A stretch of 40,113 bases of DNA from an uncultured Bacteroidota bacterium (GTDB lineage: Bacteria; Bacteroidota; Bacteroidia; Bacteroidales; UBA12481), in NCBI GenBank assembly GCA_903851365.1, contig CAINOB010000111.1, forward strand, positions 1 through 40,113. The letters run 5' to 3'. This document shows, one piece after another, positions 1-40,113 of this stretch (position 1 is the stretch's first letter; each line of letters begins with the position of its first letter). A program made the translations under genes and the position numbers. Below the pieces are notes generated by a model, which was given only the letters and a program-made list of their open reading frames with translations, ran no database searches and had not been told where the DNA came from.

Positions 1-1722
1 ACCGGTAGCAACTGTTGTTGAATACGTAATATTGGTGATTGCTGAATTATTACAAAGCGTCTGGGTATCAGTTCCTGAAGCAGAAGTTAATGAAATAGTC
101 GCAGCCGCAATAGCTGTCGATATTGAATTTGAACTTAATGGGACAATATTATTATTAAGAAACCTGGCTTTCTCTGCATCGTAGTTTTGAATAATTTCAG
201 TGCCGGTTAATGCACGGCTATAAATTAATGCTTGTCCAATATTACCATTTAAATATTCACTACCAGCTGTTTTACCAATTTGCAGCAAACTACTTGTAAC
301 ATTATGGCTACTTCCTGGAGCATCTGAAGCTAATTGTACCCCATTTATCCAAATACTTCTCGTTGTGCCATCAAACTGAGCAACTGCATTAAACCATGAT
401 GTTGCGGATGAAAGCGAACCGTTATGAGGATTTAAATCATTCCCCCACCAAGAATGACTATAACCATTCGTATTATCTGTTCTGAAACCATTGTATTGAT
501 AATTACTTCCTGTATTGCCTATACTAATAAATCCATACTGAACCCAGGTTGTTGGTATTTTAATCCAAACACTTAAATTATAGGAATTATTACCTGAAGG
601 AAGATTTGTAGATGTGGCTCTATTAAAATATCCGTTTGATCCCAAATCGAAGTAGCCAGCTGAATTCCAGGTAATAACACTTGAGTTTTGCATGGTTACA
701 TCATTGTGGTTCAGAGTTAAATCATTCCATATAGCTCCAGTACCTGAATAAGATAATGGATTTAATGCGTCTAAATGCAATACCAGGTTTGATGTTACAA
801 TATCACCTGTCGAACCACACGTACAAGAAGAAGAATAATCAACGCGTATTGCATCACTATTAATCAGTGATGAAGTGGAATAAGTTGATGAAGTAGCGCC
901 AGATATTGCTGCTCCATTTTTATACCATTGATAAGTAGGATCACTACCTCCATTTTGTACTGTTGAAGTGAACGTAACAGCCGCCCCACTGCAGATGATA
1001 TTATCAGGGTCACTTGAGGTAATGGAAATGCTGGTAGTTGTAACCGTTATGGAGCCTGTCTCTGTTATATTTCCGCAACCTCCTGTTAAGGTAACCGTAT
1101 ATGAATAACTTTCGGCAACTGTGGGCTTACCGGATATAGTTACAACATTACCTGACCATGCACCGCTTACTCCTGTGGGGAGTCCGCTGAAAGTTGCACC
1201 GGTAGCACCTGTTGTTGCATAGGTAATATTGGTGATTGCTGTATTCTTACAAAGCGTTTGGGCATTGGTTCCAACGGCAGAAGTTAATGCGATCGTATTA
1301 TTAACACAGTAGGTAAATCCTGCAAGGGTAGCAGTTCCGTCCGGAGTGGTTACACTCACACTTCCCGACGTTCCGCTAGCTACCACAGCCGTGATACTGG
1401 TTGAACTTGCCACATTAAATGAAGTAGCTTCTATTCCACCAAAACTAACTGCTGTAGCTCCGGTAAAATTGGTTCCGGTAATGGTCACGGTTGCACCGGT
1501 TCCTGCCGTTGTGGGAGTGAAACTGGTGATGGTTGGAGATTCCCCGGCCCGAGTCCATGCTGCATTAAGCTCCAGGTTTGCAATGGCAGAATCGCTTGTT
1601 GCGGTATAGGCAGCAGTTGGTTCGACATAAGTACCAGCATTGCGTGTGGTTTGGGCATATCCACTTAAAATCAGGCCTTGGGCCAATAACAAAGACAGAA
1701 ACAGAGTGCGTTTAGTATTCAT
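1..1722 (-). CDS. Exported TIG/Ig-like/LamG modular surface protein (partial, C-terminus off the left edge)
   Basis: The frame is open from an ATG at 1722 to the window edge (574 codons), with no stop. Residues 1-24 form a signal peptide ending in GYAQ. An IPT/TIG fold (about 63-140) follows, then an Ig-like module containing TLCKNTAITNITY (about 142-235), a second Ig-like domain with QWYKNG (about 236-300), and a LamG/concanavalin-like domain (about 312-520) starting LVLHLDALNP. The first Ig module then begins again at the edge. These domains are typical of Bacteroidetes cell-surface adhesins and imply carbohydrate or protein binding outside the cell, but the ligand cannot be read from sequence. 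The gene has its own sigma-54-like element upstream and lies next to the KW-tail genes. Whether it also ends in a KW tail is not visible. Confidence 0.85.
   Translation of the reverse strand, partial: MNTKRTLFLSLLLAQGLILSGYAQTTRNAGTYVEPTAAYTATSDSAIANLELNAAWTRAGESPTITSFTPTTAGTGATVTITGTNFTGATAVSFGGIEATSFNVASSTSITAVVASGTSGSVSVTTPDGTATLAGFTYCVNNTIALTSAVGTNAQTLCKNTAITNITYATTGATGATFSGLPTGVSGAWSGNVVTISGKPTVAESYSYTVTLTGGCGNITETGSITVTTTSISITSSDPDNIICSGAAVTFTSTVQNGGSDPTYQWYKNGAAISGATSSTYSTSSLINSDAIRVDYSSSCTCGSTGDIVTSNLVLHLDALNPLSYSGTGAIWNDLTLNHNDVTMQNSSVITWNSAGYFDLGSNGYFNRATSTNLPSGNNSYNLSVWIKIPTTWVQYGFISIGNTGSNYQYNGFRTDNTNGYSHSWWGNDLNPHNGSLSSATSWFNAVAQFDGTTRSIWINGVQLASDAPGSSHNVTSSLLQIGKTAGSEYLNGNIGQALIYSRALTGTEIIQNYDAEKARFLNNNIVPLSSNSISTAIAAATISLTSASGTDTQTLCNNSAITNITYSTTVATG
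1198..1275. repeat. Direct repeat inside the TIG/LamG gene (second copy at 1-75)
   Basis: Bases 1-75 and about 1198-1275 are near-identical. Both contain the 20-mer gtaatattggtgattgctg(a/t), and both encode the start of the same Ig-like module (TLC-x-N-x-AITNITY). This points to recent duplication or gene conversion of the module within the protein. Confidence 0.75.
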
Positions 1723-1803
1723 GAATCGCGATTTATATTCCATTTTAAAAAAGAGAACAGCACTTGTTTCTTTGCCAAAACTTCAGTGCAACCCTATAGT
1801 GCT

Positions 1804-1818
1804 TCAAAAAAGGTGCCA
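1804..1818 (-). promoter_or_regulatory. Sigma-54-like -24/-12 element of the partial TIG/LamG gene
   Basis: The minus strand reads TGGCACCTTTTTTGA, against the RpoN consensus TGGCACG-N4-TTGC. The GG (-24) and GA (-12) dinucleotides are separated by exactly 10 bases, and the only important mismatch is A for C at -12. The element ends 81 bases before the ATG at 1722. Its assignment rests on two sister elements at 5772-5787 and 14647-14662. Confidence 0.55.
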
Positions 1819-1950
1819 CCAATAAAAAATCGAAAAAACCAAGGAAGGGATCAATGGTTAACTAACTTATTTACATATGATTTCACGATATTACGCCGCC
1901 AATTTTTGTGCGAAAATTACAGTTCCGGCCGGGCGGGTTATCCAAATCAG

Positions 1951-2025
1951 GATCGATAACGATCGGGATGCACGATATTATAATGGTGCTCACCGGGGCA
2001 TGTTAATGACAGCGAAAAGGTCCCC
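1951..2025. repeat. Dispersed element R5, copy 1 (upstream of the gene at 1722)
   Basis: This copy contains gatcgggatgcacgatat, tgctcac and, at 2008-2025, gacagcgaaaaggtcccc. It is shared with 5919-6027 and, more loosely, with 14848-14930. The outer end carries a small inverted repeat, GATCG-ATAA-CGATC (1951-1964). The element lies 133 bases upstream of the sigma-54-like box, almost the same distance as copy 2 from its own box. Confidence 0.7.
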
Positions 2026-2043
2026 AACGTTGGATGCTTTTTA

Positions 2044-2068
2044 ATTAGTGAGCCGCAGGCGAACTTAT
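2044..2068. repeat. R2 dispersed repeat, single unit
   Basis: The sequence attagtgagccgcaggcgaa is one unit of a repeat family that also occurs at 7758-7797, 9905-10036, 15036-15094 and 20898-21117. Confidence 0.75.
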
Positions 2069-2070
2069 TA

Positions 2071-2132
2071 TAAAGTTGCCAACTTTAAGCTGAAAACTTG
2101 GCCAAAGTCTCTGTTTAAAGTTGGCAACTTTA
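2071..2132 (-). terminator. Nested palindrome pair just after the stop of the 2133-5723 gene; possible terminator
   Basis: TAAAGTTGCCAACTTTA (2071-2087) and its exact reverse complement (2116-2132) face each other across 28 bases. Each arm is also nearly self-palindromic. The right arm directly touches the stop codon at 2133-2135, so transcripts of the minus-strand gene can fold a stem here. There is no clear U-run, so a terminator is only inferred; a protein-binding site or the remnant of a small mobile repeat is also possible. Confidence 0.4.
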
Positions 2133-5100
2133 TTACCACTTCGCCGTCCCGCCCACCGATGCCGGGATCACTACAAATGCTCCCGATACCGTGCTGGTTG
2201 CCGTTCCACAGGTTCCGGTGACGATGCAGTAATAATAGAGGGTGCCGGCCGTGCCAGGCTGGGGCGTATAACTGTTCGTTTGAGCGCCATTGGCTGCCGC
2301 CAGAGAAGTTCCCCCTGAGGCGCTTGCACTGCCGTTGCTGTACCACTGATAGGTTAACCCATCGCCCGTGGCAGTAACTGTAATGGCAGTAAAAGTTCCG
2401 TTTAAGCACTGGGTTTGGGTGGCGGTCGACTGGCTGCCAATGGCCGGTGCGGTGCAGGTAGTGACTGGATATTCAAAAGCACCCATCGCCGGCAAGGTTG
2501 CGCTCCGGGCATCTCCTCCGTCATAATCGGTGGTGATGTTGGTACCTGTAACACCCAACAAAGAGGAGGCCGTTGGCAGATAATCAGCTGCCGTGGTTCC
2601 TGGAGCTCGAACGGTAAACACCGGATCAGCATTTTTGCTGTGGGCATCCTGTGCTGTAGAGGTCTTCCATGCACTCAGGTTGCTGATATCATACGCTGGA
2701 TTGTAAGTTCCACTTTTGTGATATCCCAGCATACCCCCTGACCCACTTGCCAAATAATCATTATAATCCATTGTCAAACTGGAGTTTCCGTCAAAAGCAA
2801 GGTAAGCCGCAAAGTGTTTCCCTGATGCCCCATTATTTGTGCGGGCATTAACAAAAATATTATTTCGGAAATTTCTGATGCTGCTGTATAAGTCACTATA
2901 TAAACAGTAGCTGTTCAGGGAGCCGGACTCAGGAGATCCATTTAGATAAACGGTATTAAAATAAATGTTGCTGGTGGTGCCTGATGTTCCTGGCTCATAA
3001 ATTCCATATATGTTCGTAGTGTTATTTCCCGCAAGCGTAATAATGTTGTTTGAATAGGTTGCAACTCCTCCCCCAATCTTGATCCCATAGGCATTGGCAG
3101 AGCCGCTGCCCGTGTTGGCAACTATTCCGTAAATGAGATTCTTGTCAACCGAGCTCACGGTCGATGATCCAAAAAAGTATACCCCTGCAACGGTTCCTGC
3201 AAAGGAAGAGTAAGTATTTGAGATGTTATAGACGGTGTTGCCTGAGATGGTGTGGCTGACATTACCAGTCCCCGAAAACAAAATCCCTCCCGCGGAAAGA
3301 GAAATGTTCTGGTCGCTGGGAATCGGGCCTGTTTGAGTATTGGCGTTAGCAATCGTCAGGTCATGTACGCTGTTCCCGGATATGGTATAGGTACCGCCAG
3401 CAAACGCCCATATTCCATATACCTTGCCCTTGGTGCCGACCGTCGTATTGGTAGTTCCGTTGGTAAGATTCGCAATGGTGTTATTGCTTACCGTCATAGT
3501 CCCTCCGTTCCCGTCGCCTGAGTAGCCAATGACCATCTGAGGATAATTGTTGCCGGTGGAGGCTGACAGTGCCCGGATACTATTTGCTGTTGTAGCGCTT
3601 CCAATAGTATTATTGCTTATAACATTGGTATTGGTTCTGGCTTGCTGGTGAATTCCCCAAAAACTGGTTGAATAAGCAGAGTTGGTATTGTCTACAGTGA
3701 TGGCGCTAATTACATTATTCTGAATGTGGCAAATACCATCTCCCTGAAGATGGACTGCCAGAAAACGGGCATTATCACCTCCACAGATATAGGTAATAGA
3801 CCCGCCGGTGCTTCCTGCACCAATGTAATTGGGTGCTGTGGTCCCCATATTAACAGCTCCATTATCAATATAAATCCCCCACCAGTCAGGGCCACCTGTG
3901 TTCGAATAATTAATGTTACTGATCGTGTTTCCCTGGATATTGCTCACGTTTGTTGTGCCGACATGAAGCTGGATGCCCCAAAAATAATTACTGCTTGAAG
4001 ACTTTGTAAAGGTCCCTGTGCATCCCGGACCGCTTCCTCCGATATAATTGTATGATATGGTGAAATTATCACCATATGAAGTGCCATTGTCCCTGGTATT
4101 AATATAGATAATATTATAACTACCGCCCGAGGGTTGGAATGTTGTTGTTTCATAAAAGCTGTTACCCGTAATGGTCCAGTCACTATTGTAACCCTTAGTA
4201 TCCACAGCCTCGGCAAGGAGAATTCCACATGAACTATTATTAGGATTCAGGAAATTATAAATGTTATTGTTGCTTATAGTATTCGAAATATTTGAAGCAG
4301 TGCTGCTGCCTTTTGAATAGATGACATTCAGAGGCCTGTTGTTGCCTGCACAGGTGATTTCGTTGTGGTCAATGATGTTGGAGTTGTTCCCGGAAGAACC
4401 GGTGGCGGTGGTACTGAAGATCAGGATTGCGCCATTGGAACCCGTATTCGAACCCTGTGCCTTACAATACTTCATCGTGTTATTTGTGGCATTATTAATA
4501 AATCGGATGGCCGAAGTGCTGTTTCCGGAGGTATTGGTATTAATGATGACCAGGTTGATGCTGCTGCCTGTGGCATTAACCCGTCCATCTATCGTCACAT
4601 TATCCGCTCCGTCGAGGTCGATGAGTGGGCTACCCAGATTCCCGCTGATAGTTAATCCGGTAATTGTTGGATAAATGTTTATCGATGTGTAACTCGAACT
4701 GCCTGTGCCACTTGCATACAAAACGGCCGAAGAAGTTTCAGTGGTGCTCGCGTTCACTGCTATGGTAATTGTTCCCTGGTGAGTGCCTGCATTAATGGCA
4801 TCAAAAGCGGCTTTCAGGGTACTGTAACCCCATGCATAGTTACCCGCGACAAATACTTCTACTGGTTGCGTTAATGAAATCCGTGCAGAACCATTGCCAG
4901 TTTGCACCCCGGCCTGTGTGGAGCCATTGGAAACTCCATCGGTATACGCGGAACCGCCACCGCCACCGCCACCGTTATGCGAGCCGGCACCACCACCATA
5001 ATAACCGCCACCACCACCGCCACCCTGAATTTCGTCGCCCTCAGTTTGGTCAGCGCTTGCTCCCACACCAAATCCTGCGGCAATGGCAGGACTTACACTA

Positions 5101-5723
5101 CTTCCCCCAAGGGATGCAGTTCCTCCTCCACCCGCGACTCTGCTTCCTGCGGAAACTCCTGCAGATCCTGACGTACCCCCACCGGCGCCACCATTGCCTG
5201 CATAAGAATCAAAGCTGACATTTCCTGTTGAGCCTGCGGCTCCGCCACCACCTCCGGCAACGATCAATAAATTGCCATTACCCACCTGCCCGGAAAGTGT
5301 ACTCAACAAGCCCTGTATCTTGGAAATATGCGTTGCACCTCCACCCGTATATCCATTTGAAGCACCAACATGGTAATTACCAGAACCTCCACCGTTATAC
5401 GCGATGGAACTGGCTGACTGGAAACCCTGCTGACCCACGTAAACATAGATTGTTTGTCCCTGGGTGAGGGAAATTGTTCCTGTGCTATAACCACCATACC
5501 CTCCTGTACCCCAGTAGCTTGCACCGGTTCCTCCACCCTGCCCGCCCCAAACCTGAAGTCTGTAATTACCATCTGCGGAGGCTGTGAAACTTTGTTCTCC
5601 GCCAGTAAAGGAAAAATTTATTTGAGCTTCAGATTTAATCGACAGGAATGAAAGAATCAGCATAAAAAAGCAAGTAAGCGTATTTACACCTGAGATTCCC
5701 ATTCTGATAGTGGAGGTATTCAT
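2133..5723 (-). CDS. Exported glycine-rich / beta-helix / Ig-like surface protein with KW tail
   Basis: The protein has 1196 residues. A signal peptide ends at about residue 33 (KSEAQ). Residues about 34-285 are a glycine-rich domain with YTGGGATHI, LLIVAGGGGGA and GGGGGGGYYGGGAG, the pattern of the ALK/LTK-type glycine-rich domain. Residues about 300-1080 contain many NNTISNNNIYN-like turns, typical of a right-handed parallel beta-helix, closing with PAMGAFEYP. A C-terminal Ig-like domain (LTYQWYSNG, TLYYYCIVTGTCG) precedes the end ASVGGTAKW. No T9SS type A or B sorting domain is present. An extracellular structural or adhesive role is inferred. The gene appears monocistronic, with its own sigma-54-like element. 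The start at 5723 gives a long n-region; the ATG seven codons later is an alternative. Confidence 0.9.
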   Translation of the reverse strand: MNTSTIRMGISGVNTLTCFFMLILSFLSIKSEAQINFSFTGGEQSFTASADGNYRLQVWGGQGGGTGASYWGTGGYGGYSTGTISLTQGQTIYVYVGQQGFQSASSIAYNGGGSGNYHVGASNGYTGGGATHISKIQGLLSTLSGQVGNGNLLIVAGGGGGAAGSTGNVSFDSYAGNGGAGGGTSGSAGVSAGSRVAGGGGTASLGGSSVSPAIAAGFGVGASADQTEGDEIQGGGGGGGYYGGGAGSHNGGGGGGGSAYTDGVSNGSTQAGVQTGNGSARISLTQPVEVFVAGNYAWGYSTLKAAFDAINAGTHQGTITIAVNASTTETSSAVLYASGTGSSSYTSINIYPTITGLTISGNLGSPLIDLDGADNVTIDGRVNATGSSINLVIINTNTSGNSTSAIRFINNATNNTMKYCKAQGSNTGSNGAILIFSTTATGSSGNNSNIIDHNEITCAGNNRPLNVIYSKGSSTASNISNTISNNNIYNFLNPNNSSCGILLAEAVDTKGYNSDWTITGNSFYETTTFQPSGGSYNIIYINTRDNGTSYGDNFTISYNYIGGSGPGCTGTFTKSSSSNYFWGIQLHVGTTNVSNIQGNTISNINYSNTGGPDWWGIYIDNGAVNMGTTAPNYIGAGSTGGSITYICGGDNARFLAVHLQGDGICHIQNNVISAITVDNTNSAYSTSFWGIHQQARTNTNVISNNTIGSATTANSIRALSASTGNNYPQMVIGYSGDGNGGTMTVSNNTIANLTNGTTNTTVGTKGKVYGIWAFAGGTYTISGNSVHDLTIANANTQTGPIPSDQNISLSAGGILFSGTGNVSHTISGNTVYNISNTYSSFAGTVAGVYFFGSSTVSSVDKNLIYGIVANTGSGSANAYGIKIGGGVATYSNNIITLAGNNTTNIYGIYEPGTSGTTSNIYFNTVYLNGSPESGSLNSYCLYSDLYSSIRNFRNNIFVNARTNNGASGKHFAAYLAFDGNSSLTMDYNDYLASGSGGMLGYHKSGTYNPAYDISNLSAWKTSTAQDAHSKNADPVFTVRAPGTTAADYLPTASSLLGVTGTNITTDYDGGDARSATLPAMGAFEYPVTTCTAPAIGSQSTATQTQCLNGTFTAITVTATGDGLTYQWYSNGSASASGGTSLAAANGAQTNSYTPQPGTAGTLYYYCIVTGTCGTATSTVSGAFVVIPASVGGTAKW

Positions 5724-5771
5724 TCAGAAAAAGTTGTGTTTGGCCATAATTACTACTTAACCTGACGTAAA

Positions 5772-5787
5772 TACAAAAGGGATGCCA
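5772..5787 (-). promoter_or_regulatory. Sigma-54-like -24/-12 element of the glycine-rich/beta-helix gene
   Basis: The minus strand reads TGGCATCCCCTTTTGTA with the GG-N10-GT spacing of RpoN promoters. It differs from the consensus at TGGCAT (for TGGCAC) and TTGT (for TTGC), so it is the weakest of the three copies. It ends 48 bases before the ATG at 5723. Confidence 0.45.
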
Positions 5788-5804
5788 CTTAACCTTCTAG
5801 CAAT

Positions 5805-5820
5805 AATCCCGATCGGGATT
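5805..5820. other. 16-bp perfect palindrome upstream of the sigma-54-like element
   Basis: AATCCCGATCGGGATT is identical to its own reverse complement and lies 18 bases upstream of the -24 box of the gene at 5723. The core gatcgggat recurs in the R5 element (1961-1969 and 5929-5937). It could be a dimer-binding operator or simply part of a repeat. Confidence 0.5.
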
Positions 5821-5918
5821 GAGCGGCATAACCCATTGAACTGCATGTGAATAGTTTCATATAAAATTCCTGGATAAGCGGTATCCGACGAGACTGACTG
5901 GCTTACTGCTCAAATAAT

Positions 5919-6027
5919 GATCGATTTTGATCGGGATGCACGATATCATAATGATGCTCACAATGGCATGACTACGGCTGCGGGAAGGTGCTCTCTATTT
6001 GTTTGCTACGACAGCGAAAAGGTCCCC
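5919..6027. repeat. Dispersed element R5, copy 2
   Basis: This copy is homologous to 1951-2025: gatcg, gatcgggatgcacgatat, a tgctcac box at 5955-5961 and gacagcgaaaaggtcccc at 6010-6027. It has 34 extra bases between the last two boxes. It begins 132 bases above the -24 box of the 2133-5723 gene. The distance between the two boxes (55 bases) equals that of the copy near 14.9 kb. Confidence 0.7.
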
Positions 6028-6041
6028 TCCTGCCGAATGCC

Positions 6042-6063
6042 GTGGTAAGGGACGGGGACCCCG
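6042..6063. repeat. REP-like repeat, left half, cut by the IS element
   Basis: gtggtaagggacgggg is the left half of the REP-like repeat seen intact at 9014-9052 and 21815-21860. Its last 11 bases, CGGGGACCCCG (6053-6063), match CGGGGTCCCCG at 7714-7724 across the insertion, apart from the centre base. Confidence 0.75.
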
Positions 6064-6152
6064 CATAGCCGTCAACCTAAGGAGGGAAAATTAATATTTT
6101 GTACTAATATAAGGGGTTATCTGATCCCCAGCAATGGAAGATTCAAAAGTCC

Positions 6153-7325
6153 TTGGAGATTTTTGGTCCTGAGGAGTTGATGAAGTTAGCCAGAGAGACT
6201 GGTTTTTGTAAAAGGGATTCCAAGATGGGTCCCAGCTCGTTCTTTGATATTATGATGTATGATGCAAGTTCGGTTAATTCAAAAAGCCTGAACCAACTTG
6301 CCATAGAAGCGATGTCCGAGCATGACATTGGTATTACTAAACAAGGTCTGGATAAGCGTTTCAACGATAAGGCACTCGATTCCTTTAAGCATTTGATTGA
6401 GAAACAGCTATCTGTGAAATTAGATCAGTCCATTGAAGCTGGTTGGCTGGGTTCATTTAACCGGGTTTTAATTAAAGACGGAACGCGTTTTGACCTGCCG
6501 GAAGCTTTCCATGATCGCCTACCCGGTTCCGGGGGCAGTGCCTCAAAGGCTGGAGCCTGTCTGCAATTTGAATATGATCTGAAAAGCGGCAGCATAACGG
6601 ACCTGAGCTTGACTCCGGCTAACAGACCCGATGCCAGAGATGCAAAAGAGATTTTAGGTACAGTCGCTAAAAATGATCTGATCCTGCGAGACCTTGGGTA
6701 TTATGGTTTTTCTGCGTTTAAGAATATCATAAGCAAAGGGGTTTTCTTTATTTCCAGGCTTTGCTTTTCTACGGTTGTTTTTGAGAAAAGGAAAGGAAAG
6801 TTCCAACGCCTGGACTTTAAATCTATTTATGCCTATTTGCAAGAACATCAATTATCCAGTATTGAGAAGACCGTCTTCGTTGGAGTCAGAGTAAAAATCC
6901 CGGTCCGGTTGGTGATCGAACTTCTCCCGGAAGCCGTCTACGAAAAACGAACCAGAAATAACCGTAAGGTCGAGAAAAAGAAAGGGTATCAACCCAGTGA
7001 AGAATACCTGTTTATGTCCAGGTTCAATCTCTTCATTACTAATGTTGCAGCAGAGATATTGCCGGAAACAGTTATCTCACAACTCTATCGGATGCGCTGG
7101 CAGATTGAGTTGATCTTCAAGGTTTGGAAATCGGTTATTGGCATCCACCATACCAGAAAAATGAAATACATACGATGGATGTGTCTGTTGTATTTTAAGT
7201 TGCTCCTCATGGTAATCAATTGGAATACCATCATGGTTCAACGCGGTCTTCTGTACAATAAAAGGGGCCAAATGTTAAGTCTGAATAAATGCTTTAAACC
7301 TTGTTTGACAATACGTTTAGACTAA
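6153..7325 (+). CDS. IS4-family DDE transposase (frameshifted near its C-terminus)
   Basis: The frame encodes 390 residues. The catalytic triad is visible as VLIKDGTRFDLP (first D), LILRDLGYYG (second D) and the E of YRMRWQIELIFKVWK, which fits the IS4 signature Y-2-R-3-E-6-K exactly. It should cut and paste the surrounding 1650-bp element. No in-frame ATG exists after the stop at 6105, so the start is taken as TTG 6153; an out-of-frame ATG at 6134 hints that the 5' end has also changed. The last residues (PCLTIRLD) do not look like the family. The expected C-terminus is encoded one frame over at 7301-7489, so one base is probably missing in TTTAAACC near 7297. Confidence 0.9.
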   Translation: MEIFGPEELMKLARETGFCKRDSKMGPSSFFDIMMYDASSVNSKSLNQLAIEAMSEHDIGITKQGLDKRFNDKALDSFKHLIEKQLSVKLDQSIEAGWLGSFNRVLIKDGTRFDLPEAFHDRLPGSGGSASKAGACLQFEYDLKSGSITDLSLTPANRPDARDAKEILGTVAKNDLILRDLGYYGFSAFKNIISKGVFFISRLCFSTVVFEKRKGKFQRLDFKSIYAYLQEHQLSSIEKTVFVGVRVKIPVRLVIELLPEAVYEKRTRNNRKVEKKKGYQPSEEYLFMSRFNLFITNVAAEILPETVISQLYRMRWQIELIFKVWKSVIGIHHTRKMKYIRWMCLLYFKLLLMVINWNTIMVQRGLLYNKRGQMLSLNKCFKPCLTIRLD

Positions 7326-7489
7326 GAGAAGCATTCAGGACAGGATTACTTGGAATTGGAAACTTCATCCTATGGGTAGCAAAAATATTAAACTCGAATC
7401 ATGCGTTGGAACGCAAAAAAAAATCACTAGGATTAGAGAAAATAATCTACATATTGTATTGTAAATCAAATATATATGCCTATATTTAA
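7301..7489 (+). pseudogene. Out-of-frame C-terminal piece of the IS4 transposase
   Basis: The other frame reads LFDNTFRLREAFRTGLLGIG and continues for about 62 codons. It joins smoothly to LSLNKCFK of the main frame if one A is restored near 7297. This is the natural end of the transposase and not a separate gene. No properly phased slippery heptamer is seen, so decay or a sequencing error is likelier than programmed frameshifting. Confidence 0.7.
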
Positions 7490-7495
7490 CAAAGA

Positions 7496-7528
7496 AAACG
7501 GGATAGTCCTGAAAAACAAATCCCGTTT
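7496..7528 (+). terminator. Hairpin after the transposase gene
   Basis: AAACGGGAT (7496-7504) pairs with ATCCCGTTT (7520-7528). It lies seven bases after the shifted transposase frame ends and has only a short T-run, so termination is plausible but not certain. Confidence 0.5.
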
Positions 7529-7572
7529 AAAAACTAAAAGTTCCTTGATATGAGCGAAATTACAACAAACAA

Positions 7573-7595
7573 CCCCGTTCTCCAAAGGAACGGGG
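7573..7595. other. Strong hairpin inside the IS tail
   Basis: CCCCGTTC-tccaaag-GAACGGGG has 8-bp perfect arms and is followed by six A on the plus strand. It probably blocks transcription into or out of the element. The rest of 7530-7695 shows nothing recognisable. Confidence 0.5.
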
Positions 7596-7713
7596 AAAAA
7601 ATTAGTTTCGTCCTTACTATCAAGGGATTGCAAGCCCATATCCTAGCGTCAAATAACACTAAGCTACAACCCAGAGAATATCAATCAATTAACCTCTTAG
7701 GTTGACGGCTATG

Positions 7714-7745
7714 CGGGGTCCCCGCCTTCGCGGGGATGACAACTC
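7714..7745. repeat. REP-like repeat, right half, next to the IS
   Basis: The sequence cggggtccccgccttcgcggggatgacaac is split here from its left half at 6042-6063. CCCCGCC-ttc-GCGGGG forms a small hairpin. Confidence 0.75.
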
Positions 7746-7757
7746 TGTCGAAGTTGT

Positions 7758-7797
7758 ATTAGTGAGGCGCACGGAACCTATTAGGAGCGAAGCCTCC
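7758..7797. repeat. R2 dispersed repeat, two units touching a stop codon
   Basis: attagtgaggcgcacggaac and attaggagcgaagcctccc lie in tandem. The second unit runs directly into the TAG stop (7798-7800) of the LamG gene, so repeat sequence may even supply the stop. Confidence 0.75.
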
Positions 7798-8790
7798 CTA
7801 CCACTTCGCCGCTCCGCCTGCCGATACCGGATTAACGGTTATTGTAACCGATGCACAACCCGCACTCCACGTCCCATTGTTATTGCGGGCATAATAAGTT
7901 GTAGTAACCGAAGGGCTGACAGTTAACGTTGGATCTGCTGCGGTGGAGGTGGCCGGTGAAGTTGCAGTGCCTCCGCAGCTTGACGTATACCAATAAACCG
8001 TTCCGACAGGCCCATTGGCTGTAAGTACCGTGCTGGTTCCGTTGCAGATTGGATTTACCGTGGCAGTAATTGAAGTGGGATTTGCAGGAGCTATGGGTCC
8101 CGAATGATCAGCAATATAATTCGATGTGGAGCCGGTCATGGTGAAACCGCTGAGAGAAGCAGTTTTTCCGTTACCTGAGGCATCGGTGAGGCTGGTTATT
8201 CCAGTGTTGGTCCCACCGGGAGTTCCCTCATCCATTTTGTAGTAAGCAGCCAATCCTGAAAACGAAGACAGCGTGACATTATAGTTAGCAGAAATTTCGA
8301 CGGAGGTTCTGGCCACCGACCAGATGCGGACCTCATCGATACCCCCTATCCATATTTCGCCGGACGACCGGCTTATCTGCAGAGCTCCTGAATTACTGGT
8401 TGGGGCAAGCAGTTGCGAAGTCGTCTGGTAGGCACCGTTTTTGTAAAGTTCGTAGGTGCCGCTGCGCCTTACCAAGGCAATGTGGGTCCAGGTATTTAGT
8501 GGAATTGTAGCAGTTGCGCTAGAGCTCCCGTTATTAATCAGGTAAGTGAGCGTTCCGTTTCCTGATGATATACCTAATCCGATGGAGGCGCCATCCAGGC
8601 AAATAGCCCAGCTATACCCTCCATATGACCGGGGATAAACCCAGGCCTCCAGCGTAAAGTTATCGGTATTGGTCATCACGTTGCTGGCAGTGGCATTGTC
8701 GTTGGTGCCATCGAAATCGAGCGCCGACTGGCTTTTCCCGGTTAAGGAAAACAAGAGGCTGAGACTGACAATAAAAATTACTCTTTTCAT
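7798..8790 (-). CDS. Exported LamG-domain protein with Ig-like domain and KW tail
   Basis: The protein has 330 residues. The signal peptide (1-20) ends in TGKSQ. A LamG/concanavalin-like domain covers about 22-205 (LDFDGTNDNATASN, FTLEAWVYPRS, WTHIALVRR, GGIDEVRIWSVARTS, AAYYKMDEG). An Ig-like domain follows (about 235-320) with TYYARNNNGTWSAGC, and the protein ends NPVSAGGAAKW. It is the last gene of the four-gene operon that begins at 14587. The start has a good ribosome site (AGAGGA) 31 bases after the preceding stop. An extracellular binding role is likely but the ligand is unknown. There is no T9SS sorting domain. Confidence 0.9.
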   Translation of the reverse strand: MKRVIFIVSLSLLFSLTGKSQSALDFDGTNDNATASNVMTNTDNFTLEAWVYPRSYGGYSWAICLDGASIGLGISSGNGTLTYLINNGSSSATATIPLNTWTHIALVRRSGTYELYKNGAYQTTSQLLAPTSNSGALQISRSSGEIWIGGIDEVRIWSVARTSVEISANYNVTLSSFSGLAAYYKMDEGTPGGTNTGITSLTDASGNGKTASLSGFTMTGSTSNYIADHSGPIAPANPTSITATVNPICNGTSTVLTANGPVGTVYWYTSSCGGTATSPATSTAADPTLTVSPSVTTTYYARNNNGTWSAGCASVTITVNPVSAGGAAKW

Positions 8791-8821
8791 AACATTCCTC
8801 TTGCGTTAATTGCTTGATTAA

Positions 8822-9088
8822 TCACCATTTTGAAGTGTCTCCCACCGAAGCAGCTGTAAAAGTGCCAGAGACAGAAACATATCTGGTTGTCTGGCCAGTT
8901 GAAGCCAGGCTGATATTTCCGCCGCTGGCAACATATAAAGACTGTGACTCGGCATTGCTGATTAAGGTGAAAAGGCAGATCAATATTAAGAAGGTTCGAC
9001 TGATGAAATTAGTGGTAAGGGACGGGGTCCCGTTTTTCAAGGGGATGACAAGGCTATCGAAATAAAGTAGAGTAATTAATTTCTTCAT
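8822..9088 (-). CDS. Exported microprotein consisting almost only of signal peptide and KW tail
   Basis: The protein has 88 residues. The first part, MKKLITLLYF, is followed by about 20 residues encoded by a REP-like repeat (9014-9052). The hydrophobic core TFLILICLFTLI and a probable cleavage site at NAESQ come next. The mature part is about 40 residues, rich in S, G and T, and ends AASVGDTSKW. It has no Ig domain, yet it carries the same tail as its larger neighbours. The ATG at 9088 is nine bases after the upstream stop; an ATG at 9100 in the same frame overlaps that stop and is an alternative. The function is unknown. Confidence 0.7.
   Translation of the reverse strand: MKKLITLLYFDSLVIPLKNGTPSLTTNFISRTFLILICLFTLISNAESQSLYVASGGNISLASTGQTTRYVSVSGTFTAASVGDTSKW
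9014..9052. repeat. REP-like repeat inside a coding signal-peptide region
   Basis: gtaagggacggggtcccg followed by tttttcaaggggatgaca is a diverged copy of the REP-like family at 6042/7714 and 21815-21860. Read on the minus strand it stays open and adds about 13-20 residues between the start and the hydrophobic core of the microprotein's signal peptide. Confidence 0.75.
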
Positions 9089-9093
9089 GTTAT

Positions 9094-10047
9094 TTACCAT
9101 TTGGTCGTGCCTCCTGTAGATGCCGGGTTAACCGTTGCTTCGAGCGTATTGGATACCGCCGCTCCGGTCCAGTCAGATTTGCAGTTCACCCTGGCCAGAC
9201 GTCTGTAACGGGTTGTTTCTGTCAGACCTGCCGGGGGATTATAAGTGGCAGAATTGGTGCTGCTGATATCATTCCAGGTAGTGAATGGCGATACAGAATT
9301 TTGCCAAATATATTCGAGAGTGCCAGTCTCACCGCTTGCGGCTGCCGAGCTTGTAAATGCTGCCGGATCAAATGGGGTACATCCGGTTTGGGCAGTGGCT
9401 ATTGTACCACCGCTGGTTGGGTTGGTACAGGCCGATAAGGTGCCATAAACGTAGAATTCTGTAATTGATCCGTAAGTATGGCTAAAAGTTGCGTAGATCC
9501 GAACATACCTGTAATAACCTGCACTACAATTATATCTATAATTTCCCGCGACGGAAGCAGAACCACTGTGAAGATTGCTCCAGGAAGAACCATTGGTACT
9601 TCCCTGAAAAGTAAAGTTATCAGGAAGCTCACTTGAATTTCCCGAATCGAATCCATAACCATCAATATAATAACTGTCGCCCAAATCAACCATCAACCAT
9701 GCCGGACTGTTGGTCAATGCGCACCAAAGCCCACCGGATCCATTAACTGCATCTGATGGGGGATATCCACCCGCATAGTTCGATGCGCTTGCGGTTTTGC
9801 CGAATGCAACATTAGAATAACCACCGGTGTACTGCCCCATTGCGGTAATAGACGCTACAACCAAAAAGACAACCATAATGCCCAATTTTAGCGACCGGAG
9901 GGAGCCAATTAGTGAGCCGAAGGCGAACCAATTAGGAGCGAAGCGACCTCTTAGTGAGCCGCAGGCGAACCTATTAGTGAGGCGCCAGCCGAACCAATTA
10001 GTGAGCGAAGCGAACCAATTAGCGAACGCAGTGAGCATATTTACCAT
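9094..10047 (-). CDS. Exported discoidin (F5/8 type C) protein with Ig-like module and KW tail
   Basis: The discoidin fold covers about residues 78-208 (NVAFGKTASASNYAGGYPPS, WLMVDLGDSYYIDGYGF, YRYVRIYATF, ITEFYVYG) and usually binds carbohydrate. One Ig-like module (about 210-305) starts SGGTIATAQTGCTPFDPAAF; the upstream protein carries the same module type. The end is ASTGGTTKW. Residues 5-53 are encoded by the R2 repeat array and look artificial. The core gene probably starts near M58 (9876), before the signal-like MVVFLVVASITAMGQ. The listed ATG overlaps the upstream stop (ATGGTAA), and an ATG at 10038 is a third option. It is the second gene of the four-gene operon. Confidence 0.8.
   Translation of the reverse strand: MVNMLTAFANWFASLTNWFGWRLTNRFACGSLRGRFAPNWFAFGSLIGSLRSLKLGIMVVFLVVASITAMGQYTGGYSNVAFGKTASASNYAGGYPPSDAVNGSGGLWCALTNSPAWLMVDLGDSYYIDGYGFDSGNSSELPDNFTFQGSTNGSSWSNLHSGSASVAGNYRYNCSAGYYRYVRIYATFSHTYGSITEFYVYGTLSACTNPTSGGTIATAQTGCTPFDPAAFTSSAAASGETGTLEYIWQNSVSPFTTWNDISSTNSATYNPPAGLTETTRYRRLARVNCKSDWTGAAVSNTLEATVNPASTGGTTKW
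9905..10036. repeat. R2 repeat array, six imperfect units
   Basis: Six units of 20-24 bases (type attagtgagcgaagcgaac) lie in tandem without unique spacers. The array starts directly at the stop codon of the MBG-repeat gene and fills the 5' end of the discoidin frame without adding a stop. Confidence 0.85.
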
Positions 10048-13000
10048 TTTACCGTCCCCCCAACTGTTACTGCACTTACTGTTACCGATTTAGTAACTGC
10101 CGTGCTGTTGCCGCATGCATTGCCTGCCGTTACTGTGATATTACCATTCTGACCACCCGATCCTGCAGTAACGGTTATTGTATTGGTGCCGCTGCCCGCA
10201 GTAACCGACCATCCGGTTGGAACTGTCCAGGTGTAGGTAGTGGCATTTGTCACGCTGGAAATACTATAGGTTTGCCCTGTTGAACCTGCGCATTGCTGGG
10301 AGGTTCCGCTGATAGTACCAGGTGTTGCCGGAGCCGAATTATATATGGTTATCTCAACTACATTCGATGAGGTAGCTGAAGCCCAGTCACTGATGCAGGT
10401 AACGCGGGAAAGTCTTCGGTACCAAGTGGTGACCTTGATTATATCCGGGTCGTAAGCATCGGCATTGCTGCTGGCGATATCACTGAACCCTGTTGAACTG
10501 CTGCTGGTGGAAAGTTGCCATTTATATTCAAGCGTTCCATTTTGTCCCGAGGGTAGGGTTGTACTTACAATCAGTGCGGGATTATATGGATTGCAGCCAT
10601 TCTGATTTTCTGAAATTTCACCCCCATTTGTCGGATTCAACGGACTCGCACAGGGTTGAACAGTCAGTGTATGAGCTACTGATGAAGCTGAATTGTAATA
10701 GTTATCCCCGGACTGGCTGGCAGTAATTGTTGAATTACCCTGAGTTCCAATGGTCGCCGATTTTCCACTGATAGCCGCTACTCCCGTATTGCTGCTCGTA
10801 AAAGTTATATTGAGCGATGAGGTACTGCTTGCGTTAAGGTCAAAAACGGGGTCACCCACATTCTTGGTTGAAAGCGCATCAAAAGTGATCGTCTGATTAA
10901 GCTTGTTGACTGTGAATGATTGACTTGCAGATGCCGAGTTGAAATTGGTGTTTCCAGCCTGGCTTGCATTGACAGTTACCGTTCCTGTTGAACCACTGCT
11001 GGTAATCAGATTGGCCCCATCGATGGTTGCCGGACTTGCCCCGCCCAGAGTTAGTGTTACTGTCAATCCTGATGTTGAGGTGGCCGAAGCCTGAATCGGA
11101 GCGCCCTCAAATGCGAGTAATGAAATATCGGTTGGCAAACCGGTGATGGTCAGAGTCTGATTTGCCTGTGCTACAGTCAGGGTAATATCTGCACTCACTG
11201 AGTTATTATTGGCGTCCGCAGCCTGGGCAGCTGTTAATGTTGAGGTACCCGCGCCCGTTATCGTAACCGTATTCCCTGAAATTATTGCCACAGCGTTATT
11301 TCCGCTGGAATAGGTAAAAGCTCCTGTACTGGCGGATGAAGGTGTTAAGGAGAAAGACGCATCGCCCCAGGTTTTGCCGATAGCGGAAAAATTCGTGATC
11401 GATGGTGTGGCCCGGGCTATGGTTAAATTCCGGGTGACCGCAGCAGCCGGATTCCAGCTTGCATTGCCTTCCTGATTTGCCGTTATGGCCACCGTTCCGG
11501 TACCTGTTATGGTAACGGTAGTGCCGTTTGTTCCGGTGCAGGTGGCTATATTGTTATTTGAACTGGCGAAAGTGACCGGGTTTTCGGAAAGTCCGCCGGT
11601 AGCGGTTAATGGGAATGCTGCATCACCAAATGTTTTGCCGGTTAGCTCATCAAATGCAATCACCTGATTACCCATCTCAACATTAAAAGTCTGGGAAAGG
11701 ATTGCAGCATTATAATTGGCATTTCCGGCCTGATCTGCCGTAACGATCACCGTTCCGCTTGTACTTACGCCGGAAAGGGTGTAACTGCCAACAGTTCCGC
11801 CAAGTGTAGAGGTTGCTGTGCCTCCTATAGTCACTGTGACTCCCAGGGAGGATGAAGAAGTTGCTGTTATCCCGATCGACGTATCGTAAAAAGTATTCAG
11901 CTTGGCGCTGGTCGGAATTCTCAGAGTCAGCACTTGGTCGGCCTTTGCCACGGTAAGCAATGCAGTAGTGGTGGCGCTGCCATAATTACCCGAGGCAGCC
12001 TGGGTTGCCGTAATTGTTGAGGTTCCGGCGCCGGTTATGGTAACCGTATTTCCCGATATCGTTGCTACGTTGTGATCGCTGCTGGTGTAGCTGTATGTAC
12101 CCGGACTGCCTGATGCCGGATTCACCAGTACAAAGGTTGGATCTCCGTATATTTTATTGATGTCTGAGAAGGTGCCGAGCTGGAATGGCGTGAAGCTGAG
12201 CTGGGTCCCGTAGGAAGTTCCATAGCTGCTTGTCGCATAAGCTCTTGCATAATAGGTTGTGCCAACAGTCAGTCCGGTGATGGAAGATACAAAAGCTCCG
12301 GTGCCGGTGCCGTTGGTGGTTTTTGAATCCGCAATGGTTGGATTGGATGATGTGCCCCAGCACACCCCTTTGGCAGTTACGGAGAATCCCCCTTCGCTGG
12401 TGACGGTTCCGCCACAGGTTGCTGTTGCAGAGCCAACTGCAGATATAGCGGCTGTCGTTATTCCCGGATAGGAAGAGGCAACGGTTAACGTCTGGCTCAC
12501 CTGAGCAGCAGCCGGATAGGTCCCGTTTCCAGCCTGATCGGCATAGATTGTGCAGGTTCCGGCGCCGGTTATGGTTAAAATATTTCCGCTCACCGCAGCC
12601 ACAGTGGCATCTGATGTTGAATAAGTTATGGTTAATCCTGATGTGGCTTTTGCTGCCAGGGTAATGGGTGCATCTCCGAAGGTTGCCGTGTAACCATAGT
12701 AGATGGCTACTGCACCGCCGCCGCCATTGCATCCGGGAGTGCCTTTGCTGTCGTTGCTCTGACCGCCGCCACCACCACCATAAAGACCGCCGGTATTGGT
12801 TGCCCCTCCAGACGTAGCATTTGCCGATCCATTGCCTCCTCCTGATCCGCCGCGGCCCGCAAGTGTGGCGCTGCTGCCCGGACCGCTGAGGCCGGTTCCG
12901 CCACCGGATTGTGTGGCACCATTAATCCCGTTATTTCCTCCATTGGCACCCCCGGCACCCGAGCCGCCGCTGCCAACTGTCCAGCCGCCATTGCCGCCCG

Positions 13001-13288
13001 CGCCAGAATATCCCCCGGCACCCGCACCGCCGCCTCCCGTATCACCCGACGAGCTACCGCCGGTGCCACCGTTACCGCCGCCATCGAAAGTACTGTAAGC
13101 AGCGCCGCCCGTGCCACCGGCATAGGGTGTATTTGTATTTGAATTCGTTCCGGTACCAGCTGTTCCGCCGGCTGCACCGATAGTTGTTCCGCTGAAGGTT
13201 AGATAGCTGCTTTCACCGCTCGTACCCTGACCACCGGCGTTAGCTGTAATTCCTGCACCACCCCTTCCGGCATAAACTGTGCAGGATA
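10041..13288 (-). CDS. Glycine-rich / MBG-repeat surface protein, 3' part after a frameshift, with KW tail
   Basis: This frame is open from about 13306 to the stop at 10041 and continues the protein begun at 14587. It opens with the end of a glycine-rich block (SCTVYAGRGGAGITANAGGQ). It then holds about seven MBG-type Ig-like repeats of 80-90 residues (FGDAPITL, IYGDPTF, KTFGDAAF, KTWGDASF, KNVGDPVFDL; each with a T-I-T-G-x-G-T-like core). A fibronectin-like module (GVCWGTSSNPTIADSKTTNG) sits between the first two. An Ig module (GGEISENQNGCNPYNPA) shared with the discoidin protein follows, then a last Ig-like domain, ending VTVGGTVKW. No start codon with a signal peptide exists in this frame, so it is expressed only if the frameshift is bypassed or is a sequencing error. 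Repaired, the protein would have about 1515 residues. Confidence 0.8.
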
Positions 13289-14587
13289 TCCTGGAGTAAC
13301 ACTTAGTTTAGTCTTATAGGCAAGTGCCCCGCCACCACCGCCGCCACCGGCCCAGTATGCCGCGCCACCCGAACCGCCACCACCGATGGCGATCACCTGA
13401 ATGCTTGTTGTACCCGCAGGAACTATCCAGTCAACCGGACTGCCACTGGCAGTAATGATTTGCTGAGTTCCTAATCCAAGTATGTGGTTATTATTCCCGA
13501 CAAAGGTAAAACCGGCTAGAGAGCCTGTGCCGTAAACATTTGAAACACTAACACTTCCAATAGTGCCGACACCAACGACTGCCGAAATCTGCGTTCCCGA
13601 ATTGACAACATAGGAAGCCGCTGCCGTTCCTCCGAAGCTTACAGACGTTACTCCCGAAAACCCGGTTCCAGTTATGATAACACTGGTACCTGTTGATCCC
13701 GATGTCGGGGTAAAAGAAGATACAACAGGGGGAACCGCCATACTTGCTGAAGCGCATGCCGAAAATAATCCCGAAACATCACCTGCATTAGCTCCTGCAC
13801 CTCCTGCCGACGTTTGCGTTCCACCTATAACTCCCCCAATTCCGCCGCCACCGCCGCCACCCTCATCACCAGTTGATCCTTTTCCGGCACCGCCGGTTGA
13901 TCCGCCATCTCCACCGGAATAGGAACCGCCTGTGGCATTAGCATTGCTATTAAAGTATCCCCCTCCGCCGCCATTGCCAGTTATAGTGGTGCCGGCAATG
14001 GTAATGGTAGTATTTCCCCCGGATGAGCCATTATTTGCCCCAGATCCGTATGCGCCGCCTGCCCCCAATGAATAACTTATCGTATTTCCGCTGGATACAT
14101 CTTTGCTAATATAGGCAACACCCCCGGCAGCGCCACCCCCGCCGGAATCTGAGTCACTGCTGGTTGCACCGGCACCACCACCACCAGCACCAATGGCCCA
14201 AACTTTTGCCTGGGTAATTCCAGTGCCTACTGAAACAGATGTGCCAGCCACCAATACCACAGAACTTACAAACGAAGCCCCGTTATAGTAGGCAATCACA
14301 ACAACTCCCTGACCACCGGTACCGCCGTGCCAGGAACTTCCGTATCCTGAAGCTCCCCCTCCTCCTCCTCCATACTTTCCATTACCTCCGTTGCCGCCCC
14401 AGTATCCTCCTCCACCACCTGCACAACCTAATCCGGTGGCAGCGCTACCCTGATTATTTGCCCCTCCGGTACCCGAAATTGAACCGGCACCACCAGAAGT
14501 TACTGCCACCTGACCAGCAGCAAATCCACCAGGCAAAAGCATGATGATTGCAAGCAGAATTTTAACGATCAGGGATAGTAATTTCAT
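13199..14587 (-). CDS. Glycine-rich / TIG surface protein, 5' part (frameshifted), first gene of the operon
   Basis: The frame encodes 462 residues. The signal peptide (1-25) is MKLLSLIVKILLAIIMLLPG followed by GFAAGQ. Glycine-rich blocks lie at about 26-110 (ending GGQGVVVIAYYNG), 130-285 and from 375 on. An IPT/TIG domain (about 287-367, FTPTSGSTGTSVIITGTGF) separates the last two. After LSVTPGY (near 13290) the frame slips: the remaining 30 residues (PAQFMPEGVVQ...) match nothing, while the neighbouring frame continues the glycine-rich domain. One base is missing in GGATATCCTGC relative to the expected reading. A sigma-54-like promoter lies 60-75 bases upstream. Confidence 0.8.
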   Translation of the reverse strand: MKLLSLIVKILLAIIMLLPGGFAAGQVAVTSGGAGSISGTGGANNQGSAATGLGCAGGGGGYWGGNGGNGKYGGGGGGASGYGSSWHGGTGGQGVVVIAYYNGASFVSSVVLVAGTSVSVGTGITQAKVWAIGAGGGGAGATSSDSDSGGGGAAGGVAYISKDVSSGNTISYSLGAGGAYGSGANNGSSGGNTTITIAGTTITGNGGGGGYFNSNANATGGSYSGGDGGSTGGAGKGSTGDEGGGGGGGIGGVIGGTQTSAGGAGANAGDVSGLFSACASASMAVPPVVSSFTPTSGSTGTSVIITGTGFSGVTSVSFGGTAAASYVVNSGTQISAVVGVGTIGSVSVSNVYGTGSLAGFTFVGNNNHILGLGTQQIITASGSPVDWIVPAGTTSIQVIAIGGGGSGGAAYWAGGGGGGGALAYKTKLSVTPGYPAQFMPEGVVQELQLTPVVRVRAVKAAI

Positions 14588-14646
14588 CTTTCAGGATTAG
14601 GAAAATCTATTTATCAGCCCGGAATTCCCAGGAGGTAAGGGTGGAA

Positions 14647-14662
14647 TGCAAAAAGGGTGCCA
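14647..14662 (-). promoter_or_regulatory. Sigma-54 (RpoN) type -24/-12 promoter of the four-gene KW-tail operon
   Basis: The minus strand reads TGGCACCCTTTTTGCA, which matches TGGCAC-N5-TTGCA with the GG-N10-GC spacing of RpoN promoters. The start codon at 14587 lies 60 bases after the element, giving a leader of roughly 45-50 bases. No similar element precedes the three downstream genes, so they are probably co-transcribed from here. Confidence 0.65.
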
Positions 14663-14847
14663 CCAGCCGGAAAGTGGTGCCTCAGGGTAGATACACCTGG
14701 TCTCTGTATATTGAATTACAACACTTTAAAAGCAGTGTAAAGCCTGATTATAAATAATATCCTGTGGTAAATAATGTGCGTTCGTCAAAAAATTGCTCAA
14801 TTTAGAGCATATTTAAAGCAGGCAACTTAATAAGGCAAAGGTACCCA

Positions 14848-14930
14848 GCGATGAGCGTGCTCTCAATAGCCCCGGTCTGGCAGCGTAAAGGTGATCTCAA
14901 ATCACTCGGTGCGACAGCGTAAAGGTCCCC
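14848..14930. repeat. Dispersed element R5, copy 3 (diverged), merging into REP-like sequence
   Basis: The box tgctctcaat (14858-14867) and gacagcgtaaaggtcccc (14913-14930) match the other R5 copies. The two boxes are 55 bases apart, as in copy 2. An internal second cagcgtaaaggt lies at 14881-14892. This lies in the 507-base gap between 14587 and 15095. The part from 14665 to 14847 shows nothing recognisable beyond the inverted repeat ACACT-N8-AGTGT. Confidence 0.55.
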
Positions 14931-15000
14931 GCTTCCGGTTTCGCCGCCTCGCGGGGATGACAGAAAAGGTTCCTGCTTTCGCAGGAATGACAGAAAAGGA
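14921..15000. repeat. REP-like repeats, two related copies in tandem
   Basis: aaggtccccgcttccggtt... ending gcggggatgacagaaaagg is followed by ttcctgctttcgcaggaatg. Both end in the GGRATGACA signature of this REP family and contain short hairpins (CCTGC-ttt-GCAGG). Confidence 0.7.
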
Positions 15001-15035
15001 CGGCTACGTTGGACAATTTCTGAAAGAACGCTTTT

Positions 15036-15094
15036 ATTTAGCGCGAAGCGCATATTTAGTGAGCCGCAGGCGAACCAATTAGGAGCGCAGCGAA
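15036..15094. repeat. R2 repeat units touching the stop of the coiled-coil gene
   Basis: tttagcgcgaagcgcata, tttagtgagccgcaggcgaa and attaggagcgcagcgaac lie in tandem and run directly into the TAG stop (15095-15097) of the minus-strand gene. Confidence 0.75.
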
Positions 15095-15985
15095 CTACTT
15101 CAGCGAAAAGCTTGTTGTCCCGATCGCTACACCATCCATATAAAGATCAATGTAGTAAGTACCTGCAACAATGTCGGTTGGAGTGGTTTCGTAGAAGATG
15201 CATACCTCAAGGGTCGAACCTTCATATTCCACCTCACGCATGGCTGAGAAAGGTTTTGTGTTGCCCTGAAGAGTAAAGGTATCTGTACCTGATTTTATCA
15301 TTATCCTTTGGGAAGGATTGGCGATGCACATATATATTTTTCTCGGGCCCTTTTTGGCAACTGCATTTTCGCCCAGGTTAAAGCAAACGCGGATCTTCTG
15401 GACTTTCTTCATTTTTTTCTGAACGGTGCCGCCATTATCGATCGGTTCGGCAACTACGCTAAGCGCTTTGACTACTGCTGCTGCCTCCACCTTGCCCTGC
15501 AGGTTTTTGTTGACCTCCTCGAGCTGCTTGTTGGTACTCTTTGCTTCGTCGAACCGCTGCTTAACATCTTTATTTTCAGCACGCAGCTTTAAGTTGGCCT
15601 GGTTTAGCGAGTCTACCTGAATAATATATGATTTAAGTACACCGCGAAGGCTGGTGACCTCTTTTTCATAAATCTGGATTTTCTTGGCATTGGATGCCTT
15701 GATGGCCAGCAAATCCTGAATCTTCTGGTTTTCCTGCTCCAAACGCTGGTTCATCTGCTCATTATCGCCCCTCAATTTCGTGAACGACGAATTCAGCTCA
15801 TTTAACTCCTTGGTCAGGTTGTCTTTCTGCAACTCAAGTGTCACCTTCATTTCTGCAGCTTCCTTGCGTTCACCGGTCAACTGCATATAAAGATATATGA
15901 TGGCAGCTGCCAGAATAACAAAAAGAACTCCGAAAAGGATGTTCAAACCGGTCCGGTTTTTGGGCTTATTTTGCTGATCGGTCAT
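15095..15985 (-). CDS. Membrane-anchored coiled-coil protein of unknown function
   Basis: The protein has 296 residues. A short cytoplasmic N-terminus (MTDQQNKPKNRTG) leads into one transmembrane helix (about 15-34, LNILFGVLFVILAAAIIYLY). A long coiled coil (about 40-165) rich in E, K, Q and N in heptads follows. The C-terminal domain of about 110 residues is predicted to be beta-rich (KKVQKIRVCFNLGENAV, TYYIDLYMDGVAIGTTSFSL). This anchor-rod-head layout is common in Bacteroidetes envelope proteins of unknown role. I chose the ATG at 15985 because the longer frame to 16033 adds residues that do not belong to it. It is divergent from the lipoprotein at 16087. Confidence 0.85.
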   Translation of the reverse strand: MTDQQNKPKNRTGLNILFGVLFVILAAAIIYLYMQLTGERKEAAEMKVTLELQKDNLTKELNELNSSFTKLRGDNEQMNQRLEQENQKIQDLLAIKASNAKKIQIYEKEVTSLRGVLKSYIIQVDSLNQANLKLRAENKDVKQRFDEAKSTNKQLEEVNKNLQGKVEAAAVVKALSVVAEPIDNGGTVQKKMKKVQKIRVCFNLGENAVAKKGPRKIYMCIANPSQRIMIKSGTDTFTLQGNTKPFSAMREVEYEGSTLEVCIFYETTPTDIVAGTYYIDLYMDGVAIGTTSFSLK

Positions 15986-16060
15986 AGTTTTACCTGATTG
16001 AATTACTTTGCAAATTAACGTAATTAAGGTCAATTTTCATCCAAAGACAGATTAGTGTGC

Positions 16061-16068
16061 TAAATTTG
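16061..16068 (+). promoter_or_regulatory. Bacteroidetes -7 promoter box (TAAATTTG) for the Ig-like lipoprotein
   Basis: TAAATTTG fits the Bacteroidetes TAnnTTTG consensus. Transcription would start about seven bases after it, giving a leader of roughly 12 bases before ATG 16087. This favours 16087 over the in-frame ATG at 16057, which lies upstream of the box. No clear -33 TTG was seen. Confidence 0.45.
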
Positions 16069-16086
16069 TCGTCAAACGCTAAATTA

Positions 16087-18081
16087 ATGCGCAATATTGC
16101 AGCCTTCCACACTCTTCTCCTGCGCCTTGTGCCTCGTGCCTTGTGCCTTCTGCCATTTGCCTTCTGCCTTATAAGATGCGCTTCACCGGGAAGCCTGTCT
16201 GGGGGTCCCAAAGATGAAACGCCGCCTAAGATATTAAGCTGTATCCCGGGTAATTTTTCTACTCATTTTAAAGCACAAAAAGTTGAGATAACTTTCGATG
16301 AATATTTCGATCTGAAAGATATTGCCAAACAACTTATTGTATCGCCACCGATGGCCAAAAAGCCTGAGTTCAAAAAAAACGGTAAAAAGCTGGACATCAT
16401 TTTTAAAGATTCATTAATCGCCAATCGCACTTATGCCATCAATTTTGGTGATGCAATAGTAGATCTAAATGAAGGCAATGCCATCAAGAATTTTCAATAT
16501 GTATTTTCTACAGGCAGTTCCATCGATTCTCTGCAGATAGGCGGCCAGGTGATTCAGGCCACAGATGGCAAGCCGGCTGAGGATATTCTGGTCATGCTTT
16601 ATAATGGACGAGCCGATAGCCTGCCTTTGAAAACCATCCCCTTATACGTTTCGAGAACCAATAAACAGGGAAAATTTACCGTGAAAAACCTTGCAGGGGG
16701 ATCGTATAAGATCTTCGCCCTCAAGGATGGAAACACCAATTTTAAGTATGATATGCCTTCGGAATCCATTGCATTTATGGATTCTCTGATCACCCCTACT
16801 ATATCTCTTAACCCTGTTGATTCGATAAAGTTTGCAGCTTCACATCCACAGGCTGATACGACGAAGAAGATCGGGGAGACAAAAAAGACGGAAGACTTGA
16901 AGACTGGAAAGAAGAACGGGGGGATAAAGAAGAAGATCGGGGAGACGAAAAAGAAGATCGTCGAAACGAGGAAGAAGAACGAAATGGCGAAAGAGCTGAA
17001 ATCAGGAAAAGACTCGACAGGGGTGAAAAAGGATTCCATCCCAGTGCCGGTTGTCTGGTCGAAATACCTCTATCACCCAGATTCACTTGATCTCAGGTTA
17101 TTCACCGAAGTGCGGAGGAATCAATATATGGCTGGTGCCGACAGGCCCCGCCGCGATCAGATCAGGATAAAATTCAATGAGGGAACTGATTCTCTCGGTC
17201 TCGAATTTTTAAACCTGCCGCTCGATAGTGTGGCCGTGTCACTTGAATGGGCAGGCGAAGCCGATACTATGGATTTTTGGATCATGAAACCGTCCATTGC
17301 CGCCTTGGATTCCTTAAAAGCGATCATTATTTTCCCAGCCTTTGATTCTATTGAAAGAAGGATCACCAAAACCGATACTGCAAAACTCCGTTATCGTCCG
17401 GCAGTAAAACCCGGGGTCGCACCAAAAAAAGATTTCATTGTGTCATCTTCAGTCGAAAGCACTAAAACACTCGATTTTGGTCAATCGATTCTCTTTACGA
17501 CCTCACTTCCATATATCCGCATGGATACCAGCCTTATTCATCTGACTTATGGGAAAGATTCCACAAAGCGCAAAGCTCCTTTCAGTATGATTCCTGATAC
17601 ACTTAAGGGTTTGGTGTTAAATGGAGCACCTGTCAATCAGGTGCATCCGAGATTCATCAGGATGCATGCAGGATTTATAGCCGACACCACTTATCACCTG
17701 ACTTTGCTACCCGGCGCTTTCATTGGTATCGCCGGACAAAAAAGTGATTCGATCGATATCAAGTTCAAAATGAAGAGCAAGGATTTGTATGGATCATTAA
17801 AGCTTTCTATGCCATCGATGCAGGGAAAAGGAATTCTTGAACTGTGGGACTCGCGCAATAAAGTGGTGGCTACCAAACTTATAAATGGCCCGGGAACTAC
17901 AGTTTTTGACCTTCTGGCACCCGGAAAATATACCGCACGGCTGATATTCGATACTAACGGCAATGGTCACTGGGATACGGGCCGGTACTCCAATCACTAT
18001 CAACCTGAACGTGTCATCACCTTTACCAAAGATTTAGTCATGAAGGCTAATTGGGAAGTGAGTGAAACGTGGAAGTGGTAA
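16087..18081 (+). CDS. Ig-like (SbsA/Big_5-type) domain lipoprotein
   Basis: The protein has 664 residues. The lipoprotein signal ends LIRC with the acylated Cys at 31, followed by ASPGSLSGGPKDETPP. That motif marks a family of Bacteroidetes lipoproteins with an N-terminal Big_5 Ig-like domain (about 40-140: VEITFDEYFDLKD, YAINFGDAIVDLNEGN). A carboxypeptidase-like beta-sandwich follows (about 150-235: GGSYKIFALKDGNTNFKYD). A lysine-rich linker with an internal duplication (about 258-320) comes next. Large beta-rich regions end in GKYTARLIFDTNGNGHWDTG. It probably sits in the outer membrane facing the periplasm; the role is unknown. The signal peptide core is encoded by a low-complexity dispersed repeat (16121-16170). 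Confidence 0.88.
   Translation: MRNIAAFHTLLLRLVPRALCLLPFAFCLIRCASPGSLSGGPKDETPPKILSCIPGNFSTHFKAQKVEITFDEYFDLKDIAKQLIVSPPMAKKPEFKKNGKKLDIIFKDSLIANRTYAINFGDAIVDLNEGNAIKNFQYVFSTGSSIDSLQIGGQVIQATDGKPAEDILVMLYNGRADSLPLKTIPLYVSRTNKQGKFTVKNLAGGSYKIFALKDGNTNFKYDMPSESIAFMDSLITPTISLNPVDSIKFAASHPQADTTKKIGETKKTEDLKTGKKNGGIKKKIGETKKKIVETRKKNEMAKELKSGKDSTGVKKDSIPVPVVWSKYLYHPDSLDLRLFTEVRRNQYMAGADRPRRDQIRIKFNEGTDSLGLEFLNLPLDSVAVSLEWAGEADTMDFWIMKPSIAALDSLKAIIIFPAFDSIERRITKTDTAKLRYRPAVKPGVAPKKDFIVSSSVESTKTLDFGQSILFTTSLPYIRMDTSLIHLTYGKDSTKRKAPFSMIPDTLKGLVLNGAPVNQVHPRFIRMHAGFIADTTYHLTLLPGAFIGIAGQKSDSIDIKFKMKSKDLYGSLKLSMPSMQGKGILELWDSRNKVVATKLINGPGTTVFDLLAPGKYTARLIFDTNGNGHWDTGRYSNHYQPERVITFTKDLVMKANWEVSETWKW
16121..16170. 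repeat. Low-complexity GCCTT repeat forming the lipoprotein signal sequence
   Basis: Repeated units of the type tgccttgtgcctcgtgcc and tgccttctgccatttgcc fill this stretch. They encode the hydrophobic run LCLLPFAFCL just before the lipobox. Such GCCTTxTGCC runs look like dispersed repeat sequence and not like ordinary coding sequence. Confidence 0.7.
16863..17010. repeat. Lysine-rich internal duplication in the Ig-like lipoprotein
   Basis: gaagaagatcggggagac occurs at 16863-16880 and again at 16929-16946, exactly 66 bases (22 codons) apart. The stretch is purine-rich on the plus strand and encodes KKIGETKK twice. The frame is kept, so the linker can grow in codon multiples. Confidence 0.8.
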
Positions 18082-18129
18082 GATGTCTGAAAATATGTAT
18101 TTTCGAACCAAATATTAATCATCCTAGAA

Positions 18130-19230
18130 ATGAAAAAACAAATTTTTACAATTGCCCTCGGTCTGTTTCTGATCGGTGGATGGGCTATGGCCCAAACCTT
18201 TACCATCGAAGGAAAAATTGATGGCGTTAAAACTGGAAAAGCTGAACTGCAAACCCGTGAAGCCGGAAAAATGGCGACCAAATTTTCCACCGGGATTGCC
18301 GAAGACGGCACTTTTACACTGAAAGGTAAAGTGACTGAGGCTGATATGTATCTGCTGAAAGTTGGCGAACTCAAAGGTGGCATCTCTTTGTTCCTCGATA
18401 ATTCAAACATTAAAGTAGTTGGTAAATCAGACGACCTGATGAATGCTGAAATCACCGGATCAGCAACACATAATGACCTGGCTGGCTATAATAAAATAAC
18501 CAAAGCACAGGCAGAAGCTTTGCGCCCATTGTACACTTCTTATAATGAGGCCAATAAAGCAAAAAATACGGTTGAAGTAAAGAAACTTGAAACCCAGATT
18601 GATGGCCTGGAAACTGAACAGATGGGCGCCAAGATGGCTTATATCAAGAGTATTTTAAAATCACCGGTATCAGCTTACATTCTCAATTCACTGGCTTACA
18701 GTATTGAAGAACCAGCTGACCTGGAAAAAATGGTCAACGGATTCGATCCTTCGCTGGCTGATTACAAGTATGTTAAAATGCTGAAGGAAACAGTCGCCAA
18801 AATGAAACTCACAGCTGTTGGTCAGATTGCTCCTGATTTTACCCAGAATGATCCTGATGGCAAACCGATCAAATTGTCGGATTTCCGCGGACAGTATCTG
18901 TTGGTTGATTTCTGGGCCTCATGGTGCGGACCTTGCCGTGCTGAAAACCCGAATGTTGTGGCAGCATACAACAAATTCAAAGGCAAAAAATTCACTATCC
19001 TGGGTGTTTCGCTCGACCGCGACAAAGCAGCCTGGCTCAAAGGTATTGCTGATGATAAACTAACCTGGACGCACGTTTCAGATGTAAAATACTGGGACAA
19101 TGAAGTAGCAAAATTATATGGAGTTCGGTCGATACCGGCCAATTTCCTCCTGGATAAAACTGGTAAGATTGTTGGTAAGAACCTCCGTGGCGATAAGCTG
19201 GAAGAGGCGCTTGCCAAGCTGGTGAAGTAA
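18130..19230 (+). CDS. TlpA/ResA-like thiol-disulfide oxidoreductase with N-terminal DUF4369 domain
   Basis: The protein has 366 residues. The signal peptide (1-21) ends GGWAMAQ. An N-terminal beta domain of DUF4369 type (about 22-120: FTIEGKIDGVKTGKAELQ, GTFTLKGKV) and a helical linker lead to a thioredoxin fold from about 225 (APDFTQNDPDGKPIKLSDFR). The active site is WASWCGPC with cysteines 266 and 269; the cis-proline loop is RSIPANFLLD. It should reduce or exchange disulfides in the periplasm, for example in cytochrome maturation or protein repair. The acyl-CoA synthetase gene starts ten bases after its stop, so the two are probably co-transcribed. Confidence 0.92.
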   Translation: MKKQIFTIALGLFLIGGWAMAQTFTIEGKIDGVKTGKAELQTREAGKMATKFSTGIAEDGTFTLKGKVTEADMYLLKVGELKGGISLFLDNSNIKVVGKSDDLMNAEITGSATHNDLAGYNKITKAQAEALRPLYTSYNEANKAKNTVEVKKLETQIDGLETEQMGAKMAYIKSILKSPVSAYILNSLAYSIEEPADLEKMVNGFDPSLADYKYVKMLKETVAKMKLTAVGQIAPDFTQNDPDGKPIKLSDFRGQYLLVDFWASWCGPCRAENPNVVAAYNKFKGKKFTILGVSLDRDKAAWLKGIADDKLTWTHVSDVKYWDNEVAKLYGVRSIPANFLLDKTGKIVGKNLRGDKLEEALAKLVK

Positions 19231-19240
19231 TTTTCAGGCG

Positions 19241-20890
19241 ATGACAGAAAGAAATTTTGTGCAAACCGTTGCTTCGGGAATCCGCGACAACTGGCTGAAG
19301 GATGCCTATTCCGACTACCAGGGCGATACCTACTTATATAAGGATGTCGCCGAAAAGATTGTCAGATTTCATATGATCTTTGCTAATCACAAGATTGGCA
19401 TAGGTTCGAAAATTGCCATTCTGGGTAAGAATTCTCGAAATTGGGCCGTCACCTATATGGCCACTATTTTGAATGGGTCCATCGCTGTGCCGATCTTGTC
19501 GGATTTCCATCGGGAGGATATTCAAAATATTCTTCAGCATTCGGAAACTGATGTTCTTTTTGTCACCGAAGAGTATTATCCCGGAATTGATGTAACGATG
19601 CTGCCCAGGCTAAAGGCGGTTTTTAAGCTGAACGATCTGAGTCTGCTGTTTTCCCGTGAAGAGGGGTTGGATAAAGAGGTAGCCGGAATACAAGAGGCAT
19701 TCGACCTGAAATATCCGAATGGATTGGTCCCTGAAGCTTTTCAGGTACCTGAAGTTTCTAATAAAGAGATTGTTACAATTAATTACACTTCCGGTACAGC
19801 AGGATTTTCGAAAGGTGTTGTATTAAATTACAAGGCTTTCATGGCTAACCTGCAATATGCACAGGAAAATATGCCACTGGAACCCGGCAACAGGATCGTC
19901 GCTTTTCTGCCATTAGCACATACTTATGGTTGCGCCTTCGATTTTATTTTCCCCACAACCCTGGGATGTCATATTACTTTCCTGGGCAAGATCCCCTCAC
20001 CGGCAGTTATTTTGAAAGCTTTTCAGGAAATCAAACCTCACCTGGTGATGTTTGTTCCTCTGGTACTGGAAAAGATTTACACAACAAGATTATTGCCAAC
20101 ACTGAGAAAGCCGGTGATGAAGATCATATTGGCAATCCCTGGCATTAACTCTATCATTCATAGAAAGATCAACAAGCAGCTTACCGAATCGTTTGGTGGC
20201 AGGTTCCGTGAAATTGTCATCGGTGGAGCCGCATTAAATCCGGAGGTGGAAGCTTTCCTGAAAAAAATTAAGTTCAAATTCTCTGTTGGTTATGGCATGA
20301 CCGAGTGCGGACCTCTGGTAAGTTATGCCGGATGGAGATATCACAGGAATGGTGCATCGGGTAAAGCCGTTGATTCGCTGGTCATGAAAATCGACTCGTT
20401 CGATCCGTATAAAGAGGTCGGTGAAATTATGGTCAGGGGCGACAATGTACTTCTTGAATATTATAAAAATCCGGATGCCACACATGCTTCACTCACTGCT
20501 GACGGATGGCTGCGTACCGGTGATCTCGGTGTATTCGACAAAGATCATTTCATTTATATCAAGGGCCGGTCGAAAAATATGATCCTGGGTCCATCGGGCC
20601 AGAATATTTATCCCGAAGAGATCGAATCGAAGTTGAATACGATGCCTTGTGTTATTGAATCGGTTGTTGCGGAGCGTTCCGGACGATTGGTCGCCATGGT
20701 ATTCCCCGATCTTGAGCCAGTAAAATTGGGTACTATGACCCGAGAAGATCTGGAAGAGCAGATGGAAAAAAACCGTATCAGCCTGAATAACCGCCTGCCA
20801 AAATATCAGCAAGTAACTTCGATAGAGCTTGTTGCTGAGGAATTTGCTAAAACACCAAAGAAGAGCATCAAACGATATCTCTATAAATAG
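19241..20890 (+). CDS. Long-chain acyl-CoA synthetase (AMP-binding, FadD-type)
   Basis: The protein has 549 residues. It belongs to the ANL adenylate-forming family and should activate fatty acids with ATP and CoA at the inner face of the membrane. Visible motifs are the phosphate loop YTSGTAGFSKG (about 180-190), PLAHTYG (about 225), YGMTECGP (about 350), the hinge region GWLRTGDLG (about 425) and GRSKNMILGPSGQNIYPEEI (about 440-460), with the C-terminal lysine in AKTPKKSIKRYLY. The length fits short bacterial FadD15-like enzymes. A dense R2 repeat array follows directly after the stop and could stop transcription. Confidence 0.92.
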   Translation: MTERNFVQTVASGIRDNWLKDAYSDYQGDTYLYKDVAEKIVRFHMIFANHKIGIGSKIAILGKNSRNWAVTYMATILNGSIAVPILSDFHREDIQNILQHSETDVLFVTEEYYPGIDVTMLPRLKAVFKLNDLSLLFSREEGLDKEVAGIQEAFDLKYPNGLVPEAFQVPEVSNKEIVTINYTSGTAGFSKGVVLNYKAFMANLQYAQENMPLEPGNRIVAFLPLAHTYGCAFDFIFPTTLGCHITFLGKIPSPAVILKAFQEIKPHLVMFVPLVLEKIYTTRLLPTLRKPVMKIILAIPGINSIIHRKINKQLTESFGGRFREIVIGGAALNPEVEAFLKKIKFKFSVGYGMTECGPLVSYAGWRYHRNGASGKAVDSLVMKIDSFDPYKEVGEIMVRGDNVLLEYYKNPDATHASLTADGWLRTGDLGVFDKDHFIYIKGRSKNMILGPSGQNIYPEEIESKLNTMPCVIESVVAERSGRLVAMVFPDLEPVKLGTMTREDLEEQMEKNRISLNNRLPKYQQVTSIELVAEEFAKTPKKSIKRYLYK

Positions 20891-20897
20891 GCTCCCG

Positions 20898-21117
20898 CTG
20901 GTCGCTAAATATGCGCTACGCGCTAATTGGTTCGCTTCGCTCACTAATTGTAAGAGAGCTTTTGTTTAATTAGCGAGCGAAGCGAGCACAATTAGCGAAC
21001 CAAGGGAGCATATTTAGGGAGGCGAAGCCGACCCTATTAGCGGAGCGAAGCGGAGCCTATTAGTGAGCGTTAGCGAACCTATTAGGAGCGAAGCGACCTC
21101 TTAGCGCATAGCATAAA
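20898..21117. repeat. R2 repeat array with inverted units between the acyl-CoA synthetase gene and ispD
   Basis: About nine units of the type attagcgagcgaagcgagc fill almost the whole 238-base gap. The first units (about 20907-20950) are inverted relative to the others: cgcttcgctcactaatt faces aattagcgagcgaagcg across about 20 bases, giving a strong stem-loop. Units are 19-25 bases long, contiguous and imperfect. The array begins within ten bases of the stop of the upstream gene. Confidence 0.85.
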
Positions 21118-21128
21118 TTAAGAACAAA

Positions 21129-21806
21129 GTGGAAAAGTATTGTATTATCGTTGCAGCGGGCTCAGGTATCAGAATGCGCTCCTCGGTGCCAAAGCAATTT
21201 CTTTTGCTGGCCGGTAAGCCCGTGCTGATGCATAGCATCCTCGCTTTTCGCCAGGCTTATCCAGAAATGCCTGTGGTTCTTGTTCTTCCCGAGGATCAAA
21301 AAAATATCTGGGCCGATCTCTGCCAGGAGCATCAGTTGGACGAACCACATACCATCGTTTCCGGAGGAAATACCCGTTTTGAGTCGGTGAGAAACGGTTT
21401 AGCCAGTATCAATGGCTACGGTCTGGTTGCAGTTCACGACGGTGTCCGGCCGCTGGTCAGGCCGGACATGATCTGCCATTTGTTTTCCGAGGCAGAAGCT
21501 CATTCAAACGCTATCCCTGTTATTTCACCAAAGGACTCTGTTCGCTGGGATTTTAACGAGGGAAACCGGGTTATCGACCGCAACTTTATCAAATTAATTC
21601 AGACCCCCCAGGTGTTTTTACTCAATAAACTAAAGGACGCATACGTTCAAGAGTTTGAAGAAGGGTTTACTGATGATGCCACAGTTTGGGAAAAGGCTGG
21701 CAACAAGGTATACCTGACTGATGGACAAGTGGATAACATTAAAATTACAGGACCGGAAGACCTCATTATTGCAGAGGCCATAATTCAGGGCAGAAGCTCC
21801 CGCTAA
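21129..21806 (+). CDS. ispD: 2-C-methyl-D-erythritol 4-phosphate cytidylyltransferase
   Basis: The protein has 225 residues, the usual length. It transfers CMP from CTP to MEP in the non-mevalonate isoprenoid pathway. The nucleotide-binding loop VAAGSGIRMRSSVPKQF is at the N-terminus. Family motifs VAVHDGVRPLV (about 98-108), IQTPQVF (about 156) and FTDDATVWE (about 178-186) are all present. Translation starts at GTG 21129, since no in-frame ATG precedes the conserved EKYCIIVAAGSG. It is preceded by an R2 repeat array and followed by a REP-like repeat, so it is probably transcribed alone. Confidence 0.93.
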   Translation: MEKYCIIVAAGSGIRMRSSVPKQFLLLAGKPVLMHSILAFRQAYPEMPVVLVLPEDQKNIWADLCQEHQLDEPHTIVSGGNTRFESVRNGLASINGYGLVAVHDGVRPLVRPDMICHLFSEAEAHSNAIPVISPKDSVRWDFNEGNRVIDRNFIKLIQTPQVFLLNKLKDAYVQEFEEGFTDDATVWEKAGNKVYLTDGQVDNIKITGPEDLIIAEAIIQGRSSR

Positions 21807-21814
21807 GTTTCGCA

Positions 21815-21860
21815 GTTAGGGACGGGGTCCCCGCCTGCGCGGGGATGACAACTCTTCAGG
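21815..21860. repeat. REP-like repeat, intact copy
   Basis: ttagggacggggtccccg, then cctgcgcggggatgacaact. CCCCGC-ctg-GCGGGG forms a hairpin. This is the intact form of the repeat that the IS4 element split at 6042-6063/7714-7745. Confidence 0.8.
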
Positions 21861-21899
21861 GATAGGCAGTTGAAAATTTTTAATAGGGTGACAAATGCT

Positions 21900-21935
21900 C
21901 ACCCCCTCCTTGCTAAGGAGGGGGCAGGGGGAGGT
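21900..21935. repeat. Dispersed repeat CCCCTCCTTGCTAAGGAGGGG before the gene at 21939
   Basis: CCCCCTCCTT-gct-AAGGAGGGGG forms a perfect hairpin and is followed by cagggggaggt. This type of element is widespread in bacterial genomes. Here its purine-rich end lies 4-10 bases upstream of the ATG at 21939 and could serve as, or mask, the ribosome-binding site. Confidence 0.7.
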
Positions 21936-21938
21936 ACT

Positions 21939-22787
21939 ATGATAAAAAAACTAATATTGTTTTTGTTATTGGCTGTTTGCGAAGCAGGGCTATTTGCGCA
22001 ACAAACCCTCTGGACAACCGGCAATGCCCGAACTCTTGCAAAGGGACAACAGGAATTTGGAATTATCCAGCCTTTTCAGATAGGGGTAACTGATAAACTC
22101 GAGCTTTCAGTAAGCCCCCTCGCAGGTCTGTTTCTTGTTCCAAATATTTCGTTCAAATACCGTTATAACAGCGGGCCCTGGATGATCGCAACCCAGCATT
22201 CGTACATGATGCCCTCGATGCTGATTCACAGTATGCAGGATAGCCTGTTCAGCAAACTGATCAGGCGCGATACCCTGACTTTTCCGGATTCATTAAGAAT
22301 ACCCTATATATTTACTTTCCGAAACCAGGTGCTCGTCACTCGCAGAATCGGAAAGGAAACCCTCGTAACCGGTAAGCTGGGTTTCGAATTCGGCCTGAAA
22401 ACCAAAGGCGATTCCCTGCCGGCTCTTACCTACCCCCAATTTTATCTGCCATCCACAACACTCAATAATAAAGTATTGCTGTTTACCGGTGTTAGGGTCG
22501 ATGGAAATATCTACAACGATTATAATTATATGGTGGAGGTTGACTTTACCTCCTCAGGCTTCAAAGCGGAGCACTGGGCCATCGAACATAAAGGATATTT
22601 TATCTGGAATAAAAGCGTAAAATTCGCCGCACTCATCGGATATAAAATGAGCTACGGTAACTACCCCTATCCCGCAAGCAATCCTGTTACCAACCAGGGC
22701 CGGTTCTTCATTTTTCCGGTTGCCGACCTGATCTGGAAACTCAATATTAAAAGAGAACCCGAAAAAGACCTGTTCAGGGTCAGGTAA
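21939..22787 (+). CDS. Exported protein of unknown function, probably an outer membrane beta-barrel
   Basis: The protein has 282 residues with a signal peptide (1-20, MIKKLILFLLLAVCEAGLFA). The mature part shows alternating hydrophobic strands with many Y, F and W residues (LELSVSPLAGLFLVPNISFK, VKFAALIGYKMSYGNY), typical of outer membrane barrels, but I recognise no named family. The frame can be extended to 21870, yet those residues (PLLAKEGAGGG) are translated repeat and not protein. It is followed after 92 bases by the efflux operon but probably lies in a separate unit. Confidence 0.8.
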   Translation: MIKKLILFLLLAVCEAGLFAQQTLWTTGNARTLAKGQQEFGIIQPFQIGVTDKLELSVSPLAGLFLVPNISFKYRYNSGPWMIATQHSYMMPSMLIHSMQDSLFSKLIRRDTLTFPDSLRIPYIFTFRNQVLVTRRIGKETLVTGKLGFEFGLKTKGDSLPALTYPQFYLPSTTLNNKVLLFTGVRVDGNIYNDYNYMVEVDFTSSGFKAEHWAIEHKGYFIWNKSVKFAALIGYKMSYGNYPYPASNPVTNQGRFFIFPVADLIWKLNIKREPEKDLFRVR

Positions 22788-22840
22788 AAAATCAATAAAC
22801 TATGAAAACTTTCTAAACTTTTTTAGTTTCCTATTGTTAT

Positions 22841-22873
22841 ATAGTTTACTTTTGCAAGGCAATTGTAAACTAT
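22841..22873 (+). promoter_or_regulatory. Promoter box inside an inverted-repeat operator of the efflux operon
   Basis: ATAGTTTAC (22841-22849) and GTAAACTAT (22865-22873) are perfect 9-bp inverted arms around 15 bases. Between and across them lies TACTTTTG (22847-22854), an exact TAnnTTTG Bacteroidetes -7 box. The TetR-family gene starts seven bases downstream. A repressor bound here would cover the promoter, so autorepression by the downstream regulator is likely. Confidence 0.65.
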
Positions 22874-22879
22874 TTTCAT

Positions 22880-23497
22880 ATGGACCAAAAGCTCGGAAAT
22901 TTTCTATTAAGGGTATACGAACTGTATAACAGGTTCGGTATCAAAAGTGTAACTATGGACGATGTTTCCCGGGAACTGGGAATATCGAAAAAAACACTTT
23001 ACGAATGCATCGCCGACAAAGCTGATCTGGTGAAGCTGGTAATGGAAATGGTTTTCCGCTATCACGGCGAAAAGCTCAATGAGATCACGACAAGGAACCT
23101 GAATGCTATCGAAGAAATCTTTGAGGTAAACAGGTACATGACCAAAATGGTTAAGGAACAGAACCCCACTTTGGTCTATGACATGCAGAAATACTATCCT
23201 GAACTTTACGGAACGTTAATGCAGGACCAGCGCCAGCGGATGCATGAGGCCATCAGGCAAAACCTGCTAAAGGGTATTGAAGAAGGATTATACCGAAAGG
23301 AGATGAATGTGGATATTATCTCCAAACTCCACATGACCAGGATGGAATACAGACACAGGCCGGATAATAATTATCAGTTGTCTGATGTTGATTCGCCTGA
23401 TGTAATGCAGGAAATTTTCATCTACCATCTGCATGGAATTGCAAACGAAAAAGGAGTCAAATTTTTGAATGAAAAATTAAAAACTGAATGGAAATGA
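22880..23497 (+). CDS. TetR/AcrR-family transcriptional regulator of the efflux operon
   Basis: The protein has 205 residues. The N-terminal helix-turn-helix (about 20-60) reads GIKSVTMDDVSRELGISKKT followed by LYECIADKADLV, the standard TetR DNA-binding signature. The C-terminal ligand-binding part is helical and family-specific, so the inducer is unknown. It is the first gene of the operon and overlaps the next start by four bases (ATGA). The inverted repeat just upstream is its likely operator. Confidence 0.9.
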   Translation: MDQKLGNFLLRVYELYNRFGIKSVTMDDVSRELGISKKTLYECIADKADLVKLVMEMVFRYHGEKLNEITTRNLNAIEEIFEVNRYMTKMVKEQNPTLVYDMQKYYPELYGTLMQDQRQRMHEAIRQNLLKGIEEGLYRKEMNVDIISKLHMTRMEYRHRPDNNYQLSDVDSPDVMQEIFIYHLHGIANEKGVKFLNEKLKTEWK

Positions 23498-24837
23498 TAA
23501 AACCACTTAAAATCAGTCTTGTATTCATCCTGGCGTTAACGCTTGCCGGAACCGCCAAAGCGCAAACGCAGGAATTTACACTTAAACAGGCCCAGGATTA
23601 TGCAGTGCAACATAATTTTCAGGCCCGCAATGCAGTCATCGATATTGAACTGGCCGTTAAAAAAATCAGGGAAACTTTGGCTTCCGGATTACCCCAGGCT
23701 CAAGCCAGCCTTGGATACACCAACTTCATCAATCTTGCTACCCAGCTGATTCCGGCCGAATTTTTCGGGGGAAAGAAGGGCGAATTCATGGAAGTGCAGT
23801 TTGGTACTAAAAACAACGCTTCCCTTCAAGGGCAACTAAGTCAGCTGGTATACAGCGGATCGTACTTTGTCGGCCTGAAAATGTCGAAAATCGCCCAGCA
23901 AATGACGCAGCTTCAATTCGAAAAAGTTCAGCAGGATGTCAGGCAGGCAATTGCATCGGCCTATATTCTCTGCCTGGTAGCCGAGAAAAATCAGGAGTTG
24001 ATGAAGGAAACCATTACCACGATGGAATCGCTGGTAAAAGATTCGAAAGCACTGATGGAAAAGGGATTCATGCAGGAAACTGATGTTGATAAACTTTCGC
24101 TCCTGCTTGGCGACCTGAAAACCAATCAGCTAAATGCCGCAAACCAGGTACGGAACGTATATTCCCTGTTGAAATTCAACATGGGACTGACGATAAACGA
24201 TGAAATCAAGCTGACGGAAAATCTTGATGTGCTGATGTTGGCTACTGATCCTGAAGGTCTGATGTCGCAAGCTTATAATCAGACTGATAACGTCACTCAC
24301 AAATTGATGGAAGCCCAGACCGGCCTATCGAGATTACAGGTCAAGCTGGCCCAGACAGAATATCAGCCTACCGTTTCGGCCTTTTTATCGCAAACAGAAA
24401 ATGCACAGAGAAATACGTTTTCATTTTTCAGCGCGAATGAAAAATGGTATGCAACAACCATTTTTGGCGTAAATGTGGCCATCCCGATATTCTCATCAGG
24501 AAAACGATATTATAAAGTTCAGGGTGCCAACCTCGAATATGAAAAATCACTGAATACCAAGAGGCAGGTCGATGAAAGCCTCGCCCTGGCTGCCTTAACA
24601 GCAAAAAACAATTTCCAGGTTTCGGTCGAAACATTCCGCAATAAGCGCGACAACTTTGAACTTGCAAAGAAGATATATTCCAAGGACCAGATCCGTTACA
24701 AATCGGGCGTAGCATCGACTACTGACCTTAACCAGACTTATAACTCCCTGCTCCAGGCACAGGGAACTTACCTCGGATCGATCATGGACCTGTTTACAAA
24801 GAAACTTGAGTTACAGAAAGCATACAATCAATTGTGA
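23494..24837 (+). CDS. TolC-family outer membrane efflux protein
   Basis: The protein has 447 residues. The signal peptide ends GTAKAQ (about residue 24), followed by the typical EFTLKQAQDYAVQHNFQARN opening of outer membrane efflux proteins. The two-fold repeat of long helices is visible (REKxx-rich stretches around 170-210 and 370-430), with the second repeat ending DLFTKKLELQKAYNQL. It should form the trimeric exit duct for the pump encoded downstream. I chose ATG 23494, which overlaps the TGA of the regulator; ATG 23488 is two codons longer. Confidence 0.92.
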   Translation: MIKPLKISLVFILALTLAGTAKAQTQEFTLKQAQDYAVQHNFQARNAVIDIELAVKKIRETLASGLPQAQASLGYTNFINLATQLIPAEFFGGKKGEFMEVQFGTKNNASLQGQLSQLVYSGSYFVGLKMSKIAQQMTQLQFEKVQQDVRQAIASAYILCLVAEKNQELMKETITTMESLVKDSKALMEKGFMQETDVDKLSLLLGDLKTNQLNAANQVRNVYSLLKFNMGLTINDEIKLTENLDVLMLATDPEGLMSQAYNQTDNVTHKLMEAQTGLSRLQVKLAQTEYQPTVSAFLSQTENAQRNTFSFFSANEKWYATTIFGVNVAIPIFSSGKRYYKVQGANLEYEKSLNTKRQVDESLALAALTAKNNFQVSVETFRNKRDNFELAKKIYSKDQIRYKSGVASTTDLNQTYNSLLQAQGTYLGSIMDLFTKKLELQKAYNQL

Positions 24838-24862
24838 CAAAAAAATAAACAAAAAAGATAAT

Positions 24863-25990
24863 ATGAAAAAAGTAATCATTCCACTTGTAGCACTGATCGT
24901 TATGGCGGTTTCGTGCAACCAGGAGCGTACCGTTGATAAGATCAATGCTGATCTTGCAAAAACAAAGAAGGAGATCACCTCATTGACAGCAAAACAGACA
25001 GCCTTAGAAGCTGAACTTGCTGTTAAACAACCGGTTAAAGAAGAAAAAGTTACCAAGGTGGTTGTTGAAACTGTCAAGAAGATAAATTTTACAGATTATA
25101 TAGAATCGAACGGCATGGTTGAGGCAGTGAAAGCTGCATCCATCAGTCCTGAAATGGGAGGAAAAATTGCATCGATCCCGGTAAAGGTGGGCCAGCAAGT
25201 CAGGAAAGGCCAGCTTTTAATGGTACTGGATTCAAAAGTTATGGAAAGCGGCCTGGTTGAACTTCAGAAAGGTCTGGAGATGGTCGTAACCACCTACAAC
25301 AAACAGAAGGAATTATGGGATCAGGGCGTGGGATCGGAAATGCAGTATCTGCAAATTAAAAACAGCAAGGAATCTCTGGAGAGTAAGATGGCCACAATCA
25401 AATCGCAGCTCGAACTCACCAAAATCTATGCCCCATTTGATGGAAGGGTTGAAAAGATTGCCATGAAAGTTGGCGAACTGGCCTCTCCCGGTCGCGGTAT
25501 CGTTGATGTCGTTAACCTGTCGAGTCTGTACGTAAATACCGAAGTTTCCGAAGCATTTATGCAAACGGTTAACAAAGGCGACACCGTGAGTATTGAATTT
25601 CCAAACCTTCCCGGCGTAGTAAAAACAATTCCGATTTCTTACAAAGGCGACGTGATAAATCCTCAGAGCCGGACCTTCAGCGTGCGAGTTGAAATTCCTA
25701 ATACTGCCCAGGAAATTAAACCTAATATGCTTGCTAATATGAAGATACGTGTAATCAACCTCCCAAATGCGGTAGTTGTTCCAACTGCTCTTATCCGTCA
25801 GGATGTGGAAGGATCTTATGTATTTTCTGTACAGGGTTCCACGGAAAGAAAAGCACACAAGGTTTATCTTAAAACTGGTAGTTCCGATGGTAGTATGACC
25901 GTGGTAGAAGGCGGCCTTATCGGAGGGGAAATGATTATCAGCCAGGGTTACAACCATGTGAAAGAAGGCAGCCTGGTTACCTGGAATTAA
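24863..25990 (+). CDS. RND efflux periplasmic adaptor (membrane fusion protein) lipoprotein
   Basis: The protein has 375 residues. A lipobox MAVSC places the acylated Cys at 18. A short coiled coil follows (about 25-55), then the barrel-sandwich hybrid domain (ASISPEMGGKIASIPVKVGQ, KGQLLMVLDS), a helical hairpin (about 130-185), the return strand IYAPFDGRVEKIAMKVGELA and a beta-barrel (VNTEVSEAFMQTVNKGDTVS). It links the inner membrane pump to the TolC duct. The longer frame to 24806 starts inside the upstream gene and lacks a signal peptide. The pump gene follows after 23 bases. Confidence 0.93.
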   Translation: MKKVIIPLVALIVMAVSCNQERTVDKINADLAKTKKEITSLTAKQTALEAELAVKQPVKEEKVTKVVVETVKKINFTDYIESNGMVEAVKAASISPEMGGKIASIPVKVGQQVRKGQLLMVLDSKVMESGLVELQKGLEMVVTTYNKQKELWDQGVGSEMQYLQIKNSKESLESKMATIKSQLELTKIYAPFDGRVEKIAMKVGELASPGRGIVDVVNLSSLYVNTEVSEAFMQTVNKGDTVSIEFPNLPGVVKTIPISYKGDVINPQSRTFSVRVEIPNTAQEIKPNMLANMKIRVINLPNAVVVPTALIRQDVEGSYVFSVQGSTERKAHKVYLKTGSSDGSMTVVEGGLIGGEMIISQGYNHVKEGSLVTWN

Positions 25991-26013
25991 TATCAACAGA
26001 ACTGAAAAATCAG

Positions 26014-29000
26014 ATGGAAAATAATGATAAACTGCTGATCAGGGATTTTAAACTAACGACCCTGGCGCTGAAAAATAAAAGCACCATATATCTGCTGGCA
26101 ATCATGCTCATGATATTCGGTGTTATCTCTTACGTTAGAATGCCTAAAGAGTTGTTCCCGGAAATCAATTACCCAACCGTCTTTGTACAGACAGTATATC
26201 CGGGGAACTCACCTGAAGATATTGAGAACCTCATTACCCGGCCGCTGGAAAATGAGCTGCAAACGGTAAAGGGAATCAAGAATCTTAAATCCAATTCATT
26301 GCAGGATTTTTCGATGATCTTTGTCGAGTTTCAGACCAACGTAAATATCAAATCCGCTTTGCTCGATGTTAAGGATGCCATTGATAAAACCAAGAGCAAA
26401 CTTCCAACCGATCTGAGGACCGAGCCAAGCGCTATTAACTTTGATTTCAATTCATTGCCGATTCTGAATGTCAATCTCTCCGGGGATTATTCATTGACTC
26501 AGCTCAAGAATTATGCGGAATATCTGAAAGATGAGATCGAGCGTATCAATGAAGTCTCAAAAGTTGATATTACAGGTGTCGACGACCGTAAGATTCTGGT
26601 TGAAGTGGATCTTCCGAAAATGGAAGCTTTGGGAGTAAGTTTTACCACCGTGGAAAACGTGATGCGCATGGAAAACATGTCCATGTCGGGCGGAGAGGTC
26701 AAGATCGGAAAAACACGCCGTACCGTTCGAACAGTGGGCGAATTCAAGACTATTGATGATATCAGGAACATTGTGATTCGTCAGGATCCGACAAATACGG
26801 TTTACCTGAAAGATATTGCCAACGTTACAGATGGTTTCGGAGACAAAAAATCATATGCACGTTTGGATGGACGGCCCGTTGTAACGCTTAATGTGGTCAA
26901 GAAATCGGGTGAAAACCTGATCTCTGCCACACAATCAACCTTTGCCGCGATCGATGCTGCAAAGAAAGACGGATCGGTACCTTCGGATCTGCGCGTTGAT
27001 TATACCATGGACCAGTCGAAATCAATCAAGAGGCAACTGGGTGAGCTGGAGAACAGTATTGTCATGGGTATCGTACTGGTAATCACGATTTTGTTCCTGT
27101 TTCTCGGACTCCGCAATGCGCTGATTGTTGGTTTGGCTATTCCAATGTCGCTCTTGATGACTTTTGTGTTCCTGACTATTCAGGGTGCGCAGATAAATAT
27201 GATTGTGCTGTTTTCACTGATCCTTGCATTGGGGATGCTTGTCGATGATGCGATTGTGGTGATGGAGGTCATCACGCGATTCCGGGAAAAGGGATATTCC
27301 AAATTCGATGCCTCGAGGCTGGCTGTCGGGGAGATTGCCATCCCTGTTATCACCTCCACGCTAACCACGGTAGTTGCTTTCCTTCCCCTGATGTTCTGGG
27401 GCGGCATGATGGGTGAATTCATGAAATATATGCCTATAACCCTGATGGTTGTGCTGGGAGCTTCATTGGTTGTTGCATTGGTATTTGTTCCTGTGTTCAC
27501 TGGTTCATTTGAATCACACGATCACGACAAACCACACAGCAGCAGACGGATCTTTATGTCTGCAGGAATTATTGCAGCGGTTTCGGCACTGTTTTATGTG
27601 ACCCACATTACCTGGCTGGCCAATTTGCTCGCATTGTTTGTCATCCTGATGATCATGCACCAGTTGTTCATGAAGCAGGTAGGATATTGGTTCAGTGAAA
27701 TTATGATGGTGAAATTTGAGAAGTTCTATCTTCGGCTGATCCGTTATACACTCAATGGAAAACGTCCTGCCATCTTCCTTACCGGAACGGTTGTGCTTCT
27801 AGTTGTGACTATGATGTTTTTCAGCGCCCGCCATGGACAAACCCGTCTGTTCCCGGAAGGGGAGCCGCCCATGATCAACATTTTTGCCGAGTTGCCATTA
27901 GGAAGTGATATTACCCTTACCGATTCCGTAGCACAGGTGATGGAAGCAAAAACCCGCGAAGTGCTTGGTGATAACATGAAACTGGTAAAATCGATGCTTA
28001 CCCTGGTTGGGACAGGTGTTCGACGAAACGACGAGTATGCAGGAGGCGAAACTCCGCACAAGGCCCGGGTTCAGCTTAACTTTGTCGATTACGAATATCG
28101 GAATGGAGTGAACACCAATAAAATTATGGAGGACCTAAGCAATGCCTTCATTGGTAAATACCCGGGCATAGAATTCTATCTCGAGAAACAGAAATCGGGA
28201 CCTCCAACGGGTAATGCCATTAACATTGAGATTTCAGGAAAGCAGTTCGATCAGTTGCTTGCCTATGCCGATACGGTTCAGAATAAAATTGAAGCATCCG
28301 GAATTCAAGGCATCGAAGGTCTGAAGGCTGATATTGAGCTGGGTAAACCTGAATTATTGGTAAAAATAAACCGAGATAAAGCACAGCGCTATGGCCTTTC
28401 GACCATGGTGATCGCTTCCACAATCCGTACCGCACTGTACGGCAAAGAGATATCGAACTTTAAGGTTGGAGAAGATGAGTATCCTATCGAAATTCGCCTG
28501 GCTGAAGCTTACCGTTATGATCTTAGCAGTTTGATGAATCAGAAGGTAAGTTCGATGAATATGGCAACCGGACAGATGATTCAGGTTCCGATTTCAGCGG
28601 TTGCTGATTTCACTTACAGCACTACATTCGGGTCAGTAAACCGTAAGAATGTTGAGCGAACGGTAACTTTGTACTCCAACGCAAAAGCGGGTTACAACTC
28701 TACCACTGTCAATAAACAGCTCATATCACTGCTTAAAGATATGCCGCTTCCTGACGGATATGCCATTCATTTCACTGGTGAACAGGAGCAGACTGAAAGC
28801 AGCTCGATGTTCATGATGGAGGCTATGCTGCTGGTTCTGGCACTGATCTTTGTGATACTGGTCACCCAATTCAACTCATTCGGCAAGACCATGATCATCC
28901 TTACCGGGATCTTCTTCAGTATTATCGGAGTATTCTTCGGTCTGGCCCTTTTCAAGCTCGATTTCATCATCATCATGACAGGCATCGGAATAATAGCATT

Positions 29001-29439
29001 GGCGGGTATTGTTGTCAAAAACGGTATCGTGCTGGTGGATTACATTTCGCTCCTGAAAGAGAGGAAACGCCTCGAATTAGGGTTACCCAGCGGGGCCCCG
29101 CTTGCTAAGGAAATATCAAAAGAATGCATCATTGAAGGTGGGCAAACAAGGTTACGTCCGGTAATCATGACCGCATTAACTACCATTCTTGGGATGTTAC
29201 CGTTGGCTGTAGGTATCAACATAGATTTGATAGGACTTTTCACCGAATTTAAGCCCAATATCTATTTCGGGGGCGACAACGTACTGTTCTGGGGACCTAT
29301 GTCACAGGCCATTATCTTCGGATTGGTGTTCTCGACTTTCCTGACACTGGTTATTGTTCCGGTGATGTATCAGGTTGCCCAGCAGACGAATATAAGGCTG
29401 TCGCCGAGAAAAAGGAAGGCGCTTAGAGAGAGAAGTTAG
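26014..29439 (+). CDS. RND-family efflux pump (AcrB/HAE type)
   Basis: The protein has 1141 residues, about 100 longer than typical AcrB. The pattern is classic: a first transmembrane helix (about 24-44), a porter domain beginning RMPKELFPEINYPTVFVQT, transmembrane helices 2-6, a central loop and a second half repeating the plan. The proton-relay aspartates are in LGMLVDDAIVVME (D411, D412). The extra length lies between the first helix bundle and the second porter domain (about 500-590), with a histidine-containing stretch (ESHDHDKPHSS) and added hydrophobic segments. It should export drugs, lipids or metabolites by proton antiport together with the two upstream products. The operon ends at a hairpin pair. 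Confidence 0.95.
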   Translation: MENNDKLLIRDFKLTTLALKNKSTIYLLAIMLMIFGVISYVRMPKELFPEINYPTVFVQTVYPGNSPEDIENLITRPLENELQTVKGIKNLKSNSLQDFSMIFVEFQTNVNIKSALLDVKDAIDKTKSKLPTDLRTEPSAINFDFNSLPILNVNLSGDYSLTQLKNYAEYLKDEIERINEVSKVDITGVDDRKILVEVDLPKMEALGVSFTTVENVMRMENMSMSGGEVKIGKTRRTVRTVGEFKTIDDIRNIVIRQDPTNTVYLKDIANVTDGFGDKKSYARLDGRPVVTLNVVKKSGENLISATQSTFAAIDAAKKDGSVPSDLRVDYTMDQSKSIKRQLGELENSIVMGIVLVITILFLFLGLRNALIVGLAIPMSLLMTFVFLTIQGAQINMIVLFSLILALGMLVDDAIVVMEVITRFREKGYSKFDASRLAVGEIAIPVITSTLTTVVAFLPLMFWGGMMGEFMKYMPITLMVVLGASLVVALVFVPVFTGSFESHDHDKPHSSRRIFMSAGIIAAVSALFYVTHITWLANLLALFVILMIMHQLFMKQVGYWFSEIMMVKFEKFYLRLIRYTLNGKRPAIFLTGTVVLLVVTMMFFSARHGQTRLFPEGEPPMINIFAELPLGSDITLTDSVAQVMEAKTREVLGDNMKLVKSMLTLVGTGVRRNDEYAGGETPHKARVQLNFVDYEYRNGVNTNKIMEDLSNAFIGKYPGIEFYLEKQKSGPPTGNAINIEISGKQFDQLLAYADTVQNKIEASGIQGIEGLKADIELGKPELLVKINRDKAQRYGLSTMVIASTIRTALYGKEISNFKVGEDEYPIEIRLAEAYRYDLSSLMNQKVSSMNMATGQMIQVPISAVADFTYSTTFGSVNRKNVERTVTLYSNAKAGYNSTTVNKQLISLLKDMPLPDGYAIHFTGEQEQTESSSMFMMEAMLLVLALIFVILVTQFNSFGKTMIILTGIFFSIIGVFFGLALFKLDFIIIMTGIGIIALAGIVVKNGIVLVDYISLLKERKRLELGLPSGAPLAKEISKECIIEGGQTRLRPVIMTALTTILGMLPLAVGINIDLIGLFTEFKPNIYFGGDNVLFWGPMSQAIIFGLVFSTFLTLVIVPVMYQVAQQTNIRLSPRKRKALRERS

Positions 29440-29460
29440 GAAGGGTTAGATTCACACAAA

Positions 29461-29543
29461 ACCCCCAGGCTGAAACCTGGGGTTAGTCATATCGCTCTGT
29501 ATCAAGCTGTATGAATAACCCCAGACTTCAGTCTGGGGGTTTC
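29461..29543. terminator. Hairpin pair between convergent genes (bidirectional terminator)
   Basis: CCCCAGG-ctgaaa-CCTGGGG (29463-29482) and ACCCCAGAC-ttca-GTCTGGGGGT (29518-29540, followed by tt) are two stable hairpins in the 126-base gap between the pump gene (plus) and the cytochrome gene (minus). The two stems are related in sequence, so they could also pair with each other. Confidence 0.7.
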
Positions 29544-29565
29544 TGCCAAAGGAATCTCCTACTTA

Positions 29566-29883
29566 TTAATTGCCCCTGGTGACGTATTTTGTCAGCTGGG
29601 TAACTTCAGCAGTGGTCAGACTGGTTCGGCTGGTCATGCCGGGTAAAATGCTCTTCCATTGCGATGCGGAATAATCATCCGGAATTGGCAGCGTATGGCA
29701 ACGCCCGCAATTGTTGATGAATAAGGTTCGGCCTGCCTGCAGGTCGGCAAGGGTTGCAGTGGCAGTGGCATCGGCGGCGGTTGGAACATAAGCCGATGGT
29801 GTCGAGACTTTTGAACATCCGAAGACAGCTGTGGCCAATATTACGGCAAACAGCAATTTGGAACCTGACTTTAGCACTTTCAT
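29566..29883 (-). CDS. Small monoheme cytochrome c lipoprotein
   Basis: The protein has 105 residues. The lipoprotein signal ends VFGC (Cys 23). A single heme c site, NNCGRCHTLP, lies at about 57-66, and a likely axial methionine is in LPGMTS near residue 85. Family members act as periplasmic electron carriers or as fused sensor parts. It follows the T9SS protease gene on the same strand after 106 bases, but nothing shows a functional link between the two. Confidence 0.88.
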   Translation of the reverse strand: MKVLKSGSKLLFAVILATAVFGCSKVSTPSAYVPTAADATATATLADLQAGRTLFINNCGRCHTLPIPDDYSASQWKSILPGMTSRTSLTTAEVTQLTKYVTRGN

Positions 29884-29989
29884 TCTTTAAAAACTTTGAT
29901 TAATGCAAATATGTAATTATTTAGATAATATAACTTATTTGCACTCCCAATAATTGTGTGCGAGTCAATTGAATTGGTATTCGGGTAAT

Positions 29990-32458
29990 TTACCTGACAA
30001 GAATCATCTTCCCGGTTTCCTTCTGGGTACCGATAGTAAGACGATACAAATAGGTACCGGGATTCACATCGCGGTTCGACATATCGCGGGCATTCCAATA
30101 GTAAGTAAATGAACCGGGCAGCAGAGTTTTATCGATCAGCTCCATGATTTTACGACCTGAAAAATCATAAATCTCAAGTTTCACCGGCGATTCCTCGTTA
30201 AGTTTGAATGATATGCCAGTGGAACGACGGAACGGATTTGGATAATTTGTGCTTTTAATGGTCGTAGTATCGTGCGATATGGTGGAGATAGGAACTGTTT
30301 CGTACTGAACCTGATTATACGCATCGGTAACCTTGACATTGATATTCCAAAGCTTGTTCTTGTCATTCACAATTCCGCTGAGGGTACCGTCTTCGGTGAG
30401 TGCCAGGTTATCAGGAAATGCCAGCGGACTAAAGTTAATCGCATAATTTTCCGACATGAGCTGGTTCTCGCTGATCGAAGCAAATTTATACAAACTCTGA
30501 TCTCCGTTTGATATTCCTACCTGCCAGGGATAGTCGGTCGACGGAACGCTTCTGCTCCCATACCTAAACTCAATTCGCCCATCGGAATGCAGTCTGGCAC
30601 TGACTTTAAGAGGATAAACTTTTAATCCAGTATACACCGAGGCATTCCACTCGAAGGTGACCATGGAATCGGTTGCCGCGTAAATCAGTGCATCACCTGG
30701 CACATTAACCTGGATATCAGCTCCAAAAGGCATAATACACTTTTTCACCTTAAAGATGACATCCTGGTTAATTACATACGGATACTGAATATATTCATTA
30801 TCGTAGAAATAGAGAGTCCCTCGGATATCCACACCCAGGCTGGTATATTTTTGTCCATAAAAAGGGAATTGGAACGGCAGGGTAACCTTTTGAAAAACTT
30901 TTTCGTTTTTAATATTTGAAAGGGTATCCCCTGATATGTCTTCAAATTGCTGGCTATATGCCTTTTCCTGATAATCTTTCACCAACTCCCAGCGATAAGG
31001 CGGCTGACCACCGCTGGCCGCAAGCTGCGCAAAGAATGGCTGACCAAGAACGATATTCGTGAGGGCAGGCTTTTCCACTTTCAGCTTATTGAAATCAAGA
31101 GTTTCGGTGAGGCTGACATAAGTAGCTCCGTTATTGACAATGGGCACTTTCTTTGATTTGGAGATCACCTCATCGGCACTGGTTTTGTAGTTTATCACCG
31201 AGAATTCATCAATCTGACCGGTTGCCGTCCCATTTGGGTCCTTTTCGTCAACAATCAGGAAAAACTTCACCGGAGCGCCGGTCTCAATAGCATTCAGGAG
31301 AGGCGTAATATCCAGTCCTAATTCGAACCGTTTTTGATCGGTCGGGTTTTCGGTATCCAGCAAGGGTGTATTATCTCCCTGGTAGTTAAATATTGGAAAA
31401 CTGAGCGTTTGCTGTGGTTTTGTAGCAGTTGTATCCGAGGAAAATCCAGCCTGAATGCTGATTTTCTTTCTTTGGGTATGCCTCAATACCACCCGCATTG
31501 TAAGCTCGGGATGGTATGTTTTCATAGCCTTGATGAGGTGAACCGAGCGGTTCCATATCCCGCCGTGGTTCCCGTCGCGAGCCACCACACTATATAATAT
31601 GTAAGATTTCCCACCCTTATTCCACCATTCACTCCAGCTGTTGACAGCCATAAAAGCGCCAATTTCCCAGTCGTTCATATCGACGATTCCGTCGCCGTTG
31701 ATGTCGATATCGTTAGTGAACTTACCGTCGTTATTCAGATCCACGCGTACATCATCATTATATCCGACAATCGTGAGGGCATGGCCAACATTGTCTCCAA
31801 AAGTCCAGATCACCGGCCAATCCTCGTTTGTTTGAGGGTCTCTCCAGTTTTTTGTATCCATGCGATCTGAGGAAATCTGAATGCTGGCGACTCCTCCATC
31901 GGGTGAACCTTCATAGTGATCAACCAGATATTGCTTAAACAGGGCAAGCTGTTCCGGGGTTCCAACCTGCAGTGAATAATTCATGGAGATCCGGTTTTGC
32001 ATGGCATTGTAATACTTTTCGTAGCCCGACATCCAAACCCCTGTTGCAGTTTGATAAAATGGATAATCGACGAAATTCGGACATCCGGCAGCTTTAACAA
32101 TTTCCCAGCTATCGAAATAGCTCACTCCCACACCGGCATTTGCGCTATTAAGAAAATTCCAGACAAATCCGGGAGTATACAGGCTTTCGGGTATATCGGC
32201 AGTGGCTTTTCTCAGCCTGTTCATCTCATAGGTGAATACGTAACCAATGCTGCTTGCCTGGTTGCAGCTCCATCCGTATTGATTAATAATTGGTGGAAAA
32301 TAAACTTTCAGGGAATTATCGACGTGGGACGGAAGCCCGGCTCCACCTTTCAAGCGGTAACTTTCCGGTACCGGATAAGGAGGGTAATCACCGATATTCT
32401 GTGAATACCCAGTCATAGCCGAGGCAACAATAAATATAAGGATGATCAGTTTTCTCAT
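29990..32458 (-). CDS. T9SS-secreted papain-like (C1A) cysteine protease
   Basis: The protein has 822 residues. The signal peptide (1-19) ends TGYSQ. The papain-type catalytic set is visible: Q60-YGWS-C65, H226 in NVGHALTIVGY and N273 in AVNSWSEWW. Between His and Asn lies a calcium-binding, dockerin-like stretch (DLNNDGKFTNDI, DINGDGIVDMND). Beta-sandwich domains follow (about 340-730), including a putative Ig domain starting FFAQLAASGGQPPYRWELV. The C-terminus is a type A T9SS sorting domain (about 740-822: NYPNPFRRSTGISF, VKLEIYDFSGRKI, GTYLYRLTIG). The protein should be exported through T9SS and released or anchored at the surface. I chose ATG 32458 because it begins a clean signal peptide; the frame runs to 32518. 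Confidence 0.92.
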   Translation of the reverse strand: MRKLIILIFIVASAMTGYSQNIGDYPPYPVPESYRLKGGAGLPSHVDNSLKVYFPPIINQYGWSCNQASSIGYVFTYEMNRLRKATADIPESLYTPGFVWNFLNSANAGVGVSYFDSWEIVKAAGCPNFVDYPFYQTATGVWMSGYEKYYNAMQNRISMNYSLQVGTPEQLALFKQYLVDHYEGSPDGGVASIQISSDRMDTKNWRDPQTNEDWPVIWTFGDNVGHALTIVGYNDDVRVDLNNDGKFTNDIDINGDGIVDMNDWEIGAFMAVNSWSEWWNKGGKSYILYSVVARDGNHGGIWNRSVHLIKAMKTYHPELTMRVVLRHTQRKKISIQAGFSSDTTATKPQQTLSFPIFNYQGDNTPLLDTENPTDQKRFELGLDITPLLNAIETGAPVKFFLIVDEKDPNGTATGQIDEFSVINYKTSADEVISKSKKVPIVNNGATYVSLTETLDFNKLKVEKPALTNIVLGQPFFAQLAASGGQPPYRWELVKDYQEKAYSQQFEDISGDTLSNIKNEKVFQKVTLPFQFPFYGQKYTSLGVDIRGTLYFYDNEYIQYPYVINQDVIFKVKKCIMPFGADIQVNVPGDALIYAATDSMVTFEWNASVYTGLKVYPLKVSARLHSDGRIEFRYGSRSVPSTDYPWQVGISNGDQSLYKFASISENQLMSENYAINFSPLAFPDNLALTEDGTLSGIVNDKNKLWNINVKVTDAYNQVQYETVPISTISHDTTTIKSTNYPNPFRRSTGISFKLNEESPVKLEIYDFSGRKIMELIDKTLLPGSFTYYWNARDMSNRDVNPGTYLYRLTIGTQKETGKMILVR

Positions 32459-32510
32459 AATCAAAGTCATAAACCGCGTAAATATAGTACGGAATTTTAA
32501 TCTTTGCCTA

Positions 32511-35500
32511 ATGATCATTTTTTCTCATCTTTGGACACTTTTAATCAGGGAAGTTGTGCAAAAGCGGTTTTTCTTTTTTCTTACGGGGTTGGCGTTGTTG
32601 CTTCTGCAACCGCTATATGCACAAAAAGAGGGAGCAGTGTGGTATTTTGGCGATCACGCCGGACTGGATTTTAATCAGCAATATCCAAAACCGCTGACCG
32701 ACGGACAAATCGATACGCATGAAGGCGTTGCTTCGATCAGTGATAAAAATGGCAAGCTTCTTTTCTATACTGATGGGCAAACTGTTTACAACCGCGCCCA
32801 TAAAGTAATGTTAAATGGAACCGGGCTTTTAGGTAACATCACTTCCACCCAATCCTCCATTGTAATTCCCTGGCCGAACTCCACAACGAAATACTGCATT
32901 TTTACCCTTGACAAGGCCGGAACCCCATTGAACCCGGGTAATGGCCTGAAATACAGTATAGTTGAAATGACTGAGGATAATGGGCTTGGTGGTATAACAC
33001 AAAAAAATCTATCACCCCCGGGAGTCGAAAGGGTACTTTTTACTGAAAAGATCGCTGCCATAAAAAGTAAGGACGGAAAGTATTATTGGATTATAACCCA
33101 TGAATTTGACAACTGGGCATTCGATGAATTCAAACTTACCGAAAACGGACTCAATTATGAGGCACAGGTTCTGGAGGGAAGCGTTTACCGGTACGATCCC
33201 ACCGATCTCAATAACAGGGGAGCAACTGGCTACATCAAGTCATCGCCAAAAGGAGATTTCATTGCCACCGCAGTGGAGGGTGGCCATTTTTTCGAATTAT
33301 TCAGTTTCGATAATGAGAACGGGAGAATAAGACAACTGGCCAAACTTGGCGCCGGTAATAATGAGGATCCGAACGGTGAAATCAACAACGCCTATGGTGT
33401 CGAATTCTCGCCTACCGGTAATTTTCTGTACGGCTCAACCAGGAAAGGCGGTTTTATTTATCAGTGGGATATAACCCTTCCTGATCAGCTCTCCATACAA
33501 AGAAGTGCCCAGATATTAAGGGAGAATGCAAGCATACTGGTCGGAGCGCTACAACTCGGACCCAACGGAAAAATTTATGTCACTCTCAGTGGCCAGCCCT
33601 ACCTGGGGGTGATCAGCTCACCGATTCAAAAGAGCTGCAATTATATTGAGCATGGAACAACCCTGCTCGATAATGCCACCGGCCTAGGAGGTAAATCCTA
33701 TTTTGGCCTCCCCACCTTTTTGTCAGATTTCTTTCAGGCCGCCAAATTCTATTATGAAAGCACCTGCCAGAACGATACCACAAAGTTTTATGTTTCTGCC
33801 AATAAGCAAACCCTGGATGGGTTGCCGCAATGGCTGTTTTACGATGAAGCCGGTATCAATCTCGTTGGAAAGGCAACCGTTGATCCTAATACCCTCGAAG
33901 GCACCTACCAGTTTACTAAGGCGGGTAAGTACATGGTTAAATTCTCGGTTCGACAATTCGGATCGGATATAACACAAGATCAGGTTATTACTATTTTTCC
34001 TCTCCCGGAGCTAAATTTCCCTGATACAACGAGCCTTTGCAAGGGCAGTCCCGCAAGGCTGGATGCCGGCGACGGAGCCTTTTACCTTTGGAGGGATAAT
34101 AATAACCTGAGTGTTTACAGGGTCCGGGAAGTATATAATCCGGGAACCTATTTTGTAACTGTCACCCATTACAACGGATGTATGGCCAGCGACAGCACCT
34201 ATGTAAAAGAGAAGCCTGTTCCGGTAATCAAAGATCCGCACGTTTCCCCGGCAGCCTGCGGCGGAACCAACGGATCGATAACCATCGAGATGGACAAGCC
34301 GACGGGGCAGTTTACTTTCGTCTGGAAAGATTTTCCTGATAATAAAACCAACCGGGTCACCAGTCTTCAAGGGGGACTTTATGAGGTTACAATAACCGAT
34401 ACTACCACGTTGTGTTCGATTACCCCTAAAATAGCGGTATCGGAAGAAAATGCACCTGATGTCAAAATTGCTTCCTCCATTACCGGCGCTGTGTGCGCAG
34501 GGACAAAAGTCAGGCTTACCGCCGAGGGAGCTGCCAATTATCTTTGGGACACCCCTGCTAAGGACACCGTTAACCAGCTGGTTGTTGCTCCATGGACCAC
34601 CACCACCTACCGCGTAAAGGGCTATTCGAGAGATCCCATTACCCAGAAAGAGTGTTCCGGTTTCGGCGAGGTCACCATCATTGTGCTTCCCTATACTTTA
34701 CCCCAACTTGGCCCTGACCGGCTGAACAACTGCATGGGCGACACAATCTGGCTCGATGGCAGCAGTGAATTCATGTCATGGAAGTGGAGTAACGGTGACA
34801 CCACGCGGTATGTGGAAATAGTGAAGTCGGAACCACAGCTCATTTTATTTGCCACCGATAAGAACCAGTGCACTTTTACTGATACCATAAAGGTGGTTGT
34901 AAAGCCCCTTCCCATTGTAAAACTTCCCAAGGATATCATCGCTTGTCATGGTCCGGCGATCGACCTTTCAGGTGGAAAGGGGGATTCCTATCTCTGGAGC
35001 CGCGGCGATACTACGGAGCATATCCAGGTTTATGAAACCGGAGATTACGTGCTAACGATAAAAACAAACGGATGCACCAATTCCGATACGGTGAATGTTA
35101 CGATCAAGCCGTTGCCGTTGGTCAACCTGGGTAAAGACACCACTGTTTGTGCCATGGATCCCATAAAACTTTCGGGGGGTAAAGGCGATCACTATATCTG
35201 GAGCACCGGTGATAGCACCAGACAAATTCTGGCCGGTACATCAGGAGTTTATACGCTGACGATCACACTCGACGGATGCACACAAAGTGACACATTGAAT
35301 CTGACTATCAAGCCGTTGCCTAAGGTCGATCTTGGTAAAGATGCCATATATTGCAAATCAAACGCGATACCGCTTTCGGGGGGGTTGGGTGACAGCTATA
35401 AATGGAATACCGGAGCGGTTACGCAAACCATTAATATTGATACCACCGGGCAATATATTCTTTCGATTACCAAGAATGGCTGCGCAAATTCCGATACCGT

Positions 35501-36269
35501 GAGGATTCAGGTCAATGATCCGGCAAAACTTGTTATTGATTCTGTGACTACCTCGCCGGTAACCTGTCCGGGTAGCCGCGATGGAAGCCTGAAAATTTAT
35601 GCCCGCGGATCGGGGAAAAAGTATGAGTATAGTCTGGATAACGGGAACACCTATTACGACAGCCCGTTGTTTGAGGGATTATATGGCAACAATAGTTTCC
35701 AGCTCGTGGTGCGTGAGGATAGTGCATGCACGGTCAGGTATCCGAAAGATATTTCCTTCTCGGAGCCCGACAGCATCAAGATAAAATACCGGCTTGTTTC
35801 GCCCAGCTGCGAAACCTGCCCAGATGGGGAGATACATTTATCGGTAAGCGGAGGCACTCCCCCCTATTCAATATTATGGTCGACCAATGATACGGTTACT
35901 TATTTAAGCGGCATGGAGCTGGGGAAATACCTTGTTTGGGTAACCGATGCATCCCGTTGCCGCGATCATGCGTTGATTGACCTAACGCTTGATTTTCCTC
36001 CTTTCCAGGTGCCCAATGCCTTTACTCCGAATGGAGATGGATATAATGAAACCTGGCAAATCCCGGCATTAAAGGATTTCACAACCTGTGAAATGAAAAT
36101 ATTTTCCAGCACCGGTAAATTAATCTGGTGGGCCGACACCGGGTACACAACTGCCTGGGACGGGAAAGATAAATCGGGAAATGTTTTACCCATGGGAACG
36201 TATTACTACCTTCTCTGGCTGCAACCCGGACTTAAACCCCTTAAAGGATCTGTCTCGATATTACGATGA
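32511..36269 (+). CDS. Giant SprB-like T9SS surface protein with type B (gliding-type) sorting domain
   Basis: The protein has about 1252 residues. After a signal peptide ending PLYAQKEG, an N-terminal beta-propeller-like part (about 40-410: GAVWYFGDHAGLDFN, SPTGNFLYGSTRKGG) leads to PKD/Ig-like modules. Three consecutive repeats of about 70-75 residues share LGKDxxxC, LSGGKGD-x-Y-x-WS and NSDT. SprB-like repeats follow (VTCPGSRDGSLKIYARGSG, SGGTPPYSILWSTNDT). The last 90 residues are the type B sorting domain (VPNAFTPNGDGYNETWQIP, GTYYYLLW). Proteins of this kind act as adhesins moved or displayed by T9SS. The stop overlaps the start of the PorP/SprF gene by four bases. A GTG at 32556, with AGGGAAG before it, is a good alternative start. 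Confidence 0.92.
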   Translation: MIIFSHLWTLLIREVVQKRFFFFLTGLALLLLQPLYAQKEGAVWYFGDHAGLDFNQQYPKPLTDGQIDTHEGVASISDKNGKLLFYTDGQTVYNRAHKVMLNGTGLLGNITSTQSSIVIPWPNSTTKYCIFTLDKAGTPLNPGNGLKYSIVEMTEDNGLGGITQKNLSPPGVERVLFTEKIAAIKSKDGKYYWIITHEFDNWAFDEFKLTENGLNYEAQVLEGSVYRYDPTDLNNRGATGYIKSSPKGDFIATAVEGGHFFELFSFDNENGRIRQLAKLGAGNNEDPNGEINNAYGVEFSPTGNFLYGSTRKGGFIYQWDITLPDQLSIQRSAQILRENASILVGALQLGPNGKIYVTLSGQPYLGVISSPIQKSCNYIEHGTTLLDNATGLGGKSYFGLPTFLSDFFQAAKFYYESTCQNDTTKFYVSANKQTLDGLPQWLFYDEAGINLVGKATVDPNTLEGTYQFTKAGKYMVKFSVRQFGSDITQDQVITIFPLPELNFPDTTSLCKGSPARLDAGDGAFYLWRDNNNLSVYRVREVYNPGTYFVTVTHYNGCMASDSTYVKEKPVPVIKDPHVSPAACGGTNGSITIEMDKPTGQFTFVWKDFPDNKTNRVTSLQGGLYEVTITDTTTLCSITPKIAVSEENAPDVKIASSITGAVCAGTKVRLTAEGAANYLWDTPAKDTVNQLVVAPWTTTTYRVKGYSRDPITQKECSGFGEVTIIVLPYTLPQLGPDRLNNCMGDTIWLDGSSEFMSWKWSNGDTTRYVEIVKSEPQLILFATDKNQCTFTDTIKVVVKPLPIVKLPKDIIACHGPAIDLSGGKGDSYLWSRGDTTEHIQVYETGDYVLTIKTNGCTNSDTVNVTIKPLPLVNLGKDTTVCAMDPIKLSGGKGDHYIWSTGDSTRQILAGTSGVYTLTITLDGCTQSDTLNLTIKPLPKVDLGKDAIYCKSNAIPLSGGLGDSYKWNTGAVTQTINIDTTGQYILSITKNGCANSDTVRIQVNDPAKLVIDSVTTSPVTCPGSRDGSLKIYARGSGKKYEYSLDNGNTYYDSPLFEGLYGNNSFQLVVREDSACTVRYPKDISFSEPDSIKIKYRLVSPSCETCPDGEIHLSVSGGTPPYSILWSTNDTVTYLSGMELGKYLVWVTDASRCRDHALIDLTLDFPPFQVPNAFTPNGDGYNETWQIPALKDFTTCEMKIFSSTGKLIWWADTGYTTAWDGKDKSGNVLPMGTYYYLLWLQPGLKPLKGSVSILR

Positions 36270-37240
36270 GAAAAAATCTCACATATCGATTTGCGCTGAT
36301 CGTTAGCCTGCTTATAACGGCCATGCCCGGCTTTACACAGATAAACTCTTTTTCCGACCAGTATCTGGGTAATTTATTCCTTTTAAATCCGGCAATTGCA
36401 GGTACAGGGAGATATGGCAACCTGTCTGTCATTTCGCGGCAGCAATGGGTAGGATGGGATGGCGCACCGGCGAGCCAGAGTGTGACCTATCAAACTAAAT
36501 GGTCGAAATCCCGCGATCGGTTTAACCCGTTCGGGTTTATAAATAAGGGGCAGAACACCTTCTCCAACGTGGGGGTGGGCGCTGGTTTCTTTCATCAATC
36601 GTACGGAGTATTCCAATTAACAGGTATGCATTTGGATTATTCCTATCATGTGTACTCCAAAAAAGGCCATCTATCGTTTGGGTTGTCGCCTTCGATATTT
36701 CAGATCGGCTCATCAACCATACTCCTTGCTGATCCCAATGACCCCTATCTGCAAAATCCGATAAAAAGTTATATCGTTGATTTTAATGCAGGTGTGCATT
36801 ATTTCAACAAACTGGGCTACGTGGGATTCTCGGTAGTGCAATTAATGAATTCGTCCATAAAATTCGGCAATTATGGGTATCCGCAGATTGGCGATCCGTC
36901 GCGGAATCCCGATCTTGCCCGATCGGCTTATGCTTACGGTGGATATTTTTTTGAACTTAACCGCAGTTTGGGCCTAAAGATCGAGCCGATGGCCGTGGTT
37001 AAATACAATGCGATAAACGGATTCCGGTTTGATTTGAGCACCACTGTTCATCTAAAGGATAAATTCGATGCCGGCTTATCCTATACGGTAAATGGAGGCC
37101 TTAGAGTGTTTACTGGTGTGCGGCTCGACAACCTTTCACTCCGCTATTTATTCGAAATTCCTGTTTCAGCTGACATACCGAACCGGTATACTACCCATAT
37201 GATCCAGCTCGGGATCAATATTGGTCAGCCAATTGAATAA
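36266..37240 (+). CDS. PorP/SprF-family type IX secretion outer membrane protein
   Basis: The protein has 324 residues. The signal peptide ends MPGFTQ (about residue 25), followed by the family hallmark QINSFSDQYLGNLFLLNPAIAGT and SVISRQQWVGWDGAPASQSVTYQ. The rest is a 14-strand-type barrel (LDYSYHVY, GLSPSIF, FDAGLSYTVNGGLRVFTGVR). PorP/SprF proteins sit in the outer membrane and are needed to export or attach partner proteins with type B sorting domains. The ATGA overlap with the preceding gene strongly suggests that this copy serves that giant adhesin. Confidence 0.94.
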   Translation: MRKNLTYRFALIVSLLITAMPGFTQINSFSDQYLGNLFLLNPAIAGTGRYGNLSVISRQQWVGWDGAPASQSVTYQTKWSKSRDRFNPFGFINKGQNTFSNVGVGAGFFHQSYGVFQLTGMHLDYSYHVYSKKGHLSFGLSPSIFQIGSSTILLADPNDPYLQNPIKSYIVDFNAGVHYFNKLGYVGFSVVQLMNSSIKFGNYGYPQIGDPSRNPDLARSAYAYGGYFFELNRSLGLKIEPMAVVKYNAINGFRFDLSTTVHLKDKFDAGLSYTVNGGLRVFTGVRLDNLSLRYLFEIPVSADIPNRYTTHMIQLGINIGQPIE

Positions 37241-37278
37241 AAACCCCTGAATTCGGTAGGTTAGAACAAATTGTATTC

Positions 37279-37286
37279 TAATTTTG
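37279..37286 (+). promoter_or_regulatory. Bacteroidetes -7 promoter box (TAATTTTG) for the metzincin gene
   Basis: TAATTTTG fits TAnnTTTG and would give a leader of about 50 bases before ATG 37345. No good -33 box was seen. The remainder of the 104-base gap after the PorP/SprF gene has no clear hairpin. Confidence 0.4.
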
Positions 37287-37344
37287 TTGTAATCATAAAG
37301 AGTTGCGGATAATTTTATTCGACGATCAAGCCCACCCTTCTATC

Positions 37345-40113
37345 ATGAAAAGGATTACAAAAAAAATCATCGTTCTGGTGTCTGTTATTGCAGTAACACT
37401 ATTCTTAGTGAAACCTGCATTTAATCAACAGATTAAACTAAATCTTCAGGAAATAAACCAACAGTCCGGACTTGTTTTACAGGTCCAGGCTGAGTCTTCC
37501 GCATCTGCTTGGGTATATAGCAGCGGAGGCAAGAATATTGTTACCACCACCAGATTAAGGATAGTAGATTGCATCAGGGGCGATCTAGCTAAAAACAGCC
37601 TGCTTTCCTTAGATATGCTTGGTGGCTCTGTGGGTGATACCACGCAGTATGTTTCAAATTCAGTGGGATTTACTCCCGGCGAAGAGTGCGTACTTTTTAT
37701 GCCGGAAAACAGGGCATGCATTACCGGTGGCCTTCAGGGGAAATTCACGCTTACCGACGGTAAGGTGTGGATTGATAATCATAAGGTGAATAGTTCCCTG
37801 TTCATCGAGACGATAAAAAAGGCAAAAACTGATCCGGAAGCTATACCTACTTTTCTTAAAGCCATAGCTACTCCAAAATTAAGGCCCTATACGGGCGGCC
37901 TTAAAAGCGGGAAAACGGAGAATAAAACCAATGACACTTATGCTGTTAGCGGGACAATAGTCAATTTTGTAGGAACCGTCGACAACGATCAGGATGGTTA
38001 TTTTTCATCTTATTCATTTTCGCTAAGGATCAATGGCGACGCCGATCCTGGTCCGGCCACCGTTTATTTCAAATTTGACTGCACCACAACCGGCCAGTCC
38101 TGGGTTTCAAATGACAGCTATGTGATCACTGGAAATGCGGTTGACAACAATGATTTCGGATTCAACCAGACCGACTTCGCCGGATTAATCACCAATGATG
38201 TCCAGCTGAACTTTACGGTTGAAATGCTCGACGCCACTCAGACGACAGTGTTAGCGACCGACCTGACGGTTGATGGCGCCCAGGTGAAAGTTGATCCCGC
38301 TTCAGAATCCTCCTTGCACATTGCCTCGGTCTCCCCCGACCATGCTTCTGCCGGCACCAGCAGTTCCATCACCATTACAGGAACAGGATTCGGAGCCACA
38401 CAAGGATCCAGCAGGGTTGAATTCTTTTATCAGGCAGGACAACCGAGGATTACCGGCACCATAACCAGCTGGTCCGATACCCAGATTGTTTGCACTGTAC
38501 CTATCGCCACGATAAACAATTATCCAGCTTCAGCGGGAAGTGGTCCGCTAACTGTGGTTAACGGCTCCGGGCAAACGAGCAATGAATATACCTTTAAGAT
38601 CACTTATAGTTACGGCGGTAATAAATGGGCAACTCATGCTATATCATTTAAGGTAAACGAAAACCTGGCCAGCATGACAGGGGAAGCTCAGGCCATTCAA
38701 AATGCAGCAGCTACCTGGAACACTGCAGGCGCAAATTTTCAGTTCAATTATGCCGGTGCCCATACTAATGTTAATGCGGTAAACAACGGGTCCAATGATA
38801 TCGCCTGGGGACCCTTATCTGACAATAACACTATCGGCCAGGCAGCAGTCTGGTATTCGGGAACCAACATTATCGAATGTGACATTACTTTCAATTCCAA
38901 CCTCACCTGGAATTCCGGCAGCGGCAGCTACGACGTTGAATCCATCAGTCTTCATGAATTGGGCCATTGGCTGAATCTCAGGGATATATATGGTGATATT
39001 GGCGATGGGTATTACGACAAGGGAAAAGTCATGTACGGATTTACCTCATCGAACACCACTAAGAAAACACTCAGTTCGGATGATGCTGACGGCATCATAT
39101 GGATTTACGGAGCTGCCACTACAGTAAACATATCAGGATACGTAAAAACAGCCGCTGGAGCAGGTGTTCAGGGAGTTACCATGGGAGGGCTCACCGGATC
39201 GCCCCAAACCAACAGCAGCGGTTATTATTCCGCCGATGTATCGATTGGCTGGACAGGCACGGTTACCCCTGCAAAAACGGGATATGCCTTTACCCCGGTC
39301 AACCGAAGCTACTCGGCCCAGGCCAGCAGCGTCACCAATCAGGATTTCGTTGCAGCAGCCTCGCTAAGTAATGATGCCACCTTATCGGACCTGAAAGTAT
39401 CTGGTACCACGGTTACCGGTTTCAGCGCCTCCGTAATTACCTATAATGTGGCTTTGCCTGCCGGTACGGTTACTGTGCCCACGGTTACTGCCACCACAAC
39501 CCATGTTAGCGCCACCAAGGTGATCACCCCTGCAGCATCTCTGCCCGGTACCACAACGGTTGTTGTAACAGCTCAGGATGGTACGACCACAAAAACTTAT
39601 TCCGTGATTTTCACGGTAGCAAGGAGTTCTGATGCCACCCTTTCAGATCTGAAAGTCAGCGGGGTGACAGTTTCCGGGTTCAGCGCCTCGGTGCTGGCAT
39701 ACAATGTTGTTTTACCTCATGGAACAGTTACAGTGCCCACAGTTACCGCTACCACTACCAATGCCAATGCCACCAAAACGATCACACCAGCAGCTTCACT
39801 GCCTGGAGCCACAACGGTACGTGTGGTCGCCGAGGATGGTACAACTATCAAAACTTATACAATTAATTTTACTGTGGCTTCAGGTTCATCCGATGCCACA
39901 CTTTCTGACCTGAAAGTCTCCGGCACCACGGTAACCGGATTTTCGGCTTCCGTTTTATCTTATAATGTTGTTCTTCCGGCTGGTACCAATACAGTGCCGA
40001 CGGTGACCGCCACCACAACGGATCCGAATGCCACCAAGGTAATTACACCGGCTGCTTCACTTCCGGGAGCAACGACCGTGGTAGTTACTGCCGAAAACGG
40101 AACCTCTACGCAG
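37345..40113 (+). CDS. Secreted metzincin-like metalloprotease with TIG domain and cadherin-like repeats (partial, 3' end off the edge)
   Basis: The frame is open for 923 codons from ATG 37345 to the window edge. A signal peptide (about 1-28) is followed by an N-terminal domain of unknown type (30-200), a beta region (205-310) and an IPT/TIG domain (about 325-425: SPDHASAGTSSSITITGTGF). The matrixin-like catalytic domain (about 430-590) has the zinc site HELGHWLNLRD (H537, E538, H541, third ligand D547), a Met-turn VMYG (M563) and the closing DADGIIWIYGA. The usual glycine of HExxHxxGxxH/D is an asparagine. A carboxypeptidase-like module (VNISGYVKTAAGAGVQGV) and tandem cadherin-like beta-sandwich repeats follow. 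A T9SS sorting domain would be expected past the edge. Confidence 0.9.
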   Translation, partial: MKRITKKIIVLVSVIAVTLFLVKPAFNQQIKLNLQEINQQSGLVLQVQAESSASAWVYSSGGKNIVTTTRLRIVDCIRGDLAKNSLLSLDMLGGSVGDTTQYVSNSVGFTPGEECVLFMPENRACITGGLQGKFTLTDGKVWIDNHKVNSSLFIETIKKAKTDPEAIPTFLKAIATPKLRPYTGGLKSGKTENKTNDTYAVSGTIVNFVGTVDNDQDGYFSSYSFSLRINGDADPGPATVYFKFDCTTTGQSWVSNDSYVITGNAVDNNDFGFNQTDFAGLITNDVQLNFTVEMLDATQTTVLATDLTVDGAQVKVDPASESSLHIASVSPDHASAGTSSSITITGTGFGATQGSSRVEFFYQAGQPRITGTITSWSDTQIVCTVPIATINNYPASAGSGPLTVVNGSGQTSNEYTFKITYSYGGNKWATHAISFKVNENLASMTGEAQAIQNAAATWNTAGANFQFNYAGAHTNVNAVNNGSNDIAWGPLSDNNTIGQAAVWYSGTNIIECDITFNSNLTWNSGSGSYDVESISLHELGHWLNLRDIYGDIGDGYYDKGKVMYGFTSSNTTKKTLSSDDADGIIWIYGAATTVNISGYVKTAAGAGVQGVTMGGLTGSPQTNSSGYYSADVSIGWTGTVTPAKTGYAFTPVNRSYSAQASSVTNQDFVAAASLSNDATLSDLKVSGTTVTGFSASVITYNVALPAGTVTVPTVTATTTHVSATKVITPAASLPGTTTVVVTAQDGTTTKTYSVIFTVARSSDATLSDLKVSGVTVSGFSASVLAYNVVLPHGTVTVPTVTATTTNANATKTITPAASLPGATTVRVVAEDGTTIKTYTINFTVASGSSDATLSDLKVSGTTVTGFSASVLSYNVVLPAGTNTVPTVTATTTDPNATKVITPAASLPGATTVVVTAENGTSTQ
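39373..40113 (+). repeat. Tandem cadherin-like repeats, 258-261 bp each
   Basis: Units start with GATGCCAC at 39373, 39631 and 39892 and read DATLSDLKVSG-x-T-V-x-GFSASV. The spacing is 86 and 87 codons. DNA identity between units is high, so the array probably expands or contracts by recombination. The third unit is cut by the window edge. Confidence 0.88.

Follow-up and report, generated by a model that had tools for sequence, protein, structure and literature searches.

Short conserved peptides at the C-termini of different exported proteins are familiar from sortase and exosortase substrates (LPXTG and PEP-CTERM tails), in which the motif is followed by a transmembrane helix and basic residues. 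In the Bacteroidota, on the other hand, the T9SS sorting signals that have been described are whole domains. Type A signals (TIGR04183 / PF18962) are C-terminal Ig-like domains on Sec-exported modular proteins, and the type C signal (ChiA type, cl41395), a region of ~100 residues with motifs, directs sorting without belonging to either type A or type B, according to PMC10202324. Type B signals (TIGR04131) occur on adhesin-like modular proteins, usually beside PorP/SprF, and the known lengths given in PMC12618676 are ~100 residues for type A and 150-235 residues for type B. A further point of comparison is the Ig_7 (CHU_C-associated) linker of Bacteroidota repeat proteins, which in genome G011 joins modules as V-x-x-x-S-V-G-G-T.

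The window analysed here, positions 1 to 40,113 of contig CAINOB010000111.1 from an uncultured Bacteroidota bacterium (assembly GCA_903851365.1), holds one end of a lineage-specific island, putatively inserted between a conserved coiled-coil gene (15095..16033, minus strand) and lspA, and consisting of a head-to-tail array of modular adhesin-like proteins with signal peptides. Five array genes end within the window, all on the minus strand, and each closes with a similar nine-residue tail: VTVGGTVKW with stop TAA (10041..10070), ASTGGTTKW with TAA (9094..9123), ASVGDTSKW with TGA (8822..8851), VSAGGAAKW with TAG (7798..7827) and ASVGGTAKW with TAA (2133..2162). The tails, the stops and the lysine codons (AAA in the first three, AAG in the last two) are all as given in an earlier sequence-only reading of this DNA. 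Contig C46 of the same genome contains two additional tails, one of them ASVGGTAKW in a gene at C46:17246 whose start lies beyond the contig edge, and we infer that C46 and the window contig are joined as one island. Two further tails were found in a relative (G010), within part of the same gene array and in the same gene order. The consensus over the nine tails is [ST]-x-G-[GD]-x-x-K-W-stop.

The pattern GGNGRNNCNNNNAARTGGTRR gave seven matches in the 5.23-Mb genome, and a reversed-pattern control gave one. The seven matches lie on one strand only (five in the window, two on C46) and all terminate open frames of module-type proteins; every array gene of this genome with a visible end (7/7) terminates in [ST]-x-G-[GD]-x-x-K-W-COOH. 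As background, KW ends were found in 2 of 189 genes outside the island (simple ORF picker, 323-kb sample). The recurrence of the KW tail is not due to chance.

The array genes were examined individually. Array gene 1 (10041..14587, minus strand, as are all the array genes) encodes a signal peptide, glycine-rich and TIG domains, repeated modules and a final PKD_6 before its tail, with Pfam matches to TIG, Gly_rich_2 and PKD_6 in its ORFs (13199-14587 and 10041-12602). The signal peptide previously assigned to it is present, but across a frameshift near 13330, the only one found when the frames were read, with the true start at 14587. Array gene 2 (9094..9876) encodes a signal peptide, an F5/8 type C (discoidin) domain and, by reading, an Ig-like module; its start was read at 9876, and the open frame extends through repeats to 10047. 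Array gene 3 (8822..9100) encodes the 92-residue protein discussed below, and array gene 4 (7798..8790) a signal peptide, Laminin_G_3 and Ig_7. Array gene 5 (2133..5723) combines a signal peptide, a glycine-rich domain, a long repetitive middle and an Ig_7-like module that scores below the Pfam cut-off; its orthologue in G010 (L111:3-3569) has its end cut by the contig. Array gene 6 (1..1743), with a signal peptide and LamG and Ig-like modules, ends beyond the window edge, and C46:17246 could represent either its terminus or the terminus of a different gene on the far side of an assembly gap. A DDE transposase gene (PF01609; 6153..7325, plus strand) lies inside the array on the opposite strand; it is absent between the corresponding genes on G010 contig L111 and is not part of the tail system. 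The sequence-only reading had credited the five proteins with different domains, and Pfam bears this out for discoidin (9094) and Laminin_G_3 (7798), while returning no match for its MBG (10041) and beta-helix (2133) labels; nor is the protein ending at 8822 module-free, as had been proposed. The last modules before the tail do vary, comprising Ig_7, PKD_6 (both by Pfam) and a sandwich that weakly matches ASH/PapD-type folds.

All seven array starts that could be read in this genome encode a signal peptide with Gln at the likely cleavage point, in agreement with the earlier claim of export. The sites, read by eye, follow AAG, AMG, AES, GKS, SEA, GYA and AFG, in each case directly before Q; the start of the gene at C46:17246 is off the contig and not among the seven. 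The two starts in the G010 array also have Gln at the likely site (2/2, by eye). The Q-rule, as presented in PMC5837995, predicts Gln at the signal peptidase I site, and by this by-eye reading the array proteins have the Gln at the mature N-terminus expected of Sec/SPI export.

Like type A substrates, the array proteins are modular and Sec-exported, with a C-terminal common element, and like type B substrates they are adhesin-like. The absence of known type A and B T9SS signals was upheld: with E values up to 1 admitted, neither type A nor type B models matched a single one of the eight array ORFs searched (the eight include 3-1743, which is without its end), whereas positive controls in the same window did match (TIGR04183 at 29990-32518, 34.6 bits; TIGR04131 at 32442-36269, 52.1 bits). 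Scans of the array ORFs with NCBIfam and Pfam found no sorting domain. The array ORFs thus carry neither a C-terminal TIGR04183 over cut-off nor TIGR04131, and the PorP/SprF gene that pairs with the type B control (36266-37240) is in the window but outside the island, the assembled part of which has none. The tail, perhaps together with the last beta-sandwich module, might be a new type of T9SS sorting signal. The genome makes use of T9SS signals, with 107 type A tails scoring above cut-off (all of them outside the assembled island) and the type B protein and PorP/SprF pair in the window, and type A signals are themselves Ig-like sandwiches. We nevertheless consider a new T9SS signal quite improbable: the array shares nine residues rather than a domain of the lengths given above (type C included), its last modules differ in type, and the assembled island is without a shuttle gene. 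The tail also departs from sortase- and exosortase-type anchoring, in that the array proteins end at W right after the motif, with no transmembrane helix, no basic end segment and no partner enzyme in the assembled island.

The codons of the nine tails were compared to see what is conserved. At the G(-6), G(-5), K and W codons, positions 1 and 2 differ in 8 of 288 pairwise site comparisons and position 3 in 74 of 144; at the free codons -9, -7 and -3 the corresponding values are 78/216 and 78/108. Position -6 shows all four Gly codons, and each of the three stop codons is used. These figures are biased upwards because the motif was selected for being conserved. Since third positions are free whereas codon positions 1 and 2 of G(-6), K and W are constant over all nine tails, it is the peptide and not the DNA that is under conservation, as had been claimed. 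This is the behaviour expected of a functional C-terminal linear motif, a peptide kept with free synonymous sites, although a test on a motif chosen as conserved (8/288 versus 74/144) is partly circular. The codon pattern suggests that selection acts on the peptide and not on the DNA. Whether tails vary freely in orthologues was also considered: G(-6), K and W are kept in both pairs available (2/2), while other tail positions change, for example to TSVGGSAKW at the end of the array gene 2 orthologue (L111:5483-5707). With nearby identity at 67-69% this evidence is weak alone, and two pairs are too few to prove selection on their own. Taken overall, the tail seems to be kept by selection.

A constraint at the DNA level was considered in this context. 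AARTGGTRR contains an RTG start in another frame, which could serve translation coupling or mark a recombination point; RTG is present in 9/9 tails and opens the frame of the next gene in three of them, and repeats follow several of the stops. RTG is a consequence of the K-W codons anyway, however, synonymous bases are free, and in 6/9 tails, including that of the last gene of the array, the overlapping frame runs for 6 to 29 codons and leads to no gene. The overlapping start codon was mostly rejected on this last count, and DNA-level constraint as a whole appears exceedingly improbable.

The sequence-only reading had weighed the possibility that the tail is a relic of module loss, noting that its GGT part resembles the opening of the next Ig module. 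This resemblance is confirmed by the linker SVGGTVASAQTICSG in G011, where SVGGT is the normal opening of the following Ig module (continuing to VVRWEK), and the GG(T) part of the tail probably arose from such a linker. The earlier objection to a relic, an array microprotein without any Ig module, no longer stands. The last 35 residues of the 92-residue protein are a 66% match to the closing part of the last module in the C46 protein, and in G010 the orthologue is a 468-residue module protein (L111:4083-5489); in an alignment with the latter, the signal peptide is joined at GGN to the last 33 module residues, tail included. Judged from this alignment, the 92-residue gene is the internal-deletion remnant of a 468-residue module protein, so the argument drawn from it falls. 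Relic by descent would mean duplication from one gene whose last module had been cut after its first strand, leaving a functionless remainder. The deletion remnant in the array itself would fit such a history, as would two other gene ends in which two or three residues follow a module opening: PATPGTIRK in a different G010 array and KPGDIKKL on another contig. Yet x-K-W followed directly by the stop, which in the array tails replaces the rest of the module, is the specific part of the tail, and GGTxKW lies inside no module of this genome. The only two non-terminal matches to GGNGGNACNNNNAARTGG in this genome are in aminotransferase-like proteins, and GGTxKW as a module segment was rejected for this genome. 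The free third positions, next to constant positions 1 and 2 in the G(-6), K and W codons, also argue against a relic, as gene conversion would homogenise third positions too. We therefore regard a functionless relic as a serious but rather unlikely explanation.

One usable structural model was obtained for an array protein end. Tail residues 131-137 have pLDDT <50 and the neighbouring module mostly 80-96, although the alignment behind the model is shallow (7 rows) and the low values may reflect this. From this model the tail is predicted to be flexible and to lie outside the last module. A fold search with the model found no match at E <0.001, and the best rows were weak, several of them ASH/PapD-like. 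A second model, for the end of the discoidin protein (three rows, mean pLDDT 41), was too poor to use. The tails come straight after the last strand of a beta-sandwich module, and they might accordingly be read as a structural cap, a strand that completes the final module and is retained for its folding. The final modules differ in type, however, the one good model places the tail beyond its folded part, the Ig_7 match stops at 321 of 330 residues, and three internal copies of the same module kind in G011 are without the tail, all of which makes a cap a very doubtful explanation.

The sequence-only reading had seen in the tail a sorting, anchoring or assembly signal of a system not covered by known T9SS signals. 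A general sorting system is not supported: the tail is confined to one gene array in two of the eight genus genomes analysed; a loose pattern, the only one to recover all nine tails, found just these nine in the eight genomes, and the 19 non-tail matches read (13 + 6) are short frames or have TGG instead of a stop. Stricter patterns in wider genome sets found no tails elsewhere. These differ in recall, with GGNGRNNCNNNNAARTGGTRR recovering 7/7 tails of this genome, a second pattern 5/7 and a third 4/7, and each 0/2 of those in G010, so what can be called absent beyond the genus is the GGT form and not every variant. Eight single matches in other genomes of the order were read, and no exported protein ends at any of them; a match in L021 is internal to an exported-type protein, as GGTDKWW. 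A GTDB scan, which may omit the window's own genome or near relatives, gave 18 matches; nine of these have TGG where the stop should be, and the other nine lie in open frames of 12 to 86 codons with no module protein by eye. Literature searches within an open-licence collection listed no paper with a title or abstract opening suggestive of a tail of this kind.

KW ends were moreover to be commoner among exported proteins if the tail were a genome-wide signal. Outside the island in the 323-kb sample they occur in 1 of 57 exported-like genes and 1 of 132 others, the gene picker being crude (a codon score that missed the 92-residue gene) and the exported-like label being based on hydrophobicity, so that N-terminal membrane helices are caught as well. 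A genome-wide signal hence fails by the reading's own criterion, and a genome-wide sorting signal was rejected on the pattern and KW-end counts. A co-occurring protease or sortase-like gene, also envisaged there, was absent from the assembled island, as were a receptor and an outer-membrane shuttle gene; the assembly gap remains.

With about even confidence, we propose that the tail is a flexible C-terminal peptide under selection, serving docking or assembly and found on proteins of this island alone. We infer that it functions as a short docking peptide, and it may tag the proteins for putative cell-surface placement or assembly. The array proteins would undergo Sec export and signal peptidase I cleavage, after which the tail would bind one common putative partner. 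This could be a receptor in the envelope that positions the proteins on the cell surface, or one of their siblings within a joint surface assembly. For island proteins the tail would then do the job done elsewhere by a sorting domain. A bolder version, a self-contained surface-assembly system in which sibling adhesins of different fold share a private docking peptide and are exported or anchored with known T9SS signals unused, is possible but unlikely; the common partner would be one of the siblings or the product of a gene that falls in the assembly gap, and new adhesins would join by gaining the nine-residue tail. Next to the domain-sized T9SS signals described in Bacteroidota, the tail would be a compact tag system, and, if the tag is real, a natural example of domain-swapped surface proteins that keep one common plug.

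No known RNA elements were found at gathering threshold in positions 1-16000, and the array contig of G010 offers no link to the island site. Of the eight relatives with the coiled-coil gene, six carry it next to lspA, and the insertion site is without the array in 6/8 relatives. Since the corresponding site is free of the array in several relatives, the island provides a clean comparison.

The five tails in the window read exactly as the sequence-only reading had described them. A pattern search of the genome G000 (G-[GDE]-x-x-K-W-stop, with the second base of the third codon set to C; 5,229,094 bases) returned seven sites, all on the same strand: five are on C111, the contig of the window, and the others on a second contig, C46, at 14768 and 17246. 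All seven are ends of module-type open frames, the gene ending at C46:17246 having its 5' end off the contig. A 76-base self-complementary match (82%, window 2058-2145) across the stop of the gene ending at 2133 could be a terminator.

C111 breaks at base 1 and C46 at its right end, each within an array gene and in matching orientations; comparison of the two ends revealed no sequence overlap. Upstream of the array on C111 is a coiled-coil gene (15095-16033), found in eight family relatives, and beyond the array on C46 is lspA, found in seven. In G009, G006, G011, G008, G005 and G003, between 20 and 599 bases separate the matched coiled-coil and lspA stretches; of the eight relatives in which the coiled-coil gene occurs, these six are without the array at the site, although the 599 bases in G005 may hold small genes. 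Of the other two, G007 has other content between the flanking genes, a gene for a membrane protein that by eye is a transporter, and in G010 the coiled-coil gene runs off the contig and a search for lspA found none. The simplest reading is that G000 holds one island, 17 kb or longer, interrupted by an assembly gap; the C111-C46 join itself is inferred. The Ig-like (Big_5) protein adjoining the island (16057-18081) ends in SETWKW, a KW that is not kept, since its G010 orthologue ends in SESWQW.

The suggestion of a genome-wide signal was not borne out. Across 323,216 sampled bases, the window and C46 among them, KW ends outside the island occur in 2 of 189 genes (1 of 57 exported-like, 1 of 132 others), and a loose pattern recovered no true tails beyond those of the array. 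Across eight genomes of the genus it gave 28 matches, nine of them true tails (seven in G000, two in G010); on reading, none of the other 19 was a protein end of the tail kind. Stricter patterns gave no real tails beyond G000 in twelve family genomes, matched nine of 393 order genomes (G000 five times, eight others once each, with no real exported end among the eight), and returned 18 matches in a GTDB scan, none convincing. Since they miss both G010 tails, the absence outside the genus holds for the GGT form only.

By eye, all seven array starts read in G000 carry Gln where signal peptidase I would likely cut, and a search of the array ORFs for known sorting domains found none. G000 has 107 type A (T9SS sorting domain) tails over the curated cut-off, and proteins of both types, A and B, lie in the window itself, together with a PorP/SprF gene. 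In an AlphaFold2 model of the last module and tail (mean pLDDT 82; 63 to 76 in the other four models of the run), the final seven residues fall below 50, which fits a free peptide, on a shallow alignment of seven rows. Most likely, the tail acts as a short docking peptide at the C-terminus that is private to the island. It would be reused by proteins of different folds and would bind one partner, which might sort, anchor or assemble them.

The main rival to a docking peptide is a relic by descent, the tail being inherited as a leftover. Contig C33 of G010, which the G010 assembly does not connect to the island site, holds a portion of this same array comprising, in order, the end of the last module of a discoidin-type gene (tail TSVGGSAKW), a 468-residue gene (ASVGGITKW) and an orthologue of window gene 2133-5723 that runs off the contig before its end. 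The window's LamG gene (ending at 7798) and transposase do not lie between these genes; the latter, a DDE transposase at 6153-7325 on the opposite strand within the array, is missing from the matching place in G010. With positions counted back from the stop (W = -1), G(-6), K and W are kept in two G000/G010 orthologue pairs, which alone proves little because nearby identity is 69% and 22/33 (counted on the alignment). The 468-residue protein aligns at both ends with the window 'microprotein' (ending at 8822), from which the whole stretch between two GGN sites is missing, so the 'microprotein' is a deletion remnant with signal peptide and tail retained in frame.

The nine tails use all four Gly codons at G(-6), both K codons and all three stops, and the first and second bases of G(-6), K and W are invariant. 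Pairwise, codons -6, -5, -2 and -1 differ at 8/288 first and second positions and 74/144 third positions, compared with 78/216 and 78/108 for the free codons -9, -7 and -3. These figures support the earlier claim that the peptide and not the DNA is conserved, without being a clean test of it, because the motif was selected as conserved.

Modules in G011 open with SVGGTVASAQTICSG or SVGGTLASAQTICSG directly past the last strand of the preceding module, which makes the first half of the tail look like an ordinary join to a following module; SVGGT and KW are absent from three internal sandwich-module copies in G011. Other exported modular protein genes in G010, at loci L193 (G010:C100, 7589-19999), L110 and L198 (G010:C544) and L171 (G010:C610), are partly head to tail, lack a type A-like end and terminate in PATPGTIRK, KPGDIKKL, VRAVRSF and TSTKQW; AVTVTVN, VRAIRSF and VLITKL complete the ends in other G010 gene arrays. 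Because PATPGTIRK and KPGDIKKL also look like module openings plus a few residues, there is a hint that stopping just past the last module may be a habit of the genus, of which the KW form would be the island's own version.

The short repeat TTCGCxxxxGGCTCACTAAT recurs between genes in the window at 2044-2063, 9908-9992 and 15055-15074 (five matches at up to three mismatches against 0.24 expected), and related units are found in the coiled-coil/lspA gap of G011 and G005 (L070, L072). A second repeat family, of the CATCCCCGCGAAGGCGGGGACC type, occurs at 7714-7746, 9009-9060, 14924-14962 and 21797-21855; one copy is read through within the leader of gene 8822-9100, whose G010 orthologue has a similar insert. 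Gene 14587-10041 is split by a single frameshift at 13300-13360, either an assembly error or a real inactivation. At the right window edge (39372-40070) are tandem modules with a DNA likeness of about 70-78%.
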